Part shown: piece by piece, positions 1 to 43,861 of the stretch
Numbering within the stretch: the stretch's first letter is position 1
Layout: every line of letters begins with the position of its first letter
Assembly: GCA_000992325.1 (NCBI GenBank)
Contig: LBTZ01000004.1
Span: 1-43,861 of the forward strand
DNA length: 43,861 nt
From: Parcubacteria group bacterium GW2011_GWD2_38_11
Lineage (GTDB): Bacteria > Patescibacteriota > Minisyncoccia > Moranbacterales > GWC2-37-73
Direction of reading: 5' to 3'
The notes under the pieces: model-generated
What the model was told of the DNA's origin: nothing
Seen by the model: the letters and a program-made list of their open reading frames with translations, nothing else
The model's database searches: none
Translations under genes and position numbers: made by a program

Positions 1-672
1 ACGCTTGATGATTCTATTTCCGACGCGAGGAGTTTTTCTGCTTGAAACTGCAATTTCTTTTGCTCCACTATCCTCAAGAGGTATGCCCAGGATTTTTCCA
101 GAGCGATGAATGATGCTTTTCATTTCATCTTCATTATAAAATTCAAGACGATGAATTGCGCCAAAACGATTTCGAAGTGGATTAGAAAGTGCTCCTAATC
201 TGGTTGTGGCTCCAATAAGCGTAAATTTAGGCAAATCAAGTTGCAGTGTTCGCGCCGATGGTCCTTTTCCAATAATCACATCCAATTTATAATCTTCCAT
301 CGCAGGATAAAGAACTTCTTCAATCAATTTATTGAGCCGATGAATTTCATCTATAAAAAGCACATCGCCATCTTGCAAATTGGTCAAAATTGAGCCAAGA
401 TCACCCACTCTTTCAATCGCAGGGCCAGAAGTCACTTTGATATTAACACCCATTTCATTGGCAATAATATGCGCCAAGGTTGTCTTTCCAAGCCCTGCTG
501 GACCATAAAGCAGCACGTGTTCGATTGATTCTCCTCGTTTTTTGGCAGCATCAATAAACATCTGCAAATTTTTGCGGATTTTTTGTTGGCCAACATATTC
601 GCTCAGCCGCTGAGGCCTGAGTGTTTTGTCCAAGACAACATCATCTTCTTGTTCTTCTGAAGTGGTAATCAT
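1..672 (-). CDS. ruvB: Holliday junction branch-migration helicase RuvB (3' end cut by window)
   Basis: This is the ATPase motor that, with RuvA, drives branch migration of Holliday junctions in recombinational repair. The frame is open from the ATG at 672 to the window edge, giving residues 1-224 of a family usually about 330-350 long; the C-terminal winged-helix domain lies outside. Visible are Walker [10 protein letters not shown] (about 57-65), Walker [12 protein letters not shown] (about 103-113), a sensor-like [10 protein letters not shown], and the RuvB-typical TPRVGNRII at the truncated end. The start is the only sensible ATG and has no clear Shine-Dalgarno sequence. The gene diverges from the ncRNA region on its right. 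Identification is secure. Confidence 0.95.
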
Positions 673-679
673 AACTTAA

Positions 680-712
680 TCATATAACATATATCATATA
701 GCATACAACATC
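680..712. repeat. Degenerate CATATA-word repeat upstream of ruvB
   Basis: The sequence repeats variants of ATAACAT, ATATCAT, ATAGCAT and ACAACAT. The same words recur at 835-853, at 4340-4372 and, in the opposite sense, at 7995-8022, always just outside a coding region. Function unknown. Confidence 0.5.
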
Positions 713-866
713 TGATTCAAAAAAGCGAAAAACTGAAACAAATGGGTGACTTTGACGTATTATTTATTGCAGGCAGCAAAAGAGCTTTGTTTTTTGTGCA
801 AATATCTGCATTTTGGCTCTTATTATGTGTTTTATGCTGTATGCTATATGTTTCGCGCAGCACCAC

Positions 867-976
867 TTGACCCCGTTAGAGATTTCAAAAGTAAAAAACA
901 ATACTTTGTTGATTTAGAGCCACAAAATGTCAGCCTTGGATTGATAATGTTGGTAAAATCTCTAACGGGGTTGACA
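867..976. repeat. 100-bp inverted-repeat element, copy 1 (CCCCGTTAGA ends)
   Basis: The outer blocks CCCCGTTAGA (871-880) and TCTAACGGGG (961-970) face each other and span exactly 100 bp. The complementarity continues inward for five more bases (871-885 with 956-970). The right end runs directly into TTGACA, the -35 box of the ncRNA promoter. Copy 2 lies at 7081-7180 with the same 100-bp span but an unrelated interior. Both copies sit between divergent transcription units. Confidence 0.8.
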
Positions 977-999
977 AGAAAACAAAGCTGTGCTAAACT
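971..999 (+). promoter_or_regulatory. Sigma-70-type promoter of the ncRNA
   Basis: TTGACA (971-976), 17-bp spacer, TAAACT (994-999). The -35 box overlaps the right end of the inverted-repeat element. Predicted transcript start is about 1006. Confidence 0.7.
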
Positions 1000-1005
1000 C
1001 GATAA

Positions 1006-1258
1006 TCAAGTGAAAAAGTACCTGCACAATAGTATTTGTTTTCATTAACCTGTAGACAGTTGGTGACTTCTATCTTTTGTCATCAATATCGGTTGCTTTT
1101 TTGTCCAGATCTGGGTAGGGTGGTTTCGGCGGCCCTACACCTCGACACTGCAACTTCCCCGGGGGATCTATCTCCCGGGACTTGTCTACAGATTAATGAA
1201 CACAAGTTGCACTTGTTTCCGAAAAAAACCTTCAAGCTTAGCGCTAGAAGGTTTTTTG
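1006..1258 (+). ncRNA. Putative structured non-coding RNA, about 250 nt, family not identified
   Basis: A good promoter and a strong terminator frame about 250 nt with no convincing reading frame. CTGTAGACA (1050-1058) is perfectly complementary to TGTCTACAG (1183-1191) and would close a large domain. Inside are a hairpin GTAGGG/CCCTAC (1115-1120 with 1133-1138) and a hairpin CCCGGGGGA/TCTCCCGGG with loop TCTA (about 1157-1178). A small ACAAG/CTTGT hairpin follows the domain. I see no tmRNA T-loop, no RNase P signature and no SRP tetraloop motif. The bases AGGGTGGTTTCGGCGG loosely resemble the T-box AGGGTGGNACCGCG motif, but no plus-strand gene follows. A 6S-like or unclassified RNA is possible. 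The transcript is well supported; the class is not. Confidence 0.6.
1223..1257 (+). terminator. Rho-independent terminator of the ncRNA
   Basis: AAAAAACCTTC (1223-1233) pairs with GAAGGTTTTTT (1247-1257), with a T-run on the plus strand. The A-rich left arm means it could also stop transcription arriving from the minus-strand pilB gene. Confidence 0.85.
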
Positions 1259-1314
1259 TTGTCTAAATTTTCGTATTTTCTAACAAGCTAAAAAGCTAAA
1301 GCCTAATAAGCTGT

Positions 1315-4300
1315 TTAAATCACTCTCTCAACCTCATCCAAGCTTGTCTCTCCTTCCAGCACCTTCAGCATTCCATCTTGCTCCATCGAAATCATTCCAT
1401 TTTCCATTGCCTTTTCGCGAATTTGAGAAGATGAAGCGTTTTGAGTTATCAATTCCTCAATCTCGCGATCAATCACCAACACTTCACTGATTGTCGTCCT
1501 ACCTTTATACCCAATGTTGTTGCATTTTTCGCAACCCTTGGCTTCAAAAACTTTTTCAATCTCAGGAATCAATATTCCTGACTTTTCAGATACATTGGTA
1601 AGTATTTTTTTTATTTTAACAATCTCATCCGATGCCATTTCCCTCTCAACTTTGCAATCGCAAAGTTTTCGCACCAATCGCTGAGCCATCAGCGCGTTAA
1701 CAGCGGTTGCAAGGTCGTCTGAGCGCACTCCCATATTAACCAAGCGCTGAACTCCTCCTGCTGCATCATTTGTGTGCAATGTTGAAAGAATTGAATGTCC
1801 AGTGAGAGCCGCTTGAACGGCAATGTTGGCTGTTTCTTCATCGCGGATTTCACCAATCATCATAATGTCAGGATTTTGACGAAGAAGCGCTCGCAGCGCC
1901 GTTGGAAAAGTATACCCCTCTTTGTCATCAACAGAAGTTTGCAAGATTCCATCTAACTGATATTCGATTGGATCTTCCACTGTGATAATTTTCACTTCGG
2001 GATTGTTAAGAACTTTCAGTGCGCTATATAATGTTGTGGTTTTTCCAGAACCAGTTGGACCAGTGGTCAAAAAAATGCCATTGGGTTTTTTTGTTTCATT
2101 AATAATTTTTTCCAAATTTTCCTTTCTGATTCCCAATTTTTCCAAATCAAGAGCAACTGATGATTTGTTCAAAAGCCGCATCACAACAGTTTCGCCATAG
2201 CCACCCAGAATTATCGAAACGCGCACATCAACTTTTGTGTCCGTGATGTTTCCAAATGGTTTATCCAAAGAAATTGAAAAACGAGAATCCGTCACTCCTC
2301 CGCGCACTTCTGTTGAAAATCCGCTCAAAAATTTTATGCTTCCCAAAAGACTTGGGTATTCATTAAGTGGAATTTCAGCAATCGTTTGAAGAATTCCATC
2401 CATACGATAACGAATTTTCACGCTTTTTTCTTCCGGTTCGATATGAATATCTCCAACATTCAAAAGTAAACTGCTGGCAAAAATATATTTGGCAGAATTT
2501 TTTTGATTGGATTTTTCGATTAAATTTTTCAGAGATTCAACTGGCTCTAAATTTTGTGAAACCAAAAGCATATCCTCCTGGGTAATATCAATTGTACGAG
2601 ACATTGATTGTGACATCAATTTTTCGTATATTTCTTCCAGAAATTCCGTTTGTCCTGTTGCGCGCCAAACTTCTTCCATTGAAGTGAGCCCTTCAATAGC
2701 TTTTAAAATCCCATCCTGCGCCATTGTGATCATTCCATCTTCCAATGCAGTTTGCGCAATTTCTCGCTCTCCACCCATCTCCAAGATCAATTTTTCAATG
2801 TTTTCAGTGATGGTCAACACTTCAAAAATCCCAATTCGTCCCTTGAAGCCTAGTCCATGACATTTTTCACAGCCTACTGGACGATACAGTTTTTCAATAT
2901 TTTTAGGAATTTCAATTTTTGCCTTTGGTGAAATAATTGCCAAGATTTTTTTAACACTATCAGAAGTTTCTCGCGCTGGAACATATTCCTCTTTGCAATG
3001 TTGGCAAAGTTTTCGCACAAGACGTTGCGCAATAAAACAATTTACTGATGGTGCAATTAAATTTGGCTTAACACCAAGCTCAATAAAACGCGGGATGGAT
3101 GCTGGCGCATTATTGGTATGCAACGTGGAAAGCACAAGATGTCCAGTAAGCGCAGCGTTGACTGAAATATCCGCCGTTTCATCATCGCGAATTTCACCGA
3201 CCAAAATAACATCCGGATCTTGACGCACCACAGCGCGAAGTCCTTCTGCGAATGTATAGTTTCGATCATTGGCAACTTGCGTTTGAGAAATATTTTTCAC
3301 TTCATATTCTATTGGATCCTCAATTGTAATAATTTTGACTCCAGCTGTGTTAAGTTTATTAACCAAGGCATAGAGTGTGGTTGTTTTTCCTGAACCTGTT
3401 GGACCCGTTGTAAGAATCATTCCGTGAGGTTTGGCAATTTCTTTTTGCACATTTTCAAAGGCCAAGCCGCGAAGCCCCAAATCTTCCACTGAAAGCATTA
3501 TATCAGCTTGACTCAAGAGTCTCATCACCACAGATTCGCCATGACTTCCAGGAATAATATTAGTTCTGACATTTATTTTTCCATTTTCCATATCCACGGA
3601 AAAATGACCGTCTTGCGCGATGTCGCGGATATTTATTTTCATTTTTCCCATCATCTTAATGCGAGACAAAATGAAGTGATAAGTATCATTTGGAAATTTT
3701 CCAACATCTTGCAAAATACCATCAATACGAAAACGCATCCTAACCTCTTCTTCTTGTGGTTCAAAATGCACATCACTAGCCTTCATTTTTACTGCCCCAG
3801 CCATAATGATCGAGATAATTTGCGTGGTTGGAATTTCTCGGATGCGATTTTTAAGATCCAGCATACTGCCAAATTCTTTTTCAAATTTTTCCAAATCTTC
3901 GCCACTAAGACTGATTTGCAGTGCTTCCAAATTTTCAAGCAGTGGAATCTCGGCATACCTCTTCCAAATTTTTTCCAAAGAAGCATTAGAAATAATATAA
4001 AGATGAATCACCCAACCATTTTCATTCTTAAGACTCTCAACATAATCGAGAGTTTTTTTGTTTGTCGGATCAACAATTCCAATTCGAAGCTCTTTACCGG
4101 CTTTTTGAAAAACACAAATATTAAATTCGCGTGACTGCGCCTCATCGATTGCGCGCATATCATCAGCGCCCACAGGAAAAATATTAAGGTCGACATAGGC
4201 AAGATCATATTCGCTTGCCAATTGCGCAGCCTGTTCTTCTTCTGATTCTCCGCGCATATGCTGAAGAATCTTGCCAGCGGCAACATCCTTATCACTATTA

Positions 4301-4332
4301 TGAATCAATTGTTTATGTGAAACTTTTACCAT
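1315..4332 (-). CDS. pilB: Double-headed PilB/GspE-type secretion ATPase (two complete ATPase units in one chain)
   Basis: PilB/GspE ATPases power type IV pilus extension or type II secretion on the cytoplasmic face of the inner membrane and are usually about 550-570 residues. This protein has 1005 residues and contains the family core twice. Unit 1 has an N-terminal MshEN-like region (about 15-130), Walker A GPTGSGKTTTLY (310-321), Asp box IEDPIEY (337-343), Walker B DPDVILVGEIRD (372-383), His box TGHLVLSTLHTN (396-407) and zinc-type cysteines C443/C446 and C488/C491. Unit 2 (about 575-1005) lacks the MshEN-like region but keeps Walker A (758-769), VEDPIEY, Walker B NPDIMMIGEIRD and the His box; its first cysteine pair is CxC (891/893) instead of CxxC, followed by C934/C937. 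Both units look catalytically complete. No other pilus gene is adjacent. A sequencing artefact is unlikely, because the frame is intact and the units differ throughout. Confidence 0.93.
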   Translation of the reverse strand: MVKVSHKQLIHNSDKDVAAGKILQHMRGESEEEQAAQLASEYDLAYVDLNIFPVGADDMRAIDEAQSREFNICVFQKAGKELRIGIVDPTNKKTLDYVESLKNENGWVIHLYIISNASLEKIWKRYAEIPLLENLEALQISLSGEDLEKFEKEFGSMLDLKNRIREIPTTQIISIIMAGAVKMKASDVHFEPQEEEVRMRFRIDGILQDVGKFPNDTYHFILSRIKMMGKMKINIRDIAQDGHFSVDMENGKINVRTNIIPGSHGESVVMRLLSQADIMLSVEDLGLRGLAFENVQKEIAKPHGMILTTGPTGSGKTTTLYALVNKLNTAGVKIITIEDPIEYEVKNISQTQVANDRNYTFAEGLRAVVRQDPDVILVGEIRDDETADISVNAALTGHLVLSTLHTNNAPASIPRFIELGVKPNLIAPSVNCFIAQRLVRKLCQHCKEEYVPARETSDSVKKILAIISPKAKIEIPKNIEKLYRPVGCEKCHGLGFKGRIGIFEVLTITENIEKLILEMGGEREIAQTALEDGMITMAQDGILKAIEGLTSMEEVWRATGQTEFLEEIYEKLMSQSMSRTIDITQEDMLLVSQNLEPVESLKNLIEKSNQKNSAKYIFASSLLLNVGDIHIEPEEKSVKIRYRMDGILQTIAEIPLNEYPSLLGSIKFLSGFSTEVRGGVTDSRFSISLDKPFGNITDTKVDVRVSIILGGYGETVVMRLLNKSSVALDLEKLGIRKENLEKIINETKKPNGIFLTTGPTGSGKTTTLYSALKVLNNPEVKIITVEDPIEYQLDGILQTSVDDKEGYTFPTALRALLRQNPDIMMIGEIRDEETANIAVQAALTGHSILSTLHTNDAAGGVQRLVNMGVRSDDLATAVNALMAQRLVRKLCDCKVEREMASDEIVKIKKILTNVSEKSGILIPEIEKVFEAKGCEKCNNIGYKGRTTISEVLVIDREIEELITQNASSSQIREKAMENGMISMEQDGMLKVLEGETSLDEVERVI

Positions 4333-4339
4333 ACTGAAT

Positions 4340-4372
4340 CATATAACATGTAACATACAGCATGTAACATGG
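4340..4372. repeat. Degenerate CATGTAACAT-word repeat
   Basis: Consecutive variants of ATAACATG, TAACATAC, AGCATG and TAACATGG lie directly upstream of the pilB fusion. They belong to the same word family as 680-712. Confidence 0.5.
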
Positions 4373-4457
4373 ATACAATAAATTTTATTTTTGTTTATTT
4401 TTTTGAGCCAACTTTATAATATTATTATACGATAAATTAGCTTTCTTCGCAAAAGAA

Positions 4458-4487
4458 AAGAGGCCTGTCCATTTGAACAAGCCTCTT
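4458..4487 (-). terminator. Rho-independent terminator downstream of the 342-residue unknown gene
   Basis: Arms AAGAGGC (4458-4464) and GCCTCTT (4481-4487) form the stem, with an inner TGT/ACA. Read on the minus strand, the stem is followed by TTTTCTTTT. The plus-strand side also has a T-rich tail. Confidence 0.8.
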
Positions 4488-4511
4488 AGTTTTATTCTTT
4501 TCTAAAAAATA

Positions 4512-5540
4512 TTAACTTCGCGCTCCAGGCATTGAAAATCTTTCACCTTCCCATTGAGGCATTTCGAGAATAATGCCAGGATATCTTTTGAAAAGATACC
4601 ACTCCATTATATTCAGATTCCAATTATTCTCCTGGGGAACTTCTTCAAGCTCAATTGGAGCATTATTATAACCTGCCCAATTCATAAGTACTTTCAGGCT
4701 CTCTTTACTGCGAACTGTCCTGCCAAGAACTTCAACTTTCCAGTGAGGATATGTCAATTTTTCAATCCGAACAACATCCACACAATCATCGCTCCGTGGA
4801 ATCACATAAACTTCATAAGATAAGTTTTTATTCAAACAACAGACCCAACCAGGATTCCACACAATTTGATCTTCGGGAATATTTTTGACCAAAAGCTTGT
4901 AGTCATGATTTTCCCAGCAAATCTTTTTCAACTCTTCCTCGTTAAGTGGCATCAAATCGATGTCCACAAAAAAAAGCGGAGGGTGCTGATCCGAGTTTTC
5001 ACACAGCCATGCAATTTCAGTTATCGAAGCCTTTATTTTGTCGGACTCGCCCAAAATAATTCCATACACTGGGTCCGTTGACTCATTGAGATGTGTAATG
5101 CGCCCGATAATTCTTCGCAACCCCTTTGGCGTCAATATCAATTCTCCACGCCCATATTTTTCAGCCAAAACATCTTGCGAAATCAACTGCAGTGCATCAT
5201 CGGCACGCCTGTTAAGTTTTGTGAACTCTTCAGTTAACTTCGCTATCTCTTTTTTATCTCTTGCATATGATTCTGCGGAATCTTTTACATAATTTCTGTA
5301 TTTATCCTCTATCTTCATAAAGGAAATTCCCAACATTTCTTTTTCTATCAAACTAATGCATTCCGCGCCTAGAGATTCGAGAAATTCTTTCTTGGTTGTA
5401 TCGATCCCGCCAAGTCCTACACCAAGACACGATGCACTTTTGCGCAGAGCATCTGCCTGAGATGCCAAAACCGCAACTTCCCTAACCACACTGACTCGCA
5501 ATTCCCTTGCCAACTCGTCATTGGTTTTGTCTGTGTTCAT
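4512..5540 (-). CDS. Unknown protein, 342 residues, with a helical N-terminal half
   Basis: I do not recognise this family. The open frame extends upstream to 5696, but the ATG at 5540 is preceded by AGGGAGGAA about 8 nt away, one of the few strong Shine-Dalgarno sequences in the window, and the protein from there starts MNTDKTNDELARELR. Residues 1-150 look helical and partly coiled-coil (long runs of K/E/L such as KKEIAKLTEEFTKLNRRAD). The C-terminal half is Trp-rich (VWNPGWVCC, PHWKVEVLG, NWNLNIMEWYLF). No signal peptide or membrane segment is evident, so it is probably cytoplasmic. It forms a single-gene unit with its own terminator, between the DHH gene and the pilB fusion. Function cannot be inferred. 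Confidence 0.75.
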   Translation of the reverse strand: MNTDKTNDELARELRVSVVREVAVLASQADALRKSASCLGVGLGGIDTTKKEFLESLGAECISLIEKEMLGISFMKIEDKYRNYVKDSAESYARDKKEIAKLTEEFTKLNRRADDALQLISQDVLAEKYGRGELILTPKGLRRIIGRITHLNESTDPVYGIILGESDKIKASITEIAWLCENSDQHPPLFFVDIDLMPLNEEELKKICWENHDYKLLVKNIPEDQIVWNPGWVCCLNKNLSYEVYVIPRSDDCVDVVRIEKLTYPHWKVEVLGRTVRSKESLKVLMNWAGYNNAPIELEEVPQENNWNLNIMEWYLFKRYPGIILEMPQWEGERFSMPGARS

Positions 5541-5731
5541 AATAAATTCCTCCCTGTTTGAGTTTGAACTTCTATTGTCAAAAAACTTCCCAACTGTGAA
5601 TATCGAAATTTTGCCAATTTTCTTACTTTTCAAAATTTCATGCAAATATTGTTTTTTTGCGAACTGCCGGCCGACTCGAGAGGGAAAGGCGAGCAAAAAA
5701 ATACATATTTGTATGAAATCTTACAACCTCC

Positions 5732-6871
5732 TTATAAAACCAATCCTGTGCGAAGTTTTTCGACGATGTGCTGTCCTGCTTCAGTGGTGTCTCCGGATTG
5801 CAGTGAAAATTCGCAAACATCCCCGACTGCTTTGGTTTCAAGAATCTCGGCAACTTTTTTCAATTGATCATTGTTAAGACATTTAATCACGCCGCGCACT
5901 TGTCCGGAGGTTTCATTATAAAGCACCATAAAAATCTTTCCGGCAGAATAATTTTCTTTAACCTTATCCAAAATAAAAGGCACATCACTTGGCTTTGAAC
6001 GACTTTGCACAAAATCTTCCAAGAATACCGGCGCCCAAGCCAATGAAATTTCATCTTCCCAATAAAGCCTGGCCATCACTCGCCCCCAAAGTTTCAAAAG
6101 GTGTAGTGGTTGTGTTTTATACAAATAACGAATAATTTTTTGCTGATCAGCTCCCTTAGTCATCAACATAGCACCAATTTGCAATGATTTTGGAGAAGTA
6201 TTTTTTTTCTGAAAACTATTAGTTGCGTCAATGATTCCCGTTAGCAAACTTTCCGCCATCGTTTCATCAATATTTTTTTCATTTATTTTGAAAAACAAAT
6301 CCGCCACCACTTCGGATGTTGAAGATGCAGTGATATCCACGATGTTTACTTGTCCAAAATTATCATTCTCGGTGTGATGATCAATATTAACAACCGGAAC
6401 TTCATAAAAAATGTCAGGATTTTCTTCATACACTTTTCCAAGTGATTCTTTGTCAGGACTGCCAAGCACAATCACCAAATCATATTTAAACTTTGCAGGA
6501 ATAAAAGAAAAGTCACGTGGATCAATTGAACCTTTTTCTGGAGTAATAAAAATTCGCAATTCATCTTCAACTCTTTCTGTGCGCACATTGGTAATTTTGT
6601 TAAACTTCGTGTTAAACGCCAACACAAAATCTCTTGCGCCAGCCAATGAATCCATCAGGTCTTCAGGTTTTGTTAAAAATGAAAAACGCTGCAAATAAAC
6701 TTCATCGCTTGGGACAACAACCGTTGCTTCAATATTATTTTTTTTCAAAAAGAAATATGTTGCCCACGCACTGCCAACTGCGTCGCCAGAAAAATCTTGC
6801 GCCATAAAAATAAGCGTATGCTTGGTGTTCTTCAAAACATTTTCCAATTGTTGCGCAAGATCTAAACTCAT
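5732..6871 (-). CDS. DHH-family phosphoesterase homologue with degraded metal-binding motifs
   Basis: DHH/DHHA1 proteins (NrnA-type oligoribonucleases, pAp phosphatases) hydrolyse short oligonucleotides with two metal ions. The hallmark IDHH is at 163-166 and a motif IV-like GIIDATNSF at 212-220 (D215). Motif I, normally HxxPDxDxxGS, reads AQDFSGDAVGS (24-34): the His and the first Asp are replaced and only D30 remains. Motif II, normally with a metal-binding Asp, reads VIVLGSPD (Gly for Asp). The DHHA1 glycine signature GGGH is not visible in the C-terminal part (about 310-379). Length (379) is close to the family norm. It may be an altered or inactive paralogue. The start has no Shine-Dalgarno sequence. 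Fold assignment is good; activity is doubtful. Confidence 0.8.
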   Translation of the reverse strand: MSLDLAQQLENVLKNTKHTLIFMAQDFSGDAVGSAWATYFFLKKNNIEATVVVPSDEVYLQRFSFLTKPEDLMDSLAGARDFVLAFNTKFNKITNVRTERVEDELRIFITPEKGSIDPRDFSFIPAKFKYDLVIVLGSPDKESLGKVYEENPDIFYEVPVVNIDHHTENDNFGQVNIVDITASSTSEVVADLFFKINEKNIDETMAESLLTGIIDATNSFQKKNTSPKSLQIGAMLMTKGADQQKIIRYLYKTQPLHLLKLWGRVMARLYWEDEISLAWAPVFLEDFVQSRSKPSDVPFILDKVKENYSAGKIFMVLYNETSGQVRGVIKCLNNDQLKKVAEILETKAVGDVCEFSLQSGDTTEAGQHIVEKLRTGLVL

Positions 6872-6873
6872 AT

Positions 6874-6948
6874 CGTTTTAGGTTTTAGGTTTCAGGTTTT
6901 AGGTTTTAGATGCCAGGTTATAAGTTTCACGTTCTAGGTTTTAGATTT
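6874..6948. repeat. GGTTTTA-word degenerate tandem repeat
   Basis: At least six variants of AGGTTTTAG, AGGTTTCAG, AGGTTATAAG and TAGGTTTTAG run together just upstream of the DHH start codon. It looks like a short satellite, not a regulatory site. No complementary arm was found nearby. Confidence 0.6.
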
Positions 6949-6995
6949 ATTGATTTTTTACTTTATTAACTTTACAAACCTTACTAGCGTTATGT

Positions 6996-7023
6996 CAGCC
7001 AAAGGCTGATCCGCCTTTGGCGG
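6996..7023. repeat. Double hairpin CAGCC/GGCTG plus CCGCC/GGCGG
   Basis: CAGCC-AAA-GGCTG (6996-7008) is followed two bases later by CCGCC-TTT-GGCGG (7011-7023). The bases are GC-rich against the surrounding AT-rich DNA and resemble the GC-rich palindromes found inside polA and tsaE. A weak T-stretch follows, so terminator activity on the plus strand is possible. Confidence 0.55.
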
Positions 7024-7051
7024 AAACTTTTTCCATTTGACTAAGTAATAT

Positions 7052-7080
7052 AAAGTAGCAAGCATTTGAAGCAATGTCAA
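7052..7080 (-). promoter_or_regulatory. Possible leftward promoter at the left end of element copy 2
   Basis: On the minus strand TTGACA (7080-7075) and TACTTT (7057-7052) are separated by 17 bp. The -35 box overlaps the end of the inverted-repeat element. It would drive the DHH gene with a leader of about 170 nt. Confidence 0.4.
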
Positions 7081-7184
7081 CCCCGTTAGAAAAATGACAA
7101 TACAGAAAATTATGGTATAGTATTTTGATATATTTAGACTATGTCCTATAAAAAATTATTTTTGCATTTTTCTAACGGGGTCAA
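7077..7184. repeat. 100-bp inverted-repeat element, copy 2 (CCCCGTTAGA ends)
   Basis: CCCCGTTAGA starts at 7081 and TCTAACGGGG ends at 7180, the same 100-bp span as copy 1 at 871-970. Here the arms are complementary for 16 bases (7081-7096 with 7165-7180). The inner six bases of each arm differ from those of copy 1 yet still pair. The interior is AT-rich and unrelated to copy 1. Confidence 0.8.
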
Positions 7185-7192
7185 TAAAATGC

Positions 7193-7221
7193 TTGACAAT
7201 AAGCCATTTTGGGTGTATAAT
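7193..7221 (+). promoter_or_regulatory. Consensus sigma-70 promoter of the lipoprotein pair
   Basis: TTGACA (7193-7198), 17-bp spacer, TATAAT (7216-7221): a perfect consensus. The start site would be near 7228, giving an 80-nt leader that contains the hairpin GGCG/CGCC (7281-7294) just before the ribosome binding site. Confidence 0.85.
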
Positions 7222-7307
7222 AGACAATTATGGTTAAAGTTTCTTAACATCAAAAAGTTCAAAAAAACCAACATTTTTCCGGCGCAAAGACGCCAAAGGA
7301 GATGATT

Positions 7308-7616
7308 ATGAAAACAACTTCATTAATAATACTGTTTGTTGTATTATCAGCCTCGTTGTTAACTGGCTGCGTTGTAAGATTTGTAGAGCCGGGAGTTTAT
7401 CCTGTTTACAACAGTGCACCAGCAACATATTATGCTCCGCCTATTTATGGAGCTTATTACGATCAACCAGTAGTTTATTACAATGGATCGGGCTATGGTT
7501 ATGGGTCAAGACATACTCGGGCACGCGCTGCCAGGCCGCATGGACCAACACCGTTTGAAGTGGTTTTTGGCAAAGGGGCCTTAAAACAACCACACAAGAA
7601 AGGAGGTCACAGGTGA
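7308..7616 (+). CDS. Small Tyr/Pro-rich lipoprotein, unknown
   Basis: This 102-residue protein has a lipoprotein signal peptide: KTT, a hydrophobic run, then the lipobox LLTGC, with the modified Cys at about residue 20. The mature part is rich in Tyr, Pro, Ala and Gly (YAPPIYGAYYDQP, GYGYGS) and ends in a basic tail. The ATG at 7308 is chosen over the in-frame ATG at 7302, because AAAGGAG ends at 7301 and only the later codon has normal spacing. It is the first gene of a two-gene operon behind a consensus promoter; its TGA overlaps the GTG of the next gene. Short Tyr-rich lipoproteins of this kind are not assignable to a family by eye. Probably exported and membrane-anchored. Confidence 0.75.
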   Translation: MKTTSLIILFVVLSASLLTGCVVRFVEPGVYPVYNSAPATYYAPPIYGAYYDQPVVYYNGSGYGYGSRHTRARAARPHGPTPFEVVFGKGALKQPHKKGGHR

Positions 7617-7918
7617 AAAAGGCAAGGGGCTCAAAAAAAATACCAATAGTTGTTTTATTTTTCATAATCTCCGGGTGTATTATGGTGCCAGTTTATCCAG
7701 ACGAAGCACCATCTGCGCAAGTATATTATTCAAACCCACCTTTTTATCCAGGTTATCAGTGGCAGTATTGGTACACTGTGCCTTCATATCCTGGATTTGT
7801 CTTTTTCTTTGGCAACGATGGCCGAGGAAAATATAGACATTACTACCATCAGCCGAGGGGGAAGCATCAATGGGGCGGCAGGAATGAATATAGGGGTCGC
7901 CAACCCAGGCGCAGATAA
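7613..7918 (+). CDS. Second small aromatic-rich lipoprotein, unknown
   Basis: This 101-residue protein starts at GTG 7613, preceded by a near-perfect AAAGGAGG and overlapping the upstream stop as GTGA, which implies translational coupling. A basic N-terminus and hydrophobic stretch end in the lipobox FIISGC. The mature protein is rich in Tyr, Pro and Trp (PPFYPGYQWQYWYTVP) and finishes in an Arg/Gly-rich basic tail. Its layout parallels the upstream lipoprotein, so the two may be distant paralogues working together at the cell surface. A strong terminator follows within 25 bp. Confidence 0.75.
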   Translation: MKKARGSKKIPIVVLFFIISGCIMVPVYPDEAPSAQVYYSNPPFYPGYQWQYWYTVPSYPGFVFFFGNDGRGKYRHYYHQPRGKHQWGGRNEYRGRQPRRR

Positions 7919-7940
7919 AAATTTTCTGCACCAAAAATTA

Positions 7941-7975
7941 AAGAGCTTAGTCAAATTAGACTAAGCTCTTTTTCT
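7941..7975 (+). terminator. Rho-independent terminator of the lipoprotein operon
   Basis: A perfect 12-bp stem AAGAGCTTAGTC (7941-7952) / GACTAAGCTCTT (7959-7970), followed by TTTCTTT. Confidence 0.9.
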
Positions 7976-8012
7976 TTACTAATTTGTATTTTTGCTATAT
8001 GTTATATGCTAT

Positions 8013-8519
8013 ATGCTATATAAATATGTAACTTCATCTTCACTTCAAACTAAAAAACTCGGCTCATTACTTGCCGAGGAACTTTGTGGTGGTGAGGTCA
8101 TTTGTTTGTCTGGCGACCTAGGCGCAGGCAAAACAACCTTCACTCAAGGATTGTTAAAGGGTTTAAAAATTAAAGGACCATACACAAGCCCTACCTTTTC
8201 TATAATTAAAGAATACAAACTAACAACAAACAACAAACAACAAACAACAAGAATGCGCTCGAAAACCAATTCGTCCGTTGTCAGTTGTCGGTTGTCAGTT
8301 GTTCGTCATATCGATGCCTATCGTATTTCTTCTAAGGATTTGCTTGAGCTTGGCTTTGAAGATTTTGCTGGCAAAGCCTGCCCGCCTGTCCGGCCAGGGG
8401 CCAGGGAAAATTCCATTACCATCATTGAATGGCTCCCCACCAGCGCGCTATGGATTAACTTCCAGTGGCTCAGTGAGAGAGAAAGAAAAATAACCTTGTC
8501 ATCAAAAAAAGAGCGCTGA
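8013..8519 (+). CDS. tsaE: tRNA threonylcarbamoyladenosine biosynthesis ATPase TsaE, with in-frame repeat insertions
   Basis: TsaE is the ATPase partner of TsaB-TsaD in making the universal t6A modification of tRNA. Visible are Walker A GDLGAGKTTF, the switch-like TSPTFSI, the HIDAYR motif and an IEW near the C-terminus. The start is uncertain: ATG 8013 lies in a repeat of GCTATAT words, TTG 7992 is an in-frame alternative, and neither has a Shine-Dalgarno sequence. Two stretches do not belong to the family. About 28 residues rich in T, N, Q, S and V sit between EYKL and HIDAYR, and about 10 residues (ACPPVRPGAR) sit between FAGK and ENSITIIEW. Both coincide with repeat DNA. The stop codon lies in the loop of the terminator hairpin. 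Confidence 0.88.
   Translation: MLYKYVTSSSLQTKKLGSLLAEELCGGEVICLSGDLGAGKTTFTQGLLKGLKIKGPYTSPTFSIIKEYKLTTNNKQQTTRMRSKTNSSVVSCRLSVVRHIDAYRISSKDLLELGFEDFAGKACPPVRPGARENSITIIEWLPTSALWINFQWLSERERKITLSSKKER
8222..8304. repeat. Simple-word inverted repeat inside tsaE
   Basis: The left arm is built of ACAACAA words and the right arm of GTTGTCA words, so they are roughly complementary. A short core (GAATGCGCTCGAAAACC) lies between. The repeat stays in frame with tsaE. Confidence 0.7.
8374..8405. repeat. GC-rich palindromic fragment inside tsaE
   Basis: GCCTGCCCGCCTGTCC followed by GGCCAGGGGCCAGGG. The beginning matches the GC-rich insert in polA (GCCTGCCCGC), and the composition is unlike the flanking gene. 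Confidence 0.55.
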
Positions 8520-8530
8520 GCTCTTTTTTT
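8504..8530 (+). terminator. Terminator enclosing the tsaE stop codon
   Basis: AAAAAAAGAGC (8504-8514) pairs with GCTCTTTTTTT (8520-8530). The five-base loop contains the TGA stop at 8517-8519. Confidence 0.85.
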
Positions 8531-8533
8531 GAT

Positions 8534-8562
8534 TTTGATATATTGTTAATATTTGCTATAAT
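8534..8562 (+). promoter_or_regulatory. Promoter of the kinase-like gene
   Basis: TTTGAT (8534-8539), 17-bp spacer, TATAAT (8557-8562), about 30 bp before the ATG. The leader is very short and has no Shine-Dalgarno sequence. Confidence 0.5.
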
Positions 8563-8596
8563 GCTTATATAAAGGCATTTTACTTATATAAAAATT

Positions 8597-9322
8597 ATGT
8601 TCGAAGAAAATCCGCTCAAAAAAATCGTTAACCACCAAGAAAATAAAGATGTTGAAAATGATCCTATTATCAAAGAGTTAATTGAAAAAATATCAGAACT
8701 TGCAAATGTCGAAAATTCTATTGGCAAAGGAATGACGGCGGAAGTTTTTATTAGTAAAACAAACCCCGATATTTGCTACAAAATAATTCACAGTGATGGA
8801 GAATATAAATTCAGACATTCTGTTTACGATGAAGGAGAACTTTTGGCAAAAGCGGAAAAAATATCAAGATCACACGGAATCAAAATTCCAAAACCATACT
8901 ATTCAATTCTAACAAAAAATCGAAATGGCGAAGAATTTGAAGTTTTAGTTATGGAACGTCTTTACGCAACAAGTATCAAAGATGCAATAACTGATGATGT
9001 AGCTGTGCCAGATAATTTTGATTTCAAGGTTTTTGCATCAAAAATTGAAAGCTTTTTTACAGAATTACACAATAAGAATATTTATCATCGCGATGCCCAT
9101 GGTGGCAACATTATGATTGAAAATGAAACAGGCATTCCTTGCATAATTGATTTTGGTGCTTCTATTGAAATGTCACTGCGATCTGAAGATCCTTATCAGC
9201 AAATAAACTTCAATGGCGAAACAGTTATATTCACTCCAGATGAACACAAAATACGGCAAGAGCTGCGTGTTAATTTAAGAGGATTTTTGTTTAAAAAATA
9301 CGGAAACAAGCACAACTTGTAA
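8597..9322 (+). CDS. Protein-kinase-like (RIO/APH-type fold) phosphotransferase
   Basis: This 241-residue protein carries the minimal kinase motifs in order: glycine loop IGKGMTAEV (42-50), putative ATP-anchoring Lys K62 in CYKII, a catalytic loop HRDAHGGN (164-171) and metal-binding DFG (185-187). The compact size and the short segment after DFG fit RIO-like, lipopolysaccharide-kinase-like or aminoglycoside-phosphotransferase-like enzymes better than large Hanks-type kinases with sensor domains. There is no membrane segment, so it is cytoplasmic. It has its own promoter just after the tsaE terminator. The substrate is unknown; position next to tsaE could hint at a Bud32-like partner role in t6A synthesis, but that is speculation. 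Confidence 0.8.
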   Translation: MFEENPLKKIVNHQENKDVENDPIIKELIEKISELANVENSIGKGMTAEVFISKTNPDICYKIIHSDGEYKFRHSVYDEGELLAKAEKISRSHGIKIPKPYYSILTKNRNGEEFEVLVMERLYATSIKDAITDDVAVPDNFDFKVFASKIESFFTELHNKNIYHRDAHGGNIMIENETGIPCIIDFGASIEMSLRSEDPYQQINFNGETVIFTPDEHKIRQELRVNLRGFLFKKYGNKHNL

Positions 9323-9336
9323 TAATATAAGAAAAC

Positions 9337-9365
9337 TTGACATTTATTTGATTATATGCTAAAAA
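9337..9365 (+). promoter_or_regulatory. Promoter of the 66-residue gene
   Basis: TTGACA (9337-9342), 17-bp spacer, TAAAAA (9360-9365). Confidence 0.55.
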
Positions 9366-9399
9366 GTATAGTCAGGTACATTCCAAGGAGGTGATAAAA

Positions 9400-9600
9400 A
9401 TGCTTAAACTAAGCTCATCTTTGCAAATGGCAGCGGAAGAAATTGCCAAAAAAATGCTGGAAAATGACATCAAGGAAAGTACTATTTCCGAAATGCCATC
9501 CTGTTTAATCTCCCAAACAAACAAATGTCCGAGCGGTTATATGAGCCTGGGAGAAATCAATGTTAAAGAAACAATTTTTTATTTGTTTCAAATGTTTTAA
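9400..9600 (+). CDS. Small unknown protein, 66 residues
   Basis: The ATG at 9400 follows AAGGAGG with an 8-nt spacing; the in-frame GTG at 9391 overlaps that sequence and is rejected. The first 35 residues look like an amphipathic helix (LQMAAEEIAKKMLEND), followed by a short part with two Cys (PSCLISQTNKCPSG) and a hydrophobic end (IFYLFQMF). No family is recognised. Promoter, ribosome binding site, reading frame and terminator are all clean, so a real translated gene is likely despite the size. It converges on the 142-residue minus-strand gene across back-to-back terminators. Confidence 0.65.
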   Translation: MLKLSSSLQMAAEEIAKKMLENDIKESTISEMPSCLISQTNKCPSGYMSLGEINVKETIFYLFQMF

Positions 9601-9637
9601 AAGGCTGTGGAATAACTTCCATAGCCTTCTTTTTTTG
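9601..9637 (+). terminator. Terminator of the 66-residue gene
   Basis: AAGGCTGTGGAA (9601-9612) pairs with TTCCATAGCCTT (9617-9628), followed by a run of T. Confidence 0.85.
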
Positions 9638-9639
9638 CA

Positions 9640-9674
9640 AAAATAAAAAGAGCGGTTTGATTAACAACCGCTCT
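9640..9674 (-). terminator. Terminator of the 142-residue gene
   Basis: On the minus strand AGAGCGGTT/AACCGCTCT (9649-9674) is followed by TTTTATTTTTG. Confidence 0.85.
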
Positions 9675-9709
9675 ATGATTTCAAAATTATCTGAAAAATT
9701 TTAACCTCT

Positions 9710-10138
9710 TTAGGCATTAGCAAAAACCATCCCTTCTGCAAAATCATCACCCCCAACATTTGGCACTATTTCTATTTTCAATCCTTGTTTATCATCTTTG
9801 GCTATTCTCATATTTCCACCTGAAACTGCCAAGAGATTGGTGACTCTGCGCAAAGCATTATCCACTGATTTTTTACTGATATTCAAGACAATAATTTGTT
9901 GATTATCAATAAAAATAGGGATTCTCATGCAAATAGACCGGGCACATCTGGTTGCAAAATCTATTATCTTCATATCATAAGCTTCTGAATTACTCAAGTC
10001 AGATAAGTTTACCTCCCAAAAACAATTCCGCTTGGCTAATTCCATAAAGACAGCTTCGCTTTCCTGTGGATTAGCAGAAACACGTATTTCCTTGCCTGCA
10101 AGCCATTCTGGACCAACAGTAACCTTTATAAATGCCAT
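9710..10138 (-). CDS. Unknown small soluble protein, 142 residues
   Basis: I do not recognise it. The ATG at 10138 follows a strong purine-rich site AAAGGGGGG. The sequence alternates predicted strands and helices (FIKVTVGPEWL; IVLNISKKSVDNALRRVTNLL; GLKIEIVPNVGGDDF) with no signal peptide or membrane segment, suggesting a compact alpha/beta cytoplasmic protein. Three Cys occur in the middle (NCFWEV, TRCARSICMR). It is a single-gene unit with its own promoter and terminator, divergent from polA. Like the other unknown genes between 4.5 and 10.1 kb, it has the strong ribosome binding site that the core genes lack. Confidence 0.72.
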   Translation of the reverse strand: MAFIKVTVGPEWLAGKEIRVSANPQESEAVFMELAKRNCFWEVNLSDLSNSEAYDMKIIDFATRCARSICMRIPIFIDNQQIIVLNISKKSVDNALRRVTNLLAVSGGNMRIAKDDKQGLKIEIVPNVGGDDFAEGMVFANA

Positions 10139-10177
10139 GGTAGCACCCCCCTTTGTTAAATAACATCATTTTAAATC

Positions 10178-10205
10178 ATTCTAATCCTCTACCGCAATTT
10201 TGCAA
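10178..10205 (-). promoter_or_regulatory. Promoter of the 142-residue gene
   Basis: On the minus strand TTGCAA (10205-10200), 16-bp spacer, TAGAAT (10183-10178). Confidence 0.45.
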
Positions 10206-10213
10206 GCAAATGT

Positions 10214-10241
10214 TTGTATTATCTCAATCCCGCGGTATACT
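10214..10241 (+). promoter_or_regulatory. Promoter of polA
   Basis: TTGTAT (10214-10219), 16-bp spacer, TATACT (10236-10241). Because the transcript would start near 10248, the upstream in-frame TTG at 10214 cannot be the start of PolA. Confidence 0.5.
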
Positions 10242-10285
10242 TAAAATATTCATTGAAAGCTCATTTTATTCAAATATTTACCCTT

Positions 10286-13057
10286 ATGACTAAAGAAAAA
10301 ATAAAAAAGAAACTCATACTTATTGATGGCAATGCTATCATCCATCGGGCGTATCATGCGTTGCCGCCGTTTACAACTAAAAAAGGCGAGTTGGTGAATG
10401 CAGTGTATGGTTTTGCCTCTACATTACTCAGTGTGATTGCCGAGTTTAAGCCGGACTACGTCGTGGCGTCTTTTGATTTGGCAGGCAAAACTTTTCGTCA
10501 TGAAAAATTCGAAGAATATAAAGCCACTAGAGTTAAAGGTGATGATGAATTGTATGCTCAAATTCCCCGAGTCAAAGAAGTGGTCAAGGCTTTCAATATT
10601 CCAATCTATGAAATGGCCGGCTTCGAAGCTGACGATGTGATCGGGACAATTGCCACGCAAATAAAAGCCAACGAAGAAGATGTTGAAACTATCATTGTCA
10701 CTGGCGATATGGATACTTTACAATTGGTAAATGACACCACGAGTGTGTACACGATGAGACGCGGGCTTTCTGATTCAATTATGTATGACAGCGAAAAAGT
10801 TTTTGCGCGCTATGGATTAAAGCCTGACCAAATTATTGATTACAAGGCACTGCGTGGTGATCCGTCTGACAACATTCCCGGGGTTAAAGGTATCGGCGAA
10901 AAAACTGCGGTTACTTTGTTACAAAAATATATTACTCTCGATGGTGTATATGAAAATATCGAGCCTGCCCGCAATGCTTCGCCCGCCCGAAACGCTTCGC
11001 ATATCGATGCGGACGGGCATAGCGATGCAGGCGGGGAGATTAAAGGTGCAGTCAAAGATAAACTGGTGCGAGACAAGGCACAAGCCTATCTCAGCAAGGA
11101 TTTGGCAACCATCGCACTTGATGTTCCTGTCACACTTGAACTAGAAAAATCAGTGCTCAAAGATTTTGATCGCGAAATAATTGTGAAGCTTTTTTCTGAA
11201 TTAAACTTTTTCAGTCTTATTAAACGATTACCTCAAGACGAAAATGCCAGCGAAGCTGTTGAAAAAACATCCGCTGGTGTTGTTGATTTCAGATATACAA
11301 TCGCAGATACAAAAAATGCTGATGAACTGATTGCAGAATTTTCTGATGCATTAGAACTTTCAATCGCAACAGAAATTAGTGAGGAAAAACTTACTGGTAT
11401 TGCAATCTCTTGGAAAACAGGACGCGCCACTTTTTTCCCAAAATCCAGTGATGCATTTCCCAAATTAAAAATTCTGTTAGAAAATCAGGAAATAAAAAAG
11501 GTTGGCTATGATTTGAAAACTATTTATAAGCAGCTTTTTACTGAGGAAATTGTGCTGGAGGGAATTTCCTTCGATGCGATGCTGGCTGCCTATGTTTTAA
11601 ACCCAGGAGAAAAACTTGATTTTGAAAAAATTATTTTTTCAGAGCTTGGAGAAGAAATTACTTTTGAAAAAAAACCAAAGGGACAACTTTCTTTGGTGGA
11701 AAATCCTGAAGACCAGCAACTTGCAAAAAATATTGTGTGTCAAAAAGCTGATTATTCCTTGAAATTAAAAATTGCTTTAGAAAAAAGAATTGCAGAAATC
11801 TCCGCAGAGCAAAAAGAAGCTGCAAAAACTGACGGGACATTGCAAACGATTTTTTCCCAAATGGAAATGCCTCTTATAAAAATCTTAGCGCAAATGGAGC
11901 TCACTGGAATTGAACTTAACACTGTTATTTTCAAGGGTATTTCAGAAAAAATTACCGGGACATTAAAAAATTTAGAGAAGGCAATCTATGATTTTGCCGG
12001 CAAAGAATTTAACATCAATTCCCCATCGCAACTTTCTGAAATTCTTTTTGTGACCTTGAATCTTCCAACGACTGATATTAAAAAAACCAAAAAAGGACTT
12101 TCAACGGGAGCAGCAGAACTTGAAAAACTTAAAGGTTCACACAAAATAATTTCCAAAATTGAAGAATACCGCGAACTTTTCAAGTTAAAAACAACTTATC
12201 TAGATGCTATTCCGAAACTTGTCGACAAAAATTCTCGCATTCACACAACATACAACCAAGCAGTGGCAGCAACAGGGCGACTTTCATCTACTGATCCTAA
12301 CCTACAAAATATTCCTATTAAAACAGAGCTTGGACAACTTTTACGTACAGCTTTTGTTGCCAAAGAAGGATACAAATTAATAAGCGCCGACTATTCTCAA
12401 ATTGATTTGCGCTGTGTAGCACACGTTTCCAATGACAAAAAGCTCATTGAAGCATTTCACAGAGGCGATGATATTCATAAACTCACCGCAGCTGAAATAA
12501 ACAAAGTTCCCCTTTCTCAGGTTACTGAAAAAATGCGCTCTAGCGCCAAAGCTCTGAATTTCGGCATTATATATGGAATGAGTTCTTTTGGCTTTTCTCA
12601 ATCCGCTGGAATTTCTCGCGAAGATGCACAAAAATTCATCAATTCATATATGGAAAACTTTTCAAACGTGGCTGAATATATGAAAGAAACGCGTGAATTT
12701 GCACGAAATAATGGGTATGTGGAAACATTGCTTGGCAGGAGACGAAATTTACACGAAATAAACTCGCCAAATTTTCAAGTTGCCGCTTCGGCAGAAAGAA
12801 TGGCTATCAATATGCCCATTCAAGGACTGGCAGCTGACATTGTAAAATTAGCTATGATTAAAACTGCCGAAGCATTTTCAAGTGATGCCGATGTGCAAAT
12901 GATTCTACAAGTGCACGATGAAATCATTCTTGAAGTTAAAACAGATAAAGCCGAAACTGTTGCAAAAAACCTCAAGGAAATTATGGAAAATGTTCATCCC
13001 CTACGCGTCCCACTAATTGTTAATGTTAGTATTGGAGACAATTGGGGAGAAATCTAA
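10286..13057 (+). CDS. polA: DNA polymerase I with an in-frame repeat insertion
   Basis: PolA fills gaps and removes RNA primers during repair and lagging-strand synthesis. From ATG 10286 (MTKEKIKKKLILIDGNA) it has 923 residues. The 5'-nuclease domain (about 1-300) shows FEADDVIGT, TGDMDTLQLV and GDPSDNIPGVKGIGEKTA. The middle domain (about 330-520) resembles the 3'-5' exonuclease fold, but the catalytic DxE motif reads IATEIS, so proofreading is probably lost, as in many PolA proteins. The polymerase domain has motif A SADYSQIDLR, motif B RSSAKALNFGIIYGMSS and motif C QVHDE. A stretch rich in Ala, Asn, Asp and Gly at about 226-250 falls on GC-rich palindromic DNA and is absent from ordinary family members. 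The start has no Shine-Dalgarno sequence. Confidence 0.96.
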   Translation: MTKEKIKKKLILIDGNAIIHRAYHALPPFTTKKGELVNAVYGFASTLLSVIAEFKPDYVVASFDLAGKTFRHEKFEEYKATRVKGDDELYAQIPRVKEVVKAFNIPIYEMAGFEADDVIGTIATQIKANEEDVETIIVTGDMDTLQLVNDTTSVYTMRRGLSDSIMYDSEKVFARYGLKPDQIIDYKALRGDPSDNIPGVKGIGEKTAVTLLQKYITLDGVYENIEPARNASPARNASHIDADGHSDAGGEIKGAVKDKLVRDKAQAYLSKDLATIALDVPVTLELEKSVLKDFDREIIVKLFSELNFFSLIKRLPQDENASEAVEKTSAGVVDFRYTIADTKNADELIAEFSDALELSIATEISEEKLTGIAISWKTGRATFFPKSSDAFPKLKILLENQEIKKVGYDLKTIYKQLFTEEIVLEGISFDAMLAAYVLNPGEKLDFEKIIFSELGEEITFEKKPKGQLSLVENPEDQQLAKNIVCQKADYSLKLKIALEKRIAEISAEQKEAAKTDGTLQTIFSQMEMPLIKILAQMELTGIELNTVIFKGISEKITGTLKNLEKAIYDFAGKEFNINSPSQLSEILFVTLNLPTTDIKKTKKGLSTGAAELEKLKGSHKIISKIEEYRELFKLKTTYLDAIPKLVDKNSRIHTTYNQAVAATGRLSSTDPNLQNIPIKTELGQLLRTAFVAKEGYKLISADYSQIDLRCVAHVSNDKKLIEAFHRGDDIHKLTAAEINKVPLSQVTEKMRSSAKALNFGIIYGMSSFGFSQSAGISREDAQKFINSYMENFSNVAEYMKETREFARNNGYVETLLGRRRNLHEINSPNFQVAASAERMAINMPIQGLAADIVKLAMIKTAEAFSSDADVQMILQVHDEIILEVKTDKAETVAKNLKEIMENVHPLRVPLIVNVSIGDNWGEI
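10963..11036. repeat. GC-rich palindromic element inside polA
   Basis: GCCTGCCCGC near the left end is loosely complementary to GCAGGCGGGG at the right end. CCCGCCCGAAAC and GCGGACGGGC lie inside. It is much richer in GC than polA around it and has no stop in the coding frame. It sits in the 5'-nuclease domain, between the YENIE and GAVKDKLV segments. Confidence 0.75.
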
Positions 13058-13067
13058 AACAGGTACG

Positions 13068-13157
13068 TAGGAATTAGGAATTAGTAATTAGAAAAAACTC
13101 CTGCGCTACATAGTGTATTATTTCTGCAACACCCTACAACCTAATTCCTAATTCCTA
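13068..13157. repeat. AATTAGG-word inverted repeat between polA and mutM
   Basis: A perfect 17-bp inverted repeat: TAGGAATTAGGAATTAG (13068-13084) against 13141-13157. Each arm is itself a tandem of AATTAGG. The spacer of 56 bp is unrelated. Confidence 0.85.
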
Positions 13158-13169
13158 CTAAGCTATCCC

Positions 13170-13988
13170 ATGCCTGAACTTCCGGAAGTACAAACTATCG
13201 TGAATGATTTGCAAATATTGACCGGTGATACAATCACTGGTTTTTGGACAGATTTTGAAAAGGCTATCAAAACAAGGAACTTCAAAAAAGCACTTGTAGG
13301 AGAAAAAATAAAGAGCATTAAGCGCTTGAGTAAAAATATTGTAATTGAATTGTCCAGTAATAATGCTATTATCATTCATTTAAAAATGACGGGGAAACTC
13401 CTGATTAACAAACAAGTCTCAACAAACAACTTACAACAAAAGCATTTGCATCACATTTTTTCTTTGAAAAAAAATAATGCTTTAGTTTTTTCTGACATAC
13501 GAAAATTTGCGACACTTGAACTGATAAGCCGTGATAAACTTTCTGAAATCGAAAAAACCAAGGGGGTTGATCCTTTTTCTAAAGATTTCACTCTTGAAAC
13601 TTTTTCGAAAATTATCACCAAGCATAAAAATAAAAACATTAAAAGTATTTTAATGAATCAAGCCGCTATCGCTGGAATTGGAAATATTTATGCCTCGGAA
13701 ATTCCATATGATGCCAAATTAAACCCTATGCGAAAACTTTCCAGTCTTACTAGCACTGAGATTAGGCTCTTGCATCATTCTATTTTAAAAATACTAACAA
13801 AAGCCATCGAAATGAGAGGCACCTCAATCAGTGATTATAGGGATGCAAATGGCAAAAAGGGCGGCTTTCAAAATCAATTAAAAGTATATGGAAAAGCTGG
13901 CAAGAAGTGCCACAAATGTGATACAATAATCGCAAAGGAAACTGTTGAACAGCGAAGCACTTTTTACTGTCCAACTTGCCAAAAATAA
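13170..13988 (+). CDS. mutM: Formamidopyrimidine-DNA glycosylase (Fpg/MutM)
   Basis: This bifunctional glycosylase/AP lyase removes oxidised purines such as 8-oxoguanine. At 272 residues it is of normal length. The N-terminal catalytic MPELPEV (Pro after processing, Glu3) fixes the start at 13170. The DNA-contacting Lys region (RLSKNIVIEL), the helix-two-turn-helix NQAAIAGIGNIYASE and the C-terminal zinc finger (CHKC and CPTC around residues 247-270) are present. A short Asn/Gln-rich stretch after MTGKLL (NKQVSTNNLQQ) falls on CAACAAAC-like DNA and could be a small repeat-derived insertion. It follows polA in a DNA-repair neighbourhood. Confidence 0.95.
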   Translation: MPELPEVQTIVNDLQILTGDTITGFWTDFEKAIKTRNFKKALVGEKIKSIKRLSKNIVIELSSNNAIIIHLKMTGKLLINKQVSTNNLQQKHLHHIFSLKKNNALVFSDIRKFATLELISRDKLSEIEKTKGVDPFSKDFTLETFSKIITKHKNKNIKSILMNQAAIAGIGNIYASEIPYDAKLNPMRKLSSLTSTEIRLLHHSILKILTKAIEMRGTSISDYRDANGKKGGFQNQLKVYGKAGKKCHKCDTIIAKETVEQRSTFYCPTCQK

Positions 13989-14010
13989 ATTCATAATACA
14001 AATTATGCAA

Positions 14011-14090
14011 ATATAATGCTAATACGCAAATATGCAAATAAATTCATTTGCATATACGCATCATTCGCATTAATTCGCGTATTCGTATCA
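14011..14090. repeat. Inverted repeat of CGCAAATATGCAAAT words
   Basis: TATGCAAAT (14031-14039) faces ATTTGCATA (14046-14054), and AATACGC (14021-14027) faces GCGTATT (14077-14083). The region immediately precedes the DUF3048 start codon. Confidence 0.7.
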
Positions 14091-14097
14091 TAATCAA

Positions 14098-15204
14098 ATG
14101 AACAGAAAACAAACAGGTATCATTGTCCTGGTGGCTATGATAATTGTAGGGGCAATTTTTTATTTCACCAAAGGAAATAAAACTGCCAATGTAAAACAAA
14201 TCCAAATAAACGGTACCTCCGAGCAACAATCAACAACTCCAGCTAATTCTGGCGATGTTAGCCCTATTTCAGGTCTTACTTGCGCCAACTGGAACAAGCG
14301 CTCTTTCGCTGTAATGCAACCAGCCGACGTGTCTGCTCGTCCTCTTGCAGGACTTTCCCAAGCTGATATGGTAGTTGAAATGGTTGCTGTTTATGGCAGC
14401 ATCACTCGCTTGATGGGTGTGTATGGATGCAACACGCCAGAAGAAGTTGGCTCACTACGAAGTGCACGCCATGATTTTGTACATCTTGCAAAAAGTTTTG
14501 ATTCTATTTATGTTCATTGGGGGAGAGCTGATATTGAAGAATTCAAAAACGTTCTAAACAGCGGCATTATTGATGATATGAATTGCAATAATGATGCTGG
14601 AAAATCAGCAGGTCAGTATTGTTTCCGCAAAGAAGCTGAAGGAAATATGCGAGGAGTTGATACTGGCTACGCAAAATTCGCCAGTTTGATTGAAGGAGCC
14701 AAAGCTTTTGGATATAGCACAGAAAACAAATTTGTTGGATATCCTCATCAAGTTGAAGCAGCTCTCGATCAACGCCCAAATGGAGGAAATCTTCGCGTCG
14801 CATATGCAAAACCATTTGACGTCGAATATGACTACGACAAAGAAAGCAACTCGTATTTCAGAACTTGGGGTGGTGTTGCCGACACCGACAGAAACAACAA
14901 ACAAAAGATCGCACCAAAAAATGTTGTTGTGATGATTGCTGATGCAGCGCCAATCAAAGTTGGCGAACAATATGCAAACGTACAGATTGGTGATCCATGG
15001 TTTGATCAAAATGACTCAGGCAGCGCCTTTTTCTATCTGAATGGACAGCAATATAAAGGGTCCTGGAAAAAAGACAAGACCAAAATAGACAGCAAACTAT
15101 TTTTCTTTGACGAACAAGGACAAGAAATAAAATTCGTGCCAGGACAAATTTGGGTTGACATCATCGACCCAGGTCAAGCGCTAAGATGGACACCGGCAGC
15201 ATAG
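14098..15204 (+). CDS. DUF3048 (YerB-like) membrane-anchored extracytoplasmic protein
   Basis: This 368-residue protein has an N-terminal transmembrane anchor (about 7-24), a Ser/Thr/Asn-rich linker and then the DUF3048 domain. Recognisable family stretches are RSFAVMQPADVSARPLAGLSQ, SITRLMGVYG, GSLRSARHDFVHLA and VHWGRAD, with a C-terminal subdomain containing WVDIIDPG. The B. subtilis homologue YerB is a lipoprotein of unclear role; here the anchor is a helix, since no lipobox is seen. It probably acts outside the membrane. No operon partner is evident, as simple-word repeats lie on both sides. The start ATG lacks a Shine-Dalgarno sequence. Confidence 0.88.
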   Translation: MNRKQTGIIVLVAMIIVGAIFYFTKGNKTANVKQIQINGTSEQQSTTPANSGDVSPISGLTCANWNKRSFAVMQPADVSARPLAGLSQADMVVEMVAVYGSITRLMGVYGCNTPEEVGSLRSARHDFVHLAKSFDSIYVHWGRADIEEFKNVLNSGIIDDMNCNNDAGKSAGQYCFRKEAEGNMRGVDTGYAKFASLIEGAKAFGYSTENKFVGYPHQVEAALDQRPNGGNLRVAYAKPFDVEYDYDKESNSYFRTWGGVADTDRNNKQKIAPKNVVVMIADAAPIKVGEQYANVQIGDPWFDQNDSGSAFFYLNGQQYKGSWKKDKTKIDSKLFFFDEQGQEIKFVPGQIWVDIIDPGQALRWTPAA

Positions 15205-15211
15205 TGCTTGC

Positions 15212-15352
15212 AATTTTCAATGATCAATTTACAATTTACAATAAATTCGCTATTCTAGCGAAATAAAAAAATCAACTTGAAGTTTTTCTTGTTTAAAAAT
15301 TGATAAATTGAAAATTCAATGAAAATTGTGAATTGAAAATTGAAAATTATTT
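15212..15352. repeat. Inverted repeat of TTTACAATT / AATTGAAAA words
   Basis: The left part repeats CAATTTTCAA and CAATTTACAA; the right part repeats TTGAAAATT. The arms are complementary word by word. A small hairpin TTCGC/GCGAA (15246-15262) lies inside. The right arm runs to the holA start codon. Confidence 0.7.
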
Positions 15353-15354
15353 GT

Positions 15355-16320
15355 ATGATTATATTTCTCTACGGCGTCGACAATTTCCGCTCTTTGGAAA
15401 AACTCAGCGACCTTAAAAATAAATATTTGGAAAAGAATGGCTCAGGCACAGACCTGAGCGTTCTTGATTATGGCGAAGGTGCTTCAATTGAAAATCTTTC
15501 CACCGCTCTTTCAGCGCAAGGACTCTTCTCAACCAAAAGATTAGTTATTTTGAAAAACAGTATGCTCAAAGGCTCAACTGAAGTTCAAAAAGGAATTCTT
15601 GCAATTCTCAAAGCCAATCCTGATACAGAAAAAGATGCTGACACTATTGTTATTTTTTATGAAAATGGTAGTCCGAAGAAAAATGGAGCTTTGTATAAAT
15701 TTCTTTTTAAAATAGCCAAAAGACAAGAATTTGCCCCTCTTGAAGGAGCTCTTCTTACTAATTGGGCGCTAGCATTTGCCAAAACATTATCAGCAGAAAT
15801 ATCTTTTACCAAAAATGCGCTGAATATGCTTTTAGCTGCAACTGGCAGTGATCTCAATGTTCTTAGCAATGAAATTACCAAGTTAGTAAATTTCAGAAAT
15901 TCTGGAGAAATTACTGACTCGGATGTTGTCTTGTTGGTAAAATCAAAAGTTGATTCAACAATGTTTGAAACAATCGAATCTCTTGTCAGTGGAAACAAAT
16001 CAAAAACACTGGACCTTTTTCATCAACAACTCACCAAAGGCGAAGATGTTTTTTATATTCTTTCAATGTATACCTATCAAATTCGCACCCTGCTCAAAAT
16101 CGGAGACTTTTATTGGCAAGGAATGACCAGCGCTCCGCAAATTGCTCAGGCCTCTGGAATTCATCCCTATGTTGTGCAAAAATCTCTTTCTCAAATTCGC
16201 AATTTGTCCGAGCAAAAAACCAAGCAAATGCTCCGCGACCTGGCCGAAATAGATTTCAACGCCAAAACCGGCAAAGTTGACCCCATCCTTGCCCTCGACA
16301 CATTTATTGTCTCATTATAG
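15355..16320 (+). CDS. holA: DNA polymerase III delta subunit (clamp-loader subunit HolA)
   Basis: HolA opens the beta clamp within the clamp loader. The protein is 321 residues from ATG 15355 (MIIFLYGVDNFRS), the usual N-terminal pattern; the TTG at 15340 lies in the AATTGAAAA repeat and is unlikely. The AAA+-like fold without Walker motifs shows LVILKNSML and VIFYENGSP, then a helical middle (SDLNVLSNEITKL) and a C-terminal collar domain (EDVFYILSMYTYQIRTLLK, ending LALDTFIVSL). A terminator starts right after the stop codon. It clusters loosely with polA, dnaN and dnaA as replication genes. Confidence 0.9.
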   Translation: MIIFLYGVDNFRSLEKLSDLKNKYLEKNGSGTDLSVLDYGEGASIENLSTALSAQGLFSTKRLVILKNSMLKGSTEVQKGILAILKANPDTEKDADTIVIFYENGSPKKNGALYKFLFKIAKRQEFAPLEGALLTNWALAFAKTLSAEISFTKNALNMLLAATGSDLNVLSNEITKLVNFRNSGEITDSDVVLLVKSKVDSTMFETIESLVSGNKSKTLDLFHQQLTKGEDVFYILSMYTYQIRTLLKIGDFYWQGMTSAPQIAQASGIHPYVVQKSLSQIRNLSEQKTKQMLRDLAEIDFNAKTGKVDPILALDTFIVSL

Positions 16321-16350
16321 AAAAACCATCCCAACCGGGATGGTTTTTCT
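16321..16350 (+). terminator. Terminator of holA
   Basis: AAAAACCATCCC (16321-16332) and GGGATGGTTTTT (16337-16348) form a perfect stem with loop AACC. Confidence 0.9.
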
Positions 16351-16440
16351 TTTGTCTAAAAGAAATATCGACTATTTTCAAACGTAGAACGTAGCAAATA
16401 AAATAAAAATATCTTTCATTTCCAAACAAGCGCAGAAAAC

Positions 16441-16457
16441 AAGACTCCTTAGGTCTT
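16441..16457 (-). terminator. Possible terminator of rpsT
   Basis: A short stem AAGAC/GTCTT overlapping the rpsT stop codon, followed on the minus strand by GTTTTC. Weak. Confidence 0.4.
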
Positions 16458-16728
16458 ATTTTTTTAGTGCAAGTTTCTTCACAGCAGCATTCAATCTTGA
16501 TTTCTTGCGAGCTGCGGTGTTCTTTTTAATAACCTTCTTTTGTGCAGCCTTGTCGAGCGCTTTAATGGCAGCCTTAAGCAATTCTTGAGCTTCCTTGACC
16601 TTACCTGCTGCTATATTTTCCTTAGTGTCCTTGATAGCATTTCGGAAAACACCCTTTACAACTTTGTTTCGAAGTGTTTTGCGATCAGTCACTCGCATAT
16701 ACTTTTTTGCTGATTTTTTGATTGGCAC
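16456..16728 (-). CDS. rpsT: 30S ribosomal protein S20
   Basis: S20 binds 16S rRNA during early assembly of the small subunit. From GTG 16728 the protein is 90 residues and begins PIKKSAKKYMRV, matching the usual MPxxKSAxK start. The family signature RNKVVKGVFRNAIKDTK and the Ala/Lys-rich C-terminal helix (ALDKAAQKKVIKKNTAARKKSRLNA) follow. An in-frame ATG at 16764 would add 12 residues; neither start has a Shine-Dalgarno sequence, so the choice rests on family alignment. Confidence 0.9.
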   Translation of the reverse strand: MPIKKSAKKYMRVTDRKTLRNKVVKGVFRNAIKDTKENIAAGKVKEAQELLKAAIKALDKAAQKKVIKKNTAARKKSRLNAAVKKLALKK

Positions 16729-16871
16729 AGTCGTAATTGAGAATTTACTTTCTTCTGAGAGCATTAGAAGGGAGCAAATTCAATAAAAATTATTTATTTA
16801 TAAATTGAATACTATGTATTATACACACATAAAGCACCACTTGGCAAGGGTATCGCAAAATAACCAAGAAA

Positions 16872-16968
16872 CAAGATACAAACATCAAACAAATCTCAAA
16901 TTTCAATAAACAAACGGCTGAAGTTTAAAGTTTGGTTTTGGTTATTGTATCTTGATTTTTGTATCTTG
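16872..16968. repeat. Inverted repeat of CAAGATACAAA words
   Basis: CAAGATACAAA (16872-16882) is complementary to TTTGTATCTTG (16958-16968). The rest of each arm is built of CAAAC / GGTTTTGG-type words. It touches the 3' end of the DciA-like gene. Confidence 0.65.
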
Positions 16969-16969
16969 C

Positions 16970-17254
16970 CTACTGGCTTATCACTACATCCATTATCTCT
17001 TCTCCACCAATTTCTTTGTTTATCTTGGCCACAATTTGCTTTCTTTTAAGCAAAATCTCATTTTCCCAAAAAGAGCTACCAGTCTTTAAAAATATTTTCC
17101 TATCCCTGAAAGATATTGGCACAATATTCTCCAATCCTTGCCTCCCATATTCATCTTTGATAACTATCTGAAAAACATAAAAAACGCTTTGCTGATCAAT
17201 AACAACTCCCCTGCTCAATGTTTTTTTGTTTATAAAAGACCCAAGAGTTTTCAT
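16970..17254 (-). CDS. DciA-like (DUF721) protein, putative replicative-helicase loader
   Basis: This 94-residue protein matches the DUF721/DciA core: an N-terminal segment, then IVPISFRDRKIFLKTGSSFW, then ENEILLKRKQIVAKINKEIGG. DciA proteins help load the DnaB helicase and often lie near dnaA-dnaN-recF-gyrB. Here the gene lies just downstream of dnaN on the same strand, where recF would normally be. The position strongly supports the call. Sequence similarity alone is moderate, because the family is short and diverse. No Shine-Dalgarno sequence is seen. Confidence 0.65.
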   Translation of the reverse strand: MKTLGSFINKKTLSRGVVIDQQSVFYVFQIVIKDEYGRQGLENIVPISFRDRKIFLKTGSSFWENEILLKRKQIVAKINKEIGGEEIMDVVISQ

Positions 17255-17295
17255 TATTTACAGAATTAGCTTAATTATGAAAAAGCTACTACGCA

Positions 17296-17404
17296 TTTTG
17301 CTAATCAGTTTTCTTTTGAGGCCGTTGGCGGAGGCAGTAGGCAAGAGCGATTGGCCATAACTTTCGGCCAAGAGCGTGCCGAAAAAGGAAATTGATTAGC
17401 AAAA
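17296..17404. repeat. Hairpin element B, copy 1
   Basis: Arms 17296-17317 and 17383-17404 pair over 22 bases with two mismatches, both tolerated as G-U in RNA. The 65-nt loop contains CAAGAGCGATTGGCCATA and TTTCGGCCAAGAGCGTGCC, shared with copy 2 at 26231-26361. The outer arm bases (TTTTGCTAATCAG) are unrelated to those of copy 2. Confidence 0.85.
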
Positions 17405-17406
17405 AC

Positions 17407-17434
17407 CTGGATTCCCGTTTTCACGGGAATGACA
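17407..17434. repeat. REP-like element A, copy 1 (short form)
   Basis: CTGGATTCCCG-TTTTCA-CGGGAATGAC, a compact palindrome directly abutting element B copy 1. It is the same family as 24279-24383, 25272-25383 and 28372-28478. Confidence 0.75.
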
Positions 17435-17443
17435 GTGGGGATG

Positions 17444-18592
17444 TCAGTTCTTTATAGGCATAATAATATAAGTATAATTGAGCATTTCCTCTTTCTTTTC
17501 TCCTTGCACCATACGAAGAACTGCTGGGGATGCGCCGCTGTTCATCAACAAAACCAAATGCGAGGTGGAAATTGCTTGCAATCCGTCTACCATATATCGA
17601 GGATTAAAAAGTGCTTCTTGATCAGGACCCTCAATTTGCGCACTCAAAATTGTTTTGTTTTCGCCAACTTCTTCTGCTTTTGATTGAACATAAATCTCCT
17701 TGGCCTGCGAATTCACGGTGAATTTAACTTCTCCTGCCTTGCTGTGAGTAAAAATTCCTGCAATTTTTACAGCGCGCAAAACCTCATCTTTCGGAAGAAA
17801 AACTTTGGTCGTAAATTCTTGAGGAATAATTTGCTGATAAGGTGGATATTTTCCATTAATCAAACGTGAAACAATGCGCACATTGTCAATTTGAAAAAAT
17901 ATCTGACTTTCTTCAATACCAATCTTAATGTCCTGTGTCTCAGGATTAATCACGCGAAACAACTCTGAAATTGTGTTAAGTGGCACAATAACAGAATTTG
18001 TCTTTTCAATAAACAAATCATAAGCTTGTGAATTGTCTTTTATCAGCGTTACAACAGCCTCAGCCAAACGAAAACTGTCCGTAGCAGCTAATCGCACTTC
18101 AAGCTTGTCCAGCACGAAATTAAGACCAGTAAGTTCAGGACGAGTGCTATCAAGCGAAACACAAACAGCCAAACGTGGAATCACTTCTTTCATTTCTTGA
18201 GCAGGCAGAGAAAAAAGGAATTCTCCTTCCATTTCTGGAATAATCGGAAAATCCTGAGCTTGCAATCCTTTTATTTGTGCTTTAGATGAGCCACTTTCGA
18301 TATGCAGAGTTTGATCAACAACACTAAGTGAAACGGTTCCAACATTTGGGATGTTGTTCACAAAATTGCTAAGTAGTCGAGCCGGAACGGTTATTTTCCC
18401 CTCTTCTTCTATTTTTGCTCCAATTTTCAGAAAAACCCCAATTTCAAGGTTTGTTGCTGAAATTTTAAGCATTCCATTATCAGTTTCAAGCAAGATATTT
18501 TCCAAAATTGGCAAAGTGATTTGCTTGCCTACAACTCTTTCTGTGCTATAAATAGCCTTTTTGAAATTTTCTTGAGTACAAGTTAGCTTCAT
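17444..18592 (-). CDS. dnaN: DNA polymerase III beta subunit (sliding clamp)
   Basis: DnaN is the processivity ring of the replicative polymerase. From ATG 18592 (MKLTCTQENFKKAI) it has 382 residues, the usual length; the frame upstream to 18631 is not needed. Family stretches include TERVVGKQITLPILENILLE, ATDSFRLAE, INGKYPPYQQIIP and the conserved C-terminal YIIMPIKN. It follows dnaA on the minus strand with a gap of 82 bp that contains a DnaA box (18633-18641). No Shine-Dalgarno sequence. Confidence 0.97.
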   Translation of the reverse strand: MKLTCTQENFKKAIYSTERVVGKQITLPILENILLETDNGMLKISATNLEIGVFLKIGAKIEEEGKITVPARLLSNFVNNIPNVGTVSLSVVDQTLHIESGSSKAQIKGLQAQDFPIIPEMEGEFLFSLPAQEMKEVIPRLAVCVSLDSTRPELTGLNFVLDKLEVRLAATDSFRLAEAVVTLIKDNSQAYDLFIEKTNSVIVPLNTISELFRVINPETQDIKIGIEESQIFFQIDNVRIVSRLINGKYPPYQQIIPQEFTTKVFLPKDEVLRAVKIAGIFTHSKAGEVKFTVNSQAKEIYVQSKAEEVGENKTILSAQIEGPDQEALFNPRYMVDGLQAISTSHLVLLMNSGASPAVLRMVQGEKKEEMLNYTYIIMPIKN

Positions 18593-18632
18593 ATATTTGA
18601 ATATTCTTAGACCTTCTAAATTATTTTCCACT

Positions 18633-18641
18633 TATCCACAA
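18633..18641 (+). promoter_or_regulatory. Consensus DnaA box between dnaA and dnaN
   Basis: TTATCCACA, a perfect match to the classical DnaA box, about 40 bp before the dnaN start. Confidence 0.7.
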
Positions 18642-18674
18642 CTTATTAACAATCAGTTTATCGCTCTATTGAGC

Positions 18675-20096
18675 CTACACTGCGTATATTCTCTCTCTAA
18701 GCACTGCAACATCCTCACGTACTTTTTCGTCTGTTTCCATTTCCCTGTTTATTTTTTCATAAGCGTGCAGCGCTGTTGTGTGGTCACGCCCTCCAAATTG
18801 AGTTCCAATACTTGGATATGAAGCGCTGAGCTCACTACGCATCAAATACATTGCGATATGACGGGCATAAGCAATTTCTTTCTTGCGCCCCTTTTCAATG
18901 AGTTCCTTGGTTGAAATATTGAAATATTGTGAAATAGCTTCAATCACGTTTTGCGCTTGAACGCCTTTCTTTTTTCCACTTGAAATTATTTCAGCCAAGG
19001 CTTGCTGAACAAATTTTAAGGTTGGCAATTTCTTGTTGAACTCGCAAGCAGCGATAATTCTGTTAAGAGCCCCTTCAAGCTCGCGAATATTATTCTTCAC
19101 GTTTTCAGCAATAAACCTGATTGCCTCCTCGTCCAAGTAAAAATTATTTTCTGCAGATTTTGTTTTCAAAATTGCAATTCTGGTTTCAATATCAGGTTTT
19201 CCAATATCAGCAATCATTCCACCCTCAAAGCGTGATCTGAGACGATCCTCCAGTGTGGCAATTGCTTTTGGAGGGCGATCAGAACTAATCACAATCTGCT
19301 TATTTATTTGATAAAGCGCATTAAAAATGTGGAAAAATTCATTTTGCGTTTTTTCCTTTCCCGCCAAGAATTGCACATCATCAATAATAAGCAAGTCTAT
19401 CGCTTGATAGGCAGATTTAAAGTCATTTACTGTTTGATTGCGGATAGAGTCAATTAATTCATTGGCAAAACGCTCTGAGGTGATATATTTGATTCTTCTT
19501 GATGGATCATTTGCCAACACTTCATTGCCAATTGATTGCAGCAAATGTGTTTTGCCAAGCCCAACTCCACCATAAATAAAAAGTGGATTGTATATTTTTC
19601 CCAAATTTTGAGAAACAGCGAAGCAAGCCGCGCGAGCCAATTCATTGTTCTCGCCGATAATAAAATTTTCAAAGGTATAACGTGCGTTTATATTGTTTTC
19701 ATAGGGAGCATTTGTCTGCCCAGTATGCATCATCGGCTGAATTGGACGTTGCGCAAAATTGCCACCCTGTTGAATTTCCTGTACCAATTGTTGCTCCAAA
19801 ACCGGGGCTGCGGAATCCATTTTCTTTATTTCATTAAGCGGCGCTTGCTCATTACTATAAATGATGCAGCTTATTTCTTTGATATCATCCTGAAAATTTC
19901 TCAGCGCCCTGAATATATATGTATTGTATTTGTTTTCCAACCATTCCTTTGCAAAGCCATTTGGCACACCAATAACGACCTTGCCATTTTCGTTGGAAAG
20001 AATTGTTGTATTTTTAAACCAGGTGCTAAAGTTAGCCTTTGAAATAGAAAGTTCTATTTCTCCAAGCGCGGCCTGCCAAAGTTCTGCATTATTCAT
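18675..20096 (-). CDS. dnaA: Chromosomal replication initiator DnaA
   Basis: DnaA binds DnaA boxes at oriC, melts the duplex and recruits the helicase. It has 473 residues. Domain I (about 1-90) includes LSISKANFSTWFKNT. Domain II is a Gln/Pro-rich linker (about 91-137). The AAA+ domain has Walker A GGVGLGKTH (176-184), Walker B LLIIDDVQFL and the sensor stretch RLRSRFEGG. Domain IV carries the DNA-binding signature GGRDHTTALHA (about 435-445). The start ATG at 20096 lacks a Shine-Dalgarno sequence. It is divergent from rpmH across the putative origin. Confidence 0.98.
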   Translation of the reverse strand: MNNAELWQAALGEIELSISKANFSTWFKNTTILSNENGKVVIGVPNGFAKEWLENKYNTYIFRALRNFQDDIKEISCIIYSNEQAPLNEIKKMDSAAPVLEQQLVQEIQQGGNFAQRPIQPMMHTGQTNAPYENNINARYTFENFIIGENNELARAACFAVSQNLGKIYNPLFIYGGVGLGKTHLLQSIGNEVLANDPSRRIKYITSERFANELIDSIRNQTVNDFKSAYQAIDLLIIDDVQFLAGKEKTQNEFFHIFNALYQINKQIVISSDRPPKAIATLEDRLRSRFEGGMIADIGKPDIETRIAILKTKSAENNFYLDEEAIRFIAENVKNNIRELEGALNRIIAACEFNKKLPTLKFVQQALAEIISSGKKKGVQAQNVIEAISQYFNISTKELIEKGRKKEIAYARHIAMYLMRSELSASYPSIGTQFGGRDHTTALHAYEKINREMETDEKVREDVAVLRERIYAV

Positions 20097-20200
20097 ACCC
20101 GGTAGTAGAAATTTAAATGAGACACGCTCAAATAAAATTTCTTTACACCCCCAATTAAGATTAAAATACTCCTATCCCATCAATCCCCCGGCACAATAAA

Positions 20201-20257
20201 GGGTATTAATACCCCAGGGCAATCCCTGGACCCTTTGGGCTTTCGAGGCAAGCCTCG
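20201..20257. repeat. Four consecutive hairpins upstream of dnaA
   Basis: GGGTATTAATACCC (20201-20214) is a perfect palindrome. It shares one base with CCAGGG-CAAT-CCCTGG (20214-20229). Then come CCC-TTT-GGG (20231-20239) and CGAGGC-AA-GCCTCG (20244-20257). Confidence 0.8.
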
Positions 20258-20280
20258 AGGTATTAAACCTTTTGGTATCG

Positions 20281-20343
20281 TCGTTCACTCGGAAATGCTT
20301 GTCTACTGACAATCATTTCGCTCGTTTCACTAGATAATAAATT
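20281..20343 (+). repeat. Element C, copy 1 (left flank of the putative origin)
   Basis: TCGTTCACTCGGAAATG, a stem CTTGTC/GACAAT, CATTTCGCTCGTTTCACT, then AGATAATAAATT. Copy 2 is at 20835-20893 in the same orientation with a different but self-complementary stem. Confidence 0.75.
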
Positions 20344-20345
20344 TT

Positions 20346-20830
20346 TAAATTTTAAATTTTCACTACCGGGTATATAATTTTATTCTATTAATAGTGCAAA
20401 AAAATTATATCACGCCTGACTGGGTCCTGCCAGTAATTCAAGCCTGCGACTGTTAATAATGTGTGGATAAGTGGATAAGTCTGTTTTTTCCCTTTCCTCG
20501 GCTATATTTTTGCAACTTTAACCATAAATACTATTCGATTTAACACTGTAAATCTAGAATATCCCTTCTTATCCACTCTTGTCAATCATTCTTACTGTTT
20601 TTTTTAAAGAGAAACATAGTTGTCAAAAACCAATTACGCAAAAATAAACCTCTGTTGCGCCATTTTTTCGAAATGACCGGGTTGACTTTTTTATTCAGAC
20701 TGATACACTTATTTATAGTATTCCTTAGAATCCTGCTGACTAAGATTTAGTGATATTTTTTATTCAAACAGCTATTACAGGAAAACGGATATTTCATATT
20801 AATAAAAAGGGTTATTGGTACCTTTTTGTT
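20346..20830. other. Putative replication origin between dnaA and rpmH
   Basis: This gene-free, AT-rich stretch between divergent dnaA and rpmH is the classical oriC location. It holds TGTGGATAA (20462-20470) overlapping AGTGGATAA (20470-20478), both reverse-orientation DnaA boxes, and TTATCCACT (20569-20577). Beside it is an AAATTTTTAAATTTTAAATTTT run (20339-20362) that could be a melting region. It is flanked by two direct copies of element C. Only about three boxes were found, fewer than in the gap at 37.0-37.4 kb. Confidence 0.6.
20682..20709 (+). promoter_or_regulatory. Promoter of the rpmH-rnpA operon
   Basis: TTGACT (20682-20687), 16-bp spacer, TACACT (20704-20709). The leader of about 190 nt includes element C copy 2. 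Confidence 0.45.
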
Positions 20831-20834
20831 ATTG

Positions 20835-20893
20835 TCGCTCGCTCGGAAATGAAAGTGCACTTTCATTTCACTCACTCCGCTAAATAATAAATT
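20835..20893 (+). repeat. Element C, copy 2 (right flank of the putative origin)
   Basis: TCGCTCGCTCGGAAATG, a perfect palindromic stem AAAGTGCACTTT, CATTTCACTCACTCCGCT, then AAATAATAAATT. It lies just upstream of rpmH. Confidence 0.75.
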
Positions 20894-20908
20894 AATCAAA
20901 TACATATT

Positions 20909-21043
20909 ATGAAACGCACATATCAACCAAAAAAAGGGAAAAGAAAAAGCCGTCATGGATTTCTTGAGCGTATGAGTACTAAAAATGGAGTTGCCGTAAT
21001 CAAAAGACGCAGACAAGCTGGTCGCAAAAAACTTTCAGTTTAA
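20909..21043 (+). CDS. rpmH: 50S ribosomal protein L34
   Basis: This 44-residue, highly basic protein begins [18 protein letters not shown] and ends [12 protein letters not shown], matching L34 end to end. It is a structural component of the large ribosomal subunit. It is the first gene of the classical rpmH-rnpA-yidC-jag cluster and lies opposite dnaA. The start ATG has no Shine-Dalgarno sequence. Confidence 0.97.
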
Positions 21044-21081
21044 AAAAATATGCCACTTGTATGGCAGTTTGGTAAATATAT

Positions 21082-21423
21082 ATGCTCCCATTCAAACACA
21101 GATTGAAAAAGCGCGAGGATTTTGCCCAAGTATTTTCTAAGGGAGCATATGCCGGATTTGATGGTCTTTCCATTAAGTTCGCAAAAAATTCTTTACCTGT
21201 ATCCAGAATTGGATTTCCTGTCGGTAAAAATTATTCAAAAAAAGCTGTCGTTCGAAATCGTACAAGAAGAATACTTCGAAAAGCTTGCAGCGAATATCTT
21301 GATAAGCTCAAACCTGGCTTTGATATAATCGTCCTTATTAAATCAGATTATCAAAATATTGAACTTTCAAAGGTTATCAGTGAATTACAAAATGTTTTCT
21401 CTAAGGCTAATTTACTCATATAA
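21082..21423 (+). CDS. rnpA: Ribonuclease P protein component
   Basis: RnpA is the protein cofactor of RNase P, which trims the 5' leader of tRNA precursors. It is 113 residues, the normal size. The N-terminal KHRLKKREDFAQVFSKG and the RNA-binding signature NYSKKAVVRNRTRRILRKA are present, followed by the usual GFDIIVLIKSDY strand. It sits 38 bp after rpmH. Confidence 0.96.
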   Translation: MLPFKHRLKKREDFAQVFSKGAYAGFDGLSIKFAKNSLPVSRIGFPVGKNYSKKAVVRNRTRRILRKACSEYLDKLKPGFDIIVLIKSDYQNIELSKVISELQNVFSKANLLI

Positions 21424-21457
21424 TATCCCTTCTTAAGGCGGGATACAAAAAAACAAA

Positions 21458-22186
21458 ATGCTAGCCCTCTTTCATACAGCTATCTACCAACCTTTATACA
21501 ACATTCTTATACTATTTTATAATATTGTTCCTGGTAAGGATTTTGGTATCTCTATCATACTTATTACTATTTTGCTGAGAACTGTTTTGATCCCACTTTA
21601 TAAAAAACAGATTGAATCACAAAAAAAGCTGCAGGAGTTGCAACCAAAGATCAAAGAACTTCAAGAAAGAACCAAGGGAAATAAGGAGCAACAGACCAAG
21701 CAACTGATGGAACTTTATAAGGAGCACAAAACTAATCCTTTTTCTGGCTGCTTGCCTCTTATTGTTCAATTGGTTTTCTTGATTGCTATTTATCAAGTTT
21801 TAATCAAAATTTCAAGCAATGGTCTTGTCGTTGATCCTTCACAACTTTATTCTTTTGTAAAAGACCCTGGCAAAATAAATCAATTCTTTATTTCTTTGGT
21901 TGATTTGACCAAGCCAAGTATTGTTATTGCCGTGCTGGCTGCAATTGCGCAATATTTCCAAACAAAGATGCTGATGGCAAGCCAACCTGTAACTCCTAAA
22001 AAAGATGATTCAGGCCAACCAGATATGGCACAAATTATGAGCAAGCAGATGCTTTATCTTGGACCCTTTCTAACATTATTTATCGGTATTAAGTTTCCAG
22101 CAGGACTATCTCTTTACTGGCTAGCTGGAACATTGTTTATGTTAATACAACAAATTGTTATTGAAAAAAAATCCAAACAAGATTAA
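21458..22186 (+). CDS. yidC: Membrane protein insertase YidC/Oxa1
   Basis: YidC inserts proteins into the cytoplasmic membrane. At 242 residues this is the short Gram-positive-type form without a large periplasmic domain. The first membrane helix is followed by ISIILITILLRTVLIPL with the conserved intramembrane Arg (R41). A charged cytoplasmic hairpin comes next (KLQELQPKIKELQERTKG), then helices with GCLPLIVQLVFLIAIYQVL, and the C-terminal FPAGLSLYWLAGTLFMLIQQ. No lipobox is seen. yidD, often found between rnpA and yidC, is absent here. Confidence 0.95.
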   Translation: MLALFHTAIYQPLYNILILFYNIVPGKDFGISIILITILLRTVLIPLYKKQIESQKKLQELQPKIKELQERTKGNKEQQTKQLMELYKEHKTNPFSGCLPLIVQLVFLIAIYQVLIKISSNGLVVDPSQLYSFVKDPGKINQFFISLVDLTKPSIVIAVLAAIAQYFQTKMLMASQPVTPKKDDSGQPDMAQIMSKQMLYLGPFLTLFIGIKFPAGLSLYWLAGTLFMLIQQIVIEKKSKQD

Positions 22187-22207
22187 TATTTCATTTTATA
22201 TAATCAT

Positions 22208-22681
22208 ATGGACGAAAAAACAACGGCTGTCATAAAAAAAACGATTGAAGAATTGCTCACAAAAATGGGATTTTCCGGAAAAGTTACGCTCATTGAGTCG
22301 ACAGACGAGGATAGTGTCACCTGTGACATCGCAGCAGACAGCGATTCAAATTTTCTTATCGGACAACATGGTGTTAATTTACAAGCATTGCAACATTTGG
22401 CAAGATTGATCGTTAGAAAACACATTCCAGAAAAAATCAGATTTACATTGGACATAAACAATTATAGACAACAGAAAAATCAATCTGTTATAGAACAAGC
22501 TAAAATTGCTGCCAACGAAGCAATCACCCAGGGACGCAGTGTTTTTATGCAACCTATGTCAACTTATGAACGCAGAATTGTTCATATGGAACTTTCTCAA
22601 AACCCGCAAATTTCAACTGAAAGTATCGGTGAGGGAGAAAACAGAAAAGTTGTCATCAAGCCAGCCAATTTGATTGACTAG
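22208..22681 (+). CDS. khpB: KH/R3H RNA-binding protein (Jag/KhpB)
   Basis: This 157-residue protein contains a KH domain with LIGQHGVNLQALQHLARL (GxxG type, about 60-77) and an R3H-type C-terminal part (SVFMQPMSTYERRIVHMEL). The extended N-terminal Jag_N region of Firmicutes proteins is missing. Homologues bind RNA and affect cell-wall synthesis and division. It follows yidC by 21 bp, as in many bacteria, so it is probably cotranscribed with it. Confidence 0.9.
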   Translation: MDEKTTAVIKKTIEELLTKMGFSGKVTLIESTDEDSVTCDIAADSDSNFLIGQHGVNLQALQHLARLIVRKHIPEKIRFTLDINNYRQQKNQSVIEQAKIAANEAITQGRSVFMQPMSTYERRIVHMELSQNPQISTESIGEGENRKVVIKPANLID

Positions 22682-22689
22682 TTTTTATA

Positions 22690-22851
22690 ATGTCATTTCT
22701 ACAAATACAGGACTTACGCACTTTCTCAACTATTTCTTATTTGGCACGCTTTTGGATGAATATTCAATATCCAAAAGCTCAAAGAGTTGCTGTCGCCAAC
22801 TATTGGCCAAAAAATAAATGTTTCGAAACGCGTAACTTCCAAGATAACTAA
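22690..22851 (+). CDS. Possible small protein, 53 residues, overlapping the flippase start
   Basis: An ATG at 22690 opens a frame of 53 residues whose TAA overlaps the next ATG (TAATG, 22849-22853), as in coupled translation. The product is basic and aromatic and contains FSTISYLARFW and KCFETRNFQDN. No family is recognised and no Shine-Dalgarno sequence is visible. It may instead be the remnant of a longer gene. Confidence 0.3.
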   Translation: MSFLQIQDLRTFSTISYLARFWMNIQYPKAQRVAVANYWPKNKCFETRNFQDN

Positions 22852-24266
22852 TGGCAATCGCACGAAAAATTGCTTACAATGTGATTTTTAATGCAATCAC
22901 AAAAATATTATCCACCATTCTTGCGCTGGTAGGGATTGGTTTTATCACGCGTTACCTAGGAAAAGAAGGCTTTGGCGATTATTCTACCGTCTTAGCTTTT
23001 TTTGCTTTTTTCGGCAGTGTGGCAGATCTCGGTCTTTACGCTATCACAGCTAGAGACATTTCAAGAGCTGATGCAGATGAGAAAAAAATTCTTGGCAACG
23101 CCTTTTCCTTGCGATTGATCTCATCTATTGCTGTTTTTCTGGTGACGCCAATTTTAGTCTTCTTCCTGCCTTATTCTCAAGATGTAAAAATTGGTATTCT
23201 TATTGCTGCTGCCTCTTTTGTTTTCTCTTCCACCTATATGGTTCTCAATGGTGTTTTTCAAAAAAATCTTGCTATGGACAAGGTTGCCACTGCTGAAGTT
23301 TTGGGGAAAATAATTCAAATTAGCATTATTATTCTTGCCGTGCGCAATGACCTTGGCTTCATCACCATTATCTTATCCATCCTGGCTGCTATGATTTTCA
23401 ATTTTGCAGTGGTCTTATTATTGGTACAAAAATACATACCACTAAAATTACAATTTGATTTTGTTTATTGGAAAAAATTCCTAAAAGAATCTGCACCGCT
23501 TGGTTTTTCAGCAATTGTGATCTTTGTTTATTTCAAAATAGATACCATTTTACTATCCGTCCTTAAAACAAACGCAGAAGTTGGAATTTATAACGCCGCC
23601 TATAAAGTTATTGAAAACCTCTCATTCTTTCCTGCAATGATTATTGGGCTTATGTTTCCTATGTTTTCGCGTCATATCTTTTCTGACAAAAAACATTTTG
23701 CTCATTTGGCAAATGAAACTATTAAAGTTTTCTTTATTATTATTGTGCCACTCATTATTGGCACCCTTTTTCTTTCAGAAGGAATTATCAATCTTATAGG
23801 AGGCTCGGCTTTCTCGCAGGCTGCTAACACTCTACGAATACTTATTTTTGCACTTGCTTTCATCTTTTTTGGCGGACTGTTTAATAATATTCTTATCGCT
23901 AGCAATAACCAGAAAAAAATGCTTTGGATGTTAATAGGTTGCGCATTATTTAACGTTTCTGCTAATCTTATTTTTATTCCAACTTATTCTTACACCGCTT
24001 CGGCTGTTATTTCAACGATGACGGAGTTTTTGGTTGCTTTCATAGGGCTTGTTCTTACTATAAAATATACAGGCTTTAAACCTTCACCAAAATATCTGCT
24101 GCGCATTTTATTTTCCGGATTTGCAATGGCAATCTTCCTTTTTATTTTCAAATCATACAGTTTTTTAACACTCGTGATTGGAAGTTCTATTTTTTACATT
24201 CTTTTGCTCTGGCTCACCAGAACTATTACCATAAAAGAATTGCGCAGTATTGTGAGTAACAAATAA
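22851..24266 (+). CDS. Wzx-like polysaccharide flippase (MOP superfamily)
   Basis: Members of this family move lipid-linked sugar units across the cytoplasmic membrane. The 471-residue protein has about 12-14 hydrophobic segments and the family N-terminal pattern NVIFNAITKILSTILALVG, ITRYLGKEGFGDYS and SVADLGLYAITARDIS, plus the mid-protein APLGFSAIVIFVYFKIDTILL. It opens a plus-strand cluster with two GT2 glycosyltransferases and two ligase/polymerase-like proteins, consistent with Wzx/Wzy-type export of a surface glycan or glycan for glycosylation. Substrate unknown. Confidence 0.9.
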   Translation: MAIARKIAYNVIFNAITKILSTILALVGIGFITRYLGKEGFGDYSTVLAFFAFFGSVADLGLYAITARDISRADADEKKILGNAFSLRLISSIAVFLVTPILVFFLPYSQDVKIGILIAAASFVFSSTYMVLNGVFQKNLAMDKVATAEVLGKIIQISIIILAVRNDLGFITIILSILAAMIFNFAVVLLLVQKYIPLKLQFDFVYWKKFLKESAPLGFSAIVIFVYFKIDTILLSVLKTNAEVGIYNAAYKVIENLSFFPAMIIGLMFPMFSRHIFSDKKHFAHLANETIKVFFIIIVPLIIGTLFLSEGIINLIGGSAFSQAANTLRILIFALAFIFFGGLFNNILIASNNQKKMLWMLIGCALFNVSANLIFIPTYSYTASAVISTMTEFLVAFIGLVLTIKYTGFKPSPKYLLRILFSGFAMAIFLFIFKSYSFLTLVIGSSIFYILLLWLTRTITIKELRSIVSNK

Positions 24267-24278
24267 AAATCTAAGCAC

Positions 24279-24383
24279 TTGTCATGCCCGCACCCGTTAC
24301 ACGAGCATAAACTCCGGCGGGAATCCAGAACTTCGCCTGAATAGTGCGCGCAGCTGGATTCCGGATCAAGTCCGGAATGACAA
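24279..24383. repeat. REP-like element A, copy 2 (long inverted form)
   Basis: The ends TTGTCATGCC and GGAATGACAA face each other. Inside are GGCGGGAATCCAG and CTGGATTCCGG, then CCGGATCAAGTCCGG. This is an inverted pair of the CTGGATTCC / GGAATGAC palindrome, filling almost the whole gap between the flippase and the first glycosyltransferase and ending 7 bp before its ATG. Confidence 0.85.
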
Positions 24384-24390
24384 AAAAAAT

Positions 24391-25251
24391 ATGAATTCCA
24401 CCTTTCCAAAAATTTTTGTTATCATTCTGAATTTTAATGGCAAGGCCACATTGCCAAATTGCCTTACTTCTGTTTTTCAATCAGATTATTCCAACTTTGA
24501 AATTGTCGTTGTTGATAACAACTCAACAGACGAATCTTTTGAAAAAGCTAAACTTAGTTTTTCACGCTCACATTTCATTAAAAATTCTGAGAATATCGGC
24601 TTTTCAAAGGGCAACAATGTTGGCATTCGCTATGCACTAGAAAAATTTGCGGACTATGTTTTTGTTTTGAACAATGACACTATTTTAGAAAAAACAACTC
24701 TTTCTTCGCTTATACAAACTGCTGAAAAAAATCCACTTGCCGGAATCATAAGCCCGATTATCTTAACTAACAACAATCAAAGTGTTTGGTTTGCTGGTGG
24801 AAAAATACAATGGGGGAAAATGAAAGCTATTCACCTAACTGAAAAAATTTCCGATTCTCCCTATTCTTCAGAATATCTTAGCGGCTGCGCGATGCTTATC
24901 AAAAAAGAGGTTTTTAAAAAAATTGGTCTTTTTGATGAACGCTTTTTTTTGTATTACGAAGATGCTGATTTTTCTCTGCGTTCAAAAAAGGCTGGTTTTG
25001 AATTATTAATAGATCCGACAACCACCATTCAGCACCTGGAACAAAGCGCTGTTAACGATGCAAAAAATTATTGGCTTGTATTATCTGGTCTTTTGTTTTT
25101 TCAAACACACAGCTCTATTTTTTGGAAAGTATGGCTTTTTTGCTATCTTCTACTGCGAAAAACAAAAAATTTTTACAGCATACACATTAAAAAAGATTTT
25201 TCTGCATCAAAAATTCATCAAGCATACAAAGATTTTAAAAAATTATATTAA
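24391..25251 (+). CDS. GT2-family glycosyltransferase (WbbL-like)
   Basis: This inverting GT-A enzyme of 286 residues probably adds a sugar to the lipid-linked glycan at the inner leaflet. Visible are the nucleotide-binding strand FVIILNFNGKATLPNCL, VVVDNNSTD, ENIGFSKGNNVGI, a DxD-equivalent LNNDT and the acceptor-site region GLFDERFFLYYEDADFSLR. The C-terminus has one hydrophobic segment that could touch the membrane. Family similarity is to rhamnosyltransferase-type WbbL proteins, but the donor cannot be told. The start lies directly behind the repeat and has no Shine-Dalgarno sequence. Confidence 0.92.
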   Translation: MNSTFPKIFVIILNFNGKATLPNCLTSVFQSDYSNFEIVVVDNNSTDESFEKAKLSFSRSHFIKNSENIGFSKGNNVGIRYALEKFADYVFVLNNDTILEKTTLSSLIQTAEKNPLAGIISPIILTNNNQSVWFAGGKIQWGKMKAIHLTEKISDSPYSSEYLSGCAMLIKKEVFKKIGLFDERFFLYYEDADFSLRSKKAGFELLIDPTTTIQHLEQSAVNDAKNYWLVLSGLLFFQTHSSIFWKVWLFCYLLLRKTKNFYSIHIKKDFSASKIHQAYKDFKKLY

Positions 25252-25271
25252 ACTAACTCGAGCACTTCTTC

Positions 25272-25383
25272 TTTGTCATTCTCGCGGAGGCGGGTCTTGA
25301 TGCCCCCTGAGGGTGAATCCAGTTTAAAATGAAGGCCTAGATTACCTTTTTCAAGAGAATGGCATAGCGCAGATTAAACTGGC
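25272..25383. repeat. REP-like element A, copy 3 (degenerate)
   Basis: TTTGTCATTCTCGCGGAGGCGGG and GAATCCAG match copy 4. CCAGTTTAA (25319-25327) is complementary to TTAAACTGG (25375-25383). The right end AGAATGGCA is a degraded GGAATGACA. Confidence 0.7.
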
Positions 25384-25417
25384 TCAGTGCTAGAGGTTTA
25401 AATAGTTTTGAAAATTT

Positions 25418-26230
25418 ATGGATATTTCTATTATCATTCCCAATTATAAAAGCGAGCACTATCTTTCTCGTTGCATACAAACAATACAAGCGCATTCTAC
25501 TGGCAGCTTATTTGAAATTATCATCATAAACAATGACACCACGCCGATAACAAGCATCTTGCCAGCTGAAAATGTGCACTTGATTGAAAATGGAATCAAC
25601 GAAGGTTTTGCTAATGCTTGCAATCGTGGAGCCAAAATTGCAAAAGGAGAATTTCTATTCTTTTTAAATCCAGACACTGAAATTGAAAGCGGAAACATCA
25701 CGGATTTATTTGCCGCACTAAAAAACCAATCCACAGGCATAGCTGCACCACAACTCACAATTCCGTCTGGAGAAGAGCAGCAATGGAGCGCGGGCTATGA
25801 AATAAATCTTTGGACTACCATAAAAAACAACTTGGGCTTTATTAAAAGCAAAAAATTATGGAAACAAAATAATATTATTGAAGCAGACTGGGTCAGTGGT
25901 GCAGCCTTTCTTATCAAAAAAACACTCTTTGAAAGCATCTCTGGTTTTGATGAAAAGTTTTTTATGTATTTTGAAGATGTTGATCTTTGCAAAAGAATCA
26001 AGGCAAAAAATTTAAAAGTATTAGTACTACCATCTGTCCGCGTCTTGCATATCGGCGGACAAAGTTTCAAAAATTCTGCTCAACAAAAAAAATATTACTA
26101 TGCATCCCAGGATTATTACTTTAAAAAACATTTTGGAAATTTTTCTTTATTTTTTTTAAAGTTACTGCGAATACCATTTTTATTTTTCAAAAAAAATTGG
26201 TTCTGCTCAATATGTGGTTTTAGAAAATAA
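25418..26230 (+). CDS. GT2-family glycosyltransferase (second copy in the cluster)
   Basis: This 270-residue paralogue of the preceding enzyme has ISIIIPNYKSEHYLSRCI, IIINNDTTP, ENGINEGFANACNRGA, a DxD-equivalent LNPDT and GFDEKFFMYFEDVDLCKRI, with VLHIGGQS near the C-terminus. Divergence from the first copy indicates a different sugar or linkage. Element B copy 2 begins one base after the stop codon. Confidence 0.92.
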   Translation: MDISIIIPNYKSEHYLSRCIQTIQAHSTGSLFEIIIINNDTTPITSILPAENVHLIENGINEGFANACNRGAKIAKGEFLFFLNPDTEIESGNITDLFAALKNQSTGIAAPQLTIPSGEEQQWSAGYEINLWTTIKNNLGFIKSKKLWKQNNIIEADWVSGAAFLIKKTLFESISGFDEKFFMYFEDVDLCKRIKAKNLKVLVLPSVRVLHIGGQSFKNSAQQKKYYYASQDYYFKKHFGNFSLFFLKLLRIPFLFFKKNWFCSICGFRK

Positions 26231-26361
26231 TATATGTTTTTTGTTTCGCCTGTTTTCTCTTGAGAAGCCGCTTCCTGCGAAATAGCAATCAAGAGCGATT
26301 GGCCATAGATTTCGGCCAAGAGCGTGCCGAAAGAGGAAACAGGCGAAACAAAAAACATATA
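26231..26361. repeat. Hairpin element B, copy 2
   Basis: Arms 26231-26261 and 26331-26361 pair over 31 bases with one G-T mismatch. The 69-nt loop shares CAAGAGCGATTGGCCATA and TTTCGGCCAAGAGCGTGCCG with copy 1. The outer arm bases (TATATGTTTTTTGTTTCGCC) are specific to this place. Confidence 0.9.
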
Positions 26362-26404
26362 CCGTGTATGACCCCAAAAAAATTAAATACCTATTTAAAT
26401 ACCA

Positions 26405-27721
26405 ATGCGATTATTCCAAGTTTTAAAATTATTCATAACTGAAAATAATATTTTTTATTATACATTTTTAATCTTTTGCGCCCTTTTGCCTTTTCAATTT
26501 GCGCTTAATCCAAGAGAGGGTTTTGATCTGGCTATTATAAGAGTATTGATTTCACTGGTGTTTTTAGCTTGGATATTTGTTAGCTTAAAAAATAAAGAAA
26601 AAATATTTAAATTAAATTGGACAACTGCCTTATTGGGAATACTGCTTGTTCTTGCGATTATTTCTATTTTATTTTCTCCAAACACTTCTTGGTCGGTGCG
26701 AAAAATTCTTTTTCCGCTTTCTATGGCACCACTTTATTTTTTAGCTGCAAACATTTTAAATAATACACACAAGCAAAAGAAAGCTTTTTTATTTCTTGTC
26801 AGCAGCGCCACTGTCTTAGCTTGGATTGGAATAATTCAGTTTGTTTCTCAATTTATTTTTGGAATTGACAGTGTTTCTCTTTTTTTGTCTACCTATATTG
26901 CACCTTTTTTTCTTGGCAAAACATTTGCAGCTGCAGTTCTTGCTTATCCAAGTTGGCTAATAAATAGCGGCGGGACAACATATATGCGGGCAATTGCAAT
27001 TTTTCCTGATCCTCATATGTTGTCTTATTATCTTGGAATGCTTATTCCTTTTTCTATTGCAATTTGGGCAACAGCCACTTCACACAAAAAATGGCTCCTT
27101 TTTTCAACACTATCCTTGATTATTGCAGATGCTTTGACTTTCACGCGAGGAGGATACGTAGCACTAATAGCGGGAGCAGTTATAGTTTTGCCACTAGTTT
27201 CATTAAAAACTGCGAAAAAAATAATAGCTGGCGCTGGAATTTTTGTTTTTTTATTTATGATTGCCCCACACAATCCAGTGGCTAGTAGATTTTCATCTTC
27301 TTTTGATGTTCAAGAAGGTTCAAACCAAGCACGCCTCTCTAATTGGCAGCAAGCAATTGCAATCATAAAAGATAATCCTTTTGGTGTTGGTATCGGAGCA
27401 TATTCGCTAACGGTAAAACCAGGCACAACTTATCGCGAGCCTATTTATGCTCATAATACATATCTGGATATCACTGCCGAGCTTGGCATTGTTGCTACCG
27501 TTATTTTTATTATGCTTTTATTAATCACAATAAAGAGTTTTTGGATACTATCAAAAACGCAGCCATTTTTTATTGCAGGGGTTGCAAGCATTACTATTTT
27601 TGCAGTTCATTCACTGGTTGAAAATCCATTATATTCAGTACATATTTTACCGCTATTTTTGATAATACTCGCACTAAGCGTTTCAAACCATTCCTATGAA
27701 AAAACTACTGACTCCAATTAA
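26405..27721 (+). CDS. O-antigen ligase/polymerase-like membrane protein (Wzy/WaaL superfamily), 1
   Basis: This 438-residue protein with about 11-12 hydrophobic helices has the O-antigen ligase signature in its large outer loop: GVGIGAYSL, then AHNTYLDITAELG followed by a helix. Such proteins polymerise glycan repeats or transfer them to an acceptor on the outer face of the membrane. Further family stretches are LLPFQFALNPREGFD at the N-terminus and SSFDVQEGSNQARLSNWQQA. The start overlaps no strong ribosome binding site. Its last 26 bp overlap the next gene, so the two are probably translated together. Confidence 0.88.
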   Translation: MRLFQVLKLFITENNIFYYTFLIFCALLPFQFALNPREGFDLAIIRVLISLVFLAWIFVSLKNKEKIFKLNWTTALLGILLVLAIISILFSPNTSWSVRKILFPLSMAPLYFLAANILNNTHKQKKAFLFLVSSATVLAWIGIIQFVSQFIFGIDSVSLFLSTYIAPFFLGKTFAAAVLAYPSWLINSGGTTYMRAIAIFPDPHMLSYYLGMLIPFSIAIWATATSHKKWLLFSTLSLIIADALTFTRGGYVALIAGAVIVLPLVSLKTAKKIIAGAGIFVFLFMIAPHNPVASRFSSSFDVQEGSNQARLSNWQQAIAIIKDNPFGVGIGAYSLTVKPGTTYREPIYAHNTYLDITAELGIVATVIFIMLLLITIKSFWILSKTQPFFIAGVASITIFAVHSLVENPLYSVHILPLFLIILALSVSNHSYEKTTDSN

Positions 27722-29027
27722 TATTTTTTTGTTTGTAATTCTTTGTATACCTCTTTATCTAATTAAAGTGAGCGTTTTTGGATTGCCAACGAACATTCTA
27801 GAATTATTAGCATTATGCGCAACTGTATTAGTTTTTCTTCAAAATAAACAGGCGTTGGCAACTAAGCTGCGCTCCGCTCCTACATTATTTCTTTTTAGTT
27901 CAACACTAGTGATTTTGGGCGTGTCATCTTCAATGCTTTTTAATGATAATCAGATTGCTGGCCTTGGAATCTTAAAAGGTTGGTTTATTATTCCTATGTT
28001 TTTTTCTTTTGCTGTTTATACTATATTAAAATCAGATACTGACATAAAAAAAATCTTTGCAAGTATTTATTTTTCAGCCGCTGTAGTTGCGGCAGTAGCT
28101 ATTTTTTATAAGCTTTTTGGAATTACCACCTATGATAACCGTTTAAGCGCATTTTATTTGTCGCCAAATCAATTGGCAATGTATTTAGCTCCGGGTATTT
28201 TTTTTGGATTATACTTTTTACTAACAGCAATTTTGCAAAAAGATTATTTTAAAAAAATATTCTTACATACCACACTTTTAACAATGATCCTTATTTCGCT
28301 TTATTACACTTATTCCTATGCTGCTTGGTTGGCAGTACTTTTTTCTCTTGCAATAACTTTATTTGTGCAACTTTGTCATTCCCGCGGAGGCGGGAATCCA
28401 GATTCGACACAAATTTTTACCATCTTATCAAGTAAAAAACTTGCTGAGACCAATACGGACTTGATCCGGAATAACAAATTTCTAGGGATCAAAGCAATAT
28501 TTATCGCTGTTTTATTTTTACTTACTTGCTTGCCTATTTTATTTTTTTCTCAAATAAACACGGAAAAATTTTCGACCCTTACCAGTCTTTCCCAGCATTC
28601 TTCCCTTGTTTCACGTATAACAATCTGGAAAGTTTCCACTCAGCTAATTAAGGATAATTTTATTATTGGCATAGGACCAGGCAACTTTCAGCCCTCGTAT
28701 TTAGCAATGCAAAAATATTATCCTCCGTATTTAGAGTGGGCAGTCCCACAGCCGCATAATATCTTTTTGGCTTTCTGGCTGCAAGCTGGATTAATTGGGT
28801 TTGTCGGCTTTTTAGTATTACTCTTTTTTATTTTTAAAACACTCTGGAAATTATTAAAAAACAAAAAAAGCGCAGCTCTCGCCGCACCACTATTTGGTTT
28901 TTTTGTTTATACAATATTGCACGGATTGTTCGATACAACTTATTGGAAAAATGATTTGGCCTTTTTGTTCTGGATTTGTATCTTCTTAATTGTTTTACTT
29001 AGAAATTATTTTTTGAAAATAATTTAG
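27696..29027 (+). CDS. O-antigen ligase/polymerase-like membrane protein, 2, with in-frame REP insertion
   Basis: This 443-residue protein resembles the preceding one: multiple hydrophobic helices and the signature GIGPGNFQPSYLAMQ plus PHNIFLAFWLQAGLIG. Residues about 226-261 (beginning CHSRGGGNPDS) are hydrophilic and encoded by a 107-bp REP-like element that does not break the frame. They fall between a cytoplasm-or-outside loop and the next helix, so the fold may tolerate them. It may be a polymerase with the other acting as ligase, or they may be specific to different acceptors. Last gene of the polysaccharide cluster; its end overlaps the convergent pilin-M15 gene by 4 bp. Confidence 0.87.
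   Translation: MKKLLTPINIFLFVILCIPLYLIKVSVFGLPTNILELLALCATVLVFLQNKQALATKLRSAPTLFLFSSTLVILGVSSSMLFNDNQIAGLGILKGWFIIPMFFSFAVYTILKSDTDIKKIFASIYFSAAVVAAVAIFYKLFGITTYDNRLSAFYLSPNQLAMYLAPGIFFGLYFLLTAILQKDYFKKIFLHTTLLTMILISLYYTYSYAAWLAVLFSLAITLFVQLCHSRGGGNPDSTQIFTILSSKKLAETNTDLIRNNKFLGIKAIFIAVLFLLTCLPILFFSQINTEKFSTLTSLSQHSSLVSRITIWKVSTQLIKDNFIIGIGPGNFQPSYLAMQKYYPPYLEWAVPQPHNIFLAFWLQAGLIGFVGFLVLLFFIFKTLWKLLKNKKSAALAAPLFGFFVYTILHGLFDTTYWKNDLAFLFWICIFLIVLLRNYFLKII
28372..28478. repeat. REP-like element A, copy 4, inside an O-antigen ligase gene
   Basis: TTTGTCATTCC (28372-28382) faces GGAATAACAAA (28468-28478). Inside are CCCGCGGAGGCGGGAATCCAG and CGGACTTGATCCGG, matching copies 2 and 3. The whole 107-bp unit is open in the coding frame. 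Confidence 0.88.
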
Positions 29028-30244
29028 GTATTATTTACATGGAAAGATGGTGCTGTCATAGTTGGATATGGACGACAATAAACTCCAGCTGCATTATATT
29101 TAACGCATCCTGCTGCAGTGTCTTCATATACAGGCTTTAATCCAGCAGATACAATTGCGTCATATAACTTTTTTACCGCTTGCACATCCCCTTTGTTTGT
29201 TTTTAAATTAACATCCGCGCAAGTTCCATTTCCATGACAAGAGCTCGAATGATTAACCGTTACTGGCCAACCCTCCGTTATCCATGCATTTTGCCCTTGT
29301 AAAGCTGTTCGTAATTTTTCTGCCAGTGGCTTATGCAAAGAACAGGGGGATTCTTTACAAATATCAGCCACGGAAACACATTCCTTTTGGCAAATAGTTG
29401 ATCCCTGGGGGTTGCTCGCATCAATATTATCAAATTTAATAGCCACCGGCGTGAAACTCAAATTTATCTTGGTCAGCTCAGGATTAATCACATAGAGGAT
29501 GAGATATGCTCCTAGAGCTGCCACGATGCCCAACAGCGCATCCCAAATGATTCCTCTAGCATTGCCTGCTGTTGATGTATTTCCTGCACTAGCCATATAC
29601 ATAAAGCCGCCTACCACTAGCATAAAGAGTCCTGCTATTCCTACTGTCCAGATTCCAAATTTATATATTGCCAAAATCATTGTTGGAAGATCTGTGAGGA
29701 CTGATCCTGCTTTAAAAAAGCCAGGGAACGATTCAAGGAGGGTGTAGTTGAATTTTTTCGGTTGAGGTTGAGATGACTGTACTGACGCAACAGGCACAGT
29801 TGGAGTTTTTGTAACCTTAGTTGTTCCAAGATTTAATAGATCTGAATAACTATAATAGGCTGTTCCTTGATTTGCACACTGTTGGTTACATGCGTCATCA
29901 TTATTAGTGTCAAACTTACTATCCATAGGATAATAAAAAGGAATCAAACTTCCCTTTACACATAAACAGTTATACAGCCTCCTAAAACCAATATTAGCCA
30001 CATCTGAAAAACTATAGTATTTTGCATTATTAACGCTCATACATGCCTGCTTGCAACTATTTGAATCTGTTACATCATATTCTGCATCTTTATTATATAC
30101 ACCGGGAATTGCACCACCTGAAGAACAAATGCAATTACTGTCTGCTTTTACATTACTCACAAATAAAAAACCACCAAAAAACAATCCTGTCAAAAGAATT
30201 GCAAAAAATATTTTCTTGTTATGTTTTTTTATTTTATTTTTCAT
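29024..30244 (-). CDS. T4SS_pilin-core protein fused to an M15-like zinc peptidase domain
   Basis: This 406-residue exported protein has four parts: a signal peptide (1-34, KKIFFAILLTGLFFGG); two similar Cys-rich units of about 50 residues (37-87 and 92-141, each with CxC, a later Cys pair and YYSxSDxxNxG); a pilin core (163-267) with two membrane helices (about 192-216 and 231-253) joined by SAGNTSTAGNARG; and a C-terminal domain with HxxGxxxD (H337, G340, D344) and a terminal FHVN (H402), the zinc-ligand layout of M15 D,D-peptidases. The M15 general-base Glu is not obvious. I infer a membrane pilin-like subunit bearing a murein peptidase. The core is almost identical to the one in the lysozyme-like fusion upstream. 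Last gene of the operon. Confidence 0.8.
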   Translation of the reverse strand: MKNKIKKHNKKIFFAILLTGLFFGGFLFVSNVKADSNCICSSGGAIPGVYNKDAEYDVTDSNSCKQACMSVNNAKYYSFSDVANIGFRRLYNCLCVKGSLIPFYYPMDSKFDTNNDDACNQQCANQGTAYYSYSDLLNLGTTKVTKTPTVPVASVQSSQPQPKKFNYTLLESFPGFFKAGSVLTDLPTMILAIYKFGIWTVGIAGLFMLVVGGFMYMASAGNTSTAGNARGIIWDALLGIVAALGAYLILYVINPELTKINLSFTPVAIKFDNIDASNPQGSTICQKECVSVADICKESPCSLHKPLAEKLRTALQGQNAWITEGWPVTVNHSSSCHGNGTCADVNLKTNKGDVQAVKKLYDAIVSAGLKPVYEDTAAGCVKYNAAGVYCRPYPTMTAPSFHVNNT

Positions 30245-30270
30245 TTTTAATCTAAACTACCAACTAAACG

Positions 30271-31395
30271 CTACAATTCTAACCGATATAGTTTTTGATC
30301 TATCTTATTTACAAAATAAAGTGCATCTTCTGTGGCGGAAAGAAACATATTACTGGAATCATATTTTCCTTTGATATCAGCGGTCTCAATAATGCGTTCT
30401 TTCTCTCCAGTTGTAATATCCATTTTCCAAAAAGTATCCTCTGTATTAAATTTGTTTTCCTGATAATCATTCGGCATAACTACCCCAGCAGGAATTCCGC
30501 CCGGAAGAGCATAGTATATTGTTTTATTATCCAATGACCAAGCGCATTTAGAAACAAGGGTTGGAATATTAAGCTCTTGATATTTGCCGTCTATCGTAAC
30601 CACTCCAAGTAAAACAGTTTTAGTATCCTTATTTGGCAATGAACTTACAATGGCCTTGCTTCCATCTGGCGACCACAAATAATCAGCACCATATTTTCCA
30701 CTCAAGATTGTTTTTGCTTCTCCCCCCGTTATACTAATCACCTGCAACTGTGTCTCCTCAATGGCATTTGGAGAATTCCAATATGAAATAAGAGATGTGC
30801 TTGGCACTGGAGCAATGTTAAGATTTTTTGCTGTGATGTCGGCAATTTTTTGCCAATCACTACCATCAGGATTAGATATATTCAAAGTTCTTTCTTTGGA
30901 TATGCTATTGAAATATTTGTAGAAAATTTTCGTTCCCAAATTATCCCAAACTACAGTATCCAATCCGTTTTTTAATAACGAACCTGTTTGCGCTTGATGA
31001 TCATAAAAATAAAATGAATTTTGTTCCTCCTTTTGTATTGTCGTCAAAACTTTATTATGATCAGCTGACCACAATGCATTTTTAAGTCCAAGCACTTTTA
31101 CAGTTGTAATCTGCTCTTTTTTTGCACCATCGGAATCCATCTTCCAAACAATTCCAGTAAGTGCATCGTAATATTTAATTTCTTCAGTTTTTTTATCAAC
31201 AATCGGACCAATGACCGCACCGTCACTTATACTTGTGATCTTTTCAGGTTTTATCGGAACGATACTGTTTTTTGTTTCTACGGATGTTGTCTGTATGATC
31301 GCAGGCTCTTCTTTTTTAAATGCAAAATTATAGATGCCCAAAAAAATAAGCACTACCACCAACAAAACTGCCGATATTATAAATATTTTTTTCAT
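30271..31395 (-). CDS. Membrane-anchored beta-propeller-like protein (TolB/WD40-like repeats)
   Basis: This 374-residue protein has an N-terminal anchor (about 4-24) and an extracytoplasmic part with repeated propeller-type blades: NALWSADHNKVL, VVWDNLGTKIFY, YLWSPDGSKAIV, CAWSLDNKTIYY and a last ATEDALYFVNK. The recurrent W(S/D)xDxxK(I/V) is typical of TolB/WD40-like folds, which usually serve as protein-binding scaffolds. It lies between the two pilin-hydrolase genes with gaps of 16 and 26 bp, so it probably works in the same surface complex. No enzyme motif seen. Confidence 0.75.
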   Translation of the reverse strand: MKKIFIISAVLLVVVLIFLGIYNFAFKKEEPAIIQTTSVETKNSIVPIKPEKITSISDGAVIGPIVDKKTEEIKYYDALTGIVWKMDSDGAKKEQITTVKVLGLKNALWSADHNKVLTTIQKEEQNSFYFYDHQAQTGSLLKNGLDTVVWDNLGTKIFYKYFNSISKERTLNISNPDGSDWQKIADITAKNLNIAPVPSTSLISYWNSPNAIEETQLQVISITGGEAKTILSGKYGADYLWSPDGSKAIVSSLPNKDTKTVLLGVVTIDGKYQELNIPTLVSKCAWSLDNKTIYYALPGGIPAGVVMPNDYQENKFNTEDTFWKMDITTGEKERIIETADIKGKYDSSNMFLSATEDALYFVNKIDQKLYRLEL

Positions 31396-31411
31396 TTTTT
31401 GTTTTTATATT

Positions 31412-32527
31412 TTATTTAAAATAACATTTGGATCTTTCATTCGCACCCCATTGCGCCCAGCTATTGCCATCGGCATTATAGATGCTGTTTGCAGTCGCTA
31501 TGTTATTTGAGGTATTTTTAGCCGCAACAACACAGTCTACGTAAAGCTTTGCTGAATAAGAATCATTTTTAACTCGACAACTATGATCTTTAGCGGTGTA
31601 CTGACTAGTAAACGCACTCGGGCACGGCAATCCTCCAATTGGATGTACGGTAATATTTATCTGAAAAAGTCCCCAGGATGCAACACTTCCATCAGCACAT
31701 ATATCAACAGTGCTTGCAATTGATTTTCCATTACTCTCCCCATTACATATACTTGATGCTTCCGTTGCTTTTGATCCAAATGTGCTTGTAAGAGTTGCAA
31801 CACTACATTCTGAAGTTGTTGCTGGCTTACAAACACCAGCAGGTCCCATTGGCGTACCCATAGTTTCAGTTACCTCCACCGGTGTAAAACTCAAATTAAT
31901 TTTCGTCAACTCTGGATTAATCACATAGAGGATTAAATATGCTCCTAGAGCTGCCACGATGCCCAACAGCGCATCCCAAATGATTCCTCTAGCATTGCCT
32001 GCTGTAGATGTGTTTCCTGCACTAGCCATATACATAAAGCCTCCTACTACTAACATAAACAGTCCTGCTATTCCTACTGTCCAGATTCCAAATTTGTATA
32101 TTGCCAGAATCATTGTTGGGAGATCTGTGAGGGTTGATCCTGCTTTAAAAAAACCAGGGAATGATTCGAGGAGGGTGTAATTGAATTTTTTGGTGTTTTG
32201 TGTTGTTGCAGGTGTTTTTGAAAAATTTAAATCTGAGGAATCTAATATAACATCTACACCCTGATCATTTGGTGTTCCGTTGATAATTGCATTGGCATCA
32301 GCTTGCGATTGAATTCCACAATCTCCGGTGGCTGATAAGACTGACTTTCCAGTCGGACATGCACATTTATTATTTATCCAGCTTCCTCCACTTCTCGTAC
32401 AAGCCTGTTGATCTTCTATTGCAAATGCATTACTTATTTTAATTGTTAAAAAACCACCAAAAAACAATCCCGCCAAAAGAATTGCAAAAAATATTTTCTT
32501 GTTATGTTTTTTTATTTTATTTTTCAT
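31412..32527 (-). CDS. T4SS_pilin-core protein fused to a lysozyme/lytic-transglycosylase-like domain
   Basis: This 371-residue exported protein has a signal peptide (1-36), a short Cys-rich stretch (CTRSGGSWINNKCACPTG, about 43-60), a linker, and a two-helix pilin core (113-217) that differs from that of the M15 fusion at one residue. The C-terminal domain (about 233-371) has a likely catalytic Glu (E264 in SICNGESNGKS) and the downstream SWGLFQIN (284-291), the arrangement of Slt/lysozyme-type muramidases; several Cys suggest disulphides. The role inferred is local cutting of peptidoglycan glycan strands around a pilus or secretion channel. Start: ATG 32527, no Shine-Dalgarno sequence, 12 bp after the 1248-residue gene. 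Confidence 0.82.
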   Translation of the reverse strand: MKNKIKKHNKKIFFAILLAGLFFGGFLTIKISNAFAIEDQQACTRSGGSWINNKCACPTGKSVLSATGDCGIQSQADANAIINGTPNDQGVDVILDSSDLNFSKTPATTQNTKKFNYTLLESFPGFFKAGSTLTDLPTMILAIYKFGIWTVGIAGLFMLVVGGFMYMASAGNTSTAGNARGIIWDALLGIVAALGAYLILYVINPELTKINLSFTPVEVTETMGTPMGPAGVCKPATTSECSVATLTSTFGSKATEASSICNGESNGKSIASTVDICADGSVASWGLFQINITVHPIGGLPCPSAFTSQYTAKDHSCRVKNDSYSAKLYVDCVVAAKNTSNNIATANSIYNADGNSWAQWGANERSKCYFK

Positions 32528-32539
32528 TTTTACTAAACA

Positions 32540-35500
32540 TCATTCACTTTCTTTTTTGAAAAGTGTTTCCGGAATAAAGGCAAACAGCAAACCAGTTACC
32601 ATCAACAACAAAACCGAAGTTAAAGAAATTTTAAGCAAGAACATCAACTGCTCCGGCAAATGTGTGATCAAACTAGCACCAAAAAAATTCGCTTTTGATG
32701 CGGCAACAACTTCTCCAGATCCAGCAATAACATCAAGTTGAATGTTGGCATTTTGATTTTCTTCAACAGCCTCTTCCGGCGCTACCCCCCAATTTCTATA
32801 AAGTGCTTTACGAATATTATTAAGTTGATCTTCATTTCCTAGCAAATAGTGAGCACTAAGTCCTATATTGTAGCTTTCACCAGGCATTTTGTCCAAGGGA
32901 AATAATATTTGATTTTGATTTTGGTATTCCGATATTATTTGTCCATCAATCGACCAGTCAAATCCAGCTTGTCCATTTTTCCAGGCTGGATAAAAGGCGG
33001 CTCCCAACATTATAGTCTTACCAGTATTAGCTTCTAAAACCTGCGTGCTATAATCAGGGTATCTATTACCATTTAAATCTTTATAATACCCGAGTAATTT
33101 TGGCCAAACATTTCCATCTGCAGCAATTATCTGTAACTGCGGCTCGATGATAACAAAATGCCTACTGACCTCAATCGGTTCGTTTGTTTTTGTGTCTATA
33201 GCTTTCGCTACCACCTCCACAGCCTCTCCTGGATTACCAAGTATTGGAAAAAACAGAGCATTTCCATTCACCTGAGTGCATTGAGTCTTGGAAACACTAG
33301 CACTACAAGATATTGGGTTACCATTGACCGTCCAAGAAAAAGTACTTCCGCTAAGGTTTGCACCATTTGAATTTGGAACCATAAGCCCCAAGATTTCATT
33401 TTTAGTTACATAACAAGTTGATTTTCCTGCTTGATCACTACAAAGTTCTGTCTCATTGGTATTATTCATTAAAAGATCACCGTCACTTTTAGCAACAACT
33501 TGATACACGCGTATTTCATTTTGCTGCTGCCTGACTCTAACCACAACATCGCCTTGTGCGGACTGACCTCCATCAGCTGCAGTACCATTTATTTTTACAC
33601 GAACCTTCAGATAAAAAACTCCATTATACTTGCTAGGATCCAATAATCCTTTTTTAATAAAATCATCATCCATATTTAAATACACAGCTAATTCTTTTTT
33701 ATCCATACCTATTATAGCGTCTGTAAAAAGAGCACCTGTACTCTCCATACCTGTTGTTATATCAACCCAACTAGTTGTATCAATTGGAGCATCTGAGCCA
33801 TCCCTGCTTTTTTGCACTGACCAGCTATATACAAGGCTATTGGGATCTTTAAGGTTTGATGCATTTGCTGAAACATTTAAAATATCCCCCTTGCCGTTAG
33901 GGTCATTGATTGGATTTTCTGGTGTTGCCACAAGTTCCACTTTTAAGCCCGAAGTGCCATCGTCATCAGGCGTTATTAAATTTTCCTCTAAACAATTATC
34001 CAGGTCGAATTCAGCTGTCAAAAATCCCTTTTTTGTCACACCCGAGCCTTCCACATAAAAACCTACATTATTTTCATCTTTATTTAGTTTATCAAGATCA
34101 CTGCATATACCCTTAGAAAATGCCCAGGTTCTCTTGTTTGTTGAATCTGCATGATCTGTTGATAAAACACTATCTCCCTCCACTACCACACCAATTTGAT
34201 CTCCAGGTGAAAACATCCAGCTAAATTTATCCACGCCCAAACCGATGACGGCCTCTTCATCCTTTTGTATTCCATTCGTGGAAATTTTTGCCGGATCAGC
34301 ACCCCAGAATTTCTTTTCTGCTAATGTAAATTTTCCATCACCCGTCATTTCTCCTGGAACTTTTGCAAAAAGATGTTTACACATATTAGCACCTCGCTTA
34401 AAGCCACAGGTTGGCTTAAGTGTCGAATTTCCATTTACACTATCTGTCATACTATTTTTTGTAGTAACACATAATTGCCCTTCAATAGTGGAAAAGATTT
34501 TGTTTTTTTCATTTAAAAATTCCGGCACAGGTGATGATATTGTTGTGTTTAAGGGTGTTGGCTTGAAAATATATTGGCAAATATTCGCATTATCACTACT
34601 TGTAATAGGGAGAGAGGGAGCAAAAATTACGCCTTTAGCCGGGTTACTATCCGAAGCATTTTCTGGAAAAATAGTATTGCCCGTATTTTTCACACATACA
34701 GCAGTCTGGTCATCCGCGCGACAATCAATCTCTGTTTTATAATTTTTAAGATCAGTTACTTTACATTTTTGCAGACTTTCATTAATATTTTTGTCTGAAC
34801 TTATTTCTGTGTCAACACATATACTGCCAATATTTTCTGTAACTAACTTACTGATTGTATATGCCGCAGGCGGCGTTGCCGCTGCCGCAATATTTGCGGC
34901 AAGTTGATCATAGGAAGGATTAAGCACACCACAAGTGCTAGCCGTAAGTGTGGTTGCACAACTACGATGATAACCATCTGGACAACTATCAAAAATTGGC
35001 TCAACTTTTCTCAATTCATAATCAAGACCTGACTCTCCTTCGCGTACATAACAATTTGGAGCATCATCTTTATTTTCCTCCTCTCCAGAATTTATTTTCC
35101 ACTCATTATCAGAAACCACTGGAGATGGCCAAGCTTTATATCCAGCCACATTCTCGTTAATAGCTGATATATAGTCAGCTCCACCCTGATCAAATCTTTT
35201 TCCAACAATAATGCGCGTGGCTGCTATCTTCCAATCATTTTCGGTTATTTTATTATCATCATCAAGGTCACATTTGGCTTTAAGATTCACATCATTAATA
35301 ACATTTTTTTTATTTTCACACCCTTCTCTTTTTAAATACCAAGTAAAATATAATTTTTTTGGATCAGAGGTTTCATTAAAAAAACCAGGAATTGCAGTTG
35401 CTGTTATTGTTGAACCCGCCTGGAAAGAACTTCCTGAAAAATTAACAGCTACCGATGGACTTGGTTGCTTATTTATTAAACTACCAGCGTTGTCAGCACC

Positions 35501-36286
35501 GTTTAAAATGTCAGTATCCATCGGATTAATATTTATATCGGGTGTTTGTCCGGCATCCCGTGAATCATTTATAGCATCGCTCAAGTCTCCAAAAGTGAGT
35601 AGCGCATCAGGATCGGTGGTGGTGCTTTTAGTAAAACCCCCATCAGCCTTAAGTATTGATAACACATTATTTATGCATGCCAAATCTCCTCCACATGCTT
35701 CCAGCGCATTATTTGCCCTTGTCTTGTCTAAACCATTATCTGTTATTTTTTCATTTGTTACTATTTTAAGGGCATTTATAATTTTATTATTATAGCCATC
35801 AGCAATAGCTTTTTCACAAGCATTTACAGCGGTACAATTATTTGCAATTCGACAATCCTGAACACTAGTAATATCTACAGCATTATTACACTTAACTATC
35901 CCATTACAAAATCCGAGAGCAGGACTTGTCCCTGTATTTATAACACTAGAAGGATCAAGCGCAGTATCAGAACAGGTTGCAGGCGTTACTGTTGGTGCTG
36001 CCCATCCTGTTAAGGCTCCAAACTCATCATACAAAGGAGTGCCTACTGGTGCTGTATAACTAGCATACAAAAAAGAACCAGCAGCAGGTGGAGCAGCAGG
36101 AGCGGGTGGCTCAATATTAACAAATGGAAAATGGTATACTGCTATATTATTTCCACTTACTACCACATTTTTATCTGTATCATATGCAGTTCCTGACGCA
36201 AAAACGGCTAACGGGCTTGCTATGAAAATAATTTCCATAAATAACGCCACCATTTTCAAATATTTTTTATTTTTTGTTTTTTGCAT
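32540..36286 (-). CDS. Very large exported Cys-rich surface protein with Ig/PKD-like modules and EF-hand-like loops
   Basis: This 1248-residue protein has a signal peptide (1-31, ending VFASG) and a C-terminal membrane helix (about 1217-1239) with a short charged tail, so nearly all of it is outside. Regions containing TWYLKREG (about 316), YSWSVQ (about 820), FSWTVNG and FDWSIDG look like repeated Ig/PKD-type beta domains. Two loops resemble calcium-binding EF-hand/dockerin motifs: DLDDDNKITENDW (340-352) and GDGKFTLAEKKFW (649-661). More than 20 Cys occur, mostly in the N-terminal two thirds. No family recognised as a whole. It precedes the pilin fusions in the operon and could be the scaffold or adhesin of the apparatus. 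Confidence 0.78.
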   Translation of the reverse strand: MQKTKNKKYLKMVALFMEIIFIASPLAVFASGTAYDTDKNVVVSGNNIAVYHFPFVNIEPPAPAAPPAAGSFLYASYTAPVGTPLYDEFGALTGWAAPTVTPATCSDTALDPSSVINTGTSPALGFCNGIVKCNNAVDITSVQDCRIANNCTAVNACEKAIADGYNNKIINALKIVTNEKITDNGLDKTRANNALEACGGDLACINNVLSILKADGGFTKSTTTDPDALLTFGDLSDAINDSRDAGQTPDININPMDTDILNGADNAGSLINKQPSPSVAVNFSGSSFQAGSTITATAIPGFFNETSDPKKLYFTWYLKREGCENKKNVINDVNLKAKCDLDDDNKITENDWKIAATRIIVGKRFDQGGADYISAINENVAGYKAWPSPVVSDNEWKINSGEEENKDDAPNCYVREGESGLDYELRKVEPIFDSCPDGYHRSCATTLTASTCGVLNPSYDQLAANIAAAATPPAAYTISKLVTENIGSICVDTEISSDKNINESLQKCKVTDLKNYKTEIDCRADDQTAVCVKNTGNTIFPENASDSNPAKGVIFAPSLPITSSDNANICQYIFKPTPLNTTISSPVPEFLNEKNKIFSTIEGQLCVTTKNSMTDSVNGNSTLKPTCGFKRGANMCKHLFAKVPGEMTGDGKFTLAEKKFWGADPAKISTNGIQKDEEAVIGLGVDKFSWMFSPGDQIGVVVEGDSVLSTDHADSTNKRTWAFSKGICSDLDKLNKDENNVGFYVEGSGVTKKGFLTAEFDLDNCLEENLITPDDDGTSGLKVELVATPENPINDPNGKGDILNVSANASNLKDPNSLVYSWSVQKSRDGSDAPIDTTSWVDITTGMESTGALFTDAIIGMDKKELAVYLNMDDDFIKKGLLDPSKYNGVFYLKVRVKINGTAADGGQSAQGDVVVRVRQQQNEIRVYQVVAKSDGDLLMNNTNETELCSDQAGKSTCYVTKNEILGLMVPNSNGANLSGSTFSWTVNGNPISCSASVSKTQCTQVNGNALFFPILGNPGEAVEVVAKAIDTKTNEPIEVSRHFVIIEPQLQIIAADGNVWPKLLGYYKDLNGNRYPDYSTQVLEANTGKTIMLGAAFYPAWKNGQAGFDWSIDGQIISEYQNQNQILFPLDKMPGESYNIGLSAHYLLGNEDQLNNIRKALYRNWGVAPEEAVEENQNANIQLDVIAGSGEVVAASKANFFGASLITHLPEQLMFLLKISLTSVLLLMVTGLLFAFIPETLFKKESE

Positions 36287-36291
36287 ACCTA

Positions 36292-36936
36292 TTATTTTAC
36301 AGTTAAAGCAATAAAAGTCGAATCAATTATAATAATGAAAAATAATTGTCCAAAAAAAGAATAGGATAACGAATTACTTTTATATGCAATCCAGCCTGCA
36401 AAAGGGTTAAATACTAAATATGTTACATAAAACCAATAAGGTAAATTCAAAAATAACATCAAAACTATAAAAAACAAAAATTGTATTACAATTGCCCATT
36501 TCCCTAAAAAAGTAGAAAAATAAAACATCACAAATCCCCTAAAAAAAAGTTCATACATAGTAACAGTAAAAGCAACGCCCGTAAATTCATATAATAAAAA
36601 CTGCTTAAAATCCGTTTTTACAAGTATCGACAATAAATAGTGATTCCCAATATCTGTATATTTAAAAAGAATAGCCATTATTAAAAAAGAACAGAATAAA
36701 CCAATCATTAAATACAATAAATTCTTTTTCCAATCACCAATTAAAATATTTTTTAAAATATTTTCTTTTTTTAAAAATAAGTTATTATATAAAAATGGAA
36801 GTGCAACTAAAAATATCAAAGCTACAAATTTATATTGAAAATATCCATTAGCTGGAAAAAAAACATAACCCGCCAAACAAAATAATATAAAAATACTTGT
36901 AACCGCTTGCTGCTTATTTATTTTAATATTTTTCAT
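36292..36936 (-). CDS. CPBP-like multi-pass membrane protein (CAAX-protease family)
   Basis: This 214-residue protein with about six hydrophobic helices carries TMYELFFRGFVMF (about 125-137), resembling motif 1 of CPBP membrane proteases (EExxxR), although the first Glu is Tyr. The second and third motifs (FxxxH, HxxxN/D) are not evident: positions near LNLPYWFYVTYLVFNPFAG lack a His. It may be inactive or merely related. It is the first gene of the pilin operon, 5 bp before the large surface protein. Such proteins sometimes accompany exported peptides, but a role here is inferred only from position. Confidence 0.6.
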   Translation of the reverse strand: MKNIKINKQQAVTSIFILFCLAGYVFFPANGYFQYKFVALIFLVALPFLYNNLFLKKENILKNILIGDWKKNLLYLMIGLFCSFLIMAILFKYTDIGNHYLLSILVKTDFKQFLLYEFTGVAFTVTMYELFFRGFVMFYFSTFLGKWAIVIQFLFFIVLMLFLNLPYWFYVTYLVFNPFAGWIAYKSNSLSYSFFGQLFFIIIIDSTFIALTVK

Positions 36937-36963
36937 TTATCTTATACTTCTATTTATACGCAA

Positions 36964-36991
36964 ATTATAACATCTTACACATAATTCACAA
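36964..36991 (-). promoter_or_regulatory. Promoter of the pilin/hydrolase operon
   Basis: On the minus strand TTGTGA (36991-36986), 16-bp spacer, TATAAT (36969-36964), about 25 bp before the CPBP-like start codon. Confidence 0.5.
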
Positions 36992-37021
36992 AATATATCT
37001 TACTACACAATAAACATTATT

Positions 37022-37446
37022 TGTGTATAACTCGTGTATAAGTATATTTACTCTTAACACTTTTTTATTACCCTATTTTCTTAAAAAATTAAGGGTTTAT
37101 TTTCTAAAATAAATAATAGGTCAGTGTGTCATATAATTCCCCTCTTATATATTTTTCTAAAAATAAAGAGTTCGGTATTAATGTATTAATTGTATTTTAT
37201 ATAAATATATAATATTTATTATTATTAGTAAGTTAAAATTTGTGTATAAGTAGATAAAAAAGGGTGTTTAAAAGAAAAAAGATGTTTTTGAATGTGAATA
37301 AGGATGTGGTGAGTTGCAAAGATGTTTGTGGATAAAACAATAATTGGTTGCAAATAAATTAAAGCACCAAGTTGTGCACAAGACTACCAGATGTTTATCC
37401 ACAAGAAATAAAGAGGATAAAGGTATTTATGCACCACTTATACACA
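37022..37446. other. AT-rich gene-free region with a cluster of DnaA-box-like sequences
   Basis: No gene is seen in 36937-37437. Perfect DnaA boxes are TGTGGATAA (37327-37335) and TTATCCACA (37395-37403). Near matches are TGTGTATAA (37022-37030 and 37241-37249), CGTGTATAA (37033-37041), TGTGCACAA (37373-37381), TTATGCACC (37427-37435) and TTATACACA (37438-37446). Left-hand boxes are in reverse orientation and most right-hand ones are forward. Between them is an extremely AT-rich segment (about 37130-37260). It could be the true origin, a secondary origin or a DnaA-titration site. Confidence 0.5.
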
Positions 37447-37896
37447 GCAAGAGCCTTCTTTTTTATAAAAAAAGATTAAAAGGACACAGCTCCCGACAAA
37501 AATAAAAATATCCGCTGGATTAAAAAGGGGAAAAATAGTCCAGTCCAGTGAAATAAAGTCAGTTACACATCCAAACAGAAAACGATCCAGGACATTAGAA
37601 AAAACTCCACTTAATAGTAATGTGGCTCCCAATAAAGGCAAAAGTTGCACAGGATTGCTTTTGGAGAGATATTTTAAATAAAAAACGCTTAATAATAAGA
37701 AAATGGCCAAAATAAGCCAAAAAAGAAAGTGAGGCAATAAAAAGCCAAAAGAAATACCCTTATTGCATATGTAAAAACCGCCTAAGTGGCGGATTTTATA
37801 TTTAAGGACTTGATCTAAAATAACAAAAAAGATTGAACCGCAAGATAAATAAAGAAAAAATAAAGAAGGATGTAGTGATAATTTTTTGTTAAACAT
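37438..37896 (-). CDS. lspA: Signal peptidase II (lipoprotein signal peptidase)
   Basis: LspA removes the signal peptide of lipidated prolipoproteins in the membrane, and thus would process the two lipoproteins at 7.3-7.9 kb. The 152-residue protein has four hydrophobic helices and the family motifs LDQVLKY (27-33), NKGISFG (45-51), SNVLDR..VTDFI with catalytic D113, and FNPADIFI with catalytic D129. A GGAG lies a few bases before the ATG at 37896. It follows the DksA-like gene by 31 bp on the same strand. Confidence 0.9.
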   Translation of the reverse strand: MFNKKLSLHPSLFFLYLSCGSIFFVILDQVLKYKIRHLGGFYICNKGISFGFLLPHFLFWLILAIFLLLSVFYLKYLSKSNPVQLLPLLGATLLLSGVFSNVLDRFLFGCVTDFISLDWTIFPLFNPADIFIFVGSCVLLIFFYKKEGSCCV

Positions 37897-37927
37897 AGCG
37901 ACTCCGGATGCTGTTTTTGGATAAATA

Positions 37928-38278
37928 TTAACAATGAATACAATTTTTTGCAGCCGGATAAGCCTTTAATCGCTCTAATTGAATGTCGGTACCACAATTT
38001 TCGCATTTTCCATAAGTACCAGCTTCCATTTTTTCAAGTGCCTCAAGAATTTCTTTTAATTGTTTTTCAAGAGTGGCTTCCAAAGCCAAATTGTCGGTAT
38101 ATTCTTCAACTTCAGAGGCATTTTCGTCCTCATTGGTTCCTATTTCGCTGAAATTAGTGCTAAAATCACCAGCACTTGTTGTTGGTTTGGCAATTCTATT
38201 AAGCTCTTCTTCTACGCGTTTTTTTTCCAAAAGAAGTTTATCCTTTAATTCAGCCAGTATTTTTGAATCAAGAGTCAT
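37928..38278 (-). CDS. DksA/TraR-family C4 zinc-finger protein
   Basis: This 116-residue protein has a coiled-coil first half (ELKDKLLLEKKRVEEELNRI and ALEATLEKQLKEILEALEKM) and a C-terminal zinc finger with C92, C95, C113 and C116 (CENCG..NCIHC). DksA/TraR proteins insert the coiled coil into the RNA polymerase secondary channel to modulate initiation. The acidic tip residues of true DksA (DxxDxA) are not clearly present; the loop here is DENASEVEEY. It may be a YteA/TraR-like regulator. The last residue is the fourth zinc ligand, so no C-terminal helix follows. Confidence 0.85.
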   Translation of the reverse strand: MTLDSKILAELKDKLLLEKKRVEEELNRIAKPTTSAGDFSTNFSEIGTNEDENASEVEEYTDNLALEATLEKQLKEILEALEKMEAGTYGKCENCGTDIQLERLKAYPAAKNCIHC

Positions 38279-38363
38279 AATGTTTTTATTTAAGTGATTA
38301 TTTTTTGGATATAGTGTTTGTTACTCGTAAAGAATAGCAAAAAACAAGGAAAATGTCTATATT

Positions 38364-38762
38364 TTAGATAAAAATATTTTTTAAATGCCTTATTGTGGCC
38401 AAATTTGTCTCTAGGTCAGCTACTAATGTGATAGCATCAAAACGATAAGAAACATTAAACAATTGCCTTCCTGAGATATAAAAAGCTGCCGCTTTGTTTA
38501 ACTTATACAACTTTGCTCTGTTTATATTTTCCTCTGGCAAAGTGGATCCTTTTATCGATTCAATTCTTGTCTTTACTTCAACAAAAACAATCTCGTCTTG
38601 ATCTTTGGCAATAATGTCTATTTCTCCAAGTCTTCGTCCGGTTTTATTACAAAAATTGGTCTCTAATATGCTGTAGCCGAGTTTTGTAAGATAATTTACC
38701 GCGGCTTTTTCCCCGCGTGCACCAATAGAAAGATTTATTTTGTTGGTATTAAGTTTAAACAT
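38364..38762 (-). CDS. yraN: YraN/UPF0102-family nuclease-fold protein
   Basis: This 132-residue protein shows the family pattern GARGEKAAVNYLTKLGYSILETNF, GEIDIIAKDQDEIVFVEVKTR (the D..ExK restriction-enzyme-like core) and the C-terminal YRFDAITL. UPF0102 proteins have a Holliday-junction-resolvase-like fold; their function is not settled. The length is normal. No Shine-Dalgarno sequence is seen at ATG 38762. Confidence 0.9.
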   Translation of the reverse strand: MFKLNTNKINLSIGARGEKAAVNYLTKLGYSILETNFCNKTGRRLGEIDIIAKDQDEIVFVEVKTRIESIKGSTLPEENINRAKLYKLNKAAAFYISGRQLFNVSYRFDAITLVADLETNLATIRHLKNIFI

Positions 38763-39492
38763 AAAAAATCCCTATCAAAAGGGGTTTTAAGTATTCAAAA
38801 GAAAGGTAAGTGTAAAACCGGATTTCACAATTGCATTTTTCTTGAAGAAAAAAGGTATGGAAACCCGGCGCTGTTAGACACCGAATATAATATAAATGGC
38901 GTACAGCGCCGAGTGTTATGTATGTATCAACATATAAATTTGAAACGTATAGCCCGGGTGAAGGCATTTTCTTGTTTACCAATTATATGTATTTTGTATA
39001 CATACGGCTTCGTATATCATTCTGAGCTTTTATTTGACATACTTATGTGAAGTACCTATCCTCTGGCATAAAGCCTTTGATGGGTTTGAAAGAACTGTAA
39101 ATTTTTATTTTTTGTTTTTGTATAAAAATTTGTTTTTTTGTTTTTGTTTTGTTTCCCTTCTCAGAATAAGGGTGACTTCGATTACAATGAATCTAAGTAC
39201 TTTGGACAGTACTCACGTTCCAATCGCAAATAGGGGGAAATTGTGATTGGAACGTGAGTACCGAGTGGATGAAGTTGTTAAAGTTCACTTGATATTTCAA
39301 TTATAGCAGAAAATATGCCTCCGGTCAACGATGTGGCGTAATAATGGCTCTATGGCGGTATAAATATGACACATTGGCACTTATTTTTGATCTATTTGAA
39401 AAATAAAAAAATCGGTGCCGTTTGCGAAAGTAAATTATTTAATTTTTTACCCACAAATGACCACACTTATGCACAAGTTATCCACAGTCAGA
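38763..39492. other. 730-bp gene-free region with hairpins and two DnaA-box-like sites
   Basis: No convincing reading frame. It contains CGGCGCTGT/ACAGCGCCG arms around an AATATAATATAAAT core (about 38866-38913), a T-rich stretch (39098-39152), the perfect hairpin at 39209-39261, and TTATGCACA (39467-39475) with TTATCCACA (39478-39486) just before the end of the 508-residue gene. Confidence 0.5.
39209..39261. repeat. Perfect 17-bp inverted repeat
   Basis: GTACTCACGTTCCAATC (39209-39225) is exactly complementary to 39245-39261, with a 19-nt spacer containing AGGGGGAAA. No T-run follows on either strand, so it is not a standard terminator. Confidence 0.85.
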
Positions 39493-41019
39493 CTAGAAAG
39501 ACGCCTCTCCTGAAAGAGCTTTTACCATAATGGCTTTTAGTGGTCCGGAGCAAAGGGTGTCGAATTTCTCTTCACTTACGAACGCAGCCGCTGGAATTCC
39601 AAGGGGTGATTCATTCTTGTTTGTGTGATCATATAAGCAAGTCATTTCAGGACTATTCTCCATTTTTATCCCGATCCACTTTATGGCACAATAATTTTCC
39701 TGAATTCCAATTATAGTTTCCTCATATACGACAGAAGAGTCGTCGTTTTTGTTTGTGTATTTTGACCCAGGAGCACAGACCCTGAATTTGTCCTCGAAAT
39801 CAGCTTGCGCTAGCGATGGACCATCGCCAGGCGTTATGGTTATTGATGATTTATCGGCAGGAGTACCATCATCCGTGCGCCCAATGGTTGTTGAAGTCGT
39901 TGAAAGGCGCAGCTTGTTCAGTGTCGCGCGCAAGGTATTTTTGCTTGTGCCTATGACTAATTGTGAATCAGTAACTGTATAATCGATTGAAAGGTTTTCC
40001 TGTGCGTTCAAGTTGAGATATCTGATGGAGAAATTATTGTAAGATCCTGTATTGAATGTGCCGGTCATGATTTCTGGCGCTTCTCCAAGGAAAAGCAGGG
40101 ATGCGTCGGCTGTGAAAGTTTTTTCCTGCTGAGGCAATTCTTTTGCTAAAACAGCCACATTGTTTGTCTCCATGGAAAGAGCAAGTCTTATGTTGCCGTT
40201 GTCATTGTAAATAAAAAGAGAAAAGGTTTCACCCAAAGTGCTTAATAATGTTGGCGTGAAATTCAATTTTGCGGCGGTAGCAAAAATCGGGAAAGCAATC
40301 GGATTGTTGTTGGCGTCTACTACTATAAATTCATAAGGAGCCTGTGCGGGCAGATCTTTGATGTCGTTTGCCGCTGCGGATATGGAAGCTTGGATTTCTG
40401 TGGTGGATAAAGTTGCTAAATCAATCGCAAGATAATTAGGTTTTGTTGCGGAATATTTCTCAACAGGTGGTGTAATGACCACAGGCTCTTCGACTGATGC
40501 CGGCGTTTCAACAACCGGCAACGCAACTTCCTGTGTTTGTTCAGGAGATTGAGTCAGCCAAAAATAGTAGCCACCCAAGCTGACAATTCCTATAGCTAAA
40601 ATTATAATTACGAATATAATAATCTTCCGTGCTGAATTGTTTGGATGGGAATAATTTGTTTCAGCTGTCGGAACTTCGATTATCTTTGTTTCTTGGGTAA
40701 TATTCTTCTCTGGAAGTGGAACTTCCTTGTTCGGCGTAGATGGCGTAGTTGCTTGATCCAAAAAAGGATTTGGCTTTGCGGCAAAATCTTTTGTTTGCGG
40801 CGTGCTTACGGTAGGAGCTGGTTTGATTTGTGCGCTACTGCTCGGCTGTTGCGTTTTTATCGGTGATTCGGACGGTTTGTCAGTACTGGCAGTATCTTTT
40901 TTTTGCAAAGCCAATAGATCATCCTGCATTGTTCGGAAAGAAAATTCCTGAGGAGTGCTTGATGTCTGGTCGTTCGAACCGCCTTGGAAAGGAGATGAAG
41001 ATCCTGATTGTATGGTCAT
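39493..41019 (-). CDS. Membrane-anchored protein with a disordered cytoplasmic N-terminus, unknown
   Basis: This 508-residue protein begins with about 130 residues rich in Ser, Thr, Pro, Gln and Lys (probably disordered and cytoplasmic), followed by one membrane helix (132-153) and an extracytoplasmic part. Outside the membrane are a Pro/Val/Thr linker (about 157-187) and a mixed alpha/beta domain (about 190-380). A C-terminal domain with four Cys (FRVCAPGSKY, ENYCAIKW, MTCLYDH, TLCSGPL) could form two disulphides. No family is recognised. The start ATG 41019 lacks a good ribosome binding site. It lies alone between yraN and pnp, with a terminator-like hairpin on its 5' side. Confidence 0.75.
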   Translation of the reverse strand: MTIQSGSSSPFQGGSNDQTSSTPQEFSFRTMQDDLLALQKKDTASTDKPSESPIKTQQPSSSAQIKPAPTVSTPQTKDFAAKPNPFLDQATTPSTPNKEVPLPEKNITQETKIIEVPTAETNYSHPNNSARKIIIFVIIILAIGIVSLGGYYFWLTQSPEQTQEVALPVVETPASVEEPVVITPPVEKYSATKPNYLAIDLATLSTTEIQASISAAANDIKDLPAQAPYEFIVVDANNNPIAFPIFATAAKLNFTPTLLSTLGETFSLFIYNDNGNIRLALSMETNNVAVLAKELPQQEKTFTADASLLFLGEAPEIMTGTFNTGSYNNFSIRYLNLNAQENLSIDYTVTDSQLVIGTSKNTLRATLNKLRLSTTSTTIGRTDDGTPADKSSITITPGDGPSLAQADFEDKFRVCAPGSKYTNKNDDSSVVYEETIIGIQENYCAIKWIGIKMENSPEMTCLYDHTNKNESPLGIPAAAFVSEEKFDTLCSGPLKAIMVKALSGEASF

Positions 41020-41079
41020 TTTTTCTTGCCCCGTTAAATTGTGGTAATCCGCATTATTTAACTGGGGTATTTTTATAAT

Positions 41080-41111
41080 AAAATAGAAGCACTTTGATGT
41101 GCTTCTATTTT
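41080..41111 (-). terminator. Terminator of pnp
   Basis: AAAATAGAAGCAC (41080-41092) and GTGCTTCTATTTT (41099-41111) form a perfect 13-bp stem. On the minus strand a T-rich tail follows. Confidence 0.8.
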
Positions 41112-41150
41112 ACAACAATTCTATAATATTGCCAAGAATTTCTTTGTTTG

Positions 41151-43244
41151 CTAATTAATTTTAGCAGTAAGATTGATGCGACCTTGATCGTCAATCAACT
41201 TTACTTTCACGGGAACGATATCTCCAACCTTTACAATATCTTCAATGTGATCAATGCGCTTGTCTGAAAATTCAGAAATATGAATCAATCCTTCTTGTCC
41301 TGGAAGTATTTCAGCAAATGCACCGAATGTCATAAGACGCGTTACTTTTGCATTAAAAGCTTCCCCTGGTTTTACTTCGTGAGTAAGATTATCAATCCAT
41401 TGCTCTGCTTTTTTGGCTGAAGCTTCGTCAACTGACGTTATAAAAATTGAACCATCGTCTTCAATGTCAATTTGCACGCCGGTTTCATCAATAATTTCGT
41501 TGATGATTTTTCCTCCAGTTCCGATAACATTTCTGATTTTGGAAGGATTGATATGCATTGTGATAATACGCGGTGCATATTGTGACATATTTTCTCGATG
41601 AGTTGGAATGGTAGAAAGCATAATATCCAAAATTTCAGCGCGATTAATCTTGGATTGGCTTAATACTGCAGTAAGCATTTCAACGGTAATTCCATCCACT
41701 TTTACATCCATTTGAAGGGCTGTAATTCCATTTACAGTTCCTGCTGCTTTGAAATCCATATCTCCATAATGATCTTCTAGTCCTTGGATGTCTGTCAAAA
41801 CTTTAAATTTGTCGTCTTTGCCAACAATAATTCCCATTGCAATTCCACTTACTGGTCTGATAATTGGCACTCCAGCATCCATAAGAGAAAGTGTTGAACC
41901 GCAAGTTGAAGCCATTGATGACGATCCATTTGATTCCAAAATTTCAGAAACCAATAAAATTGTATATGGAAAAGCTTCTTTTGCCGGGATAACAGGCACA
42001 AGAGCTCTTTCAGCCAATGCTCCGTGTCCGATTTCTCGACGACCTGGTCCACGCATTGGACGAACTTCTCCAACTGAAAATGGTGGGAAATTGTAGTGGT
42101 GGATGTATCTTTTTTTGATATCAACTTCCATAGTGTCGATAAACTGTTCATCTCCAGGAGAGCCAAGTGTTGTCACAGTCAAAGCTTGAGTTTCACCTCG
42201 AGTGAAAACTGCTGAGCCGTGTGTTCTTGGAAGAAGACCAACAAGGCAGGAAATGTTTCGCACTTCGTTTAGTTTGCGACCATCTGGGCGCTGTTCTTTT
42301 TCCAAAATGTTTTGGTGCACAATTTCATCAGATGTTTCCTCAAAAACTTGTTCAGCAATTTCCTTCAGTTTGTCAGCGTCTTCGGGATATTTTTCTTTAA
42401 GGATGGTGTTGATTTTTTCTTTGATAACTTTCATTTTTTCTTCAATCACAAATTTTTCTTTGTGATAAAGGATTTCTGAAAGATTTTCTGCAAGATAAAG
42501 TTCTTTTATTTCTTTTTCAATTGCAGGATCTGCTGCCAAAAGAGCAGGCTCTGCCTTGGCAGCTCCAACTTCTGCAACAACTTCGTCAATCAGTTCAGTT
42601 ATTTTTTGGATAGCTGTATGTCCAAAAGAAAAAGCTTTTGCAACATCTTCTTCTGGAACTTCTTTCATCCCAGCTTCAATCATATTAATTTTATCCTTTG
42701 TTCCGGCAATAATAAGGTCAATATCGCCATCGGTTACTTCTCCATTAACAGGATTAAGGATAAACTCTCCATTAAGGCGTCCAACGCGAACTGCGCCAAT
42801 TGGACCATTCCATGGAATATTTGAAATTGAAAGTGCGGTTGAAGCAGCAATCATTGAAACGATTGCTGGATCATTTTCTCCGTCAATTGAAAGCACTGTA
42901 ACAACAACTTGCACATCATTTCGCATACGAGCATTGAAAAGAGGCCTAATTGTGCGGTCAACAACTCTTCCGGTCAAAACTGCTTCATCAGAAGGTCGTC
43001 CTTCACGTTTAATAAAGCGAGAACCTTTGATTTTTCCAGCTGCGTAATAACGCTCTTCGTAATCAACCATAAGTGGAAAATATCCACCAATTCTTGATGC
43101 GCCTTTGCTCATCACTGCAGTTGCCAAAACAACCGTGTCCCCATAACGCACAGTTACCGCTCCATTTGCCTGTTTGGCCAAGAGACCAGTTTCAATAACA
43201 AGCTCGCGTCCTCCAATTTGGAGTGACCATTTCTTATGTGCCAT
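41151..43244 (-). CDS. pnp: Polyribonucleotide nucleotidyltransferase (PNPase)
   Basis: PNPase degrades RNA 3'-5' phosphorolytically. From ATG 43244 (MAHKKWSLQIGGREL) it is 697 residues, the normal length; the frame up to 43274 is not needed. In order: RNase PH-like domain 1 (VRYGDTVVLATAVMS, FPLMVDYEERYYAAG, FIKREGRPSD), a helical linker, RNase PH-like domain 2 with the catalytic region (EQRPDGRKLNEVR, SHGSAVFTRGETQALT-like stretch, ALVPVIPAKEAFPY, SNGSSSMAS, GDMDFKAAGT), a KH domain (IRNVIGTGGKIINEI) and an S1 domain (KVTRLMTFGAFAEILPG, EGLIHISE). No rpsO is adjacent. Identification is secure. Confidence 0.97.
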   Translation of the reverse strand: MAHKKWSLQIGGRELVIETGLLAKQANGAVTVRYGDTVVLATAVMSKGASRIGGYFPLMVDYEERYYAAGKIKGSRFIKREGRPSDEAVLTGRVVDRTIRPLFNARMRNDVQVVVTVLSIDGENDPAIVSMIAASTALSISNIPWNGPIGAVRVGRLNGEFILNPVNGEVTDGDIDLIIAGTKDKINMIEAGMKEVPEEDVAKAFSFGHTAIQKITELIDEVVAEVGAAKAEPALLAADPAIEKEIKELYLAENLSEILYHKEKFVIEEKMKVIKEKINTILKEKYPEDADKLKEIAEQVFEETSDEIVHQNILEKEQRPDGRKLNEVRNISCLVGLLPRTHGSAVFTRGETQALTVTTLGSPGDEQFIDTMEVDIKKRYIHHYNFPPFSVGEVRPMRGPGRREIGHGALAERALVPVIPAKEAFPYTILLVSEILESNGSSSMASTCGSTLSLMDAGVPIIRPVSGIAMGIIVGKDDKFKVLTDIQGLEDHYGDMDFKAAGTVNGITALQMDVKVDGITVEMLTAVLSQSKINRAEILDIMLSTIPTHRENMSQYAPRIITMHINPSKIRNVIGTGGKIINEIIDETGVQIDIEDDGSIFITSVDEASAKKAEQWIDNLTHEVKPGEAFNAKVTRLMTFGAFAEILPGQEGLIHISEFSDKRIDHIEDIVKVGDIVPVKVKLIDDQGRINLTAKIN

Positions 43245-43274
43245 AAACACATTGACCTGCAATAACAACATCAA

Positions 43275-43589
43275 CTAAGCAAGTGTCCGCAAAAAGCGGA
43301 AAAACAACAGTCAAAAAATCAATAACTTAATTTTTTAACTGTGGTTTGTCTGCCTGACGGAAAATTACCAAAATGAGGCGCTATTAAAGGTTTAATTAAA
43401 TAATTTATTAACCTCCCCAACACTCAAAACAATAGCTTATTTAAGGCCTTTTGTCAATTCAGAACCGATACGAAACTACAAATGAAAAACGAATCTACGA
43501 ATATGCCCACTATCTACGCTGCAAGAGGCATATTTTGTTCGTAGATTCGAATGTGTTTCGTAGTTTCGTATCGGTTTACAGTGAGGTGG
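43275..43589. other. 315-bp gene-free stretch upstream of pnp
   Basis: It contains the hairpin GTCCGCAAAAAGCGGA near 43284-43299, an inverted pair of TTAATTTTTTAACTG-like words near 43325-43340, and the long inverted repeat at 43463-43576. No gene or clear promoter was found. Confidence 0.45.
43463..43576. repeat. 114-bp inverted repeat with three nested complementary blocks
   Basis: AACCGATACGAAACTAC (43463-43479) pairs with 43560-43576, CGAATCTACGAA (43490-43501) with 43538-43549, and TATGCC (43502-43507) with GGCATA (43527-43532). Each arm repeats the words ACGAA and CTACGAA, like the other simple-word hairpins. Confidence 0.85.
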
Positions 43590-43861
43590 CTACTTCTTAT
43601 TTCCAGTATAAATCAAAAATTTCTTTTTGTTCTCGGATAAGTCCGTGAAACTGTCCAAGGCTTCACCAAGTTTTGCGCTCGTGCTTTCGCCAAAAGCAAC
43701 TCCTTCGACGCGACAACCTGTGGTGCTTTGAATGTATTCAACAAGTGGAATATAATCTCCGTCGCCTGAAACCAGCACAATTACATCTAAATTTTTGGAA
43801 AGCTTGATTGCATCCACTGCAATGCCCACATCCCAGTCGCCTTTTTTCGCTCCTCCGGGGA
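43590..43861 (-). CDS. NYN/LabA-like (DUF88) PIN-fold protein, 5' end outside window
   Basis: The open frame continues to the window edge, giving the last 90 codons. GGAKKGDWDVGIAVDAIK and VSGDGDYIPLVEYIQ match the NYN/DUF88 family, whose PIN-like fold has acidic residues that bind metal for RNA cleavage. It ends with a Lys-rich tail (ENKKKFLIYTGNKK). The apparent GTG start at 43829 is not real, because family residues lie upstream of it. Substrate unknown. Confidence 0.85.
   Translation of the reverse strand, partial: PGGAKKGDWDVGIAVDAIKLSKNLDVIVLVSGDGDYIPLVEYIQSTTGCRVEGVAFGESTSAKLGEALDSFTDLSENKKKFLIYTGNKK

Follow-up and report, generated by a model that had tools for sequence, protein, structure and literature searches.

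Hydrolase-tipped VirB2-like proteins as probable type IV secretion system subunits in a Patescibacterium

The present analysis concerns a stretch of 43,861 nucleotides (hereafter the window), the source organism of which is a tiny, parasitic-type bacterium, namely a Moranbacteria-type Patescibacterium. Two proteins encoded in the window, P0001 and P0003, are probably (roughly 60%) hydrolase-tipped VirB2-like membrane subunits of this organism's chromosomal type IV secretion system (T4SS), with a VirB1-like role. The features expected of VirB1-like T4SS hydrolases were found in both, namely export, a peptidoglycan-hydrolase domain predicted from folds and residues, and, in relatives, a place in the T4SS operon.

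Layout and predicted folds of P0001 and P0003

P0003 (371 aa; 31412..32527, minus strand) and P0001 (406 aa; 29024..30244, minus strand) share a nearly identical leader (aa 1-27) and a VirB2-like core, and their C-terminal tips are unrelated to each other. In P0003, the leader is followed by a variable N-part, the core (aa 113-217; 31877..32191, minus strand) and a lysozyme-like tip (aa 235-371; 31415..31825, minus strand), and in P0001 by a Cys-rich N-part containing two tandem repeats (about aa 35-146; 29807..30142, minus strand), the core (aa 163-267; 29444..29758, minus strand) and a Hedgehog/MepA-type peptidase tip (aa 274-406; 29027..29425, minus strand). BLASTP analysis revealed that the two cores are identical at 104 of 105 aa (E = 2e-73). 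At the DNA level, the differences are chiefly synonymous (dS 0.35, dN 0.013), indicating that the similarity has been maintained, with chance excluded. Hydropathy and the AlphaFold (AF2) models predicted both proteins to be exported and to contain a hydrophobic two-helix hairpin, formed in P0003 by two long helices (aa 136-168 and 173-203) with a short loop between them. The tips were modelled confidently (pLDDT mostly 90-98), with lysozyme-like and Hedgehog/MepA-like folds. These results bear out a sequence-only reading of the window, in which both open reading frames, their common leader and two-helix core, and two different hydrolase tips had been proposed.

A Foldseek search of the full P0001 and P0003 models against the PDB gave no match with E below 0.001, and phmmer searches of single proteins against the PDB gave no relevant match; the fold statements made here rest on VIA re-alignment of the models. 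For P0003, the model supports a lysozyme-like fold, and the tip is a predicted glycan-strand cutter. Its tip aligned with hen lysozyme (1mel_L) at Z 8.1 over 103 aa, a score no higher than those of unrelated hairpin rows matching the core. In common with SLT_3 (PF18896) and the C-type and goose-type lysozymes, the tip has the predicted fold, a conserved Glu and the S-x-G-L-F-Q-I-N motif, represented by E264 and SWGLFQIN (284-291), both already named in the sequence-only reading, and this Glu was invariant in 10 aligned tips. The window copy differs from SLT_3 in scoring under the Pfam cut-off (9.8 bits against 27), whereas the homologue L073 exceeded it (29.0 bits). A lysozyme-tip profile searched against the PDB reached no more than E 0.1, for an endolysin; its matches to RNase A arose by chance through the Cys pattern. 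At the position that we take to correspond to the second carboxylate of hen lysozyme, the residue in the P0003 motif appears to be Ser. Moreover, no match to SLT (PF01464) was detected anywhere in the window organism's own genome; the proteins are therefore not classed as VirB1, although they may work like it.

The P0001 tip is predicted to be of the Hedgehog/MepA type by fold. VIA re-alignment of the model matched Hedgehog N-domains (Z 9.8, rmsd 2.4, 103 aa) and the murein endopeptidase MepA (Z 8.2), and a profile search with tips of this type matched the Sonic hedgehog N-domain (E 0.002). Like Hedgehog, the bacterial Hh-DD-peptidases and MepA, all of them LAS metallopeptidases, the tip combines this fold with an H-x6-D motif and a near-terminal His as zinc ligands. 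These residues are H337 and D344 of the HxxGxxxD motif (29213..29236, minus strand) and the third ligand H402 (29039-29041), in agreement with the motif and terminal His named in the sequence-only reading. All aligned tips retained HxxGxxxD and nearly all the near-terminal His, which the tip of L069 lacks. In addition, E177 of Sonic hedgehog has its counterpart in the conserved E374, located before the near-terminal His. P0001 differs from the known enzymes in its VirB2-like core, in a loop of some 20-25 additional residues preceding the last His, and in the replacement of H-x-H at the last ligand by S-F-H, which occurs in the window and most relatives, the DD-peptidase H-x-H being found in L087 only. 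The tip gave no Pfam M15 match. The earlier description as an M15-like zinc peptidase is refined in that, among the M15/LAS peptidases, the tip is closest to the branch of Hedgehog and MepA; it is not assigned to the M15 family itself.

Core identity and gene order

At the level of sequence profiles, the shared core is a T4SS_pilin/VirB2-like domain, with the window copies under the family cut-off and orthologues over it. Against Pfam T4SS_pilin (PF18895), the window proteins scored 10.5 and 11.3 bits, below the cut-off of 26.6, and the same homologue L073, the core of which is about 51% identical to the window core, scored 32.9 bits; the VirB2-like identity proposed from the sequence is borne by homologues, with both window proteins under the threshold. 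T4SS_pilin was matched at E<=0.01 by 45 of 63 order members and 48 of 49 class members, and TrbC/VirB2 by four core proteins. The core profile had no match in the PDB. The two-helix hairpin fits many unrelated structures, and the core fold by itself is not specific and gives no identity.

In the window, the P0001 and P0003 genes belong to one operon, as had been claimed, with the refinement that a conserved neighbour, P0002 (30271..31395, minus strand), lies between them; it encodes a membrane-anchored beta-propeller protein with weak TolB/Dpp5 matches. The core genes are preceded by P0004 (32540..36286, minus strand), an exported protein of 1248 aa with one C-terminal transmembrane helix, which is kept in the order and had no match in Pfam or among PDB sequences. 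The first gene of the co-directional run (36292..36936, minus strand) encodes a CPBP/Rce1-like membrane protease (PF02517, 20.6 bits, just under the cut-off). This block adjoins polysaccharide-export genes and dnaA rather than VirB4, which is located on another contig (C6); block and VirB4 are separated in the window's own family, and proximity to VirB4 is hence a property of relatives and not of the window locus. The organism's own genome also contains an array of separate T4SS_pilin proteins and, on the VirB4 contig, a standalone LysM-CHAP protein as well as an RlpA-like one, indicating that P0001 and P0003 are not its sole wall enzymes.

Gene order in relatives fixes the place of the core protein in the T4SS operon and supplies the T4SS link that the sequence-only reading had merely inferred. 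In eight genomes of the order, VirB4 lies 4-5 kb upstream of the core block on the same strand, with the giant P0004-type gene, mostly also the CPBP gene, between VirB4 and the core, and the propeller gene after it. In seven class genomes, VirB4 is directly upstream of an enzyme-tipped core, most of them having PrgI and VirB6 further upstream. Furthermore, in an evenly drawn class sample of VirB4 loci, a core protein was found within 6 kb downstream at 33 of 38 loci, usually ahead of the propeller gene. Class frequencies were taken from this evenly drawn set, and a first class-level set, which favoured long open reading frames, was left out of them. Two of the three M15C hits in the evenly drawn set were independent of the profile, the exception being L196; the M15C profile had no match in the PDB, and the M15C tip type therefore rests on motifs and a profile match to M15D.

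Homogenised cores and diverse tips

A search of related genomes for the same core revealed many other tips, a check that the sequence-only reading had suggested. Enzyme tips were present on 61 of 78 core proteins in the window's order, comprising SLT, lysozyme-like, several M15/Hedgehog types, C39 and CHAP. SLT was carried by 12 core proteins in relatives. At the same operon position, chiefly outside the window's order, cores may also be bare or bear tips that are non-enzymatic and in many cases Cys-rich, which shows that hydrolysis is not the universal job of the core. Most genomes had only one to three such core genes. The cores are homogenised within each genome while the tips persist, that is, they undergo concerted evolution: cores clustered by genome in all nine multi-copy genomes (9/9), a clade of lysozyme-tipped cores was rejected (AU p = 1e-6), and core identity within nearly all multi-copy genomes was 85-100%. 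Such genome-wise grouping is what one would predict for two proteins that have to fit into the same machine. In several relatives (G002, G005, G015-G018), contigs break within the core, most simply because near-identical repeats gave rise to assembly artefacts.

Proposed role and competing explanations

For the reading of P0001 and P0003 as VirB1-like subunits, it is proposed that Sec would export both proteins and that the two-helix hairpin would enter the membrane with both protein ends outward. The common core would tie them to the same T4SS inner-membrane assembly, where the lysozyme-like tip may cut glycan strands and the zinc tip of the Hedgehog/MepA type may cleave peptides, so that the wall would open at the channel passage. 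A pilin-like subunit would thereby have taken over the task that VirB1 performs, or that the two-domain TraG/PrgK perform in monoderm T4SSs. We infer catalysis, co-assembly and the organism's own wall as substrate.

An alternative in which the cores would polymerise, or would cap a pilus built from the remaining VirB2-like pilins, placing the hydrolases on an extracellular filament or at its tip to attack a host wall, is possible though rather unlikely. The grouping of the core with T4SS_pilin, the separate pilin array in the same genome and the essential role of pilins in the epibiotic growth of the genetically tractable Southlakia epibionticum (PMC10633639) are consistent with it, as are tips that differ between genomes, as expected of a host-facing part, and homogenised cores, which fit co-polymerisation; however, a 15-kDa enzyme per subunit would be bulky, and most genomes have just one to three such genes. 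Marginally less probable again is the proposal of an armed T4SS filament or channel with swappable wall-cutting tips, co-assembled via the homogenised cores, which would drill the host wall with a tip repertoire matching host peptidoglycan. It is improbable that the core is a mere membrane anchor and the two proteins are wall-housekeeping enzymes functionally unconnected with the T4SS: the window block does sit beside polysaccharide-export genes and dnaA with VirB4 elsewhere, but the fixed VirB4-adjacent place in the order and class genomes argues against this, and homogenisation between paralogues is not needed for such anchors.

A little more doubtful still are tips that have degenerated into modules binding glycan or peptide without cutting, as adhesins. 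Animal Hedgehog, for which peptidase activity is disputed, shares the fold (PMC6027127), some tips lack a ligand, as in L069, and Cys-rich tips hold the same place in other orders; against this stand the conservation of the lysozyme-like Glu and the zinc ligands and the joining of several unrelated hydrolase families to the same core. A holin-endolysin-type fusion of phage origin was dropped as very improbable. It would account for a two-helix hydrophobic segment with a lysin-like domain, and one relative had a sub-threshold holin match (E 0.03), but there was no PHROG match below E 0.05, no close relative in the scanned viral contigs and nothing significant in a BFVD fold search, and the locus is a stable chromosomal one, by VirB4 and dnaA across the class.

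T4SSs are nearly universal in Patescibacteria (PMC12102498, PMC10633639), most genomes with VirB2 are without VirB1, and the essential genes of Southlakia epibionticum include those for a peptidase and a lysozyme located downstream of virB4 (PMC12102498). VirB1, TraG of pIP501 and PrgK of pCF10 are T4SS-linked wall hydrolases, and monoderm VirB1-like proteins are membrane-anchored and combine glycosidase/transglycosylase with peptidase/amidase activity (PMC12857230, PMC12102498). Since the hydrolases of monoderm T4SSs usually have a membrane anchor (PMC12857230), it is the pilin-like nature of the anchor, rather than anchoring itself, that is unusual, which corrects the sequence-only reading. 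P0001 and P0003 differ from VirB1, TraG and PrgK in this VirB2-like two-helix anchor, in the distribution of the two predicted activities over separate proteins that have their core in common, and in enzyme families that change between lineages. With the T4SS_pilin/VirB2 arrays of Patescibacteria they have in common the two-helix core, the signal sequence and, in relatives, the place near virB4. The published arrays are, however, divergent (mean 25%, maximum 54% identity) with enzyme tips unmentioned (PMC12102498), unlike the near-identical cores with unrelated enzyme tips described here, and no description of wall-enzyme tips on T4SS pilin-like cores was found in the literature consulted.

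In summary, P0001 and P0003 are candidates for the missing wall-cutting T4SS component of Patescibacteria, carried on the pilin-like subunit itself, and they provide definite residues and proteins with which to ask whether the organism's own wall or that of a host is cut. Moreover, modular evolution of a secretion machine is seen here with unusual clarity, unrelated hydrolases having been swapped on a single core that is conserved and homogenised.

Gene run and shared core

The source of the window is a Moranbacteria/Moraniibacteriota-group Patescibacterium, for which Candidatus Moraniibacteriota genomes are the nearest named relatives. On its minus strand the window harbored five co-directional genes spaced 5 to 26 bases apart: first the gene for a CPBP-like protease (36292-36936), then that for an exported protein of 1248 aa (32540-36286), followed by P0003 (31412-32527), the gene for a beta-propeller protein with a membrane anchor (30271-31395), and finally P0001 (29024-30244). 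Consistent with the sequence-only reading of one signal peptide and core with different tips, P0001 and P0003 had a common leader and a 105-residue core differing at one residue, with the remaining pre-core parts and the post-core tips unrelated. Both AlphaFold models showed the core as a hairpin of two long helices. Although both window cores fell under the Pfam T4SS_pilin cut-off (26.6 bits), the homologue L073 reached 32.9 bits, and T4SS_pilin was matched at E<=0.01 by 45 members of a set of 63 core proteins, almost all of them from the order Moranbacterales, and by 48/49 from the class Minisyncoccia, four of which also matched TrbC/VirB2. The core is therefore named putative VirB2-like, implying no claim of polymerisation.

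Structure comparison matched the P0003 tip with lysozyme from hen (Z 8.1) and from duck (Z 7.7) over ~100 residues, with E264 and G-L-F/Y-Q kept in ten aligned lysozyme-like tips; L073 also passed the SLT_3 cut-off. The P0001 tip aligned with the N-domains of Hedgehog proteins over 103 residues (Z 9.8, rmsd 2.4) and with MepA, a murein endopeptidase, over 126-130 residues (Z 8.1-8.2), and a profile of its family found Sonic hedgehog by sequence (E 0.002). Its zinc site (H337, D344, H402; Hedgehog-type motif from PMC6027127) was kept in nearly all aligned P0001-type tips, as was E374, which we equate with Shh E177. At the level of predicted fold, the matches support both the muramidase-like and the M15-like zinc peptidase tips of the sequence-only reading.

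In addition, the N-part of P0001 (29807-30142, minus strand) comprised two Cys-rich tandem repeats of ~55 residues each, exposed outside the cell if the predicted topology is right; Cys-rich N-parts also occurred in sister species. The adjoining region (17444-29027) harbored dnaN, dnaA, rnpA, yidC, and jag, then a flippase, glycosyltransferases, and two O-antigen-ligase-like genes, the second convergent with P0001 and overlapping its end by four bases.

Association with the type IV secretion system

In the source genome, VirB4, PrgI (VirB3), a VirB6-like protein, and several T4SS_pilins lay on a different contig. Eight genomes from other families of the order had VirB4 on the same strand, 4.0-5.2 kb upstream, with the 1248-aa gene and mostly also the CPBP gene between VirB4 and the core, and the propeller after the core. 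The typical class order was VirB6-PrgI-VirB4-x-[core and tip]-propeller, and dnaA often came next. To avoid picked examples, VirB4 loci were taken from an evenly drawn class sample; a core protein was encoded within 6 kb downstream of VirB4 at 33 of the 38 loci that had 3.5 kb or more of downstream sequence. Three or four of these cores were enzyme-tipped and eight were bare, the rest carrying mostly Cys-rich or other tips. In this class the T4SS operon therefore has the core as a constant part, and the enzyme tips are a specialisation that predominates in Moranbacteria. Twenty loci from other classes seldom had the core. Most simply, the window block is the downstream half of this operon, which remained near dnaA once VirB4 moved.

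Across the class the propeller gene lay next to VirB4 and the core, and it stood beside VirB4 even at three core-less loci (G050, G059, and G078); the propeller may therefore be a separate T4SS component. The exported, Cys-containing, single-TM 1248-aa protein, kept across the order directly upstream of core proteins and without a relative in Pfam or PDB, is a possible candidate for a new T4SS component.

Range of tips and homogenised cores

The sequence-only reading had proposed seeking the same core with other C-terminal domains, and these were found: of the 78 uncut core proteins collected across the order, 61 ended in an enzyme-type tip (14 SLT, 12 Hedgehog-type, 9 SLT_3, 8 M15C, 7 M15E, 6 M15D, 3 VanY-like, 1 C39, and 1 CHAP/DUF2272), nine were bare, and eight had other tips. 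M15C, M15D, and M15E are our working labels assigned by motif; M15C and M15D matched each other as profiles (92.8% probability). Beyond the order, core proteins with SLT_3 and Hedgehog-type tips adjoined each other in G245 (another order of the class), the same pair as in the window, and a core with SLT_3 was present in G493 (another class). At locus L108, an intact M15C-tipped copy adjoined a second core protein (6791-7789) whose tip resembled a decayed M15C peptidase with its active-site His positions lost.

The paralogous window cores differed by dS 0.35 and dN 0.013, compared with about 1 and 0.09 for same-tip cores between sister species, whose same-type tips were mostly 70-78% identical (one lysozyme tip, in G003, only 43%). 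In the core tree, the copies within each of the nine multi-copy genomes tested clustered together, and a single clade of SLT_3 cores was rejected (AU test, p about 1e-6). This pattern is explained either by gene conversion of the core or by tips having been swapped repeatedly onto local cores, and the former is favoured by the conservation of gene positions. The cores are homogenised within a genome, in contrast to published VirB2 arrays with 25% mean identity (PMC12102498). Relatives' assemblies break or carry N/X runs within near-identical cores (L042, L043, L053-L055, L076, and L112-L114), and core genes are therefore likely under-reported in draft genomes.

Putative function of the fusions

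No account of pilin-hydrolase fusions turned up in full-text literature searches; every part is of a known kind, and within the reach of these searches their combination is new. The adjacent Pfam accession numbers of T4SS_pilin and SLT_3, a lead from numbering alone, suggest that curators had met a protein combining the two. The evidence best supports a VirB1-like role for these VirB2-like subunits, in which the tips would be catalytic, the two proteins would co-assemble, and the identical core would bring glycan and peptide cleavage to one T4SS site, with the cell's own wall as the inferred target. Monoderm TraG and PrgK offer a parallel, as their hydrolase domains are housed in one anchored protein (PMC12857230, PMC12102498). 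In the main rival explanation, the tips may instead sit on a pilus and cut the wall of the host. Most Patescibacteria with VirB2 are without VirB1 (PMC12102498); if true, the VirB1-like reading would answer why they seem to lack it.
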